From the NCBI GenBank assembly GCA_902632935.1, contig CACPEJ010000002.1:62001-126000 (forward strand): 64,000 bases of DNA, in the 5' to 3' direction. The DNA is from an uncultured Pelagibacteraceae bacterium. Lineage in GTDB: Bacteria > Pseudomonadota > Alphaproteobacteria > Pelagibacterales > Pelagibacteraceae. Shown one piece after another: positions 1-64,000 of the stretch. The notes under the pieces were generated by a model. It made no database searches, was not told the DNA's origin, and saw nothing but the letters and a program-made list of their open reading frames with translations. Both the position numbers and the translations under genes were made by a program. Each line of letters begins with the position of its first letter. Within the stretch, counting starts at the first letter, position 1.

Positions 1-2355
1 TACTTTATCCCCAACTCTAACTAAAGGTCTTTGATTGATACATGTGTTTTGGTTAGATCTTTTAAATTTTTGTAAATTATAAATATCAACTCCAGATTTT
101 GAGAAATCAGTTTCCTCTGTGACTTTAATTACAATTCTCTTACCATCAATTTTATCAACTACTCCGTCTCTTTTAGCAACGATTGTAACTCCTGAGTCTA
201 ATGCAACATCGCTTTCTATACCAGTTCCAACCAAAGGTGCTTCAGGTTTTAATAAAGGGACTGCTTGTCTCATCATGTTAGAACCCATTAATGCTCTGTT
301 TGCATCATCATTTTCTAAAAAGGGTATTAAAGAAGCAGCAACAGAGACCAATTGTTTAGGAGAAACATCAATATAATCTATTGTTTCAGGTTTTGCTAAA
401 AGAAAGTTTAAGTTTTGTCTACAAGAAACTAATTCCTCAATTATTTTACCATTTTTATCAATTTTAGTATTTGCTTGTGCTATAGTAAATTTTGTTTCCT
501 CCATTGCAGACAAATATTCTACTTTATCTTGAACAACACCTTCTTTTACTCTCTTGTAAGGACTTTCAATAAAACCATATTTGTTAATTTTTGCATAAGT
601 AGATAAACTATTGATCAAACCAATATTTGGACCTTCTGGAGTCTCAATTGGACAGATTCTTCCATAATGTGTTGGATGCACGTCTCTAACCTCAAATCCA
701 GCTCTCTCCCTTGTTAGTCCACCAGGGCCTAAAGCAGAAACTCTTCTTTTATGAGTAATTTCTGAAAGTGGGTTTGTTTGATCCATAAATTGAGAAAGTT
801 GAGAACTTGCAAAAAAATCTTTTAGTGAAATTGTGAGTGGTTTTGCATTTATCAAATCTTGTGGCATAGCAGACTCAATGTCTAAAGTGGTCATTTTTTC
901 TTTAATAGCTCTTTCCATTCTATAAACACCAATACGAGCTTGATTTTCAACTAATTCACCAACAGATCTAACTCTTCTATTTCCAAGATGGTCAATGTCA
1001 TCAACATCATCTTTACCATCTCTTAAGTCCAACATTTTACGAATTATTGCTAAAATATCATCATTTCTTAAAATTGTAATTTTATCTGAACATTCTAAAT
1101 CTAATCTAGAATTCATTTTGACTCTACCAACGTCAGACAAATCATATCGATCTGAGCTAAAAAATAAATTATTGAAAATTTGAGTTGCTATTTCAATTGT
1201 TGGAGGTTCACCAGGTCTTAACATCTTATAAATTTCAGTAATTGCCTCATCTTTAGTATTATTTTTGTCATTCAGGATTGTAGTGAGTAAATAAGGACCT
1301 TTGTTGATAGAATTTGTTACAGAAATATCTAAACTTGTAATATTTGCATCTAAAATTTGTTGAATGATTGTTTCATTTAACTCAGTGCCAATTTTTAATA
1401 ATCCATCCTCTTGATCGTTTAATTTAATATCTTTATGTAAAAACTTTCCAAATAATGATTCTTTCGCAACTAGTATATCTTTTAGTCCATCATTAGATAA
1501 TTTTTTAGCATTTAAATAATTTATTTTTTCTCCTAATTTAATTACAACTTTTCCTGATTTAGCATCAACAACTTCTTCAGAGAAATTTTTAGCCTTATAG
1601 TTTTCGGGGTTAAATTTTGTTTTCCACTTTTCTGATTTTGTATCAAAAATAAATTTTTCTGACTCATAAAATTCATTTACTATTTCACTTTTTGAATAAC
1701 CAAGGGCAAGCAATAAAGTAGAAGCAAGAATTTTTTTCTTCCTATCAATTTTAAAATATAAAAAATCTTTAACATCATATTCAAAATCTAACCAAGACCC
1801 TCGATTTGGAATTACCCTACAATTAAACAAAAGTTTACCACTTGCATGAGTTTTACCTTTGTCATGATCGAAAAAAACTCCTGGACTTCTATGCATTTGG
1901 TTTACAACAACTCTTTGAACACCATTCGTTATGAATGTACCACTATTAGTCATCATAGGCACTTCACCCATATAAACTTCTTGCTCTTTTGCTGACAAAA
2001 TATCTTTAGTGTTCGTTTCTTGATTTATTTCATAAACAACTAGTCGTAATGTGCACTTTAAAGCAGAGGAGTAAGTTAAGCCTCTAGCAATACATTCTTC
2101 CACATCAAATTTTGGTTTTTCAAGTCTGTAAGATACATATTCTAAAGTTGCTTTATCGTTAAGATCTTCAATGGGAAAAATACTTTTAAAGACTCTGTCA
2201 AATCCTTTAGTTAAATCACCTGCTTCTGGATTAAAAAATGTCAATTCGTCGTAGGAATTTTTTTGAACTTCTATTAGATTGGGAATGGATAAACTTTCTT
2301 TTAGTTTTCCGAAACTCTTTCTAATATTTTTCTTTTCAGTAAAAGATATTTGCAT
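1..2355 (-). CDS. rpoB: DNA-directed RNA polymerase subunit beta (partial, runs off left edge)
   Basis: Reverse strand reads [36 protein letters not shown]... from 2355; lies downstream of rplJL in the canonical order; no stop before the window edge. Confidence 0.95.
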
Positions 2356-2368
2356 CTATGTCTTAATA

Positions 2369-2390
2369 CTGATTAAGTTTAATTAATCAG
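2369..2390. promoter_or_regulatory. Inverted repeat between rplL and rpoB (possible attenuator/processing hairpin)
   Basis: CTGATTAA-gtttaa-TTAATCAG, perfect 8-bp arms. Confidence 0.3.
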
Positions 2391-2412
2391 TAGTTCAAAA
2401 TTTCCTGTTAAT

Positions 2413-2778
2413 TTATTTAAGTTCTACTTTTGCCCCTGCAGCTTCTAACTTAGCTTTAATTTCTTCAGCTTCTTTCTTTGGTACACCAGCTTTTACTTCT
2501 TTAGGTGCGCCCTCTACCAAGTCTTTTGCTTCTTTTAGACCAAGAGAAGTTGCTGCTCTTACTTCTTTAATTACGTTAATTTTTTTATCTCCTGCAGAAA
2601 CAAGCATGATTGAAAAGTCATCCTTTTCTTCTGCCGCCGCTGCTCCTCCTGCAGCTGCTGGAGCTGCTGCCGCCATTGGCGTAACACCCCATTTTTCCTC
2701 TAGTTGTTTTGAAAGATCTGCCGCTTCAGCAACAGTCAAACTTGATAAGTCCTCTATAATTTTATTTAGATCTGGCAT
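2413..2778 (-). CDS. rplL: 50S ribosomal protein L7/L12
   Basis: Ala/Lys/Glu-rich L7/L12 sequence with [44 protein letters not shown]. Confidence 0.98.
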
Positions 2779-2781
2779 AAT

Positions 2782-3303
2782 TTACTCTTTAGGTTGTGTT
2801 TCTGAATTTTCTGGGGGTAAACTACTCATTTTTTCCGATCGTGCAAGCAAAATACTCACTAATTTTGATGCAGATGCATTCAAAATACCCACAATATTAG
2901 CCCTTGCTTCATCCAAGGTAGGTAAATTTGCTACATTCATTACTCCAGCTTGATCAAGAATTTCATTTTCCATCATTCCACCGATCAATTTCAGATTCTC
3001 GTTATCTTTTGCAAACTTGGATAAAATTCGTGCTGACATAATAGCATCTTCTCCAAACGCAACAGCCGTTGGGCCAGTAAATAAATTTGATAAATCTTTA
3101 CACTTAGTTTTTTCCAATGCTAACTTTGTAATTCTATTTTTTGTAATTTTAAAAATTATTCCATGTTCTCTCATTTTTGATCTTAATTCATCTAATTGAG
3201 TCATTGTCAGACCTTGATAATGAGTAACCATAACCGCTTTACTATTTTCAAATTGAGTTGTCATTTCAGCAATGTAGTTTTTCTTTTGCTCTTTATTCAT
3301 CAT
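2782..3303 (-). CDS. rplJ: 50S ribosomal protein L10
   Basis: L10 family sequence (MTTQFENSKAVMVTHYQGLTMTQLDELRSKMR) in the rplKAJL order. Confidence 0.97.
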   Translation of the reverse strand: MMNKEQKKNYIAEMTTQFENSKAVMVTHYQGLTMTQLDELRSKMREHGIIFKITKNRITKLALEKTKCKDLSNLFTGPTAVAFGEDAIMSARILSKFAKDNENLKLIGGMMENEILDQAGVMNVANLPTLDEARANIVGILNASASKLVSILLARSEKMSSLPPENSETQPKE

Positions 3304-3306
3304 AAC

Positions 3307-3996
3307 TTAAATATTTTTCCCTAATTTTAATTTATATGAGACACCCATTGTTGATGTTACAAATGCAGTTCTGATTAGATCTCCTTTTACAGTATTATTT
3401 GATTTTTCCTTTTCGAGTGTATCTACAACAGCATTAAAATTTTTAATTAACTTCTCATCACTGAAAGATTTTTTTCCTATACTTACACCAATATTTCCAT
3501 CTTTGTCATTTCTAATTTCTGCTTGTCCAGATTTTGCATCTGAGATTGCTATTTTTAAATTTTCAGTCACAGTTCCTAACTTTGGATTGGGCATTAAACC
3601 TTTTGGTCCCAACACTTTTCCTAATTTTGATAATTTAATCATCATAGATGGAGTACAAATTAATTTTTCAAAATTCATTTCACCATTTTTAATTTTTTCA
3701 ATAAATTCATCACCACCTACAATATCTGCACCAGCATTTTTTGCTTCATCAGATTTATTATCCTCACATACGACAGCAACTTTTATCTTTTTACCGGATC
3801 CACCAGGAAGATTTACTACAGTCCTAATATTTATCTCACTTTTTTTTTGTTTATTGTTAATCTGAAAACTTAAATCAACTGACTCATCAAATTTAGTTGT
3901 ACAATTTTTTTTAACTACTGGAAGTAATTTTTCAATTACTTCAGTAGGGAGTTCTGAAGTTTTTTCAGGAAGTTTTTTAAATCTTTTTGAAGACAT
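3307..3996 (-). CDS. rplA: 50S ribosomal protein L1
   Basis: L1 signature (LGKVLGPKGLMPNPKLGTVT) and operon order. Confidence 0.98.
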   Translation of the reverse strand: MSSKRFKKLPEKTSELPTEVIEKLLPVVKKNCTTKFDESVDLSFQINNKQKKSEINIRTVVNLPGGSGKKIKVAVVCEDNKSDEAKNAGADIVGGDEFIEKIKNGEMNFEKLICTPSMMIKLSKLGKVLGPKGLMPNPKLGTVTENLKIAISDAKSGQAEIRNDKDGNIGVSIGKKSFSDEKLIKNFNAVVDTLEKEKSNNTVKGDLIRTAFVTSTMGVSYKLKLGKNI

Positions 3997-3998
3997 AA

Positions 3999-4430
3999 CT
4001 AATCTTTTACCTCAATACCCATTGATCTAGCAGAACCAGCAATAATTTTGACCGCTTGATCTAAATCAAGAGCATTCAAATCCTCCATTTTTTGTTTAGC
4101 AATTTCCTCAGCTTGTTTTTTTGTTATTGATGCAACAATGTTTCGACCAGGTTCTTGGGAACCACTTTTTAATTTTGCAGCTTCTCTTATAAAGAAAGAT
4201 GCAGGTGGAGATTTAATTTTAAAGTCAAATTTTTTATCTTTATAAACAGTTATTTCAACTGGCACAGGTTTGCCAGCTAACTTTTTAGTTTTATCATTAA
4301 ATGCTTTACAAAATTCCATAATGTTTACCCCTCGTTGCCCTAATGCAGGTCCAACTGGTGGAGCGGGATTAGCTTGTCCACCTTTGATTTGTAATTTTAT
4401 AAAACCACTTATTTCTTTTTTAACTGCCAT
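3999..4430 (-). CDS. rplK: 50S ribosomal protein L11
   Basis: L11 family ([35 protein letters not shown]). Confidence 0.98.
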
Positions 4431-4434
4431 AAAT

Positions 4435-4965
4435 CTAACTTACTTTCTCCACTTGATTATATTCTAAATCAACTGGTGTTGGCCTTCCAAATATAGAAAC
4501 TGACACCTTAAGTCTAGACTTTTCTTCATCAATTTCTTCAACCATTCCACTAAATGAAGCAAAAGGTCCATCTATAACCTGAACTTTTTCACCAACAGTA
4601 TATTCTATGGCTGATTTTGGCTGTGCAACTCCATCTTTTATCTGACCTAAAATTTTATCAATTTCTTTATCAGATACAGGGACAGGCATTCCTTTAGTAC
4701 CTAAAAAACCACTGACACGTTTTATGTTTTTTATCATGTGGTAAATATCATTATCCATCTCGCTCTTAATTAAAACATAGCCTGGAAAATATTTTTTCTT
4801 TCTTTGAATTCTTTTACCTCTTTTAACTTCAGTTACATCGTGAGTTGGAACAATAATTTCCTCAAATTTTTCAGAAATTTTAGCCTTATCTGCTTCTTCT
4901 TTGATAAGTCCTGCAACTTTATTTTCAAAACTTGAGTGAGATTGAACAATATACCAATTTTTCAT
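4435..4965 (-). CDS. nusG: Transcription termination/antitermination protein NusG
   Basis: [18 protein letters not shown]...[14 protein letters not shown]...[14 protein letters not shown] (NGN + KOW). Confidence 0.97.
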
Positions 4966-5156
4966 TAAATACTCACTTTAAGTAATAACTCTAAGAAAAA
5001 TTTTAAAACCTGATCTAATAATAGAAAAAATAAAGACATAACTACTGCCATTGCAAAAACCATTAATGCACCCTGAAGTGTTTCTTTTCCTGTTGGCCAA
5101 GAGACTTTGAATGCTTCTTGTTTTACTTCTTGTATAAATTTAATCGGGTTCTTCAT
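4965..5156 (-). CDS. secE: Preprotein translocase subunit SecE
   Basis: 63-aa single-TM protein, FIQEVKQEAFKVSWPTGKETLQGALMV, adjacent to nusG. Confidence 0.95.
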   Translation of the reverse strand: MKNPIKFIQEVKQEAFKVSWPTGKETLQGALMVFAMAVVMSLFFLLLDQVLKFFLELLLKVSI

Positions 5157-5173
5157 AGTTATTTAATTCATAT

Positions 5174-5249
5174 TGGCAGGAGCGGAGGGACTCGAACCCT
5201 CAGCCTCCGGTTTTGGAGACCGGCGCTCTACCAATTGAGCTACACTCCT
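5174..5249 (-). tRNA. tRNA-Trp(CCA)
   Basis: Cloverleaf AGGAGTGTAGCTCAATTGGTAGAGCGCCGGTCTCCAAAACCGG...GGTTCGAGTCCCTCCGCTCCTGCCA; anticodon CCA. Confidence 0.95.
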
Positions 5250-5258
5250 ATATAGAGT

Positions 5259-6449
5259 TTACTCTATAATTTTAGTTACTACTCCTGCTCCAACAGTTCT
5301 ACCACCTTCACGAATAGCAAAGTTTAATTTCTCTGACATCGCAATTGGTGTAATTAGTTTAACTGTAAATTTAGCATCATCACCAGGCATAACCATTTCA
5401 GTACCAGCTGGCAATTCTACCTCTCCAGTTACATCTGTAGTTCTAAAATAGAATTGTGGTCTATACTTTGTAAAAAAAGGTGTATGTCTACCACCCTCTT
5501 CTTTTTTAAGTACATAAGCTTGAGCCTCAAATTTAGTATGTGGTGTAACAGAACCTGGTTTGCAAAGAACTTGTCCTCTTTCAATATCAGTTCTTTCTAC
5601 ACCTCTCAAAAGTACTCCAACATTATCGCCTGCTTCGCCGGAGTCTAAAAGTTTTCTGAACATTTCAACACCAGTACAAACTGATTTTTTTGTTTCTCTA
5701 ATACCAACTATCTCAAGTTCATCTCCTGTTTTAAGTACACCTGACTCAACTCTTCCAGTTGCAACTGTACCTCTTCCTGAGATTGAGAAAACATCCTCTA
5801 CTGGCATCAAGAAATCTTTATCTTTTGGTCTATCTGGTTGTGGAATAAATTCATCAACATTCTTCATTAATTCTAGAATTGAATTTTTTCCAATTTCATC
5901 ATCTCTGCCTTCAACTGCTGCAAGTGCAGAACCTTTAGCAATTGGAGTTTTATCACCTGGGAATTTATATGAAGTTAATAATTCTTTAATCTCTTCTTCA
6001 ACTAGATCAATCATTTCTTTATCATCTACTTGATCTACTTTATTAAGGTAAACACAGATAGCAGGAACTCCAACTTGTCTTGCTAAAAGAATATGCTCTC
6101 TTGTTTGAGGCATGGGACCGTCAGCAGCGTTAACAACTAAGATTGCACCATCCATTTGTGCTGCACCTGTAATCATATTTTTTACATAATCAGCGTGGCC
6201 TGGGCAATCTACGTGTGCGTAGTGTCTTTTTTCAGTTTCATATTCAACGTGTGCTGTTGAAATTGTAATTCCTCTTTCTTTTTCCTCTGGAGCTTTATCA
6301 ATTTGATCATAAGCAACTGCTTGTGCTCCACCAGTTTCAGATAAAACTTTAGTGATCGCAGCAGTTAAAGTTGTTTTACCATGATCGACATGACCGATTG
6401 TTCCAATGTTACAATGCGGTTTATTTCTTACAAATTTTTCTTTTGACAT
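5259..6449 (-). CDS. tuf: Elongation factor Tu
   Basis: [11 protein letters not shown]-loop and full EF-Tu sequence. Confidence 0.99.
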
Positions 6450-6495
6450 TACTAATATTCCTCACTTTTATTTTATTTATAAACTATATTTTTCT

Positions 6496-6569
6496 TGGAG
6501 CGGGTAAAGGGAATCGAACCCTTACATCCAGCTTGGAAGGCTAGCGTTCTACCATTGAACTACACCCGC
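6496..6569 (-). tRNA. tRNA-Gly(TCC)
   Basis: GCGGGTGTAGTTCAATGGTAGAACGCTAGCCTTCCAAGCTGG...GGTTCGATTCCCTTTACCCGCTCCA; anticodon TCC. Confidence 0.95.
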
Positions 6570-6613
6570 ACAACCCCAAGAGTAACACTCCAGTATTGCT
6601 AAAGATTATTGAA

Positions 6614-6699
6614 TGGTGGAGGGGGAAAGATTCGAACTTTCGAAGACCGAAGTCAACGGGTTTACAGCCCGCCCCATTTGACCGCTCTGGAACCCCTCC
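6614..6699 (-). tRNA. tRNA-Tyr(GTA)
   Basis: GGAGGGGTTCCAGAGCGGTCAAATGGGGCGGGCTGTAAACCCG...variable arm...TTCGAATCTTTCCCCCTCCACCA; anticodon GTA. Confidence 0.95.
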
Positions 6700-6829
6700 C
6701 TTAGGGGAAGTGTCCCCTTGTTCAATAAAGCTTCAAACAACAAGCGTTTTATATATTTTATTTGTCTAAATGCAACACGTGATTTAATGGGAAAATATTT
6801 GAAAAAACGTGTAAAACAAAGGAAATTTT

Positions 6830-7573
6830 ATGAATAAATCATCTTTTTTTATCATTGGACAACATGCTGTAATTGAGGCTCTTCGTAACCCTAAAAGAAA
6901 AGTTTTAAGAGTATTTTTAACTGAGGAAAGTAAGAAAAATATTCATAAAAAAAGTCCCAATAAAAACTTATTAAATGATGTCAAAATATATTTTAAAACA
7001 AAAAAAGAACTTGATAAATATAGCAATAAAGAAAACTTACAACATCAAGGGTATGTTGCAGAAATTGAGCATTTACAAAAACCAATACTTAAAGAATACA
7101 TTAAAGAAAAAAATGAGATGACATTAATTTGTCTTGATGGTGTCACTGATCCAAGAAACATAGGATCTCTAATTAGAAGTGCAGCTTCCTTTAATATTGA
7201 CGGAGTGATTATTAAAGAAAGGAACTTCCCTAGCGAAAGTAAACTTTTGTATAAGGCAGCAAGTGGAGCGATTGAATATATGAATATATTTGAAGTTTCA
7301 AATATAAATTCAACACTTAAAAATCTAAAAGAAAAAAATTTTTGGGTCTATGGTTTTGATGGAAATGGAAAAAAAGATTTTACAGATATTCAATGGAAGG
7401 GAAATAATATTTTATTGTTTGGATCAGAAGGATCTGGTATGCATAAACATACATCTAAATATGCAGATTTTTTAGTTAAGATTGAGATAAATGAAAAAAT
7501 TGAGAGCCTAAATATATCAAATAGTGCCGCAATTGTATTTCATCATTTAAGTTATCTAAAAAAAAAGAGTTGA
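6830..7573 (+). CDS. rlmB: SpoU/TrmH-family 23S rRNA 2'-O-ribose methyltransferase (RlmB-like)
   Basis: IIGQHAVIEALRNPKRKV...LDGVTDPRNIGSLIRSAASFNIDGVI...LLFGSEGSGM...LNISNSAAIVFHHL. Confidence 0.9.
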   Translation: MNKSSFFIIGQHAVIEALRNPKRKVLRVFLTEESKKNIHKKSPNKNLLNDVKIYFKTKKELDKYSNKENLQHQGYVAEIEHLQKPILKEYIKEKNEMTLICLDGVTDPRNIGSLIRSAASFNIDGVIIKERNFPSESKLLYKAASGAIEYMNIFEVSNINSTLKNLKEKNFWVYGFDGNGKKDFTDIQWKGNNILLFGSEGSGMHKHTSKYADFLVKIEINEKIESLNISNSAAIVFHHLSYLKKKS

Positions 7574-7606
7574 TTAATTAATAAATAATTAATAGTTATT
7601 GCGCAT

Positions 7607-7682
7607 GCCCTTGTAGCTCAGCTGGTAGAGCAATTGATTTGTAATCAATAGGTCCGCGGTTCGAATCCGTGCGGGGGCACCA
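7607..7682 (+). tRNA. tRNA-Thr(TGT)
   Basis: GCCCTTGTAGCTCAGCTGGTAGAGCAATTGATTTGTAATCAATAGG...GGTTCGAATCCGTGCGGGGGCACCA; anticodon TGT. Confidence 0.95.
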
Positions 7683-8453
7683 TTAAAAAGTTTCTCTTCT
7701 TAATTGTTCTATTTTGATTTTCTTTTGCAAACTTCTGTTTCTATCGTAGAGAAGATTAAATTTAATTTTTTGATTAGTTCTAACCATAATATTTCTAGCA
7801 TTCCTCACCTCAATATTATCTGCAACAGCAGAAATTGGTCTTTTTTTTGAATTTAAATTTTTGATATTTATTTTAGATTTATCACTTACAATTTTACCCT
7901 TCCATCTCCTTGGCCTAAATGGACTTATTGGAGATATAGATAATCTTTTTGAATTTAAACTTAATATGGGTCCGTGAACTGATAAATTATAAGCAGTACT
8001 TCCAGCGGGTGTAGAAACCAGCACACCATCAGATACAAGTTTTTTTATGACCTGTTTAGAACCATGATAAATAGATAAAGAAGCAGCTTGCCTACTTTGT
8101 CTTAAAATTGAAACTTCATTTATAGCTATATGTTTTTTAATTCGATTTTTATTATTTCTAACTATCATTTCTAGTGGAGAAATGGTTATCATTTTTGCTT
8201 TATGTAAATTACTTATGATATTTTTTGATGAAAATTTATTCATCAAAAATCCATAACTTCCAGAATTTACACCATAAAAAAACTTTTTTAATTTTCTATT
8301 CTTCTTCAGTGTTTGAAGCATAAAGCCATCACCACCAATAACAATAATAATGTTAGATCTTTTAACTTTATTTTGATTAATTTTTTTTTGGATTATTGAT
8401 TTTAATTTTAAAGATCTTAGATTTTTATCAGAAATGATTTGAACCCTAGTCAT
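7683..8453 (-). CDS. nadK: NAD kinase
   Basis: IIIVIGGDGFMLQTL, VSDGVLVSTPAGSTAYNLSVHGPIL motifs of ATP-NAD kinase. Confidence 0.92.
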   Translation of the reverse strand: MTRVQIISDKNLRSLKLKSIIQKKINQNKVKRSNIIIVIGGDGFMLQTLKKNRKLKKFFYGVNSGSYGFLMNKFSSKNIISNLHKAKMITISPLEMIVRNNKNRIKKHIAINEVSILRQSRQAASLSIYHGSKQVIKKLVSDGVLVSTPAGSTAYNLSVHGPILSLNSKRLSISPISPFRPRRWKGKIVSDKSKINIKNLNSKKRPISAVADNIEVRNARNIMVRTNQKIKFNLLYDRNRSLQKKIKIEQLRRETF

Positions 8454-8457
8454 TTAA

Positions 8458-8543
8458 TGGTGCCCTCGGCCAGACTCGAACTGGCACTCCGCAAGCGGCA
8501 AGGATTTTAAGTCCTTTGTGTCTACCAATTTCACCACGAGGGC
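8458..8543 (-). tRNA. tRNA-Leu(TAA)
   Basis: GCCCTCGTGGTGAAATTGGTAGACACAAAGGACTTAAAATCC...variable arm...GAGTCTGGCCGAGGGCACCA; anticodon TAA. Confidence 0.94.
8504..8543. repeat. 40-bp direct repeat, copy 1 (5' half of intact tRNA-Leu)
   Basis: attttaagtcctttgtgtctaccaatttcaccacgagggc identical to 10149-10188. Confidence 0.95.
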
Positions 8544-8613
8544 TCCTAGAGTTTGCATTGTTATATCTGTCTTTTGTTTTAACACAACGCATTTATCTTG
8601 TTCAAGAATTATC

Positions 8614-8635
8614 GGTGACTAACTGGTGACTAACT
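8614..8635. repeat. Tandem duplication of 11-bp unit ggtgactaact
   Basis: Two exact head-to-tail copies, 71 bp outside the tRNA-Leu 5' end. Confidence 0.9.
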
Positions 8636-8648
8636 GATTTTTAATTAT

Positions 8649-9398
8649 CTACTTATTAAACTTATTATATAAAAAATATGCGTAATTTGCAGAGGCTTTT
8701 GAATATATTTGGTAAATATCATTCGTACCTGCAGTCTTTTGAATTTGAATATAATTATCTCCATTTTCAAAATTTGTAATTCTTGTAAAATTTACTGAAT
8801 AAGACTTAATTTGACCTAAAAAAATTATTCTTTTATTAGTTAAATAAAGATCACCTACATCTTTAATAACGTGATGATCTGGAGACCCTTGAGACCATAT
8901 TACATGAGTTTTAAAACAAATCTTTTCTCCTTTTTTTTTAGTAACCTTATCATCAGCAATATCTTTAATTTTCTTTTTTTTTAATGACTCTTGATGCTCG
9001 TCTAACCCCTCATGATAAACAAGAATATCTAAAACGTCTGAATAAGAAAAATTTTCTGTTTCAAGTTTTTTAGCAATTTTATCAACATCTTTAGTGTTTA
9101 CTTTTTTTTTAGAAATTTCTTTATATTTATTAAAAATATCTCCATATTCTCTGTTGTACTTATCTCTTATATTAGATCTAAATAATTTTCCCATTAAGTT
9201 TCCAAAACCCATCCATAAAGCGCTAAACCAAAAAATTATTATAAAAAGAAGTATAGCTGATCCATCTTCACCATAGGGAAGAAAAAAAGGTAAAAAAATA
9301 AATAAGAAACAAAGAATTACACTCAAAGTCCAGCCAGACTCTAATTCTTTAGCTTCTATTTCTGATCTTCTCTCTTCATAAATTGGACTAATTATCAT
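8649..9398 (-). CDS. Membrane protein, two predicted TM helices and a C-terminal PH/GRAM-like domain
   Basis: Hydrophobic LSVILCFLFIFLPFFLPYGEDGSAILLFIIIFWFSALWMGF; C-terminal GDLYLTNKRIIFLGQIKSYSVNFTRITNFENG resembles bacterial PH/GRAM-type domains. Confidence 0.6.
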   Translation of the reverse strand: MIISPIYEERRSEIEAKELESGWTLSVILCFLFIFLPFFLPYGEDGSAILLFIIIFWFSALWMGFGNLMGKLFRSNIRDKYNREYGDIFNKYKEISKKKVNTKDVDKIAKKLETENFSYSDVLDILVYHEGLDEHQESLKKKKIKDIADDKVTKKKGEKICFKTHVIWSQGSPDHHVIKDVGDLYLTNKRIIFLGQIKSYSVNFTRITNFENGDNYIQIQKTAGTNDIYQIYSKASANYAYFLYNKFNK

Positions 9399-10127
9399 TT
9401 ATTTTTTTTTGTTTAACAGTTCTGAAAATCCTGCAGCGATTATACCCGTAGGGATCGCAACTATACCAATTCCAGATATTGAAATTATAACTGTACAAAT
9501 CTTTCCAATTATTGTGATTGGATAAACATCTCCATAACCAATTGTAGTTAAAGTAATTGTTGACCACCAAAAAGCTCTAGGGATACTTCCAAATGCTTCG
9601 GGTTGTGCGCTACCCTCTGCAAGGTAGATTACAATAGATGTAAATAAGATTATTATGACAGTAATGGCTAAACTAAATAAAATTTCATTCTTTCTTTTAT
9701 CGATCACTAAACTTATATTTTTTAGTGCAGGTATTCTGTCCTTAAATTTTGCTAATTTTAACATTCTTAAAATTCTCAAGATTCTAAACAAAAATGTTTC
9801 ATTTAATCCTGGGAATATTAGAGAAGGTATGAATGAAATTAGATCTATTAATGAATGAAATGAAAATACAAATTTAATTTTTCCAATAAATCCTTGGTAT
9901 TTTTTTGAGTAACCACAAGTAAATAGTCTCAATAAATACTCAATTAAAAAAATGTAAGATAATGTTAAATTTATATTAAAAAAAAGTTCTGGGTTCTTCG
10001 ACTTTATAGTTGGCTCTGACTCAATGATAATAATAATGAATGAAAAAATAATTATGGAAAAAATTAACTTTTGAGAAAAAGATAGATTTTTTTTCTCATT
10101 AAATAATTGTAAATATATCTTTTTCAT
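9399..10127 (-). CDS. Six-TM voltage-gated-type potassium channel
   Basis: Selectivity filter TLTTIGYGDVYP, S4-like FRILRILRMLKLAKFK, S1-S6 hydrophobic pattern. Confidence 0.9.
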   Translation of the reverse strand: MKKIYLQLFNEKKNLSFSQKLIFSIIIFSFIIIIIESEPTIKSKNPELFFNINLTLSYIFLIEYLLRLFTCGYSKKYQGFIGKIKFVFSFHSLIDLISFIPSLIFPGLNETFLFRILRILRMLKLAKFKDRIPALKNISLVIDKRKNEILFSLAITVIIILFTSIVIYLAEGSAQPEAFGSIPRAFWWSTITLTTIGYGDVYPITIIGKICTVIISISGIGIVAIPTGIIAAGFSELLNKKK

Positions 10128-10148
10128 TGAAAAATCTGAACTTAGATA

Positions 10149-10188
10149 ATTTTAAGTCCTTTGTGTCTACCAATTTCACCACGAGGGC
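10149..10188. repeat. 40-bp direct repeat, copy 2 (orphan tRNA-Leu 5' half)
   Basis: Exact copy of 8504-8543; no 3' half alongside. Confidence 0.95.
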
Positions 10189-10310
10189 ATTAATGAATTT
10201 CATAAGTGTTTATGCTATTATTTATAATTGAACAAGATGAATAAGTAAATTTTTTATTCTTTAGATCTATCTAACAATAAAGTGTATAAGATAATTATTT
10301 ACTTAAAAAT

Positions 10311-11045
10311 ATGTCAACTAAAAACAAAAACTATTTTCAAGATATTGAAAAGTTATTACCAAAAAAAAATGCACCTATAAAACTCGTACTTAATAATCCA
10401 GGCGCTTTTCTACCAAGAGAGCAAATAATTAATTTTCTGTCTTATTATGAAGTTTTTAAATTAGTCAAGGATTTACCTGGCTCTATTGCGGTTGTCGGTT
10501 GTTTTATTGGTAATAATTTATTCTATTTTTCAAAATTACTTGATTATTTTAATCCAAACGTACCCGATTTTAGATGCTATGGATTTGACACATTTAATAA
10601 TTATGACAAGAAAATAAATAAAAAATTTGACTTAAAGGGTATAAATTTTTTAAAAAAAAGAAGAGTGAATTTCAAAATTGATAAAGATTTAATAAAACAG
10701 TTATTAAAGCTTAATAATCTTGAAAGTCCATTGGATAGATATGATAGAACAATAATTTACATAGGTGATGCCTCAAAAAATATAAAGAAGTTCAAAAAAC
10801 AAGAACCAGGTGTAAGATTTAAGTTAATTGAAATAGATACAAACACCTTTTTATCAACTAAGAAAAGTTCCGACCAAATTATAGATCGTTTAATAAAGGG
10901 AGGATATCTGCTCTTTAGAGGTTTTGGAAATAGGTTTTGGGAAGGTGAGTCTAGAGTTGTAGAAAATTTAATAAAAAAAAAAAATTTAAAAATTGTAAAA
11001 CTTGAAAATAAGGGAAGATATCCTGCAGTTGTATTAAGGAAATAA
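10311..11045 (+). CDS. TylF/MycF-like SAM-dependent methyltransferase (putative)
   Basis: FLSYYEVFKLVKDLPGSIAVVGCFIGNNLFYFSKLLD...CYGFDTFNNY; GDASKNIKKF...RFKLIEIDTN pattern. Confidence 0.6.
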   Translation: MSTKNKNYFQDIEKLLPKKNAPIKLVLNNPGAFLPREQIINFLSYYEVFKLVKDLPGSIAVVGCFIGNNLFYFSKLLDYFNPNVPDFRCYGFDTFNNYDKKINKKFDLKGINFLKKRRVNFKIDKDLIKQLLKLNNLESPLDRYDRTIIYIGDASKNIKKFKKQEPGVRFKLIEIDTNTFLSTKKSSDQIIDRLIKGGYLLFRGFGNRFWEGESRVVENLIKKKNLKIVKLENKGRYPAVVLRK

Positions 11046-11048
11046 TTT

Positions 11049-11924
11049 ATGAAGAAAGTTTATCTAGATAATTTAAAAAATTTTAAATTTTATGGTAAAA
11101 AAAACAAAAAAAATCTTCCTTTAGATGGCTATTATAAAATTAAAAAATTAAAAATTAATGTCAAAAATGAGATATATAAACTATTAAAAAGTAAAAAAAA
11201 CTTAACCTATAGTGATAAAAAAACATACGAATGGTATGATAATAATTTTAAAGATTACGACTCTAAATTATACTACACATTTAAAGCACTCTGTTCAAAA
11301 GAAAACCAGGGGAGAAAGAAAATACTAGAGTCAATACCTCTCAAAGGAAAAAATTTTTTAGAAGTCGGATGTGGAACTGGTAGAGACTCAATTAACATAT
11401 TAAAATATAAGAAATACAGCAATTATTATTTTCAAGATTTCCACTTTGGGATAATTAATATTTTTAAAAACAAAATTAATAAATTAAAAGTTAAGAACAG
11501 AAAAATAAATTTTTTTCAAAGCGATGCGGCAGACCTGCCATTTAAAGATAATAAATTTGATACATTATTTCATTTTGGAAGCTTAAATACTTTTGGTAAT
11601 ATCAAAAAATGCTTATTAGAGTTTGTTAGAGTTACCAAACACGGGGGTTCCATTATAGTTGGAGATGAAAGTATTGGTCTTTGGTTAAGAAACAAAGAAT
11701 ATTCCAAGATCTTAATGCACTCTAATCCTCATTTTAAATATAAATTACCTTTAGAGTACTTGCCCGAGCAAGCAGATAATGTGGAGTTGAAGTATTTATT
11801 TAAAAATACATTTTATTTAATCAAATTTAAAGTAAACAAAATTAAACCCAGATTTAATTTTAATTTCAAAATTGTCTCAAAAAGAGGTGGAACATACCTT
11901 TCTAGGTATAAAAATAAATTTTAG
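11049..11924 (+). CDS. Class I SAM-dependent methyltransferase
   Basis: FLEVGCGTGRDSINIL motif I, DAADLPFKDNKFDTLFHFGSLNTF. Confidence 0.8.
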   Translation: MKKVYLDNLKNFKFYGKKNKKNLPLDGYYKIKKLKINVKNEIYKLLKSKKNLTYSDKKTYEWYDNNFKDYDSKLYYTFKALCSKENQGRKKILESIPLKGKNFLEVGCGTGRDSINILKYKKYSNYYFQDFHFGIINIFKNKINKLKVKNRKINFFQSDAADLPFKDNKFDTLFHFGSLNTFGNIKKCLLEFVRVTKHGGSIIVGDESIGLWLRNKEYSKILMHSNPHFKYKLPLEYLPEQADNVELKYLFKNTFYLIKFKVNKIKPRFNFNFKIVSKRGGTYLSRYKNKF

Positions 11925-12868
11925 ATTTTGAGATCAGCAATAAAAAAACCTTCTTTTCCAAAACCATTACCACAAAATAAAATTTTGTATTTATTTTTTA
12001 TTGAAAAAACATGAGGATAACATTGCATTTTCTTAATTTCATTTTCTAGTTTGCCTGAAAATTTTAATAGATCATCTTTTCTTTTCCAATTTACTAAATT
12101 TGTTGAAACCGAATAACCCAACTTATAACTATTTTTTGAATCTTTCCTATAATCGAACCCTTTTCGATATGAAAAAATCATATGATATTTTTTCTTATAA
12201 TAAAAGATGGAAGGACTAGTTTGACATTCATTATTTGTTTTTGATTTAATAATATTTTTATTTACAATATCCCAATTTAGACCATCACTTGAGCTAGCAA
12301 ATTTTATTTTATAAATAGGCTCTAGTTTTTTTTTATATATTGTCCACTTAACACCAGATAAAAAATACATTAGATATCTTCTTTTAAATTTGTAAACCAT
12401 AGGGCAAGCATTAAGAAATAAATTATCCTTTTTTGAGGTAATGATTGGAGATTTAAAGATTTTACTAAAATTTGATCCATCATTACTTTTTGCCACACCT
12501 ATTGCCCAATCGAATGGTATTGACTCTTTTCGTGTCCACCCACAAAAATACATATGATATTTTTTTTTAATTTTAATTACTGATCCCAACATATTTCCAA
12601 ATTCATTGAATTCACCTAGTGCACCAAGAGATATTATTGGCTTTTTTGAAACTTTCAAAATTGAAAAATTTTTTTTATCAAAATCAGCATAAGCGGAATA
12701 GCTTATAAAATTTCCCTCTTTCGATTTTTTTTCTCTGGTAGAAAAATAAATTCTAAAAAATTTAGGAAATTTTACTAAATACGGACATTGTGCGTGAGAA
12801 ATAATCCATTTCTTATTATTAATTTTTTTAATATCTAATATTTTTTTTCTATTAATGATTTTTATCAT
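11921..12868 (-). CDS. Five-bladed beta-propeller glycosidase-like protein (GH43/GH32-like fold, putative)
   Basis: Repeated propeller blades (YHMYFCGWTRK, YLMYFLSGVKW, ASSSDGLNW, YHMIFSYRKG, QCYPHVFSIKNKYKILFCGNGFG); paralog of 13703-14584. Confidence 0.55.
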   Translation of the reverse strand: MIKIINRKKILDIKKINNKKWIISHAQCPYLVKFPKFFRIYFSTREKKSKEGNFISYSAYADFDKKNFSILKVSKKPIISLGALGEFNEFGNMLGSVIKIKKKYHMYFCGWTRKESIPFDWAIGVAKSNDGSNFSKIFKSPIITSKKDNLFLNACPMVYKFKRRYLMYFLSGVKWTIYKKKLEPIYKIKFASSSDGLNWDIVNKNIIKSKTNNECQTSPSIFYYKKKYHMIFSYRKGFDYRKDSKNSYKLGYSVSTNLVNWKRKDDLLKFSGKLENEIKKMQCYPHVFSIKNKYKILFCGNGFGKEGFFIADLKI

Positions 12869-12975
12869 AATTATTAATAATTCAACAAGGGTAATAAGTA
12901 AATTTTTTTTATTATATCTCTCTATGCTCTAGTCATCGTCTGGTTGTCCCATAGATGGTCATATTTAACCATGAC

Positions 12976-13698
12976 TTATAGTTTTTTTTTTAATTTTTTA
13001 AATTCTAATATTGATTTTATATAATATTTTTTTTTTCCTCTTGTTATAACTGCTCCTTTTAAGGATTGTTGGGAAAATATTTTATTTTTGATTGTATTAA
13101 ATGAGTCCTTTTTCAAATTTATTGTATAATCACTTTCAGTTAAAAAATTATTGTATTTACCTTTTCTTATTTTTTTTATTTTAATTCTCTTTTTAAAATA
13201 CAAATATAATTTTCTTATTAGTTTTTCCAATTTCTTTTCCATTAACATTCTAAGCTGTAAAACATTATATCTCTTATTTAGACTGATTTTTTCTTGAAAA
13301 ATTATTTCACCTAAATCTATTTTTTCATTAATTTTATGTAATGTGAAATATGTATTTTTATCACCGTTTAATATTGTCCAAACTTCTGGAATTGGACCTC
13401 TGTTAAATTTAAGTGAGCCTCTGTGTAGATTGAAGAATTGATGTTTATCAAGTAATTTTTTGGAAATTATCAAAGGACACTCATAAATTATAAAAATCTC
13501 ATTATTTTTTTTTTTATTTAATATTTTTTTTTCTAAATTGTTTAGATTACTACAATAATTTATTTTCTTATTTATTCTTTTTTTAATAGAATGATACCTT
13601 TTACGGGTGATACAGAATATTTCATTTAATCTAAAATAATCATTATTATTTAGTAAATTGATTATCTTGAGATTATCTCCAATATAATTTATTTCCAT
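12976..13698 (-). CDS. Formyltransferase-family protein
   Basis: FNLHRGSLKFNRGPIPEVWTILNGDKNTYFTLHKINEKIDLGEIIFQEKISL typical of Formyl_trans_N. Track ORF extends to 13758, but internal ATG at 13698 (MEINYIGDNLKI) avoids overlap with the upstream gene. Confidence 0.75.
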   Translation of the reverse strand: MEINYIGDNLKIINLLNNNDYFRLNEIFCITRKRYHSIKKRINKKINYCSNLNNLEKKILNKKKNNEIFIIYECPLIISKKLLDKHQFFNLHRGSLKFNRGPIPEVWTILNGDKNTYFTLHKINEKIDLGEIIFQEKISLNKRYNVLQLRMLMEKKLEKLIRKLYLYFKKRIKIKKIRKGKYNNFLTESDYTINLKKDSFNTIKNKIFSQQSLKGAVITRGKKKYYIKSILEFKKLKKKL

Positions 13699-13702
13699 AG
13701 AA

Positions 13703-14584
13703 TTAATCTTTTTGTAATTCAGATATGCTAAACCCACCTCTACCAAAGTAGTTACCACAATAAGCCATTAAAATTTTATTTTTGTATTTAAAAACGTAAG
13801 GATAACATTGCATGCCACTATTCCAACTTTGTAAAACTCTTTTATTATATTTGATTTTTTCTGGTTTTGACCAGACACTTAAATTTTTTGATTTTGAAAA
13901 ATAAATTTTATATCCATTCTTTTGATTTCTAAAATCTTTATGTTTTCTTTTACAAAAAAAAACATAGAATTCAGAATTTATTTTTATAATTGTTGGCCTA
14001 TTCGTAACTTCATTTTTTTCTACTTTATACAAACTTCTAATTTTCTTATTTTCGTATTTTCTTATTTGATATATATTCTCATATTTATTTTTGTATAAAA
14101 ACCACTTAAGTCCTAACGAAAAGAGGAAGATTTTTTTTCTTTGGTTTTTAAAAATAAAAGGACCGTTAGAAAAAATTTTATTTTTAAAATAAACCTTTGT
14201 TAATTCCAAAGTATCTTTTTTTAGTTTACCTTTGAGAACATAAGTTTTGTGAGGATATTTTGAGGTTTTTTTCCACCCAGTCAAAAAAAAATTATTGCAA
14301 CTTTCAAAACACCCAGGCATCAAGCCATCATTAGCATATTTCTTTTTAAGCGAATTTTCTTTAACTGATATCTCGCATAATTTTTTTGATAACTGAAATT
14401 TTGAATTGATCTCAATATAACCAACTCTAGCTTTTGACAAACCTATTTTTGCTTCCCTTTTTTTTCTAAAAGAAAAAAAAATTTTTAATTTATTTTTTTT
14501 TAAGACAATAGTTGGAACTTGTGGCCAAAAATTATCTCTTTCATTTAATCTGTAGATAAATAAATTTTTGGAAACTCTAAACAT
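13703..14584 (-). CDS. Beta-propeller glycosidase-like protein, paralog of 11921-12868
   Basis: C-terminus QCYPYVFKYKNKILMAYCGNYFGRGGFSISEL aligns with QCYPHVFSIKNKYKILFCGNGFGKEGFFIADL of the other copy. Confidence 0.55.
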   Translation of the reverse strand: MFRVSKNLFIYRLNERDNFWPQVPTIVLKKNKLKIFFSFRKKREAKIGLSKARVGYIEINSKFQLSKKLCEISVKENSLKKKYANDGLMPGCFESCNNFFLTGWKKTSKYPHKTYVLKGKLKKDTLELTKVYFKNKIFSNGPFIFKNQRKKIFLFSLGLKWFLYKNKYENIYQIRKYENKKIRSLYKVEKNEVTNRPTIIKINSEFYVFFCKRKHKDFRNQKNGYKIYFSKSKNLSVWSKPEKIKYNKRVLQSWNSGMQCYPYVFKYKNKILMAYCGNYFGRGGFSISELQKD

Positions 14585-14615
14585 TAATCAAATTATAATA
14601 TCCAATATTTTCTCT

Positions 14616-16079
14616 TTATTTATAATTTTCATAATAATCATTAATAATTCTATTTCTGTCAATTTTACCATTCGAATTTTTTGGGAGGTTTTTTAATATA
14701 ATAATTTCTGTAGGTTTCATGTATTTTGGTAATTTTTGATTAATTTTATTTTTTATATTTTTAATATTTTTAGTAACTACAAAACATATGAGCTTCATAT
14801 TTTCATTATTAGAATTTTTTAAATAGATGCAATTTTCTAAAACTATGTCAATATCATTAATTCTACTTTCGATGTCTTCGATTTCAATTCTATTTCCTAG
14901 ATATTTTATTTGATTATCAACTCTTCCCTGAAAATAAAGTTTTCCATTTTCCTTCTTTATTAAATCTCCAGTCTTGAAGCAAGGTATACCACTATGATTT
15001 AAGAAAAATTTTTTTTTTGTTAATTTATTGTCTTTATAATAACCGAGTCCTACCCCAGGTCCTTTTAAAAGTAATTCTTTATTCTTTCCGTATTTTTTAT
15101 TTGATATCAGCTCATATTTAAAATTTTCGGTAATATTTCCAATTGAGACTAAATTATTATTATCCTTTAAATCTTCAATTTTGACATGTTTTATATTTGA
15201 AATACAAGTACATTCAGAAGGACCATAAACATTTATCAATTTTGCCTTATCAGTTTTTTGAAAAAGTTTAGCTAATTTTTTTTTGGGGAAACCCTCACCT
15301 CCAAATATTATAAATTTATAAAATTTTAAATACTTCTTTTTTACTAAATCTAAATTAATTAAAAAGATTAATATTGATGGCACTGAAAACCAAATTGTAC
15401 ATTTTTTGTTATAAAAATATTTAAGGCAAGAAAATAAATTGTTAGTATTTTTAATTTCTAATGGACAGATTGATGCTCCATTCATTAAAGAAATAAAAAA
15501 ATCAAAGACAGCATTATCAAAATATATTGGATTTATTTGAGTAAAAATATCTTTTGAATTTACTTTAAATTTTTTTTTTGCCCATTTGTTAAAACTCTCA
15601 ATATTTTTATGAGAAATACATACACCTTTCGGAGAGCCTGTTGATCCAGAGGTAAATATTACATATGCAATATCATCATTTTTAATTATATAACTCTTCT
15701 CTTCTATAAAAAAATTTTTATCAATTTTATTAATTAAAAATTTTTTTTTATCTCTAATTTTATTGTTAACTGTATCAATTACTAAATCAGGTTTATACTT
15801 AAACATGATTTTTTGATAATCTTCATTTTTGATATCAGGGTCAATACATGCATATGGAATACCAAATTTTAAACAAGCAATCATTGATGCATAACCCTCC
15901 AAAGATTTATTGTTGAAAATTAAACAAAATTTTATTTTTGAATTATCAAAAATATTTGTAATTATGTAGTTGCTTGCATTATTTAATTCTTCATAAGTAA
16001 TTGTAGAATTCTCTAAAATGATGCATTTATTTTTTGGACTATTTCTTACAATTTTTAAAAAACTTTTAATAAAATTCAT
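14616..16079 (-). CDS. AMP-dependent synthetase/ligase (NRPS adenylation-domain-like)
   Basis: DIAYVIFTSGSTGSPKGVCISHKN, YGPSECTC, FKTGDLIKKENGKLYFQGRVDNQIKYLGNRIEIEDIE, SNGKIDR C-terminal lysine motif. Confidence 0.92.
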   Translation of the reverse strand: MNFIKSFLKIVRNSPKNKCIILENSTITYEELNNASNYIITNIFDNSKIKFCLIFNNKSLEGYASMIACLKFGIPYACIDPDIKNEDYQKIMFKYKPDLVIDTVNNKIRDKKKFLINKIDKNFFIEEKSYIIKNDDIAYVIFTSGSTGSPKGVCISHKNIESFNKWAKKKFKVNSKDIFTQINPIYFDNAVFDFFISLMNGASICPLEIKNTNNLFSCLKYFYNKKCTIWFSVPSILIFLINLDLVKKKYLKFYKFIIFGGEGFPKKKLAKLFQKTDKAKLINVYGPSECTCISNIKHVKIEDLKDNNNLVSIGNITENFKYELISNKKYGKNKELLLKGPGVGLGYYKDNKLTKKKFFLNHSGIPCFKTGDLIKKENGKLYFQGRVDNQIKYLGNRIEIEDIESRINDIDIVLENCIYLKNSNNENMKLICFVVTKNIKNIKNKINQKLPKYMKPTEIIILKNLPKNSNGKIDRNRIINDYYENYK

Positions 16080-16085
16080 CTATAG

Positions 16086-16802
16086 TTATAATCCACCATC
16101 TATTTGTAAGACTTTTCCATTAAAATAATCATTTTTAATTATAAATAATATTGCATTTAATATTTCATTTTTTTTGCCTAATCTTTTAATAGGTATCTCA
16201 TTAATAATTTTTTTTAATTTCTGTTTTTTTGTTTTGTTGTTCGTTGATTGTAAATTAATGTATCCTGGAGCAATACAAGCAAATCTGATTTTATGATTTG
16301 AAAATTCTTTTGACCATGTTTTAGTTAGAATTTCTATTGATTTTTTACTGGCAGAATATCCTGACTGACCAACAACTCCATTAGAATTTACTGAGGAAAA
16401 ATTTATTATCAAACTTTCTTTTGAGGATTTTTCAATCATATGTTTAACAAAATAACCCGAAGTTAAAAAGGGGATTATTACATTTTGTTTAAAAATATTT
16501 ATAAGGTTTTTCTCAGAGTGAACTTTTTTTTTAATAAAATCATATATTAACTCGTTATGTATCAAGCCATTACAATTTATTAATATCTTTATCTTTGGAT
16601 ACTTTTTAAAAATTTTTTTTAAACTTTTTTCAATTATTAACTTATTATTTAGATCAATTTTAAAAAAATTTTTTATGTCTTTATTTTTGTTTTTATCTAC
16701 AACAATTGGGTCTAATTTTTTTTGAAATAAATAGTTGGTAATTACTGACCCTATAGATCCAGACCCTCCAATTATTAATATTTCATTTTTTTTTAATTTC
16801 AT
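16086..16802 (-). CDS. SDR-family oxidoreductase
   Basis: ILIIGGSGSIGSVI, NFSSVNSNGVVGQSGYSASK (SYK-type), APGYINLQST, LQIDGGL terminus. Confidence 0.88.
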   Translation of the reverse strand: MKLKKNEILIIGGSGSIGSVITNYLFQKKLDPIVVDKNKNKDIKNFFKIDLNNKLIIEKSLKKIFKKYPKIKILINCNGLIHNELIYDFIKKKVHSEKNLINIFKQNVIIPFLTSGYFVKHMIEKSSKESLIINFSSVNSNGVVGQSGYSASKKSIEILTKTWSKEFSNHKIRFACIAPGYINLQSTNNKTKKQKLKKIINEIPIKRLGKKNEILNAILFIIKNDYFNGKVLQIDGGL

Positions 16803-17016
16803 TTTTTTTTATCAATTTCATTATTGAAGCATAATTTTGTATTTTTTTTATATTTTTAAAATTTGTTTTTATATTAAATCTATCTCTTAAATGCACGAGT
16901 AAATTCATATGTAAAAGAGAATCCCAATTTTTATATTTTGAAAATTTTTTTTCATTATCAACAATTTTTTCATCTAAAATTTTTTCTATTTCATTTTTAA
17001 TTTTATTATTGTTCAT
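16783..17016 (-). CDS. Acyl/peptidyl carrier protein
   Basis: 77 aa with KNWDSLLHMNLLVHLRDRFNI (DSL phosphopantetheine-site pattern); overlaps genes on both sides. Confidence 0.8.
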   Translation of the reverse strand: MNNNKIKNEIEKILDEKIVDNEKKFSKYKNWDSLLHMNLLVHLRDRFNIKTNFKNIKKIQNYASIMKLIKKNEIKKK

Positions 17017-17677
17017 TTTTTAAATATTTCAAAAAATCCAAACTTTTAATTTCTATTTTTTTTGATGTAGAATTTATTATCGTACTTTCATTTCTAATTT
17101 TTCCTGTTACTAAAGCCCCTGCCCCAACAAATATACTATTCGCTATCGAGCTATTATTGCTAATTATTGAGTTAGATCCAAAAAAATTGCAATTACCTAT
17201 AGAAGTGTCACCAGAAATAACAGTCCCAGATGACACCCAATTAAAATTATTTAATCTCACATTGTGTGAAATTACAGAATTACTCCAAATAATATTTCCA
17301 TTCCCGATTTTTGATCCAGGATTTATAGACACATTATCAAGAAGAATATTATTTTCTCTAATCATAACGTCATTCGGAACTTGAGCGCTATTATCTATAT
17401 AGTTAACAAAATTATAACCTTCCGATTTTAAGCTCTCAAAAATTTTTTTCCTTATATTATTCATTTCCAAATACCCTATTGCAGTAATAATTTTATATTT
17501 TTTTGGGCTAAATTTTTTTTTCAATTCCTCTAAAGAATAAATAGGTCTATTATTAAATTTTTTTGATTTAATAAATTTTTTTTTTGAGGCATAAGCAATG
17601 ATATTGAATTTTTTTTTTAGATATGTGCTTAAAATTTTGGAAATATTACCATTACCAAATACTATGATTTCTTCCAT
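17006..17677 (-). CDS. NeuD-like sugar O-acyltransferase (left-handed beta-helix)
   Basis: N-terminal IIVFGNGNISKILSTYL and C-terminal hexapeptide repeats (VMIRENNILLDNVSINPGSKIGNGNIIWSNSVISHNV). Confidence 0.8.
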   Translation of the reverse strand: MEEIIVFGNGNISKILSTYLKKKFNIIAYASKKKFIKSKKFNNRPIYSLEELKKKFSPKKYKIITAIGYLEMNNIRKKIFESLKSEGYNFVNYIDNSAQVPNDVMIRENNILLDNVSINPGSKIGNGNIIWSNSVISHNVRLNNFNWVSSGTVISGDTSIGNCNFFGSNSIISNNSSIANSIFVGAGALVTGKIRNESTIINSTSKKIEIKSLDFLKYLKNEQ

Positions 17678-17727
17678 TTTTTTTAATTAATATAGTTTTC
17701 AATAATTTTTTATTATATTATATTTAG

Positions 17728-18406
17728 ATGATTGTCTCTGCCATGCAACCTTATTATTTTCCATCAATTCATTATTATCAATTAATTTTTTCAAGTGATA
17801 TATTTGTAATATTAGATAATGTAAATTTTATAAATAGAGGGTTTATACATAAAAATTATTTTATTGATAGAGCAACAAAAGAAAAAAAAATTTTTAATTT
17901 GATTATAGAAAAAAAATCTCAAAATAAATTAATCAAAGATTTAAAATTAATAGATTACAAAAAAAAGTTTTGAAAATTTAAAAAAAAATTATGAAAAAAA
18001 CAAAAATTTTAAAGATGTTTACGAAAAAATTTTTATAAAAAAAATATTTAAAAAAGAATATAATTTGGTGATAGATTTGTTGGTAATTTCAATTAAAGAA
18101 ATAAGTAATTTATTAGGAATTAATACAAAAATAATTTTGTCTAGCTCTTTAAAACAAAATAAATTTACTGCACAAAAAAGAATATTAGATTATGTAAAAC
18201 AACTTAATGGAAAACAATATATAAATTTTATTGGTGGCTCTCACTTATACGACAAAAAATTATTTGAGGAAAATTCAATCAAATTAAAATTTTTAAAAAA
18301 TAATTCACATAAACATTCAAAAATATCAATTTTGCACACCCTAGCTAAATATGGTTTAAAAGAGACAAAAAATAATTTTATAAAAAATTATGAATTAGTT
18401 GAATAA
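17728..18406 (+). pseudogene. WbqC-like protein, frameshifted at an A8 run
   Basis: MIVSAMQPYYFPSIHYYQLIFSSDIFVILDNVNFINRGFIHKNYF (WbqC N-terminus); second ORF continues with INFIGGSHLYDKKLFEENSIKLKFL. Deleting one A from gattacAAAAAAAAgttttgaa joins both frames. Confidence 0.75.
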
Positions 18407-18436
18407 TGAGACATTGTAATGTTTTTGATAAAATAA

Positions 18437-19606
18437 CTATTTAAAAAAATTTTTGTTTATTAATTCATTTTCAAAATTTCGAATTTCACTTTCATAATAT
18501 TTTTTTGAAATTTTATATAATTTATCCTTTAAATCATAATAAAAATTAAGATTTTTTTTATAAAACTGAATCTTGTTTTTTAAATCTTTTTCATTTTTAT
18601 AAAAAATATATTTTTTATATTTTTCTAGAATATGTGGAATTTCTTTAGGTTTTTCACTTAAACAAAAACTCCCACTTAAAAATATATTATAAAATTTTGA
18701 AGTTAAGGTTAAATTCATTGGGTTGTTAGGATTTATAATTAAAAAATAATCACCTATATTTTCATAAAAATTATAAGCGTCAACGATTTTAAATTTTTTT
18801 TTGGGATATAATCCATAAAAATTTAGATTCAGTTTTTTTATAATCCTGATTTTTTTAAGATTATATGTATAATTTGAATATTTTATTAAAGATTGAAAAT
18901 TCTTAATTAAATAAAAATTGTCCCCATTTTTAATTAAATCAACATCAAAATTTTTTTTAAAATTTAATTTTTTTTTTATTACATATCCAATCATTGCAAC
19001 TTGATTATTATTAAAATTAGATTTTCTTAATTTGTCAAATATGAACATTAAAGATAAATTTCTAAATTTTACTTTGTATTTATCGTAAGTAAAATTTATT
19101 AAATTACGATTTGTAAAAAATTTATTGTTAGCATGATATGATGTGAAATGTAAAAAATTTTTTGAATTTATATATTTAAAAAAAAATGTTCTACTATCAT
19201 CTATTCTCTGACTATCTTTAATAGAATACTTATCAAAAATATTAAGGACTATATTCGGGATTTGTTCATTAATATGATCCCATCTCATAATACATTTAAG
19301 GTTTAAAATATCTGCAAAAAAATTTTTAATTTTTTTTTGAAATTTTAAATTTGAATAAAGAATGTAACTTGAATTAAGAGATATAACAAAATCAATTTTT
19401 CTTAATCGATAATAGAAATAATAATAAATAATTTTTAAAATATCTTTTATTTTTTTTTCTTTTTTTAAAAATATATCTATTTCATTGAATTCAATAACAT
19501 CAAATAAATATTTCTTTTTTAAACGTTTTATAATTAATTTTGAATTAGCATAATCTATTCCATAAAACCATCTTTTTGGTGGCATTATGAAAATTATTTT
19601 TTTCAT
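18437..19606 (-). CDS. Glycosyltransferase-like protein (CgeB-like C-terminus, putative)
   Basis: MKKIIFIMPPKRWFYGIDYANSKLII; C-terminal GDYFLIINPNNPMNLTLTSKFYNIFLSGSFCLSEKPKEIPHILE. Confidence 0.5.
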   Translation of the reverse strand: MKKIIFIMPPKRWFYGIDYANSKLIIKRLKKKYLFDVIEFNEIDIFLKKEKKIKDILKIIYYYFYYRLRKIDFVISLNSSYILYSNLKFQKKIKNFFADILNLKCIMRWDHINEQIPNIVLNIFDKYSIKDSQRIDDSRTFFFKYINSKNFLHFTSYHANNKFFTNRNLINFTYDKYKVKFRNLSLMFIFDKLRKSNFNNNQVAMIGYVIKKKLNFKKNFDVDLIKNGDNFYLIKNFQSLIKYSNYTYNLKKIRIIKKLNLNFYGLYPKKKFKIVDAYNFYENIGDYFLIINPNNPMNLTLTSKFYNIFLSGSFCLSEKPKEIPHILEKYKKYIFYKNEKDLKNKIQFYKKNLNFYYDLKDKLYKISKKYYESEIRNFENELINKNFFK

Positions 19607-19689
19607 ATAAATTAAAGTATTGTTTTATAAAGTTTTTAAAAAAATATCACTTTGTAGAATGATATAAAGTATTTATAAAATAGATAATA

Positions 19690-19723
19690 TATCTTAATTT
19701 AATAAATTACAAAAATTAAGATA
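19690..19723. repeat. 11-bp perfect inverted repeat just upstream of 19732 CDS
   Basis: tatcttaattt / aaattaagata separated by 12 nt. Confidence 0.5.
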
Positions 19724-19731
19724 ATTTAAAA

Positions 19732-20433
19732 ATGAAACTTTTTATTAAAAAAAAAATTAGTCAATTTTTCAATTTTAATCAAAAAAATAGAGATGTACCA
19801 GTTCATGATAGTTTCAAAAAAAATTTGTATGAGATGGATCAAAACACTAAACAAAATGATTTTTTAAGATTTATTAATGATAAACAATTTAAATTTACCG
19901 ATGATTGGATTACTAACAAAACCAATATAATGCTAAATATATTTGAAAATTATAACATAAATCCTAAAGAAATTCTTGAAATAGGAGTTCATGAAGGTTT
20001 TTCTACAATATTTTTTCAGTACGCTTTTAAAGATTTTCACACTGATGTTATCGATATTTTTTTAAATGACACACGAAAAAAATTTGAGTCAAATATAAAT
20101 ATAATAAATCCAAAAAATATAGATATCCATCAAACGACCAGTCATAATTTTTTAGTAAATAATAAAAAAAAATACGATTTAATATTTGTTGATGGTGGCC
20201 ATGGATATTTGGATGTTATTTTTGATCTATTCTATAGTTTTCAGTGTTTACATATAAATGGATTATTATTAATTGACGATTATGATTGGAAAGATGAAAA
20301 TAAAGATAAATCTGTAAGATTGGCTACAAATAATTTTCTTGATGTAATAGAAGGTAGTTATGATGCAATACATCAGGGTCAATTTGCAGCAATTATTAAA
20401 AAAAAAAACGTTGTTCTGAATCAGCAACTTTAA
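19732..20433 (+). CDS. SAM-dependent methyltransferase (Methyltransf_24-like)
   Basis: ILEIGVHEGFSTIFFQYAF...KYDLIFVDGGHGYLDVIFDLFYSFQCLHINGLLLIDDYDW. Confidence 0.75.
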   Translation: MKLFIKKKISQFFNFNQKNRDVPVHDSFKKNLYEMDQNTKQNDFLRFINDKQFKFTDDWITNKTNIMLNIFENYNINPKEILEIGVHEGFSTIFFQYAFKDFHTDVIDIFLNDTRKKFESNINIINPKNIDIHQTTSHNFLVNNKKKYDLIFVDGGHGYLDVIFDLFYSFQCLHINGLLLIDDYDWKDENKDKSVRLATNNFLDVIEGSYDAIHQGQFAAIIKKKNVVLNQQL

Positions 20434-20454
20434 ATATATTTATTAATTTTTAAA

Positions 20455-21657
20455 TTATTTGATATTCAAAAAATTTTCTAGTTTAATTATTTCTCTAAAC
20501 TTTTTTTCAACTGGGTATTTATTTTTTATAATAAATTTCTTCTTTACGAAATTATATTGTCGATAATAGGATTTATTAATACTTAAATTATCATTTTGTA
20601 ATACAGGATTCATTATTTGATACTCTTTTCCAAATAATTCTTTTATAAAATTTTGAAGATTTTCAAAAGATGCAATATAAAAAGCACAATTATTAATTTT
20701 ATATACAAAACTATTTTCAAGCTTCTCAAAATTATCAAGTTCCAGATTAAATTTTTTATAATAGTTTTTGATGTATTTATTATAAGACAATTTAAAATTG
20801 AAAAATCTTTCATTACAAAAGTTTAATATATCTCTATTATTATATTTTTTTGCCTCAAACATCTTATAATTTCCTTGAAAAATAGATGATATAAAAGCAG
20901 TTCTATGATCTCGAAATATTGAAACGTAAACTTTAGGATTTTTACCTGATTGAAATTTCTTAAATTGAATTTTTGTAAAGTCAATTTGAAAATTTTCCCC
21001 ATCCTTAATTTGATTTAATTTTTTAAGATCGTGCTTAAAATTTTTTTTGTTATTTTCACTAAGAAAAAAGTTCATATTTTTCAGAATTTTATTTTTATAA
21101 TTGAGTGTTTCATTATGTATTCTAATAGCTTCTATATTATATTTTTTAGCTGTTGATAAAAATGTTGTTGATCCTGTTTTTGGTGGAGTATAGATGATCA
21201 ATTTTTTTTTTCTTGATTTATAAATTCTACTTAAGATTTCTTTGATTAAACTTTCAAAAGTTTTTCTAAATAAAAAATTTCTTGAGACTATAGATAAATA
21301 TATATTTTTTCTTGACATGGATATAGGATTATAAAAATTTATTTGTTCAATTTTGTTTAAAAAGTTTTTGTTAATATCAAAAATCTTATTTTTTGAAAAA
21401 TAAATATACTCTGAATAAAAATTTTCTTTTAATGATGAATAAAATCTTATTACAAATAAATCTATATTGCTTTTAAGTTTGAAATTGAGTTTATTTTTTG
21501 GACTTTTTAATCTTATCTTTAAAATATCTTCATAAGGTGGTAAAAAATTTCTTTTTGATTTTATATTTCGAGTAAAAAAAAATAAATAATGAAAAATTTT
21601 TTCAAATAATAAGATCATTATTTTATATATTCTAATTTTTATGGAAATCTTTTTCAT
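20455..21657 (-). CDS. Sulfotransferase-like / putative capsular polysaccharide synthesis protein
   Basis: P-loop-like LIIYTPPKTGSTTFLSTAKKYNIEAIRIH and VSIFRDHRTAFISSIFQ. Confidence 0.55.
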   Translation of the reverse strand: MKKISIKIRIYKIMILLFEKIFHYLFFFTRNIKSKRNFLPPYEDILKIRLKSPKNKLNFKLKSNIDLFVIRFYSSLKENFYSEYIYFSKNKIFDINKNFLNKIEQINFYNPISMSRKNIYLSIVSRNFLFRKTFESLIKEILSRIYKSRKKKLIIYTPPKTGSTTFLSTAKKYNIEAIRIHNETLNYKNKILKNMNFFLSENNKKNFKHDLKKLNQIKDGENFQIDFTKIQFKKFQSGKNPKVYVSIFRDHRTAFISSIFQGNYKMFEAKKYNNRDILNFCNERFFNFKLSYNKYIKNYYKKFNLELDNFEKLENSFVYKINNCAFYIASFENLQNFIKELFGKEYQIMNPVLQNDNLSINKSYYRQYNFVKKKFIIKNKYPVEKKFREIIKLENFLNIK

Positions 21658-21794
21658 ATGAATTTAAGCTTAATCTCTACAATTCTTCATTAAGTCAAAG
21701 CTCAAAGAGTACTTAAGCAATATCATCATTAAATTATATGATAATCCATGAATTGGATGTTAAGTAGATATATTTCATAATTTTGAATATTTAA

Positions 21795-23069
21795 TTATTT
21801 GAAGGTTTCTGATTTTAATATTCCAAATTTTTTTACAAATCTTAATTTTTTTCTTATCACTTGAGGAATAATCGGAATTACATTTGATCTTAGATACTGG
21901 TCAAAATTATAAATTAATTCCTTTTTATAGGAGTAATTTTTTGCACAATGTAAGGCATGACTATAAATTCCATTAAGATCATTATAAGCATAATGATCTT
22001 GATGCATTTGAAGCTCACTAAGGCATTTTTCAAACATTTGTTTCCAGTTTTTTAGTTTTCTCTGTTTAAGTATTTTTGGGTTTTTAAAAAAATCCTCATT
22101 TTCAAAATCATATTTAGTTACTCCATTAATGAAACCAAAATGAATCCCTAAATCATTTTTCTTGCACCATTTTATTAAGTTATACATTCCATCATCTACT
22201 AAACTGGTTTTCATTACATTGCATGCTATTGAAACATTCCAGTTTTTATTATTTATTTTTGCAAATTCTTTTAGATCTAGAATGTTTTTTTCCAGTTTTG
22301 ACCATATTGATCCGACTCTAAGTTTTTCTAAAGCTTTTCCTGCTGTCTCCATGCTTATAGATATTATCATGTTATCAAACACAGATAATTTTTTTATATA
22401 TCTGTGTAACAGAGCTCCATTTGTGAATAAAGATAATGTTGTGTCATAAAAATCACTATCTTCTACAATGTAATCAATAAATTTCCTTGACTCTTTAATA
22501 ACTAAAGGTTCACCACCTATCAAATGTATTGTTGAGGCTTTGTTAATTATATCTTTTTGTTTTATAAGTTTTTCAGCACTTACTGTAGAGTTAAAATTTT
22601 GATCTCTTTCAGGATTTTGAAAACAAAAGGTACACTTGAAATTACATTGATTACCAAAATTAATATATATTTTTGTGGGAAAAGATTCTAAAATAATTTT
22701 TTTTTGAAAAAATTCTTTTTTTGCGAGTTCAAGATTTGCTAGTTTTTCTAGATATATTTTTTCATTTTTTGGATTTTTAATTTTAATATTTTCCCAAGTC
22801 TTTTCTTGAAGTACATTGCCTGGAACATCTTTTTTACCAATTAACCATTCACAATTGTTACATCCTTGAGCGTTTTTTTCTTCACCTGTGATAATTCTTC
22901 TATAATTTTGAAAATATGCACCATTCCAAATTTTTTTAATATCAAGAGTGTTATTAGAGTTAAAATCAAATTTATCTATATCTTCTTTATAAAAACAACA
23001 TGGTCTAATTGTTTGATGATAATCAAACTGCATTTCAAACCATGGTTGTAAACAATCTTCTAATTTCAT
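21795..23069 (-). CDS. Radical SAM protein with N-terminal SPASM-like segment
   Basis: INFGNQCNFKCTFCFQNPER (CxxxCxxC), HLIGGEPLV; N-terminal RPCCFYKED...IWNGAYFQNYRRIITGEEKNAQGCNNCEW. Confidence 0.85.
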   Translation of the reverse strand: MKLEDCLQPWFEMQFDYHQTIRPCCFYKEDIDKFDFNSNNTLDIKKIWNGAYFQNYRRIITGEEKNAQGCNNCEWLIGKKDVPGNVLQEKTWENIKIKNPKNEKIYLEKLANLELAKKEFFQKKIILESFPTKIYINFGNQCNFKCTFCFQNPERDQNFNSTVSAEKLIKQKDIINKASTIHLIGGEPLVIKESRKFIDYIVEDSDFYDTTLSLFTNGALLHRYIKKLSVFDNMIISISMETAGKALEKLRVGSIWSKLEKNILDLKEFAKINNKNWNVSIACNVMKTSLVDDGMYNLIKWCKKNDLGIHFGFINGVTKYDFENEDFFKNPKILKQRKLKNWKQMFEKCLSELQMHQDHYAYNDLNGIYSHALHCAKNYSYKKELIYNFDQYLRSNVIPIIPQVIRKKLRFVKKFGILKSETFK

Positions 23070-24178
23070 ATTATATTTAAAAATTTATTTTTATCTTTTC
23101 TATACCTTTCACAATACTCATCATAATCAAAAATTTCACCAAAAAATTCTAAACTATATTTCTTAATAAACTCTGATTTAAACTCATTTTTTTTTTCATC
23201 TGAAAAATCCTTAACTCGGTTTATCAATTCTATAGCAATGTGATCTTGATTGTAAATTTCGAAAAGTCTTAAAATCTTCATAATATCATCCTCATTTAAT
23301 TTTTTTAAAGAATCCTCATTAAAGTTTTTAAAAAAAACAAGATCTCCCATCAATGGGCTGCCATTATAATTGGGTCCTGGAAAACTATACAAATATCTCG
23401 TAGGTAAAAATTCAGATGAATATCTACTATGAACAAAATTGAGTAAGTTGAAATTTTTTGAGTTCATATATCTCAAAACTTCAATAAAATCTCTAAATCC
23501 TCCTCCTTTTGCTTTGACGTAATCTACTTCAATTTGAATTCCAAATAACTTATCAGAATCTAATAAATTATCAGCTCCATATAAAACCTCATGATCATTA
23601 GCATCTATATCAATTTTTAAAAAATTAACTTCTTTTGGATGAATCAAATTATTAAAAGCATCGTCTATAGTAGTTTTTTTTTCGGTAAAATAATTTTTTG
23701 TAAAATTCTGATTTTTATTGAGAGTTGAAAGTTTAGAACTTGAAATATAATGATGATTGTTTTGAATTTTTTCTATAACAAATCGATCTTTTATTGACTC
23801 TGGTTCAATAAAATTTTGTCTAAGTTTACTTAAATTAGATGGTTCAATAACTTTATAGTTAAAAAAGTTAAAATTTTTTCCTTTATATCGTTTTTTTTGT
23901 CTATTTATTTCCTCGGTATCTATATCAATACCATAAAAATTAAAATTTTTCAGTTTAGTGAAATGTTCAGGTATTTGACCAAAACATCCAATATCTAATA
24001 TATTTATAAAATTTTCTTTATGTTTATTTTCAATATAATTATTAAAATAAAGTACTGAGGATGTGAGTGAATCTGCAATATCAATCCCTCTTTTGAAATA
24101 TTTTAAATTTTTAACTTTATTTCGTAAAAAAGTATTATTCAAAATAAAATCTCTTATATACTTTTTTATTAGTTTCAT
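23066..24178 (-). CDS. FkbM-like methyltransferase
   Basis: NILDIGCFGQIPEHFTKLKNFNFYGIDIDTEEI...VNFLKIDIDANDHEVLYGADNLL; 4-bp overlap with radical SAM gene. Confidence 0.65.
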   Translation of the reverse strand: MKLIKKYIRDFILNNTFLRNKVKNLKYFKRGIDIADSLTSSVLYFNNYIENKHKENFINILDIGCFGQIPEHFTKLKNFNFYGIDIDTEEINRQKKRYKGKNFNFFNYKVIEPSNLSKLRQNFIEPESIKDRFVIEKIQNNHHYISSSKLSTLNKNQNFTKNYFTEKKTTIDDAFNNLIHPKEVNFLKIDIDANDHEVLYGADNLLDSDKLFGIQIEVDYVKAKGGGFRDFIEVLRYMNSKNFNLLNFVHSRYSSEFLPTRYLYSFPGPNYNGSPLMGDLVFFKNFNEDSLKKLNEDDIMKILRLFEIYNQDHIAIELINRVKDFSDEKKNEFKSEFIKKYSLEFFGEIFDYDEYCERYRKDKNKFLNII

Positions 24179-24231
24179 ACTATCATTACTTGATTTGATG
24201 TCCTAATATACAACTAATTATTATTTTTTGA

Positions 24232-24363
24232 TATATTATTAAAAAATCACAATTTGAGTTAGCAAAAAGCAGTAAATTATTGAAATATTTACATGAGGTA
24301 GAGAAAAATAAAATAAATATAAATTTCCTTAAAATTTTTCAGGATAAAAGATATCAATTTTAA
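24232..24363 (+). pseudogene. Possible C-terminal relic of a lost gene
   Basis: Stop-free run YIIKKSQFELAKSSKLLKYLHEVEKNKININFLKIFQDKRYQF* in a 328-bp gap; no start codon and no family recognised. Confidence 0.25.
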
Positions 24364-24429
24364 ACTATTATCAAAGTAATAAAGACAAACTTAAAATTTT
24401 ACAGTCAACCCAGTCTAAATAATTAGAGA

Positions 24430-24487
24430 TAATCTATGCTATAAAACCAATTTTTTGGATGTAGCATGAAGAGTATTTTTTTTGCAT
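24430..24487 (-). pseudogene. N-terminal relic of a gene homologous to 18437-19606
   Basis: taatctatgctataaaaccaattttttggatgtagcatgaagagtattttttttgcat aligns to 19551-19606; after a small indel it reads LFMLHPKNWFYSIDYL versus IFIMPPKRWFYGIDYA. Confidence 0.7.
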
Positions 24488-24506
24488 AATTAATGAAAAA
24501 ATTTTT

Positions 24507-25589
24507 TTATAGTTTTTCAATATCCCTACAAAAACTTTTAAACTGAGTTATCTTCATGTTATCATTTATATAAAATCCAATTAAGTTTTTTTTAGTTTTT
24601 AGAGTGTTTATCATTTTAGTTTTTGGGTATTTTTGGAATATATTCACTTTATGCATAACATTATTAGACCACCATCTATTTAAGATTATATTATAGCTTT
24701 GACATAGCTTTATAAATTTACGATCAATGCTTAAATTTTTATAAAAAGTAATCTTGTTCGAGATAAATTGTTTTTTGTAATGAGCAATTTTAAACTTTGT
24801 TTTAAGAGAATTTTTTACAATCGAAGATCGTTTTTTTAAATTTTTAATTTTTTTGTTCATGTCATCAAAATTTGAAAGAAGTATTGCAGCATCATACTCT
24901 GAGAATTTCCCGTTAAATCCAATTATGTTAGATTTATTGTTTTTTTCACTTATTCCAAAATTAGTAATATTTTCAAATATTTTTTCATATTTTTTAGGAC
25001 ATATTATTAAACCAGACTCATTAGATCCTAAAGTTTTTGTAGGATGAAAACTACAAGTTATAAATATCTTATTATTAATTTTTTTTTTCAGATTTAAAAA
25101 TGTATCGGCAGCATCATAAATAATTGGAATATTAATTTCCTTTTGAAATTTATTTAAATATTCAATATCAACTGGATATCCAAACGGAGAAACAACCATT
25201 AAAAATGCTATATCATTTCTCTTTGATAAAATTTGTTTTACTAATTTTAAATCAATTACTAAATTATCATCATTTATATCGACAAAATAAGGTTTAAAAC
25301 CTGAATCAATTATTGAGATTGGGTTAGAGTAAAAGCTAAAAGATGGACATAAAACATATTTTTTCTTTAATTTTGTATTTAAATACTTTGTAATAGTTAA
25401 CAATGATGAGTGTCCACTAGAGGTAAGTATGACACTGTTATCTTTATAATTTAAGTTTGTTTCAATTTTTTTTTTTAATTCTAAATAAAGTGGTCCAAAA
25501 TTAGAATAATATTTGTTATTATCCACTTTTTTTAGATATTTGTTTATCTTGCCTCTTCTTGCTAAACTAAATTGACCGAAAAATTTCAT
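24507..25589 (-). CDS. DegT/DnrJ/EryC1/StrS-type aminotransferase
   Basis: SVILTSSGHSSLLTITKYL, CPSFSFYSNPISIIDSGFKPYFVDIND, IPIIYDAADTF, FITCSFHPTKTLGSNESGLIIC. Confidence 0.85.
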   Translation of the reverse strand: MKFFGQFSLARRGKINKYLKKVDNNKYYSNFGPLYLELKKKIETNLNYKDNSVILTSSGHSSLLTITKYLNTKLKKKYVLCPSFSFYSNPISIIDSGFKPYFVDINDDNLVIDLKLVKQILSKRNDIAFLMVVSPFGYPVDIEYLNKFQKEINIPIIYDAADTFLNLKKKINNKIFITCSFHPTKTLGSNESGLIICPKKYEKIFENITNFGISEKNNKSNIIGFNGKFSEYDAAILLSNFDDMNKKIKNLKKRSSIVKNSLKTKFKIAHYKKQFISNKITFYKNLSIDRKFIKLCQSYNIILNRWWSNNVMHKVNIFQKYPKTKMINTLKTKKNLIGFYINDNMKITQFKSFCRDIEKL

Positions 25590-25693
25590 ATTAAATAATC
25601 TTTAACTTATTACATTAAATTATTATAGTTTATATAGTTTCTTTGAATAAAATTATAGTTGTGGAAAGTTAAAAATTTTAAATATATTTTTAT

Positions 25694-26731
25694 TCATATT
25701 TTCCTCAAAAATTTACCTTTTGAATCAAGATGGCTATACCATTTGATTGTAATAGATTTTAAATTTTTTTTTATTTTATTATTTTTAAGAAATTTGACCA
25801 TTTCTTTAACTCCATAATTAATTGAATACTTTGGTTTAAATCCTAATTTCTTCAATTTGATAAACGATACTTTGTATGATCTGTTATCTAAATTCCCATA
25901 CCACTTAAGTTCTGCATTTTTATTGGTATTGTTTAAAACTATTTTAGCAATATTAATTATTTTTTCTGTACAAAGTTTTGATCCAACATTAAAAATTTGT
26001 CCATTGTATTTTATCAAATTTTGATTTATCAATTTGACCATTAATCTGCTTGAGTCCCTAACATGACACAATGGTCTGTACTGCAAACCGTTTCTCATTA
26101 TTGGCAATAAATTATTTTTATAAACACCTTCGGTCATTCCGTTGACTGCAAGATCAAATCTCATTCTTGGTGAATATCCAAAAAGCGTTGCTTGTCTCAA
26201 AACGATTACAACAAAGCTTTTTGATTTAAGTTTTATTATGTCTTTTTCTGCATTTAAGTTAGATTTTGCATAAATTGATAAGGGTTTAGTTTTGCTATTT
26301 TCTGATACAATTTTTTTTTGGTTACCATAAACAGAACAAGTTGATGGAAGAATATATTTCTTAACACCCATCTCTTTAGAAATTTTCGCAGTTCTCAGCC
26401 TAGATTGATAATTTATTTGCCAAGTTAATTCAGGAAATTTATTTCCACTAGGATCATTAGATAAGGCAACCAAATCAATAACTGCATAAATATTTCTAAA
26501 ATACTTAGAATTTATATTTCGAGCATCTTTTCTAACTAATCTTAAATTTCTATTTTTAGGTAAAGTTTTCCCAAAAAAAAACTTATCTATAGCTATTACT
26601 TTAAAATCCTTTTTTAATAACATTGGAACAAGAACACTTCCTACATACCCTCCTGCCCCTGTTACTATAATAGATTTCTTAATTATTTTTTTTTTTGATA
26701 ATTTAGAATTTTGCAGATTTTTTAGTTTCAT
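25694..26731 (-). CDS. NAD-dependent epimerase/dehydratase (nucleotide sugar)
   Basis: IIVTGAGGYVGSVLVPMLL, STCSVYG, KSNLNAEKDI, RQATLFGYSPRMRFDLAVNGM, IFNVGS. Confidence 0.88.
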   Translation of the reverse strand: MKLKNLQNSKLSKKKIIKKSIIVTGAGGYVGSVLVPMLLKKDFKVIAIDKFFFGKTLPKNRNLRLVRKDARNINSKYFRNIYAVIDLVALSNDPSGNKFPELTWQINYQSRLRTAKISKEMGVKKYILPSTCSVYGNQKKIVSENSKTKPLSIYAKSNLNAEKDIIKLKSKSFVVIVLRQATLFGYSPRMRFDLAVNGMTEGVYKNNLLPIMRNGLQYRPLCHVRDSSRLMVKLINQNLIKYNGQIFNVGSKLCTEKIINIAKIVLNNTNKNAELKWYGNLDNRSYKVSFIKLKKLGFKPKYSINYGVKEMVKFLKNNKIKKNLKSITIKWYSHLDSKGKFLRKI

Positions 26732-26773
26732 TTTTTTTCTAACAAACTTATCATTTTTAAATGATAAATTTAT

Positions 26774-26871
26774 ATTATATCAAAAAATTTATTTTTATCT
26801 TTAGTGTATCTTCAGCAATACTCATCGTAATCAAAAATTTTACTAAAAAATTTTAAGTTATATTTCTTATC
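26774..26871 (-). pseudogene. C-terminal relic of an FkbM-like gene homologous to 23066-24178
   Basis: Reverse strand reads KKYNLKFFSKIFDYDEYC*RYTKDKNKFFD versus KKYSLEFFGEIFDYDEYCERYRKDKNKFLN; nucleotide alignment to about 23074-23168. Confidence 0.85.
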
Positions 26872-26880
26872 AATAATGTT

Positions 26881-28224
26881 TTAAGCTGTTTTTTTATTAA
26901 ACTTAATAATCTTTCGGTCTTTTTCTAAATTTTGATTATTAAAATATTTAAAATCTGACTCTTTATGAAAAATTTTGTTAAATTTAGAATCAGAAAAATG
27001 ATACCACAAATCCCAAATATTCTTTTTTTGTTTTATTTGAACTACGGAATTAAAGTGTTGATCAATGTAAGATAGGAAAATGATATCACTCTTTGAAGTT
27101 AATTCCTCAAAAGTCATTACTTTTGTAGCATCAAATTTTTCAGATAAATAAGGATCGTAATAAAATACATCAATATTTAAACTTCTTAAGAAGTTCATCA
27201 TTTTTATTGAATAACTCTCCTCAAAACATTGAGTATTAGATTTATAACCCAAGCCTAAAAATCCGAAAGATTTGATTTTATGATTATTTTTTAAAGTTGA
27301 TATGATTTTATATAAATTCTCTATTGTAACATTATTTATCTTCTGGACTTCATCTGAAAATGAATTTTGAATATTATTATCAAGACAAAATTTTTTAAGA
27401 GATAAATTATCTCTTGGTAGACATGGGCCAGAATATGGACCTCCTGGCAACATAAATTTAGTACCTATTCTTCTATCTAAACCAACTGACTCCAACACTC
27501 TTAGATCACTTATGTCATCAAAGTTTTTACAAATTTCTTTAACGAAGTTTGAATAGGAAATTTTAGTTGTTAAATATGTATTTACTAATAGTTTTGTTAA
27601 TTCAGCTTCTTTAAATTTAAGAAGTCTTATTTTTGGATTTTTATACAAGCTATTATAAAACTTAGTTATTTTTTTGGAAGCAAAAATACTTGAAGATCCA
27701 ATTAATAAATAGTCTGGCTCCTCAAGATTTCGAATAACAGATCCTAAAGCAACGAAATAAGGGTTATATAAAACATAAAAATCACTATTGTTTTTTAAAC
27801 TTTTATTTTCCAAGAAAGGTATTATTTCTCCCTCTATTGAACCAGGTTGTACAGTAGAGTTAATATTAATAATTTTTGAATTCTTTTGTTTTTTGATCGC
27901 ATCAGCAACTTCTGCCAATATTTGAATTATTATTTCATTCGAAAAAGAACCATCTAATTTTGAAGGTGTGGGAACTGTGATGTAAATAATTTCTGCATCA
28001 TTTATACAATCAGCAATATTATTGTGAAAAATTAAATCGTTATTATTATTTACTAAATTCTGTAATCCTATCTCATGTAAATGCGCACCATGATTTTTTT
28101 TCAGATCATCAACGAGATTTTTGTTGTTGTCATAACAATTTATCTTTGCACCAGAGCTAGATAAAAATTGAGCCATAGGATAGCCTAATTTACCAAGTCC
28201 TATTACAGCTATATTTCTAAACAT
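26881..28224 (-). CDS. UDP-glucose/GDP-mannose dehydrogenase family (nucleotide sugar dehydrogenase)
   Basis: IAVIGLGKLGYPMAQFLSSSG, TVPTPSKLDGSFSN, PGGPYSGPCLPRDNLSL, FGFLGLGYKSNTQCFEES. Confidence 0.88.
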   Translation of the reverse strand: MFRNIAVIGLGKLGYPMAQFLSSSGAKINCYDNNKNLVDDLKKNHGAHLHEIGLQNLVNNNNDLIFHNNIADCINDAEIIYITVPTPSKLDGSFSNEIIIQILAEVADAIKKQKNSKIININSTVQPGSIEGEIIPFLENKSLKNNSDFYVLYNPYFVALGSVIRNLEEPDYLLIGSSSIFASKKITKFYNSLYKNPKIRLLKFKEAELTKLLVNTYLTTKISYSNFVKEICKNFDDISDLRVLESVGLDRRIGTKFMLPGGPYSGPCLPRDNLSLKKFCLDNNIQNSFSDEVQKINNVTIENLYKIISTLKNNHKIKSFGFLGLGYKSNTQCFEESYSIKMMNFLRSLNIDVFYYDPYLSEKFDATKVMTFEELTSKSDIIFLSYIDQHFNSVVQIKQKKNIWDLWYHFSDSKFNKIFHKESDFKYFNNQNLEKDRKIIKFNKKTA

Positions 28225-28234
28225 ATAAAAAACT

Positions 28235-29302
28235 TTAATTTAATTTTTCATTATGTAAACCCCAAAATTCATTGATTTTCAAATGATCAGGGTTTTTGGA
28301 AAATTTTGATGCCAAATCTAAAAAATCTTCATTAGTCAAATAAGGTATTTTCTTATTATTCAAATTGTCAAACAAATCCTCTTTCACAGATATAACACCA
28401 CTTGTAAGGTGATTCATATGATAAATATAATATCTATCTTCAAAATCATAAAATTTGTATTTTTTAAATCTCGCTTCCCATAAAAAAAGCGAGTCTAAGT
28501 GCCAGGAATATATGGGTAACTCACAATAACCTTTTAACTTGATCCAAGAATTTTTATCCAAGAGTGTAAAATCACCACATGCATTAGTGAATAGTTTTTT
28601 TTGAAAAAAAAATACAGGTATTACATTGTAATATTTAAAATAAAAAATCATTTTATTAATTATACTTTTAAAATTTTTGATGGAAATTTTATTAAAGAAA
28701 TTTTTATTAAATATATTCAAATATCTGAATATACTTGATTGCACATGATGTTTTGAATTTGTTTTGGTATCATAAGAATAATATTTTTTATCAATAAAAT
28801 TTGTAAATTGATCCAAATAATTATCATTAATATTTCCTGAGTAGTCATAATCAATACAATGACGATTACATCTATAGATAGTATTTTTTTCTAATTTTTT
28901 TTGTGCAATAAATTCATAAATTTTTTGATTTAAGATTACATCGATATTGGTTGCTAAAATAAATTCACCTGACGCTCTTCTGATACCAACATTTTTTGCA
29001 ATCATTTGAAAAAAATTTAAACGATCACTATTTGGTAGTTTTAAATGATGATCTTGTTTAACTGTTATTATTTTAGAATTTAAATATTCATTTGAAACTA
29101 AGTCTAATCTGTCAGATAAGGTTTTAGCATTTGGGATTTGATTCCATTCAACAAGAATTAACTCTGATTTTATTTGATGTTTTTTACAATTTTCAGCTAA
29201 ACTTTTTATAAATATATTTGTTCTTTGATCTAAGTTTTCTCCATGATTATCATTTCTGCTTGCAGCAACCACAGATAGGTAGATATTATCTAATTTATTC
29301 AC
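28235..29302 (-). CDS. Glycosyltransferase-like protein (putative)
   Basis: LSVVAASRNDNHGENLDQRTNIFIKSLAENCKK..LILVEWNQIP..NVGIRRASGEFILATNIDVIL, GT2-like pattern. Confidence 0.6.
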   Translation of the reverse strand: MNKLDNIYLSVVAASRNDNHGENLDQRTNIFIKSLAENCKKHQIKSELILVEWNQIPNAKTLSDRLDLVSNEYLNSKIITVKQDHHLKLPNSDRLNFFQMIAKNVGIRRASGEFILATNIDVILNQKIYEFIAQKKLEKNTIYRCNRHCIDYDYSGNINDNYLDQFTNFIDKKYYSYDTKTNSKHHVQSSIFRYLNIFNKNFFNKISIKNFKSIINKMIFYFKYYNVIPVFFFQKKLFTNACGDFTLLDKNSWIKLKGYCELPIYSWHLDSLFLWEARFKKYKFYDFEDRYYIYHMNHLTSGVISVKEDLFDNLNNKKIPYLTNEDFLDLASKFSKNPDHLKINEFWGLHNEKLN

Positions 29303-29375
29303 TACACTCCAGGAAATAACATAGAAATTTGAAATATTGAAATAATTATTTAATAATCAACTAGGTCAAAATATT

Positions 29376-30164
29376 GTGAATTATTTAAGAGAATTTTTAA
29401 AATGCATTAATAAACCTGAAATATGGATTTTTTATTCACATAAGAGAATAGCTTTAAAATATAGAGATACAATATTAGGTCCATTCTGGAATGTGATTAA
29501 TAGTATTTTTTTAATTTCAGTATTATCGTTAAGTTATTTTTTATTTCTAAATCCTGATGATTTCAAAAATTTTATATATAGATTGTCGATATCAATTTTT
29601 TTATGGTTATTTATTTCTACAATTTTAAGAGAGTCAACTTCAACACTTAAGAATAAATTAGAAATACTTAGCGAAAAAAAAATAGATATCAAAAATTTTG
29701 TTTGTGAAAATATTTATACAAATTTTATCATTTTTATACACAGCTTACCTATAGTAATAATATTATTTTTTATTTCTGATTTTAAATTACAATTCAATTT
29801 GATTTTATCTTTTGTTGGATTATTTTTAGTTATAATCAATTTACTTCTCATAAGCTATTTCATTACTATTCTTTCGGCAATGTACAAAGATATAGAAAAG
29901 ATTGTTGAAAATTTGGTGTATGCTATTTTTTTTGCGACTCCCATCATATGGAGTGAAAATATGGTTTCAGAAAAAATTCAAAATTTATTAATTTTTAATC
30001 CTATTTATCATTTTATTGTATTATTTAGAGATCCATTAATGAATAATGTTGATGGAAAATTTTATGAAAGTTTTTCAATATGTCTTTTATTAGCGCTAAT
30101 AGTATTTATCATTAACCTTAAATTGTTTAAATATTTAGAAAAAAGAATTGTATTATATTTATGA
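29376..30164 (+). CDS. Polysaccharide ABC exporter permease (Wzm-like)
   Basis: ALKYRDTILGPFWNVINSIFLISVLSLSYFLF; six-TM ABC2-type profile; translationally coupled to ATPase. Confidence 0.85.
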   Translation: MNYLREFLKCINKPEIWIFYSHKRIALKYRDTILGPFWNVINSIFLISVLSLSYFLFLNPDDFKNFIYRLSISIFLWLFISTILRESTSTLKNKLEILSEKKIDIKNFVCENIYTNFIIFIHSLPIVIILFFISDFKLQFNLILSFVGLFLVIINLLLISYFITILSAMYKDIEKIVENLVYAIFFATPIIWSENMVSEKIQNLLIFNPIYHFIVLFRDPLMNNVDGKFYESFSICLLLALIVFIINLKLFKYLEKRIVLYL

Positions 30165-30841
30165 TTATATTTGAAAATGTTAGTCTGAATTACCCTATCT
30201 CAACGAAAAATTTATCACTAAGAAAAAATATAATAAATGGTATTTTTGGATCAAATATCAAAAAAAATTATATTGAGTCTTTAAAAAAAATTAATTTAAA
30301 ATTGGAAAAAGGTGTCTACGGACTTTATGGGGCAAATGGATCTGGAAAAACGTCATTACTAAAAGTTATAGCGGGCATTTACCCTCCTTCCTCAGGACAA
30401 ATTAAAGTAAATGGTTCCATTGGTTCAATGATTGATTTTCGTTTCGGATTAAGTAAAGATTTCACAGGAAATGAATGTATTGAATTAAGATTAATTGCCG
30501 AAGGTATAAACAAAGATAAGAGAAAAGAGTTAATCAATAAAATTAAAATTGAGACTGAACTTGGGGAATATCTTAATTTACCAATAAAAACTTATTCATC
30601 TGGAATGAAATTTAGATTAGCCTTTTTCACATCTTTAAACGTCCAAAGTGATATTCTATTATTAGATGAATGGATTGGAACCGCTGATCAAAATTTAAGA
30701 GACAAAGTTGATAAATTAATCTTAGAAAGAATTGCTCAATCAAAAATTACCCTTATTGCTTCGCACAATTTAGATAGGCTAAAAAAGATTTGTAATAATA
30801 TAATTTATTTTGAAAAAGGTGAAATTTCAAAAATTACTTAA
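30161..30841 (+). CDS. Polysaccharide ABC exporter ATPase (Wzt-like, lacks long C-terminal domain)
   Basis: GLYGANGSGKTSLLKVIAGIYPPSSGQI, YSSGMKFRLAFFTSLNVQSDILLLDEW. Confidence 0.88.
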   Translation: MIIFENVSLNYPISTKNLSLRKNIINGIFGSNIKKNYIESLKKINLKLEKGVYGLYGANGSGKTSLLKVIAGIYPPSSGQIKVNGSIGSMIDFRFGLSKDFTGNECIELRLIAEGINKDKRKELINKIKIETELGEYLNLPIKTYSSGMKFRLAFFTSLNVQSDILLLDEWIGTADQNLRDKVDKLILERIAQSKITLIASHNLDRLKKICNNIIYFEKGEISKIT

Positions 30842-30843
30842 AA

Positions 30844-32052
30844 TTACTCTTTTACGCTGCCGGCAGTTAGACCACTGACTAAATATTTTTCAAAATATAT
30901 GAAAATAAAAAGTACAGGTAAAGTAACAATTACTGAACCTGCCATTAAGTATTGACGCGGTGTTTCTGCATCCCCGCTTAGATATTGAATAGCTCTTGAT
31001 AAGGTAAATGATTTAGGACTATCTAAAAACATCAAAGAAAAAAGAAATTCATTCCAAGCTATCATAAAGACATAGAGTGCAACGGATGCAATAGCTGGCA
31101 AACTTAAAGGAATAATAATCTTTAAAATTATACCAAACCAGTTTTGACCATCCATAATACCCGCGTCTTCAATTTCTTTTGGAATACTTTTGAAATATCC
31201 TTGCAGCATGTATATTGCGACTGGCAAAGTAGTTGCTGTATAAACAATCAATAAACCAAAGATTGAGTTTCTTAATCCAAGTTGACTAAACACAGTATAT
31301 AAAGGGATGACTAATACTATAGCTGGAAACATATAAATGATTAAGATCGAAGTTGATAAAAAGTTTTTACCGAAAAAGTTTAATCTAGCAACAGCATAAG
31401 CTGCAGGGATTGCAAATAATAATGTGACAATAACAGTTCCGATAGAAACTGCTGAGCTTATTAAGATATATCTACCAAAATTATAAGTTTCAAAGATAAC
31501 AAAATAAGATTTGAACAACTCAGTTAAGCTTTTTGTAAAATCTAGACTAAAGTCTAAAGGATTAACTAATAAAGCGATCTGAGTTTTAAAACTGGTAACT
31601 AGCATAATGTAAAACGGGAATAAGATTACAAATGCAAAGAAAACAATGCCAAATAAGGTAATAAAATCAAAAATAATTTTTTCAGATATGAAATCTTCCT
31701 TTAAAGATTGCATATTATATTTTTTGAGTTTGTTCGTAAAAAATAAAGTAATTAAGAAAACTCCAAATATATACCAATATGGAGATGTCTCATTTAGGTA
31801 AAAATATGAAATTGAAAATATAAAAGATAATAAAAGAATCTTTATTAAGTTGTTAAGTTTATTACCGATTAAGACAAATGTTAAAGATAATAAAATACCA
31901 ATTAAGAATACAGGTGTGATGTTTAAATTAGTAAAACTTAAACCTTGTAGTGTGGCCATGATCTTCCAAATTGATAAAATACATGTCAGAAAAAAAGATG
32001 AAACGATTAAAAATATTGCAAGAGACTTAAACTTCATTAGCCCTCTTTCCAA
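30844..32052 (-). CDS. Carbohydrate ABC transporter permease (MalG/UgpE-like)
   Basis: EAA loop EIEDAGIMDGQNWFGIILKIIIPLSLPAIASVALYVFMIAWNEFLFSL. Confidence 0.9.
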   Translation of the reverse strand: MERGLMKFKSLAIFLIVSSFFLTCILSIWKIMATLQGLSFTNLNITPVFLIGILLSLTFVLIGNKLNNLIKILLLSFIFSISYFYLNETSPYWYIFGVFLITLFFTNKLKKYNMQSLKEDFISEKIIFDFITLFGIVFFAFVILFPFYIMLVTSFKTQIALLVNPLDFSLDFTKSLTELFKSYFVIFETYNFGRYILISSAVSIGTVIVTLLFAIPAAYAVARLNFFGKNFLSTSILIIYMFPAIVLVIPLYTVFSQLGLRNSIFGLLIVYTATTLPVAIYMLQGYFKSIPKEIEDAGIMDGQNWFGIILKIIIPLSLPAIASVALYVFMIAWNEFLFSLMFLDSPKSFTLSRAIQYLSGDAETPRQYLMAGSVIVTLPVLFIFIYFEKYLVSGLTAGSVKE

Positions 32053-33286
32053 TTAATCTAAAATAAATAATCATGAAACTAAGAAGTAACATCACAATGA
32101 CTATCGAAACTGCAGAGCCCATTCCAATATCTGAAACTGCAAATCCTTGTTGATAAACATTAATAGGTAAAGTTCTTGTGCCTGATGCCCCACCCGTTAA
32201 TAAAAAGATATCTTCAAATTTATTAAAGTTCCAAATAAACCTAATCATAAATAAAATTGAGATAATCGCTGTAATTTGAGGCAGTGTAATATGGATAAAT
32301 TTTTGAATAGGACTTGCTCCATCCACCTCTGCGGCTTCATACAAACTTTGTGGTATTGCTTGCAATCTTGCTAAAATAAATAGAAAGGCAAGTGGAAAAT
32401 AGCGCCAAATTTCAAAAAAAATGACTGTCGTTAAAGCCAACCTTAATTTAAATTCAAATCCTAAAATACTCATGGTTATGTATTTTTGGCCTAATAAATT
32501 TATTGGTTGTTCTATGATGTTAAAATTAACCAATAATGCGTTTAAAGTTCCGCTATTTGGATCTAGTAATAAAGTCCAAGTGTAAGCTAAAGCAACTACA
32601 GGGCCTACATATGGAAAAAGTAGAATACCTCGCATATAAGTTCGACCTTGAATATTTTGATTAACTAATTGTGCTGCTAAAATTCCAAAGATAATTGCAC
32701 CAACTGTGCCAAAAAAAGTGAAGTAAAATGTTGTTAAAAGTAATTCAACAAAATTATTTTCATAAAAAACTTTTTTAAAATTTTCTAAAGTAAAATTCGT
32801 AGTGAGTAACGGGTTATCTGCTTTACCGCTTAAAACTGGTTTTTGAGATTTAATTATTTTTTTATCAATTATTTCACCATTGTTATTCTGTATAGTTATT
32901 TCAAAATTTTCCCTGTATTTCGCCTGCCAATTTCCAAAATTACAAACAACTTTTTTAGATTGAAAATTACATCTTGAGTCAAGATTGACTGGTGAAACAT
33001 TTGTTGGAAATTTATCTTGAAACTGAACATTTCTTATTTCTTGAATTAAAGAACTATTTCGTAATTTATAAATAATTTTTAATTCTGATTGATTTTCTGA
33101 TATTGATTTTACAATTTTCTTTGCTCGAGGCTCTGGAATTCTAATATCTTTTAATTCAATGTCTTTGAAACTGATCCAAACATTGGCAAATATGGGAAAT
33201 AATACGATTGCAAAAACTAATAGGACTGCAGGTAAAACTAAAGTGTAAGCAGTTCTTTTTTCTAATTTTGATAATGAATCACTCAT
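32027..33286 (-). CDS. Carbohydrate ABC transporter permease (MalF/UgpA-like) with extended loop
   Basis: EAA loop LYEAAEVDGASPIQKFIHITLPQI; long hydrophilic segment between TM1 and TM2. Confidence 0.9.
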   Translation of the reverse strand: MSDSLSKLEKRTAYTLVLPAVLLVFAIVLFPIFANVWISFKDIELKDIRIPEPRAKKIVKSISENQSELKIIYKLRNSSLIQEIRNVQFQDKFPTNVSPVNLDSRCNFQSKKVVCNFGNWQAKYRENFEITIQNNNGEIIDKKIIKSQKPVLSGKADNPLLTTNFTLENFKKVFYENNFVELLLTTFYFTFFGTVGAIIFGILAAQLVNQNIQGRTYMRGILLFPYVGPVVALAYTWTLLLDPNSGTLNALLVNFNIIEQPINLLGQKYITMSILGFEFKLRLALTTVIFFEIWRYFPLAFLFILARLQAIPQSLYEAAEVDGASPIQKFIHITLPQITAIISILFMIRFIWNFNKFEDIFLLTGGASGTRTLPINVYQQGFAVSDIGMGSAVSIVIVMLLLSFMIIYFRLIGKRANEV

Positions 33287-33335
33287 GATAAAAAGCGGAT
33301 AATAAAATATTATCCGCTCTTTATAAATTTATTAT

Positions 33336-34664
33336 TTAAAACTTAGCTAATTCAGCGTTAATTTTCTTAACTGCTTCATCAACTGAGATTTGATCATCAA
33401 TATATTCTCTAGTGATTCTGTTTAAGAATTGAGAATTGATGATTTTTGATGCTCGAGATAGTTCACCCTCTTTAACACCCCATCTGTTTGCAGTGTCTAA
33501 ACCTGCAACGATGTTATCAATAACATCTGCAGAATAAAGATCTGTTAAAGGAGCTTTTCTATCAACACCTACTGGTAATTTACTCCAAGCTTTAGTGTAA
33601 GCACTAGGATCACTTTTGTTTCCTCTTCTTACTGGGAATTTTCCTTCCGGAGCAATTCCTAATGTCGCTGTATAACCTTCACTCATAGAGTACTCGATGA
33701 ATTTTTTAGCTTCATCAGTATCTGCATCCGCAGTAATACCAAAGTATCTTACATCAGCCCAAGCAGCACCTTTTTTATTGTTCGGTCCACTAAAATTAGT
33801 AATGAAACCAGTTTTAGAAGCTAACTCTGGTGATGTTGGATCGCTATTTATTGTTGGTGGAGCAGAGTCTCTTAAACCTGCTAATTCATCCATAATAAAT
33901 GGTGACCAAATAATCATTGGTGTTTTGCCAGCAAAGTATAAAGCTCTTGATTGTTTCCAGAATAATTCTCCTGGAGGGCTTGCTTTCGCAATTACTTTAT
34001 AAAATTCTAAAGAATTCTTTAAAGCTTTCCCTTGCTTTTTAGTTCCACCTTTTTTAACAAAATTAACTCCATTAGCTAAAAGTACATGTTCAAGTACTTG
34101 GCTCATAAAGTTTTCATCTGTTTTTGTGGCAGCTACAAAGCCAAACATATCATTACTTGATAATGCATTCACTGCTTTAACGATGTTTGCATATGAAGTT
34201 GGTGGCTCTAAACCAGCTGCAGCAAATAGATCTTTTCTATAAACGACCATTTGTGTCCAGCCATCAACTGGTACAGCTGCAATTTTTCCACCCTTCTTAG
34301 CCATATTTAATGCGCCCGGTGCAAATGTTTTCTTACCTAACGACTTAACTACAGCGTTATTTGCATCAACATCTAATATGCCTGCCTCAGCCCATGGTAA
34401 AACATATTGAAGAGTGTGATAAATCACATCTGGAAGATCTCCAGCAGCTGCTGCTGCAGTAGCTCTTGTGCCAAGATCTTTTTCTTCAATTGGTATGACT
34501 TCAACTTTGATGCCAGTTTTAGCTTCAAACGCTTTAGCCATCTCCTCTTGTTTTGCCATTCTAGCTGGTTGGACCTCTGTGGTCCAAAATTTAATATCTG
34601 CAAAACTAGTATTAGTAATTAGAAATACTAGAGCAAATATATTTATCATGATTTTTTTAATCAT
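33336..34664 (-). CDS. Extracellular sugar-binding protein of the ABC transporter
   Basis: Signal peptide IMINIFALVFLITNTSFADIKFWTTEVQPARMAKQEEMAKAFEAKTGIKVEVIPI; family 1 SBP profile. Confidence 0.9.
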   Translation of the reverse strand: MIKKIMINIFALVFLITNTSFADIKFWTTEVQPARMAKQEEMAKAFEAKTGIKVEVIPIEEKDLGTRATAAAAAGDLPDVIYHTLQYVLPWAEAGILDVDANNAVVKSLGKKTFAPGALNMAKKGGKIAAVPVDGWTQMVVYRKDLFAAAGLEPPTSYANIVKAVNALSSNDMFGFVAATKTDENFMSQVLEHVLLANGVNFVKKGGTKKQGKALKNSLEFYKVIAKASPPGELFWKQSRALYFAGKTPMIIWSPFIMDELAGLRDSAPPTINSDPTSPELASKTGFITNFSGPNNKKGAAWADVRYFGITADADTDEAKKFIEYSMSEGYTATLGIAPEGKFPVRRGNKSDPSAYTKAWSKLPVGVDRKAPLTDLYSADVIDNIVAGLDTANRWGVKEGELSRASKIINSQFLNRITREYIDDQISVDEAVKKINAELAKF

Positions 34665-34715
34665 ACATTCCCCTTCTTATATAGTTTCTCTCTGAAATTT
34701 AGATTTCTCTAATCT

Positions 34716-34735
34716 TCGCAATTTTTTCATTGCGA
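34716..34735. promoter_or_regulatory. Candidate operator: inverted repeat TCGCAAT-N6-ATTGCGA between divergent transporter genes
   Basis: Perfect 7-bp arms in the divergent 34665-34804 intergenic region. Confidence 0.45.
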
Positions 34736-34804
34736 TAAATTTAGCAGTGTAATAAATTTTTAACAACATTTAATGGTTACTTAAAATCCTTTTAAATCAA
34801 GTAA

Positions 34805-35857
34805 ATGTCGAAAATTGTTATTAAAAATCTCAAAAAATCTTTTGGCGAAAATAAAGTTATCAACAATTTTAACATAGATATAAAGGATGGAGAATTTATA
34901 GTTTTAGTGGGTCCTTCAGGTTGTGGAAAATCAACTTTATTGAGAATGGTCTCTGGATTAGAAAGTATCGATCAAGGAGAAATCTTTTTAGATACAAAAT
35001 TAATTAATAACCTGATTCCTTCCAAGCGTGAAATTGCAATGGTCTTTCAATCTTACGCTTTATATCCACACATGAATGTTTTTGAAAATATGTCATTTGG
35101 TTTAAAAATGGAAAAAATTTCAAAAAATGAAATTAACGAAAAAGTTAATCATGCAGCTGCTACACTTCAAATTGAAGATTTATTAGAGAGAAAGCCCAAA
35201 CAACTTTCAGGTGGACAAAGACAAAGGGTTGCAATTGGTAGAGCAATTACAAGAAATCCAAAAGTGTTCTTATTTGATGAACCATTATCTAATCTAGATG
35301 CAGCTTTAAGATCAGAAATGAGAGTTGAAATTTCTAAATTACACAAAAAATTAAAAACAAATATTATTTATGTAACACACGATCAAATAGAGGCGATGAC
35401 ATTAGCTGATAGAATTGTGGTTCTAAACAAAGGAATTATTGAACAGTTTGGAACTCCAAATGAGATTTACACTGATCCCAATAATATTTTCGTTGCAGAA
35501 TTTATTGGTTCCCCAAAAATGAATATTATTAAAATAAATAAAGAACAGATTATCAATTCAAAAAATATAGAATTGTTTAAAAATATAATAACTTTTGAAA
35601 ATTTTAATTTTAAAGATGAGATTTATTTAGGTATTAGACCTGAAGATATTAGTATAAAAAATGATCGTGAAATTAAGTTAGACGTTGAAGTAGATCTTAT
35701 TGAAAATTTAGGCTTTGAAAAAATTATTTACGCTAAATTATCAGACAACCAAATTATTATTAAATCGTCAGAAGATATAAGCAATCAATCGCTTAAAATA
35801 TCATTTTCTAAAGACAAGGTTTTATTTTTTGACAAAAATAAAAACAGGATAAGATAG
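34805..35857 (+). CDS. Sugar ABC transporter ATPase (MalK/UgpC-like)
   Basis: [58 protein letters not shown] plus C-terminal regulatory domain. Confidence 0.93.
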
Positions 35858-35912
35858 ATTTACATGGAAGACTTGAAAAAGTAGTTAATGATGATAATAA
35901 AAAATATTATTA

Positions 35913-37640
35913 ATGTTAACTCAAAAAGATCAAAAAACTATAAGATCTAGATTAGACAATATTTACAAAATAATCTTATCTAAAAAAGATATTGATTATT
36001 TTGAGAATGAAATTGTCCAAATAATCAAAAACTTTAATAAAGAAAATTCAAAAAAGAAGAAAAATATCTCTGAAAAAACAACTTTGGTAATCTGTTATGG
36101 TGACAGCGTATATTCCAAAAAAAATAAATCAATTAGAGTATTTCAAAGCTTCTTTCAGAAAAAATTAAAAAATTATTTTAACACTATTCATTTTTTACCA
36201 TTTTATCCTTCAAGTAGCGATAGTGGCTTTGCTGTAAAAGATCATTATAAAGTTGAGAATAAGCTTGGGAATTGGTCGGATATCAAGAATGTTTCAAAAT
36301 CAAGTGATGTTATGGCCGATATGGTTATTAATCATTCATCTGCGAGAGGTTTGTGGTTTAAAAATTTTCTTAAGAAAAAAGAACCTGGAAAAGATTATTT
36401 TTTAACAGTAAACTCTAAATTTAATTCTTCTAAGGTTGTTAGACCACGAGATCATAAATTACTTAAAAGGATAAAGATTTTTAAAAAAACTGATTATCTT
36501 TGGCGAACATTTAGCCCAGATCAAATCGATTTAAATTTTAAAAATCCTGCTGTATTAATTCAATTTATCAAAATAATGATTCATCTCATTAATAATGGTG
36601 TTACTATTTTTAGATTAGATGCTATTGCATATCTTTGGAAGGAGAATGGAAGTAAATGTATTAATTTAAAACAAACTCATGAAATTATTAAACTTTTAAG
36701 AAATATTATTAATCTGCTGAACGTACAAACTAGAATAATTACAGAAACAAATTTGCCAGAAAAGGAGAATTTGAGTTATTTTGGTAAAAATGACGAGGCT
36801 AACTGGATTTATAATTTTTCTTTACCACCATTATTAATTCATGCTTTTTTATTTGAAAATAGTTCATATCTAAATAAATGGAGCAGAAATCTTCCAAGTA
36901 CAAAAAAAGGAAATTGTTATTTAAACTTTATTGCTTCACACGATGGAATAGGAATAAGACCTACAGAAGGATTATTAAATAAAAAATTATTAGATAATTT
37001 TATAAAGAGGCTAAAAAAAAATGGTTCAAAATTCTCTTATAGAAAAGTTCAAAATAAAACTAAAAAAGTTTATGAAGCAAATATTACTGTCTTTAATGCT
37101 TTGAAAAAATCTGATTATGATAAAAAAGGTGAATTTTATCTAGAAAGATATATTTCAGCTCATGCTATAATGATCTCTTTTGAGGGAATACCAGCGATAT
37201 ATTTTAATTCTATTTTTGGTACCTCTAATGATGAAAATAAATTTATCATCACTGGTAATAATAGGGATGTAAATAGATATAGATGGAATTACGAAGATAT
37301 TTCTAAGAAACTTAGAAACCATAAAACTAAACAAAGTATATTTTATAATAGCATATGTGGTCTATTGGAAATTAGAAGAAGGCAAAAAGCTTTTCATCCA
37401 AATGCCTCGAGATTAAATTTAAATTTGGGTCAGAAAGTCTATGGATTTAAGAGAATAAGTAAAGATAAGAAACAAACTATCTTATGTATTACAAATTTAA
37501 GTTCAAAAATTCAAAAAGTTAAGTTTCATAAAAAAAATCAAAAAATGAAAAATTTATTAAAATCAAAAAATAATACTATTTATAAAAAATTTATAATTCT
37601 TAATCCTTTTGAGACAATTTGGTTGTCTAACATAAAATAA
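35913..37640 (+). CDS. GH13 subfamily 18-like glycoside phosphorylase (sucrose/glucosylglycerate/glucosylglycerol phosphorylase-type)
   Basis: FRLDAIAYLWKENGSKCINLKQTHEIIKLLRNI, RIITETNLPEKENLSYFG, YNFSLPPLLIHA, FIASHDGIGIRPTEG. Confidence 0.82.
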   Translation: MLTQKDQKTIRSRLDNIYKIILSKKDIDYFENEIVQIIKNFNKENSKKKKNISEKTTLVICYGDSVYSKKNKSIRVFQSFFQKKLKNYFNTIHFLPFYPSSSDSGFAVKDHYKVENKLGNWSDIKNVSKSSDVMADMVINHSSARGLWFKNFLKKKEPGKDYFLTVNSKFNSSKVVRPRDHKLLKRIKIFKKTDYLWRTFSPDQIDLNFKNPAVLIQFIKIMIHLINNGVTIFRLDAIAYLWKENGSKCINLKQTHEIIKLLRNIINLLNVQTRIITETNLPEKENLSYFGKNDEANWIYNFSLPPLLIHAFLFENSSYLNKWSRNLPSTKKGNCYLNFIASHDGIGIRPTEGLLNKKLLDNFIKRLKKNGSKFSYRKVQNKTKKVYEANITVFNALKKSDYDKKGEFYLERYISAHAIMISFEGIPAIYFNSIFGTSNDENKFIITGNNRDVNRYRWNYEDISKKLRNHKTKQSIFYNSICGLLEIRRRQKAFHPNASRLNLNLGQKVYGFKRISKDKKQTILCITNLSSKIQKVKFHKKNQKMKNLLKSKNNTIYKKFIILNPFETIWLSNIK

Positions 37641-37695
37641 ATTTTAGAACTTTACATTTGTTGTATATGTTATTTATTTGGTATATTTATAAAAT

Positions 37696-38367
37696 GTGCT
37701 TTTTGAAAAAATTATAAACTTTTTTGATTATTTTCACCAAAGTCGGATTATCAATTATTTAGAAAAATTTGAAATAAAATATTTTATAGATGTAGGCTCA
37801 CACAAAGGGGAGTTTTTAAGCTATTTATTAAAACTTAAACACAAAAAAATCTATTGTTTTGAAGCACAAAAAGATATTTTTAAAATATTAAGCAGAAAAT
37901 ATAAAAAAAATAAAAAGATTGAATTGTTTAATATAGGTTTAGCGGACAAAAAAGCTACAAAATTTTTTTATATTAACAAAATTAGTTCATCTTCAACATT
38001 TTCAAAAAGTAAGAATACTTTTTTCTCAAGATTTAAAAAATTTGTTTTAAACTCAGATAATTTTTATGAAAAAAAGTACCAAATCAAAACCAAAAGACTT
38101 GATAGTTATTTTGTTAATAAAAAAATAGATAATATGTTTCTTAAGATTGATGTTGAAGGATTTGAATTAAATGTTCTAAAAGGTGCGAAAAAATTAATCT
38201 CAAAACAAGTCAAACTTATATTAGTAGAAAAACACTTCTTTCAACTATATAAAGATTATACACCAGATGAAGTTGACATATTTCTTAAAAAAAATAACTT
38301 CAGATTATTAAAAAAATTCACTTTTCCTCTTTTATATTTTCAGGATAATATTTACATCAAAAAATAA
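37696..38367 (+). CDS. FkbM family methyltransferase
   Basis: YFIDVGSHKGEFLSYLLKLKHKKIYCFEAQ...NMFLKIDVEGFELNVLKGAKKLI; GTG start. Confidence 0.85.
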   Translation: MLFEKIINFFDYFHQSRIINYLEKFEIKYFIDVGSHKGEFLSYLLKLKHKKIYCFEAQKDIFKILSRKYKKNKKIELFNIGLADKKATKFFYINKISSSSTFSKSKNTFFSRFKKFVLNSDNFYEKKYQIKTKRLDSYFVNKKIDNMFLKIDVEGFELNVLKGAKKLISKQVKLILVEKHFFQLYKDYTPDEVDIFLKKNNFRLLKKFTFPLLYFQDNIYIKK

Positions 38368-38371
38368 TTAT

Positions 38372-39832
38372 TTATTGATAACAATCCATTTTACTTACTA
38401 ATGAATATTTGATGTCATCAATTAAATCTTTACAACCATCTATTAGATCTTTTTTGTTAATCAGAACATGAGAAATATTTTCAATTTCATTAATTTCATT
38501 AAGAATTGACATTTTTTGATCAAAATTTTTAGCTGCAAAAAAGGATGAGGCTAAATTGATTCTGCTTTTCCACTCAATTATTTCATTGAATTTAAAAGGT
38601 GGGTGTTTCCAATCAACAAAAATTGGCAGGCCAATATTCATCCTTACATCTTCAAGAGAGACCGGTATTAATAACCTGTCAATATAAACATAATTTTCTT
38701 TAATCTTATTTATCAGCTCCATTTTTTTGTGAAAGTTTTTATTTGAATTCTCAATAAAATGATTTTTTACCGAAAAAATAGATACTGAAAAAAAAATTAA
38801 GATAATGCTTAATATTTTGATGTATTTTTTCTTATCAAAAAAATTTTGTATAAAAAAAGACAAAATTATCATTGTAGAAATGGGAACCAAAAAAACTGAT
38901 GTCCTCCACGGAAAGCTTAGAGCTAAAGTATTATTTTCAAAAAAAAACTGAATAAATGAAAAGATAATTGACATAAAACCAAAAACAAGAAATGGTATAA
39001 AAAATTTTTTTTCCTTATAAATTATTATAAGCGATATAAGATAAATCAAAATTGAAAAAAAATCCTTATAAGAAAACCAACTTTGAATAACTGCATGATG
39101 TACAGCTCTATCTAATAAAATTTTTTGACCTTCTAATATTAAGTTCTTATCTAAAAAAAAGAAATTGAGTATTATGTATAAAGTAATTGGTAATATCAAA
39201 ATTGAATAAATAATACTTATTTTGAATATTTTTATATATTCCTTTTTAAAAAAAAAGTAAGAAAATATTCCTAACATCAAAAAACCAGAGTGAAGAACAT
39301 AAGTTGGGTGAAAAGATGCTGCTAAACAGATAAATAAAATAGAAAAGAAATTTTTATTTATTAAAAAGAGATAAATTGCTACAAAAAATAAAACACCAAA
39401 ACTTGCGGGTTGATATCCTTCATTTATAACATCTTGGCCAGCAACACCTCCGAACAAACTATTTTCATGATAAATTATTATAAATAAAGAGAACCATACT
39501 AATGATAAAAATGGACTCTTTAATTCCTTAAATTGAGTTTTACAAATAAGAAATAAAAAAAGCGAACATAATGACAATAAGCAAAGATGAATTATATATA
39601 GAATTTTTAATGAGAAAAATTTAATTAAGAAATGATTAAATATTGTGAATAATGGTAGATGGTTGGTTGTATTGGCAATCCAATCATTTTGTAATTTATT
39701 AAATTCGAAATTTTTAATTGCGTGAATTAAATGTAAAGAGTTGCCTTTGAAAAATGGAAATTGCTGAACAGTTATTGCAAACAAAATACTTAAAACAATA
39801 TAAACGAAGATTTCTTTTTTTATCAATTCCAT
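38372..39832 (-). CDS. Polytopic membrane protein, putative glycan-associated
   Basis: Many TM helices; FNHFLIKFFSLKILYIIHL, SFHPTYVLHSGFLMLGIFSYFFFKKEY; family not assigned. Confidence 0.5.
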   Translation of the reverse strand: MELIKKEIFVYIVLSILFAITVQQFPFFKGNSLHLIHAIKNFEFNKLQNDWIANTTNHLPLFTIFNHFLIKFFSLKILYIIHLCLLSLCSLFLFLICKTQFKELKSPFLSLVWFSLFIIIYHENSLFGGVAGQDVINEGYQPASFGVLFFVAIYLFLINKNFFSILFICLAASFHPTYVLHSGFLMLGIFSYFFFKKEYIKIFKISIIYSILILPITLYIILNFFFLDKNLILEGQKILLDRAVHHAVIQSWFSYKDFFSILIYLISLIIIYKEKKFFIPFLVFGFMSIIFSFIQFFFENNTLALSFPWRTSVFLVPISTMIILSFFIQNFFDKKKYIKILSIILIFFSVSIFSVKNHFIENSNKNFHKKMELINKIKENYVYIDRLLIPVSLEDVRMNIGLPIFVDWKHPPFKFNEIIEWKSRINLASSFFAAKNFDQKMSILNEINEIENISHVLINKKDLIDGCKDLIDDIKYSLVSKMDCYQ

Positions 39833-39861
39833 AATTTTTAATCTGATATTTAATAATGTAT

Positions 39862-41118
39862 TTAATTTAAAATTCGAGGTTTAGGTAAAGGCATAATAAA
39901 TTTTCCCTTATATCCTTTATTTCTTAAATTTTTCATAACGTTTTTTCCATAATGCCAAGATAGGATAAGTGCATAATCAGGTTGATTTTTAATCATATAC
40001 TTCTCATCAATAATTTTAATGTGTGTGCTTGGTGTAAACATATTTAACTTTAATGAGCTAGCTTGTTCAGCAATATAATCAATCAATTGGTTGGTTATAT
40101 TACAATATGCCAATAAAGTTATACTTCTTCCCGGACAACCGACTCCAGCAATTTTTTTTCTTTTTAATTTTAATTTCCATAACATTTCACTTAAATTTTT
40201 TCTAACTGAGATTACTTTTTTTGCATATTGCTTATATTTTTTTTCAGAATAAAAACCCCGCTTTTTTTCTTGATCAATTATCTTTTTTACATTTGTTTTG
40301 GGTTTAATATTTTTATTTAGAGTTGCTGTTACTCGAATTGAACCAGCATAATTTGGTATTCTAGATGCATCAATTACTTTAAAGCCATATTTATTTAAGA
40401 GATAAATTAAAGGTTTTAATAAGTAAAATCTCAGATGTTCATGATAAATTGAGTCAAATTGCATTTCGTCTAAAATGTTAACAGCGTAATGAGATTCGGT
40501 TATAAAAATTCCATTTTTTCGATCAATTAAACTCTTTACTCCATTCATTAGACTATCAAGTTTATTAATGTGGGCAAAAATATTTGTTCCAGTAATTACA
40601 TCAGCTTTTTGATATCTTTTTTTTATAATCCGAGCGGTTTTGTTATCAAAAAATTTTTGAATTGTCTTAATACCTTTTTTATTTGCTAATTTTGCAATGT
40701 TTGTAGGTTCAACACCTAAAACTTTAAAGCCTTGGTTTTTGAAGCCCTCAAGAAGCGTTCCATCATTAGAGCCTATATCTATTGCAAGAGGTTTTTTTGA
40801 AAACTTGTAATTTTTTACAGCATATTTACTTGTGTTATGTAACAAATCTTTTAAGGTTTTTGTTATGCCGCTCTTATATGGGTAATCTAAATGAAAAACT
40901 TCTTTGTTATCAACAACATAATTTATTTGGAGTAAATGGCAATTTCTACATTTTAAAAGTTTAAGTGGATAACTTTTTTCAAACTTATTTAAATCATTTT
41001 TAGTAAGTAAACTATCACATAAGCCTGAATGGCCAAGATCTAGAATTTCATATATTTTTTTAGATCTACAAATCTGGCATTCTTTGATAACTCCAGGTTT
41101 TAAATCAGAAACACTCAT
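39862..41118 (-). CDS. NDP-sugar C-methyltransferase-like protein (Zn-binding N-terminus)
   Basis: CQICRSKKIYEILDLGHSGLCDSLL...CRNCHLLQ; AIDIGSNDGTLLEGF; C-terminal GVGCPGRSITLLAYCNI. Confidence 0.85.
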   Translation of the reverse strand: MSVSDLKPGVIKECQICRSKKIYEILDLGHSGLCDSLLTKNDLNKFEKSYPLKLLKCRNCHLLQINYVVDNKEVFHLDYPYKSGITKTLKDLLHNTSKYAVKNYKFSKKPLAIDIGSNDGTLLEGFKNQGFKVLGVEPTNIAKLANKKGIKTIQKFFDNKTARIIKKRYQKADVITGTNIFAHINKLDSLMNGVKSLIDRKNGIFITESHYAVNILDEMQFDSIYHEHLRFYLLKPLIYLLNKYGFKVIDASRIPNYAGSIRVTATLNKNIKPKTNVKKIIDQEKKRGFYSEKKYKQYAKKVISVRKNLSEMLWKLKLKRKKIAGVGCPGRSITLLAYCNITNQLIDYIAEQASSLKLNMFTPSTHIKIIDEKYMIKNQPDYALILSWHYGKNVMKNLRNKGYKGKFIMPLPKPRILN

Positions 41119-41174
41119 ATTTATTGAATAATAAATACCTTTATATTAGATAATAACAAGTCATTTAAATTCAA

Positions 41175-41873
41175 ATGAAATATGATTTAGATATTATAAT
41201 TCCAGTTTTTCGAGAAGAAGGAAATATCTCAAAAACAATAGAGGAAATATTTAAAATTCCAGAAATTAATTTTAGAGTAATGGTAGTGTATGATTTTGAT
41301 GAAGATCCAACAATTCAAGTAATCAAAAATAATTTTGACGAAAGTCAAATAATTTGTCTTAAAAATAAATATCAGGGACTCAATGGAGCTATAAAGACAG
41401 GTTTTGAGAATATTCAATCTAAAGCAATATTGTTATACCCTGCAGATGATCATGAAAATTTTAATTTAATTGCTAAAATGTTTTATAAGTTTTGTGAAGG
41501 TTACGACATAGTTTGTGCAAGTAGATTTATAGATGGTGGAAGTTATGAGGGAGCACCACTAGTAAAACGATTAATTGTAAAATTTGTATCCTTTACATTA
41601 ACTAATTTTACAACGTTACCCACAAAAGATGCAACCAACGGATTTAGATTATTTTCAAAATCAATTGTTGAAAAATTCCCAATTGAGTCAAAGAGGGGTT
41701 TTACTTTTAGTATAGAATTGTTAGCTAAAGCATATAGATATAATTATAAGATTACAGAACTACCTGAAAAATGGCCAGTAAGAACAAGTGGAGAAAGTAA
41801 ATTCAGTTATTATACAATTCCATTTTATTTTAAATGGTACTTATACATTTTAATGTCTGCTTTTAAAAAATGA
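41175..41873 (+). CDS. Glycosyltransferase family 2
   Basis: DLDIIIPVFREEGNISKTIEEIFK...YPADDHENFNLIAKM...DATNGFRLFSK. Confidence 0.88.
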   Translation: MKYDLDIIIPVFREEGNISKTIEEIFKIPEINFRVMVVYDFDEDPTIQVIKNNFDESQIICLKNKYQGLNGAIKTGFENIQSKAILLYPADDHENFNLIAKMFYKFCEGYDIVCASRFIDGGSYEGAPLVKRLIVKFVSFTLTNFTTLPTKDATNGFRLFSKSIVEKFPIESKRGFTFSIELLAKAYRYNYKITELPEKWPVRTSGESKFSYYTIPFYFKWYLYILMSAFKK

Positions 41874-42832
41874 AAAAAATTAATGTAGGAATAATAGGAA
41901 AAAATTTTGGTTATAAACTTATTTATAATGCAATCCATAGAATAAAAGAATTTAACACAATTGCTTTCTGTTTTAAAAATCCTGTAAATTTTAAAACTAT
42001 TAATAAAATTAAGATATACACAGACTGGAAAAAAATGTTAAGTAACAAAAAAATCAATGCAGTAATAATATCTTCTCCACCAGAAACACATCTGGAAATA
42101 ATCAAAACAGCTATTAAGAAAAAAATTCATATTTTTTGTGAAAAACCAGCGACTAAATCCTACAAACAAGTCATGCAAGTTATCAATTTATTAGAAAATA
42201 AAAAGTTATTACACATAGTTAATTATGAATTCCCAAAAATAGCAGCATTTAAATTTTTTAAAAAAAATATTTTAAAAAAAATTCATATCAAAAAAATTCA
42301 AATAAATTGGGCAATCAAAATGCCTCAACAAAAAAGATCCACATGGAAAAATTTTCACAATAGAGGCGGTGGTATCTTTTATAATTACGTATGCCATACC
42401 ATCTATTATTTGCAGGACTTATTTGGTGATTTTATTATTGAAAATGTAAATAAAGACAGAAAAAAAAACCCTACTAATATAAAAATTAAATTAAGAAATA
42501 TTAAAAAGAATTTTATTATTTATATAAATTTTAAAATTTTACCGTTAAAATCTAAACAGAAATCTATCCATCAAATTAAAATTTTTGATAAAAATAACAA
42601 TTTTGAATTATTTTCAAAAACAAAAAGTTTAAGTGACCAATTTATATTAAAAAAATCTAATAAAGTCATTTTTGAACCAATAGAAAATAAAAAAGATTTT
42701 AGATTTTATCCTGTTTTTGAAAATCTTAAAAATTTTCAAAAAAGTATTAATGAAAAAAAAATATTAAAACCTAATTTTTTTGATGCAAAAAAAGTTCATT
42801 TTTTAATTAATCAAATATCTTCAATTGGATAA
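41870..42832 (+). CDS. Gfo/Idh/MocA-family oxidoreductase
   Basis: INVGIIGKNFGYKLIYNAI, AVIISSPPETHLEIIKTAIKKKIHIFCEKPATKS. Confidence 0.85.
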   Translation: MKKINVGIIGKNFGYKLIYNAIHRIKEFNTIAFCFKNPVNFKTINKIKIYTDWKKMLSNKKINAVIISSPPETHLEIIKTAIKKKIHIFCEKPATKSYKQVMQVINLLENKKLLHIVNYEFPKIAAFKFFKKNILKKIHIKKIQINWAIKMPQQKRSTWKNFHNRGGGIFYNYVCHTIYYLQDLFGDFIIENVNKDRKKNPTNIKIKLRNIKKNFIIYINFKILPLKSKQKSIHQIKIFDKNNNFELFSKTKSLSDQFILKKSNKVIFEPIENKKDFRFYPVFENLKNFQKSINEKKILKPNFFDAKKVHFLINQISSIG

Positions 42833-43222
42833 AGCTTTTAACAAATATTTTTTATCAAGTTTACAATCATTGTAGCCTCTTTTTACCACATTGAGATATC
42901 TTTCGGTGGGAAATCTGAAAGGTGTTTTTTTTGTCATTGTATAGGTCATAACTTTTTTTCCATAATATAAAAAATAATACTTCTTATATAAAATTGGAAA
43001 GTCTTCATAATTATCGAGTTTTTTTTCATCACTTTTAGATATTTCAAATAATGCACCTGGAACAATAGAATTTTTTTTTGGCTCAATATCTGCCGCTCGA
43101 TATTTACTTCTAAATGTTAATTTAAAATTTTTGAGATTTATTTTTTTTAAAAAAACACTATCTTTACATCTTCTTTTCATTTGAAAATGATGTAGGTTAC
43201 TACCATAAGCAAAATAAAGCAT
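42821..43222 (-). CDS. Gamma-glutamylcyclotransferase-like (GGCT) protein
   Basis: MLYFAYGSNLHHFQMKRRC...VPGALFEISKSDEKKLDNYED. Confidence 0.8.
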   Translation of the reverse strand: MLYFAYGSNLHHFQMKRRCKDSVFLKKINLKNFKLTFRSKYRAADIEPKKNSIVPGALFEISKSDEKKLDNYEDFPILYKKYYFLYYGKKVMTYTMTKKTPFRFPTERYLNVVKRGYNDCKLDKKYLLKALSN

Positions 43223-43972
43223 TTATCGATCTACTATTTCTATTTTTTTTTCTTTAATAAAATTTAAAATCTGAGCACTACAAGTATCAATTTTTGATTG
43301 CTGCTCAGATCGAAGAACTATGGATACTCCAAGTTTTCCTGCATGGAAAAAAGGATAGCTTCCAATTTCAACATCTTTATTCTGATCTTGAACTTTTGAT
43401 AAAGAATTTGCAATTTCACTTTCTACAGTTCTTAAGCTTATTGTCTGGCTTATTATTGGATCACCACCTACAATTTTTTGTTTCAAACTTCCTAACATTG
43501 ATTTTAATATCGATGGGACACCTGGTAAACAAAATACATTCTCAACACTAAATCCAGGTGCACCACTCGTTGGATTTAAAATTAATTTTGCATTACGTGG
43601 CATCCAGACCATTTTCTGTCTGCCTTCATTGAATTCTCCTGGTTTATAATAACTTTCCAATATTTTAAAAGCTTCTTGATGAATTTCATATTTTAATCCA
43701 AAAGCTTCTGAGACAGACTCAGCTGTGATATCATCATGTGTTGGACCAATACCACCAGTTGTAAAAACATAATTGTTATTTTTTCTTAAGACATTTAAAT
43801 TTTCAATTATAGCTTTTTTTGTATCTGGTATTACTCTTACTTCATTTACCTGAACTCCAAGTGAATTCAGCCATACAGCCAAGGTGCTTGTATTTGTATC
43901 TTGAGTTCGGCCGGAAAGAATTTCGTTTCCAATAATTAATATAGCAGCATTAACTTTTGTATTTTTTTTCAT
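43223..43972 (-). CDS. Competence/damage-inducible protein A (CinA N-terminal MoaB/Mog-like)
   Basis: AAILIIGNEILSGRTQDTNTSTLAVWLNSLG, FTTGGIGPTHDDITAESVSEAFG, LPGVPSILKSML. Confidence 0.9.
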   Translation of the reverse strand: MKKNTKVNAAILIIGNEILSGRTQDTNTSTLAVWLNSLGVQVNEVRVIPDTKKAIIENLNVLRKNNNYVFTTGGIGPTHDDITAESVSEAFGLKYEIHQEAFKILESYYKPGEFNEGRQKMVWMPRNAKLILNPTSGAPGFSVENVFCLPGVPSILKSMLGSLKQKIVGGDPIISQTISLRTVESEIANSLSKVQDQNKDVEIGSYPFFHAGKLGVSIVLRSEQQSKIDTCSAQILNFIKEKKIEIVDR

Positions 43973-43984
43973 ATTATCTATAAT

Positions 43985-44689
43985 TTGAATATGGAATTTA
44001 CCAAGTCTTTAATAAAAGGCAAATTAATCAAAAGATATAAACGTTTTTTTGTAGATGTAAAAATAAATAAAGAAGTTGTGACAGCCCATTGTCCAAATAC
44101 TGGCTCAATGAAAGGTCTGCTTGAAGTGGGAAATGAGGTCTATTTACTTAAAAACGACAATCCAAAAAGAAAATTAAAATATGGTTTAGAATTAATTAAA
44201 GCCAATAACAATTTAGTTGGTGTAAATACTCACATGGCAAACAAAATTGTTGAACATGGTCTAAATACTAATTTAATTAATGAGTTAAAAAATAATGATA
44301 GTATTAAGTCCGAAGTTTTTTATAATAAAGAAACTAGATTTGATTTTTTAATAGAGAAAAAAAAGCAAAAAAGTTTTATCGAAGTTAAAAATGTAACTCT
44401 TTTTAGAGAGAAAAAAACTGCCGAATTTCCTGATGCAATTACTACAAGAGGCTCAAAACATCTTCTTACCCTTATTGATGCCATAAAAAAAGGTTATAAA
44501 TCATACTTGATCTTCTTAGTTCAGATACAAAATATGGAAAATTTTAAAATTGCCAAAGATATTGATGAAGAATACTATAAAAACTATCTTATTGCGAAAA
44601 AAGCTGGTGTTAATTTTCTTGCTTATAGATGCAAATTAAATTCAAAAGAAATAAGAATAGAAAAAAAGTTAAAAATAATAAATGAATAG
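43985..44689 (+). CDS. sfsA: Sugar fermentation stimulation protein A
   Basis: VVTAHCPNTGSMKGLLEVGNEVYL...TRFDFLIEKKKQKSFIEVKNVTL...ATTRGSKHLLTL. Confidence 0.92.
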   Translation: MNMEFTKSLIKGKLIKRYKRFFVDVKINKEVVTAHCPNTGSMKGLLEVGNEVYLLKNDNPKRKLKYGLELIKANNNLVGVNTHMANKIVEHGLNTNLINELKNNDSIKSEVFYNKETRFDFLIEKKKQKSFIEVKNVTLFREKKTAEFPDAITTRGSKHLLTLIDAIKKGYKSYLIFLVQIQNMENFKIAKDIDEEYYKNYLIAKKAGVNFLAYRCKLNSKEIRIEKKLKIINE

Positions 44690-45455
44690 TTATTTAGAAA
44701 AATTTGAAAAAATGAGAATTGCAGGGAAACTTGCAGCTGAGACCTTAGATATGCTTACTGAAAATATAAAAGAAGGTATTTCAACTGCTCAAATTGATAA
44801 ACTTGGTTACGAATTTATTAGAGACAACGGAGGTTACTCTGCCCCACTTTATTATAGAGGCTTTACTAAATCATTATGTACATCATTAAACCATGTCGTT
44901 TGTCATGGAATTCCCTCTGAAGAAAGAATTTTAGAAGAAGGGGATGCAGTCAATGTGGATGTCACAGCAATTATTGATAACCACTACGGAGATACAAGTA
45001 GAATGTTTTGTATAGGTAAAACTTCAGTCAAATTAAATAATCTTATAGACGCAACTCACGAGTCGATGATGAGGGCCATAAAAATTTTAAAACCTGGAAA
45101 AAAACTTGGAGATATTGGTCACGAAATTCAAACATATGTAGAGGAAAAAGGTTTTTCAGTTGTCAGAGATTTTTGTGGACATGGTATAGGTACGACTTTT
45201 CACGAGTCACCAAATATTTTACATTATGGAAATAAAAATACAGGAATGGAACTAAAACCAGGAATGACATTTACAATTGAACCTATGATTAATGTAGGTA
45301 AATTTGCAACTAAACTGCTAAATGATGGTTGGACAGCAGTTACAAAAGATAAATCTTTGTCTGCACAATTTGAACATACAGTTGGAATTACAGAAAATGG
45401 TTATGAAATTTTTACAGAATCTGCTAAAGGTTATACAAAGCCTCCATATTTATAA
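44682..45455 (+). CDS. map: Methionine aminopeptidase type I
   Basis: NHVVCHGIPSEERILEEGDAVNVDVTAI, DTSRMF, FCGHGIGTTFHE, FTIEPMI, AQFEHTVGIT. Confidence 0.95.
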   Translation: MNSYLEKFEKMRIAGKLAAETLDMLTENIKEGISTAQIDKLGYEFIRDNGGYSAPLYYRGFTKSLCTSLNHVVCHGIPSEERILEEGDAVNVDVTAIIDNHYGDTSRMFCIGKTSVKLNNLIDATHESMMRAIKILKPGKKLGDIGHEIQTYVEEKGFSVVRDFCGHGIGTTFHESPNILHYGNKNTGMELKPGMTFTIEPMINVGKFATKLLNDGWTAVTKDKSLSAQFEHTVGITENGYEIFTESAKGYTKPPYL

Positions 45456-45458
45456 TTA

Positions 45459-46751
45459 ATGATTAAAAGATATTCGAGAAAAGAACTTACTGATATTTGG
45501 TCGGAAGAAAATAAATACAAAATTTGGTTAGATGTTGAGATAGCTGCAGCACAAGCTATGGAAAAATTAAATCAAATTCCTAAAGGGGTCTCATCAATTG
45601 TTAGAACAAAAGCAAGAATTAATGTTAAAAGAATTCACCAAATTGAGTCTCAAGTTAAACACGATGTCATAGCTTTTTTAACTTCTGTCACAGAAAAAGC
45701 TGGAATTAAAGCAAGGTACCTTCATCAAGGGATGACATCATCAGATGTTTTAGACACGAGTTTCAATATTCAATTAGTTCAGTCAGGAAAAATAATTCTC
45801 AAAGACATTGATCAAATTTTAAAAATATTAAAAAGACAAGCAAACAAATATAAATTTACACCATGCATGGGAAGAAGTCATGGTATACATGCTGAACCCA
45901 TTACCTTTGGTTTAAAACTTGCCTCTTTTTACGCAGAATTTAAAAGAAATAGAAAAAGATTAATCGATGCAATAGATGAAGTTTCGACATGTGCTATTTC
46001 AGGTGCTGTTGGAACATTTGCCAATATAAATCCAAATGTAGAAAAACATGTTGCAAAAAAACTTGGCCTAAAAGCTGAACCCATTTCAACTCAAGTTATT
46101 CCAAGAGATAGACATGCTTTTTATTTCTCAGTTCTTGGAATTATTGCGGGTTCTGTAGAGAGAGTAGCTACAGAAATCAGACATTTACAAAGAACTGAAG
46201 TTTACGAACTACAAGAATTTTTTTCAAAAAAACAAAAAGGTTCATCTGCAATGCCACATAAAAAAAATCCTATCTTAAGTGAAAATTTAACAGGTCTTTC
46301 AAGAATGGTTAGAAGTACTGTAATTCCTGCACTTGAAAATATTGCCTTATGGCACGAAAGAGATATTTCACATTCAAGTGTAGAGAGAAACATTGGCCCA
46401 GATGCTAATATAACTATTGATTTTGCCTTAGTAAGATTAGCCAATATTTTAGATAATATGATTGTTTATCCAAAAAAAATGTTGGAGAATTTAAATACAA
46501 CAAAAGGTTTAATTTTTTCACAAGAGTTAATGCTTGAACTTACAAAAACTGGATTAACTAGAGAAAAATCATATAGAATGGTTCAAAATTTTTCAAAAAA
46601 GTGTTTTGCTGAAAATTTGAATTTATTTGATGTAGCACAATCTGACAAATATTTAATGAGTAAAATTTCAATAAATAAATTAAAATCAATATTTAGCTAT
46701 TCAAAACATATGAAAAATGTCAATTTTATTTTTAGAAGAGTTATCAAATAA
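45459..46751 (+). CDS. purB: Adenylosuccinate lyase
   Basis: HQGMTSSDVLDTSFN, MGRSHGIHAEPITFG, KGSSAMPHKKNPILSENLTGL. Confidence 0.96.
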   Translation: MIKRYSRKELTDIWSEENKYKIWLDVEIAAAQAMEKLNQIPKGVSSIVRTKARINVKRIHQIESQVKHDVIAFLTSVTEKAGIKARYLHQGMTSSDVLDTSFNIQLVQSGKIILKDIDQILKILKRQANKYKFTPCMGRSHGIHAEPITFGLKLASFYAEFKRNRKRLIDAIDEVSTCAISGAVGTFANINPNVEKHVAKKLGLKAEPISTQVIPRDRHAFYFSVLGIIAGSVERVATEIRHLQRTEVYELQEFFSKKQKGSSAMPHKKNPILSENLTGLSRMVRSTVIPALENIALWHERDISHSSVERNIGPDANITIDFALVRLANILDNMIVYPKKMLENLNTTKGLIFSQELMLELTKTGLTREKSYRMVQNFSKKCFAENLNLFDVAQSDKYLMSKISINKLKSIFSYSKHMKNVNFIFRRVIK

Positions 46752-47536
46752 TGAAAAAAGGGAAAAAACTATACGAAGGAAAAGCTAAAATTATTTATGC
46801 AACTTCTGACAAAAATCTTGTTATTCAATATTTTAAAGATGATGCAACGGCATTTAATAATCAAAAAAAAAGTACTATTGAGGGAAAAGGTGTTCTTAAT
46901 AATAGAATTTCAGAACATATACTCTCAAACTTGAATCAAATTGGAATTAAAAATCATTTAGTAAAAAGACTTAATATGAGAGAACAACTTGTTAAACTTG
47001 TGGATATAATTCCTATTGAGTTCATTGTAAGAAATATTGCAACTGGATCTTTAACAAAAAGATTAGGTATCGAAGATGGAACTGTGCTTGAATACCCATT
47101 AATAGAGTATTGTCTCAAAGATGATAAATTGGGAGATCCAAATATAAGTAGAGAACACATTCTAGCATTTAATTGGCTTAGTGCTATTCAGCTTGATTTG
47201 ATTGATGAAAATTTAAAACGTCTGAATGACTTTTTATTAGGTTTATTTCGAGGTGTTGGAATTAAACTAGTCGATTTTAAGGTAGAGTTTGGCTTTACTC
47301 ATGAAAGCGGAAAAAATAAAATTATTTTAGCGGATGAAATCAGCCCTGATACTTGTAGATTGTGGGATTCAATTACTGACAAAAAACTTGATAAGGACAG
47401 ATTTAGAAAAGACTTGGGAGATTTGATACCAGCTTATACTGAGGTTGCAAAACGACTTGGTATTCTTCATGAACAATCAAATGTATCCGCTGTTAACGTA
47501 ACAAAACTCTCATCTATTAAAAAAAAGAGTAAATGA
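46751..47536 (+). CDS. purC: SAICAR synthetase
   Basis: KKLYEGKAKIIYATSDKNLVIQYFKDDATAFN; DEISPDTCRLWD. Confidence 0.96.
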   Translation: MKKGKKLYEGKAKIIYATSDKNLVIQYFKDDATAFNNQKKSTIEGKGVLNNRISEHILSNLNQIGIKNHLVKRLNMREQLVKLVDIIPIEFIVRNIATGSLTKRLGIEDGTVLEYPLIEYCLKDDKLGDPNISREHILAFNWLSAIQLDLIDENLKRLNDFLLGLFRGVGIKLVDFKVEFGFTHESGKNKIILADEISPDTCRLWDSITDKKLDKDRFRKDLGDLIPAYTEVAKRLGILHEQSNVSAVNVTKLSSIKKKSK

Positions 47537-47775
47537 AAGTTTCCGCAATAATAACATTAAAAAAGGATGTTTTAGATCCACAGGGTAAAGTCATCCATCA
47601 AGCATTGGATGGAATGGGTTTTGAAAATATAAGTGAAGTAAGACAAGGTAAATATTTTGAAATAGATGTTAATGAAAATGATCCAAAGAAAGCAAAAGCT
47701 GTTGTAGAGGACATGTGTAAAAAACTTTTAGCTAATCTTGTAATCGAAAACTTTAAAATTATTGAAACACAATAA
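47533..47775 (+). CDS. purS: FGAM synthase subunit PurS
   Basis: 80 aa, ITLKKDVLDPQGKVIHQALDGMGF; adjacent purQ/purL. Confidence 0.93.
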   Translation: MKVSAIITLKKDVLDPQGKVIHQALDGMGFENISEVRQGKYFEIDVNENDPKKAKAVVEDMCKKLLANLVIENFKIIETQ

Positions 47776-47778
47776 TTA

Positions 47779-48462
47779 ATGAAGTCATCTGTAATAACTT
47801 TTCCTGGTTCAAATTGTGATAGGGACATGGATGTTGCACTCAAGAAATTTGGTTTTACCAACAAGATGGTTTGGCATGATGATAATGAGCTCCCTAAAAG
47901 CGATTTAGTTGTGCTCCCGGGTGGTTTTTCATATGGAGATTACTTACGATGTGGAAGTATGGCATCAAAGTCTAAAATTATGCAATCAGTAATAAATTTT
48001 GCAAAATCTGGAGGATTGGTCATGGGAATTTGTAATGGATTTCAAATACTAGTTGAAACAGGTTTAGTGCCAGGAGTTTTGTTAAGAAATAAGTATTTGG
48101 AGTTTATATGTAAAAATGTCTTTGTGAAATTAGACAACAAAGAAAATACTTATTTTAAAAATCTTAATAAAGATGTTTTGGAATTTCATATTGCTCATAA
48201 TGAAGGAAATTATTTTTGTACCAAAGATCAATTGAAAGAAATCAAAGATAATAATCAAATAGCAATTTATTATTGTAATAATGAGGGTAAGGTAGAAGAT
48301 CAATATAATCCTAATGGTTCAATTAAGAATATTGCAGGAATTTTTAATAAAGAAAAAAATGTTTTAGGGATGATGCCTCATCCTGAAAGAATGATAGATC
48401 AAAGTTTATCTGGGGAAGATGGTTCAATTTTTTTCAAAAACCTTATTAATAATATTAAATAA
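47779..48462 (+). CDS. purQ: FGAM synthase subunit PurQ
   Basis: [41 protein letters not shown]. Confidence 0.95.
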
Positions 48463-50651
48463 TGATAGTTAATGAACAAATTGCTATAGAACATGGTCTA
48501 AAGTCTGAAGAGTATAAAAAAATTTGTCAATTACTGAAAAGAACTCCAAATATTACTGAGCTTGGGATTTTTTCAGCAATGTGGAATGAACATTGTTCAT
48601 ATAAGTCGTCACGACTTCACTTAAAAAAGCTTCCAACTAAAGGAAAAAAAGTAATTCAAGGTCCAGGAGAAAATGCAGGTGTTATTGATATTGAAGATGG
48701 TGATGCAATAGTTTTTAAAATTGAAAGTCATAATCATCCTTCATTTATAGAACCTTATCAAGGAGCCGCAACTGGCGTTGGGGGAATTATGAGAGATGTA
48801 TTTACAATGGGGGCAAGACCAATAGCAAATTTAAATTCAATACATTTTGGATCACCACAACATAAAAAAACAAAAAATCTTTTGCGCGGGGTTGTGCATG
48901 GCATCGGTGGTTATGGTAATTGTATGGGTGTGCCTACTATAGCAGGACAGACTTCATTTGATAGTTCTTATAATGGAAACATTTTGGTCAACGCAATGAC
49001 ACTTGGTTTAGTTAAAAAAAATAAGATTTTTTACTCTAAGGCTGCTGGTTTAAATAAACCTGTAATTTACGTTGGTTCTAAGACTGGTAGGGATGGAATT
49101 CATGGTGCAAGTATGGCTTCAGCAAGTTTTGATGAAAAGATTGAAGAAAAGAAACCAACTGTACAGGTTGGTGATCCTTTTACAGAAAAACTTTTATTAG
49201 AGGCATGTTTAGAATTGATGGCTGGTGACTCAATTATTGCAATTCAAGACATGGGGGCAGCTGGCCTCACCTCTTCGAGTATAGAAATGGCATCAAAGGG
49301 AAATTTGGGTATTGAAATTGATTTAAATAAAGTTCCATGCAGAGAAACTAAAATGACTCCATATGAAATTATGTTGTCTGAAAGTCAAGAAAGAATGTTA
49401 ATTGTTTTAGAAAATGGAAAAGAAGAAATTGCAAAAAAAATATTTGATAAATGGAATTTAGATTTTGCGGTCATTGGAAAAACAACAAACTCAAAAAACA
49501 TTGAATTATTTTTTAATCAAGAACAGGTAGCCAAAATCCCCATTAATATTCTTGTTGAAAACTCTCCAATGTATGATCGTAAATGGAAAAAATCAAAGTT
49601 ACCTAAAAAAAATAAATTTAAAAATGAAATTTTGAATAAATTTAAGATAAAAGATGTACTGAAGAAGGTTTTATCTAATCAAAATATTTGTAGTAAAGAA
49701 TGGATCTGGCAACAATATGATCATACAGTTATGGGTGACACCATTCAAAAACCAGGTGGGGACTCTGGTGTTGTAAGAGTACATGGAACAAATAAAGCTG
49801 TGGCAGCATCAGTAGACTCCTCAGCAGTATATTGTTGGGCCCACCCATTAACAGGAGGTAAGCAAGTCGTAGCGGAAAGTTGGAGAAATTTAATTTCTGT
49901 TGGAGCAAAACCTATCGCTATCACTAATTGTTTAAATTTTGGAAGTCCTGAAAAAGAGGAAAACATGGGTGAATTTGTTGAATGCGTTCAAGGTATAGGT
50001 GAAGCTAGCAAATATTTGAATTTCCCAGTTGTATCTGGCAACGTATCTTTTTACAACCAAACAAAAGAAGTTGGAATCAAACCAACTCCATCAATTGGTG
50101 GTGTGGGTCTTATTAAAGATTACAAAAATATGATTTCGATGGATTTAAAAGAAGTGGATAATTTAGTTTTAATTATTGGTAAAACGGAAGGTCATATTGA
50201 CCAAAGTTTATTTGCCAGAACAATTTTAGATGAAAAAAATGGGCCTCCACCAGAGGTAAATCTTTTTAATGAAAAAAACAATGGAGAGTCATTATTAAAT
50301 TTAATTGATAAAGGATATGTAAAAAGTGCTCATGACATATCTATAGGAGGCCTATTGGTTGCGATAAGTAAGATGTGCATTAAAGGTAATAAAGGAATTA
50401 AGATTAAAAAACCAAAAAATTTACTCAACGAAATTGAATATTTTTTTGCGGAAGATCAAGGTAGGTATTTAATAGAAATAAATAAAGGAGATTTAAAAGA
50501 AGTAACAAAAATTTTAGACAAAAACTCTGTGCATAATGAAGAATTTGGTATAATCACAAAAAACGATATGATTATTAATGAAAAGACAAAACTTACAATT
50601 GACGAATTAAAGTCTTATTATACAAATTGGTTATCTAAATACATGAGTTAA
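48462..50651 (+). CDS. purL: FGAM synthase subunit PurL
   Basis: [52 protein letters not shown]. Confidence 0.97.
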
Positions 50652-50653
50652 AA

Positions 50654-50884
50654 ATGGCAATGGATTTAAAAGAAATCGAAAAATACATCAAAGAAGCAAT
50701 GCCAGATGCAGTGATTGATATTCAAGATCTAGCTGGAGATGGCAATCATTATTCAGCAACTATAACCTCTTCTCAATTTGTAGGTAAAAGTAAAATTGAA
50801 CAACATAAAATGGTTTATAATTCATTAAAAGGTAAAATGGGAAATGAACTACACGCTTTAGCAATTAAAACAAAGGAACAATAA
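50654..50884 (+). CDS. BolA family protein
   Basis: 76 aa; DGNHYSATITSSQFVGKSKIEQHKMVYNSLKGKMGNELHALAIKT. Confidence 0.93.
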   Translation: MAMDLKEIEKYIKEAMPDAVIDIQDLAGDGNHYSATITSSQFVGKSKIEQHKMVYNSLKGKMGNELHALAIKTKEQ

Positions 50885-51216
50885 TGGATGATCAAACAAA
50901 AAGTTTAATTCAAAATCACATTGATACTAACGATGTGTGCCTTTTTATGAAAGGTACACCAGATCAACCACAATGTGGTTTTTCAATGACTGTTTCAAAT
51001 ATACTTAAAATGTTAGAAATAAATTTTAAGGGTGTGAACGTGCTAGAAGATCAATCTTTAAGAGATGGAATAAAGGTATTCAGCGATTGGCCAACTATCC
51101 CACAACTTTATATTAAAAAAGAGTTTATAGGCGGATGTGATATCATAAAAGAAATGTATGAGAGTGGAGAATTGAAAAAAGTATTTGATGATAAAGGTAT
51201 TAATTATAAAAAGTAA
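50884..51216 (+). CDS. grxD: Monothiol glutaredoxin (Grx4 family)
   Basis: LFMKGTPDQPQCGFSMTVSNIL (CGFS), WPTIPQLYIKKEFIGGCDI. Confidence 0.95.
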   Translation: MDDQTKSLIQNHIDTNDVCLFMKGTPDQPQCGFSMTVSNILKMLEINFKGVNVLEDQSLRDGIKVFSDWPTIPQLYIKKEFIGGCDIIKEMYESGELKKVFDDKGINYKK

Positions 51217-51219
51217 TTA

Positions 51220-51837
51220 TTATCTAGAGTAATATTCAATTACTAAATTTGGCTCCATAACAACTGGGTATGGCACTTCTTCGAATTTTGGAGTTCTAAC
51301 AAACTTAAATTTTTTATTTTTTTCATCCATTTGAATATATTCTGGAGCTTCTCTTTCTTTACTGGCTAGAGCAATGTCGATTATTGCAAGTTGTTTTGAC
51401 TTATCTCTAATTTCTATAGTGTCTTCTTCCCTAACAGAATAACTAGAAATATTTACTTTTTTTCCATTAACTTTTACATGTCCATGGTTGATTAATTGCC
51501 TTGCAGAAAAAATTGTAGTTGCAAACTTTGCTCTATATATCACTGCATCTAATCTTCTTTCCAATAATCCAATTAAGTTCTCACTTGTATCACCTTTGAG
51601 CATGCTAGCTTTTTTATAAATATTTCTAAATTGTCTTTCATTAATATTCCCATAATAAGCTTTTAATTTCTGTTTAGCTTGTAACTGAATTCCATAATCT
51701 GAAGGCTTCGAGGTTTTTGTCTGACCATGTTGGCCTGGTCCATATGCTCTTGTATTAAATGGGCTTTTAGGTCTTCCCCAAAGATTTACTTTCAATCTTC
51801 TGTCAACTTTATGTTTAGAGTTTAATCTTTTTGTCAT
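51220..51837 (-). CDS. rpsD: 30S ribosomal protein S4
   Basis: [41 protein letters not shown]-terminal [14 protein letters not shown]. Confidence 0.97.
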
Positions 51838-51877
51838 TTAATAGGTGGGTTTATAAACTTACTCATTATTTTGTCAA

Positions 51878-52591
51878 TCAACGTTTTTTACCCAAACTTG
51901 CAAATACACCAGATAATATCCGTGTTTCTTTATCGGATAAGTCCATTTTGTAAAAAATATTTCTTAGGTTTTCTAACATTTTCGGTCTCTTTTCTTTGGG
52001 TCTAAAAAAATTCACCTCATCTAAATTTTTAATACAAAGACTTAACATTGATTGAATTTCTTTTTTACTTGCTGATTTTACTTTTTTTGATTTTTTAAAT
52101 GGAATATTTTTTGATTTAAGAAGGCTAGCTACATATTGTGCAATTATAATTAAACTATGAGATAAATTTAAAGACTTGAAATCAGGATTAGTTGGTATTT
52201 GTAAAGTGTAATTTGCATAACTTACCTCATCATTTGATAAACCTGATGCTTCTGACCCAAATAAAAATCCAACTTTTTTCTTAAAGTCAATCTTTTTTAA
52301 ATCTTCCAAATTAATATGTTTTATATTCTTATTTCTAAATCTTGCTGAAGTAGCAATTAAAATGTCAATCTTTCTTAAAGCTTTTTCTAAATTATCATAA
52401 TTTTTACTTTGATTTACAATGTTTTTTGCTCCTACAGATGTAGCTAAAATTTTATCATTTGGAAAAATAGGTTTTGGATTAATCAACACTAATTTTTTAA
52501 AATTAAAGTTTTTTACTGCTCTAGCGCATGCACCAATATTTTCTGATAATTGAGGTTTATGTAAAATAAATGAGATATTATTTTTGCTCAT
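51878..52591 (-). CDS. TrmJ/TrmH-family RNA methyltransferase
   Basis: ISFILHKPQLSENIGACARAVKNFNFKKLVLINPK...VGFLFGSEASGLSNDEV. Confidence 0.9.
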   Translation of the reverse strand: MSKNNISFILHKPQLSENIGACARAVKNFNFKKLVLINPKPIFPNDKILATSVGAKNIVNQSKNYDNLEKALRKIDILIATSARFRNKNIKHINLEDLKKIDFKKKVGFLFGSEASGLSNDEVSYANYTLQIPTNPDFKSLNLSHSLIIIAQYVASLLKSKNIPFKKSKKVKSASKKEIQSMLSLCIKNLDEVNFFRPKEKRPKMLENLRNIFYKMDLSDKETRILSGVFASLGKKR

Positions 52592-54193
52592 CTATTTACT
52601 AGCAGGGGCATTATCCTTAAATAGTTTATAATCTAAGCTATCAATCAATGCTTTAAACGAAGCATCAATGATGTTTGTCGATACACCAATAGTAAACCAA
52701 TTCTTGCCCTTTGAATCTGTACTTTCAATAGACACTCTAGTAACAGCCTCTGTTCCAGTATTTAAAATTCTTACTTTATAATCAACAAGTTTTAAATCTT
52801 TTAGATATTTTGAATATTTAGCAAGTCTATCAACGTTTTGTCTAATAGCATTATCTAATGCATTTACTGGTCCATTCCCCTCACCTTCGCAAATTATTTT
52901 TTCACCATCAACTTCTAATTTAGCTTTTGCAGAAGAAATTATTTCACCAGAATTATTTTTTTTAACAGAAACGTCATATTCATTAATTGAAATATATCTT
53001 GGTATTTCTCCAATAATTCTTCTAGCCAATAATTCAAACGAGGCATCAGCTCCATCATAACTATAACCAATAAATTCTCGATCCTTGACTTCATCTAGAA
53101 GCTTTTTGATTTTTGGATCATTTTCCTCAATATGAATCTTAATACTCTTTAATCTAGATATGATATTTGATTTTCCAGATTGATCTGAAACCACAATATT
53201 TCTTGTATTACCGACTTCTTCTGGATTAATGTGTTCATAAGTTTTTGGATCTTTTTGCACAGCAGATACATGTAGTCCTCCTTTATGTGAAAATGCCGCT
53301 GCACCAACATAAGGTAAATGCTGATTAGGTTTTCTGTTTAAAATTTCATCTAATAATCTTGAACATTCAGTTAAATTTTTAATGTTTTCTGATTTGATAC
53401 TGATTTCAAATTGAGATGAAAAATCTTTTTTCAAAAAAAATGTTGGGATTAATGACATTAAATTTGCATTACCACATCTTTCACCTAAACCATTAATTGT
53501 TCCTTGAATTTGTCTAACACCAGATAATACTGCCGCTAAAGAATTTGCAACTGCATTACCAGTATCATTATGCGCATGAATCCCTAGGTTTTTACCTGGA
53601 ACAACTTTCGAAACTTCTGAAACTATCTGTGTGACTTCATGAGGCAGTGTTCCTCCATTTGTGTCACATAAAACAATCCACCTTGCACCTTGATCATATG
53701 CAGCTTTGATACAAGACAATGCATATTTTGAATTTGCTTTATAACCATCAAAAAAATGTTCTGCATCAAACATGAATTCTTTTTTTGCTTTTACAAAATG
53801 TTTAGCACTTTCAGAAATATTATCTAAATTTTCATCATTCGTTATTCCTAAAGCTACATCAACATGAAAATCCCAAGACTTTCCTACTAAACAAACAGCA
53901 GAAGTGTTTGAGTTCATGAGTGCTGATAAACCAGTATCGTTTTCTGCACTTCTTCCTGATCTTTTGGTCATACCAAATGATGTTAACTTTGAATTTTTAA
54001 AATTATGTTTTTTTTGAAAAAACTCTGTATCTGTTGGATTAGCACCAGGCCATCCTGCTTCAATATAATCAACACCTAAATTATCTAAGGCTGAGGCAAT
54101 TTTTTCTTTATCCTCTAAAGAAAAATCAACACCCTGAGTTTGAGCTCCATCTCTTAGAGTTGTATCAAATATGTATAATCTTTCTTTGCTCAT
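52592..54193 (-). CDS. cimA: (R)-citramalate synthase
   Basis: LYIFDTTLRDGAQTQGVDFSLEDKEKIA, GIHAHNDTGNAVANSLAAV, C-terminal LeuA-type regulatory domain. Confidence 0.92.
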   Translation of the reverse strand: MSKERLYIFDTTLRDGAQTQGVDFSLEDKEKIASALDNLGVDYIEAGWPGANPTDTEFFQKKHNFKNSKLTSFGMTKRSGRSAENDTGLSALMNSNTSAVCLVGKSWDFHVDVALGITNDENLDNISESAKHFVKAKKEFMFDAEHFFDGYKANSKYALSCIKAAYDQGARWIVLCDTNGGTLPHEVTQIVSEVSKVVPGKNLGIHAHNDTGNAVANSLAAVLSGVRQIQGTINGLGERCGNANLMSLIPTFFLKKDFSSQFEISIKSENIKNLTECSRLLDEILNRKPNQHLPYVGAAAFSHKGGLHVSAVQKDPKTYEHINPEEVGNTRNIVVSDQSGKSNIISRLKSIKIHIEENDPKIKKLLDEVKDREFIGYSYDGADASFELLARRIIGEIPRYISINEYDVSVKKNNSGEIISSAKAKLEVDGEKIICEGEGNGPVNALDNAIRQNVDRLAKYSKYLKDLKLVDYKVRILNTGTEAVTRVSIESTDSKGKNWFTIGVSTNIIDASFKALIDSLDYKLFKDNAPASK

Positions 54194-55536
54194 TTAAATT
54201 TCCAGAGTGTTTTACCATCTTTGTCTTCTATTAAAACACCTTTGTCATTAAGTTCATCTCTAATTTTATCTGCTTCTTTATAATTCTTATTTTCTCTAGC
54301 TTTATCTCTTAAACGAAGCATATTTTTAATTTCAGCTTCACCTATAGATGCTTTATTTTTTTTAAAATTATTCCATTGTTCTCTACTTTCATTCATTAGG
54401 CCAATAAACTGGCATGTCGATATGAATAAATTTATGTTCTCACCTTTAGAGGCTTTTTCAAATAAATTATGAAGATTTGCAATATACCCAGGGGTGTTCA
54501 AATCATCATATAAAGGCTTTAAGATTTCATCCGGAACTTTTATAGATTTAAAATCAGATGAATAAACTCTGTACCATTTATCTAAAGTATTTTCACAATC
54601 ACGTAATAACTTATCATTCCAATCAATTGGTTGTTTATAATGTGTACTCATTAGAGCTAATCTAATTATTTGACCACTAATCTTATTTCTAAAATCTTTA
54701 ATCTTTAGGATATTACCTTGAGACTTAGCCATTTTCTCATTAGACATTGTAATAAAGGCGTTATGAATCCAATATCTTGCAAAAACTTTTGTTTCATTTG
54801 CACATCTAGATTGTGCTATTTCATTTTCGTGATGTGGAAAAATTAAATCTATACCACCACCATGAATATCAAATTCATTGCCCAAAAATTTTTTGGACAT
54901 TGCGGAACATTCCAAATGCCAACCAGGTCTACCTTTTCCCCAAGGAGAGTCCCAAAAAGGTTCATTATCAGTTGAGGGTTTCCACAGAACGAAATCCTCA
55001 GAATTTTTTTTATTTTCACTAATTTCTATTCTTGATCCAGCAATCAACTCATCTAAATTTTTGTTTGATAATTTTCCATAATCAGCAAATTTTTTTACCT
55101 CAAAATAAACATGTTTTTGATTTTCATAGGCAAAACCTTTTTCAATTAGTTCGGTAATCATCTCTATCATTAGGTCTATATGTTCTGTCGCTTTAGGTTG
55201 GTGAGTTGGATTTTCACAATTCAAAAATTCACAATCTTTTAGAAAACTTGAAGTTACTTTTTCAGTAAGTTCTTTTGTGGAAATTTTTTGTTCTTGAGAC
55301 GATTTGATAATCTTGTCATCAATATCAGTTATATTTCTAACATAAGTTACTTTTGAAAAATTATTTTTAAGTAATTTAAATAGGATATCAAATATAACTA
55401 AAGGTCTTGCATTACCAATGTGTGGATCATCATAAACAGTAGGTCCACAAACATACATTCCTATTTTTTCTTTATTTTTTGGAATGAACTGTTCCTTCTT
55501 GTTAGTTAAATTATTTGTTAAAAAAATATCCATCAT
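54190..55536 (-). CDS. cysS: Cysteinyl-tRNA synthetase
   Basis: GMYVCGPTVYDDPHIGNARPLVIFDIL, GWHLECSAMS, GGIDLIFPHHENEIAQS, KMAKSQGN. Confidence 0.97.
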   Translation of the reverse strand: MMDIFLTNNLTNKKEQFIPKNKEKIGMYVCGPTVYDDPHIGNARPLVIFDILFKLLKNNFSKVTYVRNITDIDDKIIKSSQEQKISTKELTEKVTSSFLKDCEFLNCENPTHQPKATEHIDLMIEMITELIEKGFAYENQKHVYFEVKKFADYGKLSNKNLDELIAGSRIEISENKKNSEDFVLWKPSTDNEPFWDSPWGKGRPGWHLECSAMSKKFLGNEFDIHGGGIDLIFPHHENEIAQSRCANETKVFARYWIHNAFITMSNEKMAKSQGNILKIKDFRNKISGQIIRLALMSTHYKQPIDWNDKLLRDCENTLDKWYRVYSSDFKSIKVPDEILKPLYDDLNTPGYIANLHNLFEKASKGENINLFISTCQFIGLMNESREQWNNFKKNKASIGEAEIKNMLRLRDKARENKNYKEADKIRDELNDKGVLIEDKDGKTLWKFK

Positions 55537-55584
55537 TGATGATTAAGAAATATACCTTATTTGATGATTTGTTAATCTAATTGA

Positions 55585-56322
55585 TTAACTAGGAATCTTA
55601 CAAACTGGAATAGGCTCCATTTTATGCAAGTTTTGATTTCTAATTTTTTCGTATTGGCTTCTATGAGGAGAGCTTGGGTTACTCATTGCATCTTCTAATT
55701 CACTATAATTGAAACCTAACTGGCCTTCATCTGTTCTACCATCATCCCACAAGCCATCGGTTGGCGGAGCATCGATTATCTCTTTTAATATTCCAAGTTC
55801 TTTTCCTAATTCCCATACTTCAGTTTTATTACAATCTGCTATTGGAGAAATATCAACACCACCATCACCATATTTTGTATAAAAACCTACACCAAAATCT
55901 TCAACCTTATTTCCTGTTCCAACAACAATACCTTTGTTTGCTGCAGCAACCTGGTAAAGAGTTGTCATTCTTAACCTTGCTCTAGAATTTGCATAACCAT
56001 GTTCATTATCAAATTTATTTAAAGTTGATGAAAATGTTTCAAATAATTTATCTAGACTAATAGTATGAGCTTCAACATTTTTAAATTTTTTTACTAACCA
56101 TTCCTGATGTTTCAAACTTAAATCATGCTGGTTTTCCTTTTGTTTAATTGGCATAGTTAAAACAATCGTTTTTAAACCTGTCATCGCACTCAAAGTACTT
56201 GATACAGAGGAGTCAATACCTCCCGAGATACCAATCACTAAAGATTGAGCTTTGCTTGGCATTTGCTCAACATAGCTTTTAATCCAATTTGATATGTATT
56301 TTACTTTTTCTCCAGGATTCAT
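55585..56322 (-). CDS. nadE: NH3-dependent NAD synthetase
   Basis: LVIGISGGIDSSVSS, NKGIVVGTGNKVEDFGVGFYTKYGDGGVDISPIADCNKTEV. Confidence 0.94.
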   Translation of the reverse strand: MNPGEKVKYISNWIKSYVEQMPSKAQSLVIGISGGIDSSVSSTLSAMTGLKTIVLTMPIKQKENQHDLSLKHQEWLVKKFKNVEAHTISLDKLFETFSSTLNKFDNEHGYANSRARLRMTTLYQVAAANKGIVVGTGNKVEDFGVGFYTKYGDGGVDISPIADCNKTEVWELGKELGILKEIIDAPPTDGLWDDGRTDEGQLGFNYSELEDAMSNPSSPHRSQYEKIRNQNLHKMEPIPVCKIPS

Positions 56323-56361
56323 AACTTATTATTTAATCTTTAATAATTTGAAAACAACAGT

Positions 56362-57747
56362 CTAAGATGCCGCTTGAATAGCATTTTTCGAATAGCTGCT
56401 ATTCTTTTTAATTTCATCAGAAATCAAAAATGCTAATTCAATTGCTTGATCTGAGTTTAAACGAGGATCACAATGAGTGTGATATCTACTAGATAAATCA
56501 GCATCAGATATTTTTCTTGCACCCCCTGTACACTCTGTCACATCTTGTCCAGTCATTTCAACATGTAAACCACCAGCGTAAGAACCTTCGGACTGATGAA
56601 CAGCAAATACATTTTTAACTTCACTAACTACATCGTTAAAAGGTCTTGTTTTAAAACCTGTTGTTGATTTAATTGTATTTCCATGCATCGGATCACATGA
56701 CCAAACAACATTTAAACCCTCTTTTTTAATTCCTCTAATTAATTTAGGTAAAAATTTCTCAACATTTTTATGACCAAATCTGGATATTAATGTAATTTTA
56801 CCCTTTTCGTTATTTGGATTAATCAATTCACAAATTTTTGCAATTTCATCTGGCTTAGAAGTTGGTCCACATTTAATTCCAATTGGGTTCTCAATACCTT
56901 TACAAAACTCTACATGGCCACCATCAATCTGTCTTGTTCTGTCTCCTATCCAAACAAAGTGAGCTGAGGTATCATGATATTCTCCAGTAGTAGAATCAAT
57001 TCTGGTCATACTTTCCTCAAAAGGTAAATGTAAAGCTTCATGTGAAGTCCAAAAATTCACAGTATATAATCTGTTATTAAAGTCTGATGTAATACCACAA
57101 GCTTCCATAAATGCTAAAGCATCAGCAATTTTATCCTCTAACTCTTTAAATTTTTTAGCTTGAGGACTTTTCTTAATATAATCTAAGTTCCACAAATGAA
57201 CTTTATTTAAATCAGCAAAACCACCTTTCGAAAAAGCTCTCAAAATATTTAAGGTTGAGGCTGATTGCGAATAGGCTTTGAACATTCTTTTTGGATCCGG
57301 TCTTCTTGCTTTTTCTGTAAAATCAATTGCATTTATGTTGTCACCTAAATAACTTGGTAATTCTTTGCCACCCTGTATTTCAGTTGGGGCACTTCTTGGT
57401 TTAGAAAACTGACCAGCTATTCTTCCAAGTTTAACAACAGGTAAAGATGCTGAATAAGTTAAAACTAATGACATTTGAAGAATAACTTTAAATGTATCTC
57501 GAATATTATCTGGATGAAATTCTGCAAAACTTTCTGCACAATCTCCGCCTTGCAATAAAAAAGCTTTTCCATCCACAACTTCAGCAAGTTGTTGTTTCAA
57601 ATGTCTTGTTTCTCCAGCAAAAACTAATGGGGGGAAAGTTTTAATTTTGTTTAAAACTTGATCCAATTCTTTCTTATCCGGATATTCCGGTATATGTTTC
57701 ACCGGATATTTTCTCCAACTATTTACTTTCCAATTTTTCATTTTCAA
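56362..57747 (-). CDS. Class II 3-deoxy-7-phosphoheptulonate synthase
   Basis: FLLQGGDCAESFAEFHPDNIRDTFKVILQMSLVL, RIAGQFSKPRSAP; plant-type DAHP synthase. Confidence 0.95.
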   Translation of the reverse strand: MKMKNWKVNSWRKYPVKHIPEYPDKKELDQVLNKIKTFPPLVFAGETRHLKQQLAEVVDGKAFLLQGGDCAESFAEFHPDNIRDTFKVILQMSLVLTYSASLPVVKLGRIAGQFSKPRSAPTEIQGGKELPSYLGDNINAIDFTEKARRPDPKRMFKAYSQSASTLNILRAFSKGGFADLNKVHLWNLDYIKKSPQAKKFKELEDKIADALAFMEACGITSDFNNRLYTVNFWTSHEALHLPFEESMTRIDSTTGEYHDTSAHFVWIGDRTRQIDGGHVEFCKGIENPIGIKCGPTSKPDEIAKICELINPNNEKGKITLISRFGHKNVEKFLPKLIRGIKKEGLNVVWSCDPMHGNTIKSTTGFKTRPFNDVVSEVKNVFAVHQSEGSYAGGLHVEMTGQDVTECTGGARKISDADLSSRYHTHCDPRLNSDQAIELAFLISDEIKKNSSYSKNAIQAAS

Positions 57748-57776
57748 CTCAAAATTGTTGTATCAGAATTTTTCTA

Positions 57777-59597
57777 TTATTCAACGGTTACAGACTTCGC
57801 TAAATTTCTAGGTTTATCAATATCATAACCTTTTTTTAATGCCGAATAATAAGCTAATTTTTGCAAAGGTATGGTTAAAAGAAAAGGTAGTAGATCCTCA
57901 TTAGTGCTTTCAACTTCGATTTTTTCCCAAATATTTTCTGAAATCACCTCATCTTTACTTTTATTGGTAATTAACAAAACTTTAGCCCCCCTCGCAATTA
58001 CCTCCTGCATATTCGAAATTGTTTTTTTATAATAATTATCTCTTGGAGCCAAAACTACAACTGGCATACCCTCCTCTATTAATGCAAGAGGTCCATGTTT
58101 CATTTCTCCTGCCGGATAACCTTCGGCATGAATATATGATAATTCTTTCAGTTTTAAGGCACCTTCAAGAGCAATTGGATAAGAAAAACCACGTCCCAAA
58201 AACATAGAACCCTTTGCTTCATTAAAGGTATTTGAAATTGTTTGTATTTTGTTATCAATCAATAATGTTTTTTCAACAAGTTTTGGTAAATTTTTAAGAT
58301 CATCAATTTTTTTATCAAAATTACTCTTTTCAATATCTTTTCTCAATAAAGCAAGTTTCAAGGCTAGAATATATAAAATTAATATTTGTCCAAGAAAAGC
58401 TTTGGTTGAGGCAACACCTATTTCAATTCCACAATGGATTGGTAAAACAAATTCAGAGTCTCTTGCAATTGAGCTTTCTACTACGTTTACTACTGCACAC
58501 GTTTTAACACCACTTTGTTTACAAAGATCTAAAGCAGCATAAGTATCTGCTGTTTCTCCAGATTGTGAGACAAATACATAAAGTGTGTCTTTTTTAAATC
58601 TATTTTTTCTGTATCTAAATTCTGATGCTATATCTATATTTACATCTAATGATGTTATTTCCTCAAACCAATATTTTGCCATTAAACATGAATGATATGC
58701 TGTTCCACATCCAATTAAAGTTATTGATGATATCTCATCACTTTTCCATGGAAAATTGTAAATATTAATATCTTTATTAGACATATCTAAATACTCATTA
58801 ATTCCATTTTTAATTGTGTTTGGTTGTTCTTCAATTTCTTTAGCCATAAAATGTTTGTAATCACCTTTGTCATATTTTTCTTCAGTAGAGGACAACTCTA
58901 AAACTTTTTTATTAATTTTAGTTCCTTCCTCGCTAAAAAATTCTACGTGATCTTTTTTAATAATGCAGAACTCACCATCATTTAAATAGGTAATCTTATT
59001 CGTCATCGATTTAAGCGCATAGGAGTCTGAACCAAGATAATTTTCATTAGGACCATAACCAACAGCTAATGGAGAACCTCTTCTAGCACCAACAATTAAA
59101 TCTGGTTGATCTTTAAAAATTATTCCAAGTGCAAAGCTTCCGTGTAACGACTTTAATGTTTTTTGAATTGAATTAACAATGTTTTCTGTTTTAAGATTTT
59201 CAGTAATTAAATGGACTATTACCTCTGTATCAGTTTGAGATTTAAATTTGTGACCTTTTCCAATTAAAAATTTTTTTAATATTGTTGAGTTTTCAATAAT
59301 TCCATTATGAACAACAGAAACATTCTGAGAAGAATGTGGATGAGCATTAATACTATTAGGGAGCCCGTGTGTTGCCCACCTTACATGACCAATGCCAATA
59401 GTTCCCTCCATATTTTGAACAAGGGAATTATTTTCTAAATTTTCAACTCTTCCTTCGGATTTTACCTCATTTATTAATCCATTATAGAGAGTTGCCATTC
59501 CAGCTGAATCATAGCCTCTGTACTCTAATTTTTTTAAAGAATTAATTATAGTTGCAGACACAGGTTTATTACTATTAATTCCAATTATTCCACACAT
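57777..59597 (-). CDS. glmS: Glucosamine-fructose-6-phosphate aminotransferase
   Basis: MCGIIGINSNKPV, GIGHVRWATHGLPN, VSQSGETADTYAAL, C-terminal KPRNLAKSVTVE. Confidence 0.97.
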   Translation of the reverse strand: MCGIIGINSNKPVSATIINSLKKLEYRGYDSAGMATLYNGLINEVKSEGRVENLENNSLVQNMEGTIGIGHVRWATHGLPNSINAHPHSSQNVSVVHNGIIENSTILKKFLIGKGHKFKSQTDTEVIVHLITENLKTENIVNSIQKTLKSLHGSFALGIIFKDQPDLIVGARRGSPLAVGYGPNENYLGSDSYALKSMTNKITYLNDGEFCIIKKDHVEFFSEEGTKINKKVLELSSTEEKYDKGDYKHFMAKEIEEQPNTIKNGINEYLDMSNKDINIYNFPWKSDEISSITLIGCGTAYHSCLMAKYWFEEITSLDVNIDIASEFRYRKNRFKKDTLYVFVSQSGETADTYAALDLCKQSGVKTCAVVNVVESSIARDSEFVLPIHCGIEIGVASTKAFLGQILILYILALKLALLRKDIEKSNFDKKIDDLKNLPKLVEKTLLIDNKIQTISNTFNEAKGSMFLGRGFSYPIALEGALKLKELSYIHAEGYPAGEMKHGPLALIEEGMPVVVLAPRDNYYKKTISNMQEVIARGAKVLLITNKSKDEVISENIWEKIEVESTNEDLLPFLLTIPLQKLAYYSALKKGYDIDKPRNLAKSVTVE

Positions 59598-59599
59598 AA

Positions 59600-60223
59600 C
59601 TATCTAGACTTTCTTTTATAATTTTTGATTTCAGTCTGTAAACTTCTTGTTAGAGCTAAAGATTTTCTTTTTACATTTTTTGTAATTACAGATCCAGCAC
59701 CAACTACACTACCCTCTTCAATTGTTAATGGTGCAACCAATGATGAATTCGAACCAATAAATACTTTATCTTTAATTATAGTTTTACTTTTTTTTACTCC
59801 ATCATAATTACAAGTAATTGTTCCAGCTCCAACATTTACTGATTTGCCAATTTCGCTATCACCGATATATGTTAAATGATTTACTTTTGAATTTATACCT
59901 AAAGTACTTTTTTTAATTTCAACAAAATTTCCAACTTTTGAACCATTTTTTAAAACTGTACCAGGTCTTATTCTAGCATAGGGGCCAATATCAACTTTAT
60001 TTTCAATCTTACAATTTTCTAAATGTGAAAAGGATTTAATAGTAACATTGCTTCCAATTTTAACTTTTGAGCCAATTACAACATAAGGCTCTATAGTAAC
60101 ATTCTTTCCTATCTTGGTATCTTTTGAAAAAAATATTGTTTCAGGACTAATCATTTTTACCCCAACTTTTAAAAATTTTTTTCGGAGATCATTCTGAAGC
60201 TTTTGTAAATTTAATTGTTTCAT
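59600..60223 (-). CDS. GlmU C-terminal acetyltransferase domain protein (uridylyltransferase domain absent)
   Basis: 207 aa: IGPYARIRPGTVLKNGSKVGNFVEIKKSTLGINSKVNHLTYIGDSEIGKSVNVGAGTITCNYDGVKKSKTII; matches GlmU C-domain motifs; no pyrophosphorylase motif. Confidence 0.88.
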   Translation of the reverse strand: MKQLNLQKLQNDLRKKFLKVGVKMISPETIFFSKDTKIGKNVTIEPYVVIGSKVKIGSNVTIKSFSHLENCKIENKVDIGPYARIRPGTVLKNGSKVGNFVEIKKSTLGINSKVNHLTYIGDSEIGKSVNVGAGTITCNYDGVKKSKTIIKDKVFIGSNSSLVAPLTIEEGSVVGAGSVITKNVKRKSLALTRSLQTEIKNYKRKSR

Positions 60224-60294
60224 CTATGAAATTCTTTATATTAAGTATATATGTTTCTTAATTCACATATTATTTCTTAATAAAACTTTTAGTT

Positions 60295-60978
60295 ATGAGG
60301 CAAAATTTTACAATTCTTTTTGATTTAGATGGAACTTTAGTGGATACAGCACCAGATTTGATGCGTGCTCATAATCATGTGATGAAAAAATTTGGCTACC
60401 CTACAAAGTCTACTGAGGAAATAAGAAATCTTGTTGGCCAAGGTGCGGGCGCGATGCTTGGTAGATCAATTTGGGGGCAGGCTAAAAAAGAGTTTGGAAA
60501 AGTGCAAGATGAAAAAATTAAAAAAGAAATGATAAAAGATTTTACAGACTTTTATGGAAAAAATATTGTTAACGAAAGTACATTAATAAATGGTGTTAAA
60601 GAATTTTTGGTATGGTCAAAAGAAAATAATATTTCTATGGCTGTTTGTACAAATAAGACTGATTACCTAGCCATTGATCTTTTAAAAAAAATTGGGATTT
60701 ATGATTTTTTTGAATATGTTGCGGGACATAATACCTTTGATTATTGTAAGCCTGATCCAAGACATCTAACTTCTGTAATTGAAATATTACAAGGTGATAT
60801 AAAAAAATCATTAATGATTGGAGATAGTGAAACTGATGCGAATGCAGCGAAAAATGCTGGGATACCAGTTATTCTAATGGAAGATGGATATACCGAAAAA
60901 AAAACGAATGAAATTTACCATAATCACTTAGTAAAAGACTTTATTGGTATCGAAAAAATTGTATCAAAATATCTTTAA
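60295..60978 (+). CDS. gph: Phosphoglycolate phosphatase-like HAD hydrolase
   Basis: ILFDLDGTLVDTAPDLMRAHNHVM, CTNKTDYLAIDLL, CKPDPRHL, MIGDSETDANAAKNAGIPVI. Confidence 0.9.
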   Translation: MRQNFTILFDLDGTLVDTAPDLMRAHNHVMKKFGYPTKSTEEIRNLVGQGAGAMLGRSIWGQAKKEFGKVQDEKIKKEMIKDFTDFYGKNIVNESTLINGVKEFLVWSKENNISMAVCTNKTDYLAIDLLKKIGIYDFFEYVAGHNTFDYCKPDPRHLTSVIEILQGDIKKSLMIGDSETDANAAKNAGIPVILMEDGYTEKKTNEIYHNHLVKDFIGIEKIVSKYL

Positions 60979-61032
60979 TATTGATTATTTTTTTTTAACT
61001 ATTAAAACCAATCTCGTTAATTAGGAGTTATT

Positions 61033-62535
61033 TTGATAGTTCATAAAATTAAAGTTTACCCATCCAAAATTCATTTACCAAAAAAATATCAGCTTGCATG
61101 GAAAATTGCAGAAATTGCAAGTGATAATTCTAAATTAAGTAAAGATGCGATTGAAATGTCAATTAATAGGATTATTGACAATGCATCAGTGGCTATAGCT
61201 TCACTTAATAGAAAACCTGTTGTTTCATCCAGAGAAATGGCCTTGAAGCATTCAAGAAAAAATGGTGCAACATTATTTGGTGTTAATAATAAATTAAAAT
61301 TTGATTGTGAGTGGGCGGCATGGTCTAATGGGACTGCTGTCAGGGAATTAGACTTTCATGATACTTTTTTAGCAGCCGACTATAGTCATCCAGGAGACAA
61401 TATTCCTCCACTTATAAGTGTCGCTCAGCAAAATAAAAAAAGTGGTTTAGATCTTTTGAGAGGAATAATTACAGCTTATGAAGTCCAGGTCAATTTAGTT
61501 AAAGGAATATGTTTACATAAACATAAGGTAGATCATATAGCTCACCTTGGTCCAAGTGTTGCAGCTGGGATTGGTTCAATGCTAAGGTTAAAAACTGAAA
61601 CTATTTATCAAGCTGTCCAGCAGGCATTACATACAACTATTTCTACAAGACAATCTAGAAAAGGAGAAATTTCAAGTTGGAAAGCTTATGCTCCCGCACA
61701 TGCAGGAAAACTTGCTATAGAGGCTGTTGATAGAGTTATGCGTGGTGAAGGAGCACCAAGTCCAATTTATGAAGGTGAAGATAGTGTGATAGCAAGAATT
61801 CTTGATGGTAAGAAGGCTTTATATAAAATTCCATTACCAAAAAAAGGTGAAACAAAAAAAGCAATTCTTGAAACTTATACAAAAGAATATTCTGCAGAAT
61901 ATCAATCTCAAGCTTTAATTGACTTAGCAAAAAAACTTAAAAAGAAAGTTCAAAATCTTAATCAGATCAAAAAAATAGATATTTTTACAAGTCATCATAC
62001 TCATTATGTAATCGGAACAGGTGCAAACGATCCACAAAAAATGGATCCTGATGCTAGTAGAGAAACATTAGATCACTCAATAATGTATATATTTGCTGTT
62101 GCACTTGAGGATGGTACTTGGCATCACGTAAAATCTTACACAAAAGCAAGAGCTAAAAGAAAGAGTACAATTAAAATATGGAAATCAATAAAAACTCATG
62201 AGGATAAAAAATGGACTAAAAAATATCATGATCCTAATCCTCGAAAGAAAGCATTTGGTGCAAAAGTAGTAATAACTCTCAATAATGGAAAAAAAATTAC
62301 TGAGCAACAAGGTGTAGCAGATGCTCATCCTTATGGTTTACGACCTTTTAAAAGAAAAAATTATATCAATAAATTCCTAACTTTAACGGAAAATATTTTA
62401 GATAAAAAAGAAAGTGATAGATTTTTAAAAGTAGTGCAAAATTTAAAAAAATTAAAGCCAGGCCAATTGGATAAATTAAATATCGAAGTAAAAAAGAGTA
62501 AGTTAAAAAGAAATTTTAAAAAAGGTATTTTTTAA
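61033..62535 (+). CDS. prpD: MmgE/PrpD family protein (2-methylcitrate dehydratase)
   Basis: [61 protein letters not shown]; upstream of prpB/prpC; TTG start. Confidence 0.9.
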
Positions 62536-63431
62536 TGCACTTTATTGAAAAAGAGCCAACACAAAAAAGAAAGGATTTTGTTAATAAATTAAAATCTAAC
62601 AAGATTCTAAGAGTTCCTGGAGCCTATAATCCTTTAACTGCAAAGTTAATTGAAGAAATCGGTTACGATGCAGTTTATGTGTCTGGTGGAGTTATGGCAA
62701 ATGATCTTGGCTTTCCAGATATTGGTTTAACTACATTGCAAGATGTTAGTACACGATCTTATCTTATTTCAAGAGTTACCAACCTTCCAACAATTGTTGA
62801 TATTGATACTGGATTTAAATCTTGTAAAGAGACAATTGAAACTTTTGAAGAATTTGGAATTACAGCTGTTCATTTAGAGGATCAAATTGAGAGAAAAAGA
62901 TGTGGACACCTAGATAATAAAGAATTGATATCAACAGAAGCTATGGTTAAAAAAATTAAAGAGTCTGTATCAGCAAAAAAGGACGAGAATTTTAAAATTA
63001 TAGCAAGATCTGATGCAAAAAATGTTGAGGGAATAGATAAGATGATAGATAGATGTAAAGCTTATGAAGATGCTGGAGCAGAAATAATTTTCCCAGAGGC
63101 TTTGCATGACGAAAAAGATTTTGAAAAAGTAAGGAAAGAACTCTCTTGTTACTTACTAGCTAATATGACTGAATTTGGTAAATCAAAATTATTTAATTAT
63201 AAAGAATTAGAAAAATTTGGATACAATATTGTAATTTACCCGGTAACCACACAAAGACTAGCTATGAAAAATGTAGAAGATGGATTACGAGACATTTATG
63301 CAAATGGACATCAAAATAATATTATAGATAAGATGCAAACTAGGAAGAGACTTTATGAACTTGTTGATTATGAAAAGTATAATAGTTTGGATGAAAAAAT
63401 TTACAACTTCAGTACCAAGGGGCATGAATAA
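62535..63431 (+). CDS. prpB: 2-methylisocitrate lyase
   Basis: LRVPGAYNPLTAKLIEEIGYDAVYVSGG, DIDTGFKS, VHLEDQIERKRCGHLDNKEL. Confidence 0.93.
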   Translation: MHFIEKEPTQKRKDFVNKLKSNKILRVPGAYNPLTAKLIEEIGYDAVYVSGGVMANDLGFPDIGLTTLQDVSTRSYLISRVTNLPTIVDIDTGFKSCKETIETFEEFGITAVHLEDQIERKRCGHLDNKELISTEAMVKKIKESVSAKKDENFKIIARSDAKNVEGIDKMIDRCKAYEDAGAEIIFPEALHDEKDFEKVRKELSCYLLANMTEFGKSKLFNYKELEKFGYNIVIYPVTTQRLAMKNVEDGLRDIYANGHQNNIIDKMQTRKRLYELVDYEKYNSLDEKIYNFSTKGHE

Positions 63432-64000
63432 TGAGTGATGATATTAAAAAAGGTTTACTAGGAATAGTTGTTGATGAAACAGAAGTTTCTAAAGTTATGC
63501 CTGAAATCAACTCTCTCACATATAGAGGTTATGCAGCTCAAGATTTGTGTGAATATTGTAGATTTGAAGAAGTAGCTTATTTAATTTTAAATAAGGATTT
63601 ACCAAATACAATACAGCTAAGAAAATTTGAAAAAGAGGAAAAAAATAATAGAGATTTGTCCAAAGATCTTTATTCGATAATAAAAAAAATGCCAAAAAAA
63701 TCTCATCCAATGGATGTTGCCAGAACGGCAGTAAGCATAATGGGACTTGAGGATAAAGAAACAACTGATTCTTCAGAGGAAGCAAATATGAGAAAGGCTA
63801 TAAGAATTTTGGCAAAAACTCCAACTGCATTAGCTGCTTTTTACAGAATAAGAAAAGGGAAAAATATTATAAAACCTAAGAAAAATCTTAATATAGCAGA
63901 GAATTTTTTCCATATGTGCTTTGGAAAAATTCCTCAAAAAGAAATTGTAAAAGCATTTGATGTATCTTTAATTTTATATGCTGAACATAGTTTTAATGTT
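63431..64000 (+). CDS. prpC: 2-methylcitrate synthase/citrate synthase family (partial, runs off right edge)
   Basis: ATG at 63431; MSDDIKKGLLGIVVDETEVSKVMPEINSLTYRGYAAQDLCEY...EEVAYLILNKDLP; follows prpB. Confidence 0.88.
   Translation, partial: MSDDIKKGLLGIVVDETEVSKVMPEINSLTYRGYAAQDLCEYCRFEEVAYLILNKDLPNTIQLRKFEKEEKNNRDLSKDLYSIIKKMPKKSHPMDVARTAVSIMGLEDKETTDSSEEANMRKAIRILAKTPTALAAFYRIRKGKNIIKPKKNLNIAENFFHMCFGKIPQKEIVKAFDVSLILYAEHSFNV

Follow-up and report, generated by a model that had tools for sequence, protein, structure and literature searches.

The window, by which we mean the whole 64,000-nucleotide stretch analysed here, belongs to a SAR11-type draft genome of 772 kb that is 65% complete. 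Bases 10.3 to 30.9 kb form an island with a GC content of 22%, compared to 29 to 31% in the remainder of the window. The island holds glycosyltransferase-like genes, methyltransferases, a DegT aminotransferase, a nucleotide-sugar dehydrogenase, an epimerase, and a Wzm/Wzt-type exporter. A preliminary description had singled out a minus-strand gene run within it as a candidate acyl or aminoacyl modification system for a surface sugar. We recovered every gene named for that run (NeuD-like acyltransferase, carrier protein, SDR, adenylation enzyme, propeller, and formyltransferase), all on the minus strand at the coordinates given in the following list of features:

10311..11045, plus strand: TylF-like sugar O-methyltransferase homologue (30% identity, E = 1e-32, to a protein of phage locus L036 that itself matches PF05711 TylF, E = 3e-15)
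11049..11924, plus strand: class I methyltransferase; homologues accompany the cassette in an alphaproteobacterium of another family and in a phage
11921..12868, minus strand: predicted GH43/GH130-fold beta-propeller, copy 1 (PF04041, E = 1e-6)
12976..13758, minus strand: Formyl_trans_N enzyme, probably a sugar N-formyltransferase (PF00551, E = 1e-8)
13703..14584, minus strand: predicted GH43/GH130-fold beta-propeller, copy 2, homologous to the copy at 11921
14616..16079, minus strand: stand-alone adenylation enzyme (A) of the amino-acid type (DltA/NRPS-like)
16086..16802, minus strand: FabG-like SDR, probably NAD(H)-dependent (PRK08217, 159 bits)
16783..17016, minus strand: stand-alone acyl/peptidyl carrier protein (ACP) with a DSL serine
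17006..17677, minus strand: NeuD/PglD/VioB-type left-handed beta-helix N-acyltransferase (TIGR03570, E = 2e-42)
17728..18406, plus strand: WbqC-family gene, frameshifted
24507..25589, minus strand: DegT/DnrJ aminotransferase, a possible amino-sugar source (PF01041, E = 6e-32; best models DesI, LegC, and PseC)
29376..30841, plus strand: Wzm/Wzt-type polysaccharide ABC exporter (PF01061, weak, and PF00005; galactan Wzt/RfbE best)

The NeuD and ACP genes overlap by 11 bases and the ACP and SDR genes by 20. To the left, the cassette reaches to about position 10311, taking in a second propeller and two methyltransferases whose homologues accompany the cassette elsewhere. The proposed glycan setting was borne out by the Wzm/Wzt exporter, glycosyltransferases, and aminotransferase in the window and by nonulosonate genes around relatives of the cassette. 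Nonulosonate genes were not found in the window itself, and two NeuB genes lie on another contig of the same genome.

The A enzyme matched PF00501 (E = 9e-49) together with the C-terminal domain, and scored 243 bits against TIGR01733. DltA was its top NCBIfam model, yet the scores fell far below the cut-offs (291 versus 476 bits and 266 versus 560 bits). The core motifs are kept in the window enzyme, as are Asp235 and Lys517 (GrsA numbering), both of which are found in amino-acid-activating domains and thus suggest an amino acid substrate. We then read the substrate pocket on GrsA numbering. The pocket is DNFFIGVCI-K in the window, in the SAR11 genomes G206, G479, and G1081, in G399, and in a phage, and DNFFVGVCI-K in G856, such that DNFF(I/V)GVCI is common to all seven enzymes of this group despite global identities of only ∼32 to 51%. 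Among six aligned group enzymes, seven of the eight variable pocket columns were invariant, compared to 25 of 106 core columns (hypergeometric P = 1e-4). Such conservation of the pocket makes it very probable that the seven enzymes share one substrate. Outgroup A domains with 29 to 31% identity to the window enzyme matched the pocket at five (G1084), four (G056), one (G029), and two (Vibrio) of eight positions. The hydrophobic code loosely resembles codes for branched-chain amino acids. Small aliphatic carboxylic acids are the predicted substrates, with an alpha-amino acid the likeliest. Reading specificity from the pocket, as had been suggested, yielded a conserved code that points to the amino-acid class and only loosely to a subclass. 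Enzymes of this kind are rare: matches at E = 1e-40 occurred in 4 of 297 genomes of the family and 5 of 397 genomes of the order.

The carrier protein matched PF00550 weakly, with 17.1 bits against a cut-off of 20.8; the Asp-Ser pair is nevertheless conserved in all eight homologous ACPs. The phosphopantetheinylatable serine that had been predicted is thus kept in the alignment, and the window genome encodes the phosphopantetheinyl transferase AcpS. In the SDR, the catalytic residues Asn107, Ser136, Tyr149, and Lys153 are invariant in six homologues. Also invariant is Asp36 at the end of beta-2; this residue favors NAD(H) over NADPH and makes the original label of reductase less certain. The SDR scored 115 bits against the FabG equivalog TIGR01830 (cut-off, 298), and a search of its profile against the PDB ranked 3-oxoacyl-ACP reductases first. 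SDRs of the cassette subfamily were absent at E = 1e-30 from 55 other relatives searched, and a search of plasmids likewise gave no match.

NeuD scored 145 bits against TIGR03570, slightly under the cut-off of 160.8, and was above the cut-offs for PglD_N (PF17836) and Hexapep (PF00132). Its catalytic His138 is invariant among homologues, and a profile of six NeuD homologues matched PglD, PerB, and VioB best. When ACP-linked NeuDs were compared with the others, column 151 held His in 33 of 33 proteins without an ACP and Gly in five of seven with one. We rejected this column as a marker of ACP use, because PglD also has Gly there and the two groups also separate on the tree; the comparison revealed no residue diagnostic of ACP use.

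The formyltransferase was present as proposed, with its Asn110, His112, and Asp148 intact. The GTG at 13758 is probably not its true start, and an ATG at about 13698, just past the propeller stop, fits better. The nearest solved relative is the dTDP-4-amino-4,6-dideoxyglucose formyltransferase. A Formyl_trans_N domain likewise adjoins an amino-acid adenylation domain and a carrier in the formylation-adenylation module of LgrA, where it acts on carrier-bound valine; the window enzyme is nearer to sugar N-formyltransferases than to that domain (46 versus 27 bits). A role in capping the aminoacyl-ACP, as in LgrA, would fit the G1081 locus, where the formyltransferase gene separates those for ACP and SDR, and the presence of such a gene at other SAR11 A-ACP loci. 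Given the closest solved relatives, we disfavor this role and leave it as a minor possibility.

Two further families accompany these enzymes. No Pfam family matched the sequence of the propeller at 13703, which was assigned from its homologues and structure prediction. For copy 1, an AlphaFold2 model (pLDDT 95) matched five-bladed GH propellers in Foldseek (E = 2e-11), and the modeled fold is a five-bladed GH43/GH130-like propeller. No Asp or Glu was invariant in 45 homologues; Asp88, found in 87% of them, is Asn in copy 1. The WbqC-family gene does lie divergently beside the cassette but is not intact: an A-run near 17960 carries a frameshift that divides it into open reading frames (17728 to 17973 and 18065 to 18406) that match WbqC positions 1 to 70 and 110 to 188 (PF08889, E = 2e-15 and 1e-15). 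A phage WbqC homologue gave a confident structure model (pLDDT 93), for which a structure search returned no PDB relative below E = 0.001. The literature we searched assigns no role to WbqC or to the propeller.

To what extent does this gene set travel together? A, ACP, SDR, NeuD, and propeller occurred jointly in six of the seven loci with the pocket DNFF(I/V)GVCI-K. Four of these are in SAR11 genomes (the window, G206 [L011], G479 [L014], and G1081 [L022]); the others are in G856 (L016), a 5.5-Mb, high-GC alphaproteobacterium of another family, and on a phage contig (G1531, L036). The seventh locus, G399, has the same pocket and no cassette partner on its 4.5-kb contig. At least three gene orders exist among the six loci, and the recurrence of the same members in different orders argues for functional linkage. 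The order in G856, propeller-NeuD-ACP-SDR-GNAT-A, resembles the NeuD-ACP-SDR-A order of the window, and the same methyltransferase, WbqC, and DegT lie nearby. In G479 and G1081, the cassettes sit within nonulosonic-acid clusters that encode PseB, a class III aminotransferase, an aldo/keto reductase, a PseG-like protein, NeuB, a CTP transferase, and a PseC-type aminotransferase. Co-occurrence in other genomes, on which the earlier proposal had been made to depend, was thus found in related and unrelated genomes alike. Rhizobial and Azospirillum plasmids carry WbqC, NeuD, and propeller without A-ACP; in three of four cases a dTDP-4-amino-4,6-dideoxygalactose transaminase lies near this trio, which supports a 4-amino sugar as the acceptor.

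The phage copy lies on a 99.9-kb IMG/VR contig in the order ACP-SDR-A-NeuD-methyltransferase-propeller-TylF-DegT. To one side of it are genes for the tape measure and head-tail adaptor, and to the other those for capsid, protease, portal, and terminase. The same cassette is carried by a 52.7-kb contig, but the two are 100% identical over the 17 kb compared and are therefore not independent evidence. Among 47 nonredundant viral propeller loci, WbqC occurred within 5 kb in 39, NeuD in 30, and DegT in 29. An A-ACP-SDR set was present in only two: the 99.9-kb phage and L073, a phage locus that keeps ACP, SDR, NeuD, and propeller with an acyl-CoA-ligase-type enzyme lacking Asp235. The three viral propeller loci tested showed a weak match to a T4-like late sigma factor, and searches of named phages for the propeller gave no match. 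Matches to the A domain in INPHARED were set aside: the records are labelled as phage but mostly lack annotation, and the matching genes resemble bacterial NRPS or dltA.

In many phages and on rhizobial plasmids, propeller, WbqC, and NeuD are linked as a module. The presence of the same set and pocket in SAR11, other bacteria, and a phage makes this rare type of sugar decoration look mobile, and the completeness of the phage copy suggests an exchange of entire sugar-decoration pathways between phages and their hosts. Going further, we tentatively suggest a scheme that we hold to be possible rather than probable: propeller, WbqC, and NeuD would be an undescribed mobile amino-sugar module of SAR11, rhizobial plasmids, and phages, to which A-ACP-SDR might be a plug-in that makes an aminoacyl, instead of an acetyl, donor. 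In phages, the complete version, placed between head and tail genes, might then serve either to decorate the virion or to alter the surface of the host.

Based on the sequence evidence above, we propose that the cassette is a carrier-protein-dependent N-acylation system for a surface amino sugar, in which NeuD would transfer an (amino)acyl group from the ACP; we give this reading a probability of about 0.55. The A enzyme would use ATP to activate a small aliphatic acid, most likely an alpha-amino acid, and load it onto the phosphopantetheine of the ACP, where the FabG-like SDR could oxidize or reduce the bound acyl group. Taking the acyl group from the ACP, NeuD would attach it at the 4-amino position of a nucleotide-activated 4-amino-4,6-dideoxy sugar or a nonulosonate precursor, the acceptor amino sugar coming perhaps from the DegT-type aminotransferase. 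The formyltransferase and the two methyltransferases might add further groups, and the modified sugar would enter a polymer exported by Wzm/Wzt, with WbqC and propeller as conserved partners. Gene identities, catalytic residues, conservation of gene set and pocket, and the glycan setting are read from the sequence, whereas we infer the substrate class, the SDR step, the ACP as NeuD donor, and the product. Part of the acylation scheme put forward in the preliminary description (ACP serine, co-occurrence, and glycan setting) stands; the SDR as a reductase, the WbqC gene, and the view that the combination matches no characterized pathway are weakened, and loading and transfer are predicted steps. 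Some observations count against the proposed system. An alpha-amino acid offers a FabG-like SDR no obvious substrate, L073 pairs the same partners with a ligase of another type, the nearest solved NeuD relatives use acetyl-CoA, G399 is partnerless on its 4.5-kb contig, and nonulosonate genes were not found in the window.

We consider it rather unlikely that no amino acid is involved and that A instead loads a short hydroxy or keto acid (e.g., acetoacetate or 3-hydroxybutyrate), which the SDR would reduce and NeuD attach as a 3-hydroxyacyl group. The likeness of the SDR to 3-oxoacyl-ACP reductases fits such a route, as do the ACP, 3-oxoacyl-ACP reductase, and AMP-ligase of Aeromonas and enterobacterial flagellar islands and the fatty-acid-type ligase that accompanies the same ACP-SDR-NeuD-propeller set in L073. 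3-Hydroxybutyramido sugars, which O-antigens and flagellins commonly carry, also fit it. However, the TIGR01733 and DltA scores of the window enzyme (243 and 291 bits), along with Asp235 and Lys517, mark it as amino-acid type.

The product might instead be a small metabolite, aminoacyl or peptide-like, that never joins a glycan; this would suit an NRPS-like A enzyme with a free carrier protein, and a related A enzyme does lie beside an ATP-grasp enzyme and a transporter on a Vibrio plasmid. This is improbable, as copies of the cassette are surrounded by NeuD, propeller, WbqC, aminotransferases, glycosyltransferases, and nonulosonate genes. Decay of the locus to a nonfunctional state in the window genome, to which the WbqC frameshift and the 22% GC of the island might point, is more improbable still: the other genes are open, with the catalytic residues that we checked intact, the break, in a homopolymer of a draft genome, may stem from misassembly, and the low GC is uniform across the island. 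Least probable is a Dlt-like system, which would form an ester between the loaded amino acid and a polymer outside the membrane. In its favor, DltA is the top model for the A enzyme, but that score is far under the cut-off, a search of the 65% complete genome returned no MBOAT/DltB (PF03062) match, and the operon has a cytoplasmic N-acyltransferase instead.

Which phages and predators can attack the most abundant ocean bacteria depends in part on surface sugars. With a defined gene set and a fixed pocket, it becomes testable whether a carrier protein hands an amino acid to an amino sugar, and the cassette would give an initial entry point for work on WbqC and the glycosidase-like propeller, which are widespread in glycan clusters.

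Several known systems share parts of the proposed chemistry. PglD, PerB, and VioB have the fold and catalytic His of NeuD, but they are acetyl-CoA-dependent N-acetyltransferases of 4-amino nucleotide sugars, whereas NeuD stands beside ACP and A in all six cassettes. LpxA and LpxD, also left-handed beta-helices, take acyl groups from ACP and so provide a mechanistic precedent, although they belong to a different family and their donors come from fatty acid synthesis. DltA/DltC D-alanylation similarly combines a stand-alone amino-acid adenylation enzyme with a free carrier; in place of DltB, the window has an N-acyltransferase and an SDR. The closest parallels are in flagellin glycosylation islands. 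As described for the group II polar-flagellin islands of 98 Aeromonas strains, an ACP, a 3-oxoacyl-ACP reductase, and an AMP-dependent synthetase (orf1 to orf3) lie between pse genes, are accompanied by luxE/luxC, and were read as fatty-acid synthesis (PMC7874193). The window has these three kinds of gene together as well, and the Aeromonas islands, as described, have no NeuD-propeller-WbqC set; in G479 and G1081 the cassette lies inside nonulosonate clusters, but in the window it does not. The account of enterobacterial islands likewise lists Acp, CaiC, FabG, LuxE, and LuxC in a glycan setting, with the ligase annotated as a fatty acid-CoA ligase and a liposugar as the proposed product (PMC4875605). 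Judging from these accounts, the earlier view that the combination matched no characterized pathway needs narrowing: the triplet has precedents, whereas what appears to be new is the amino-acid-type ligase signature, together with the constancy of the partners and the copy in a phage. Given this shared logic, the window cassette may best be seen as a variant of the Aeromonas and enterobacterial triplets, set apart by its constant partners and by a ligase of the amino-acid type whose pocket is fixed.

The complete cassette was found on a phage contig (IMGVR_UViG_3300037246_001176), with tail genes on one side and head genes on the other, and the pocket of its adenylation enzyme is identical to that of the window enzyme. 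A variant on another viral contig carries an acyl-CoA-ligase-type enzyme as its ligase, and a class I/II aminotransferase is also present.

L036 7052-13832: complete cassette of ACP, SDR, adenylation enzyme, NeuD, methyltransferase, propeller, TylF and DegT
L073 3022-12025: variant retaining ACP, SDR, NeuD, propeller and WbqC

In many phages, some of them apparently T4-like, propeller, WbqC, NeuD and DegT make up a tightly linked module, and the WbqC and propeller genes are frequently immediate neighbors; the viral set comprised 66 contigs (L047-L112), representing 47 non-redundant loci. The window's own WbqC gene (17728-18406) is frameshifted at an A-run, which may reflect a draft-genome error, decay or phase variation.

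The polysaccharide island also holds a Twitch-domain radical SAM protein (21795-23069; NF033640-like, scoring below the cut-off), and immediately to the right of this island a sugar ABC transporter adjoins a sucrose-phosphorylase-like GH13 enzyme (30844-37640). Another contig of the same genome (G000 contig C5, locus L028) bears a second glycan cluster, in which two NeuB genes are accompanied by an SDR, a CTP transferase and a carbamoyltransferase-like gene.

A distinct arrangement pairs adenylation enzyme and ACP with an aminoglycoside N3-acetyltransferase-like (Antibiotic_NAT) protein at four loci.

L012 9323-11929
L013 8029-11518
L023 6960-11113
L038 8022-10665

Two of the four additionally carry a formyltransferase. 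Among the pocket codes read for this arrangement, all are unlike the window's.
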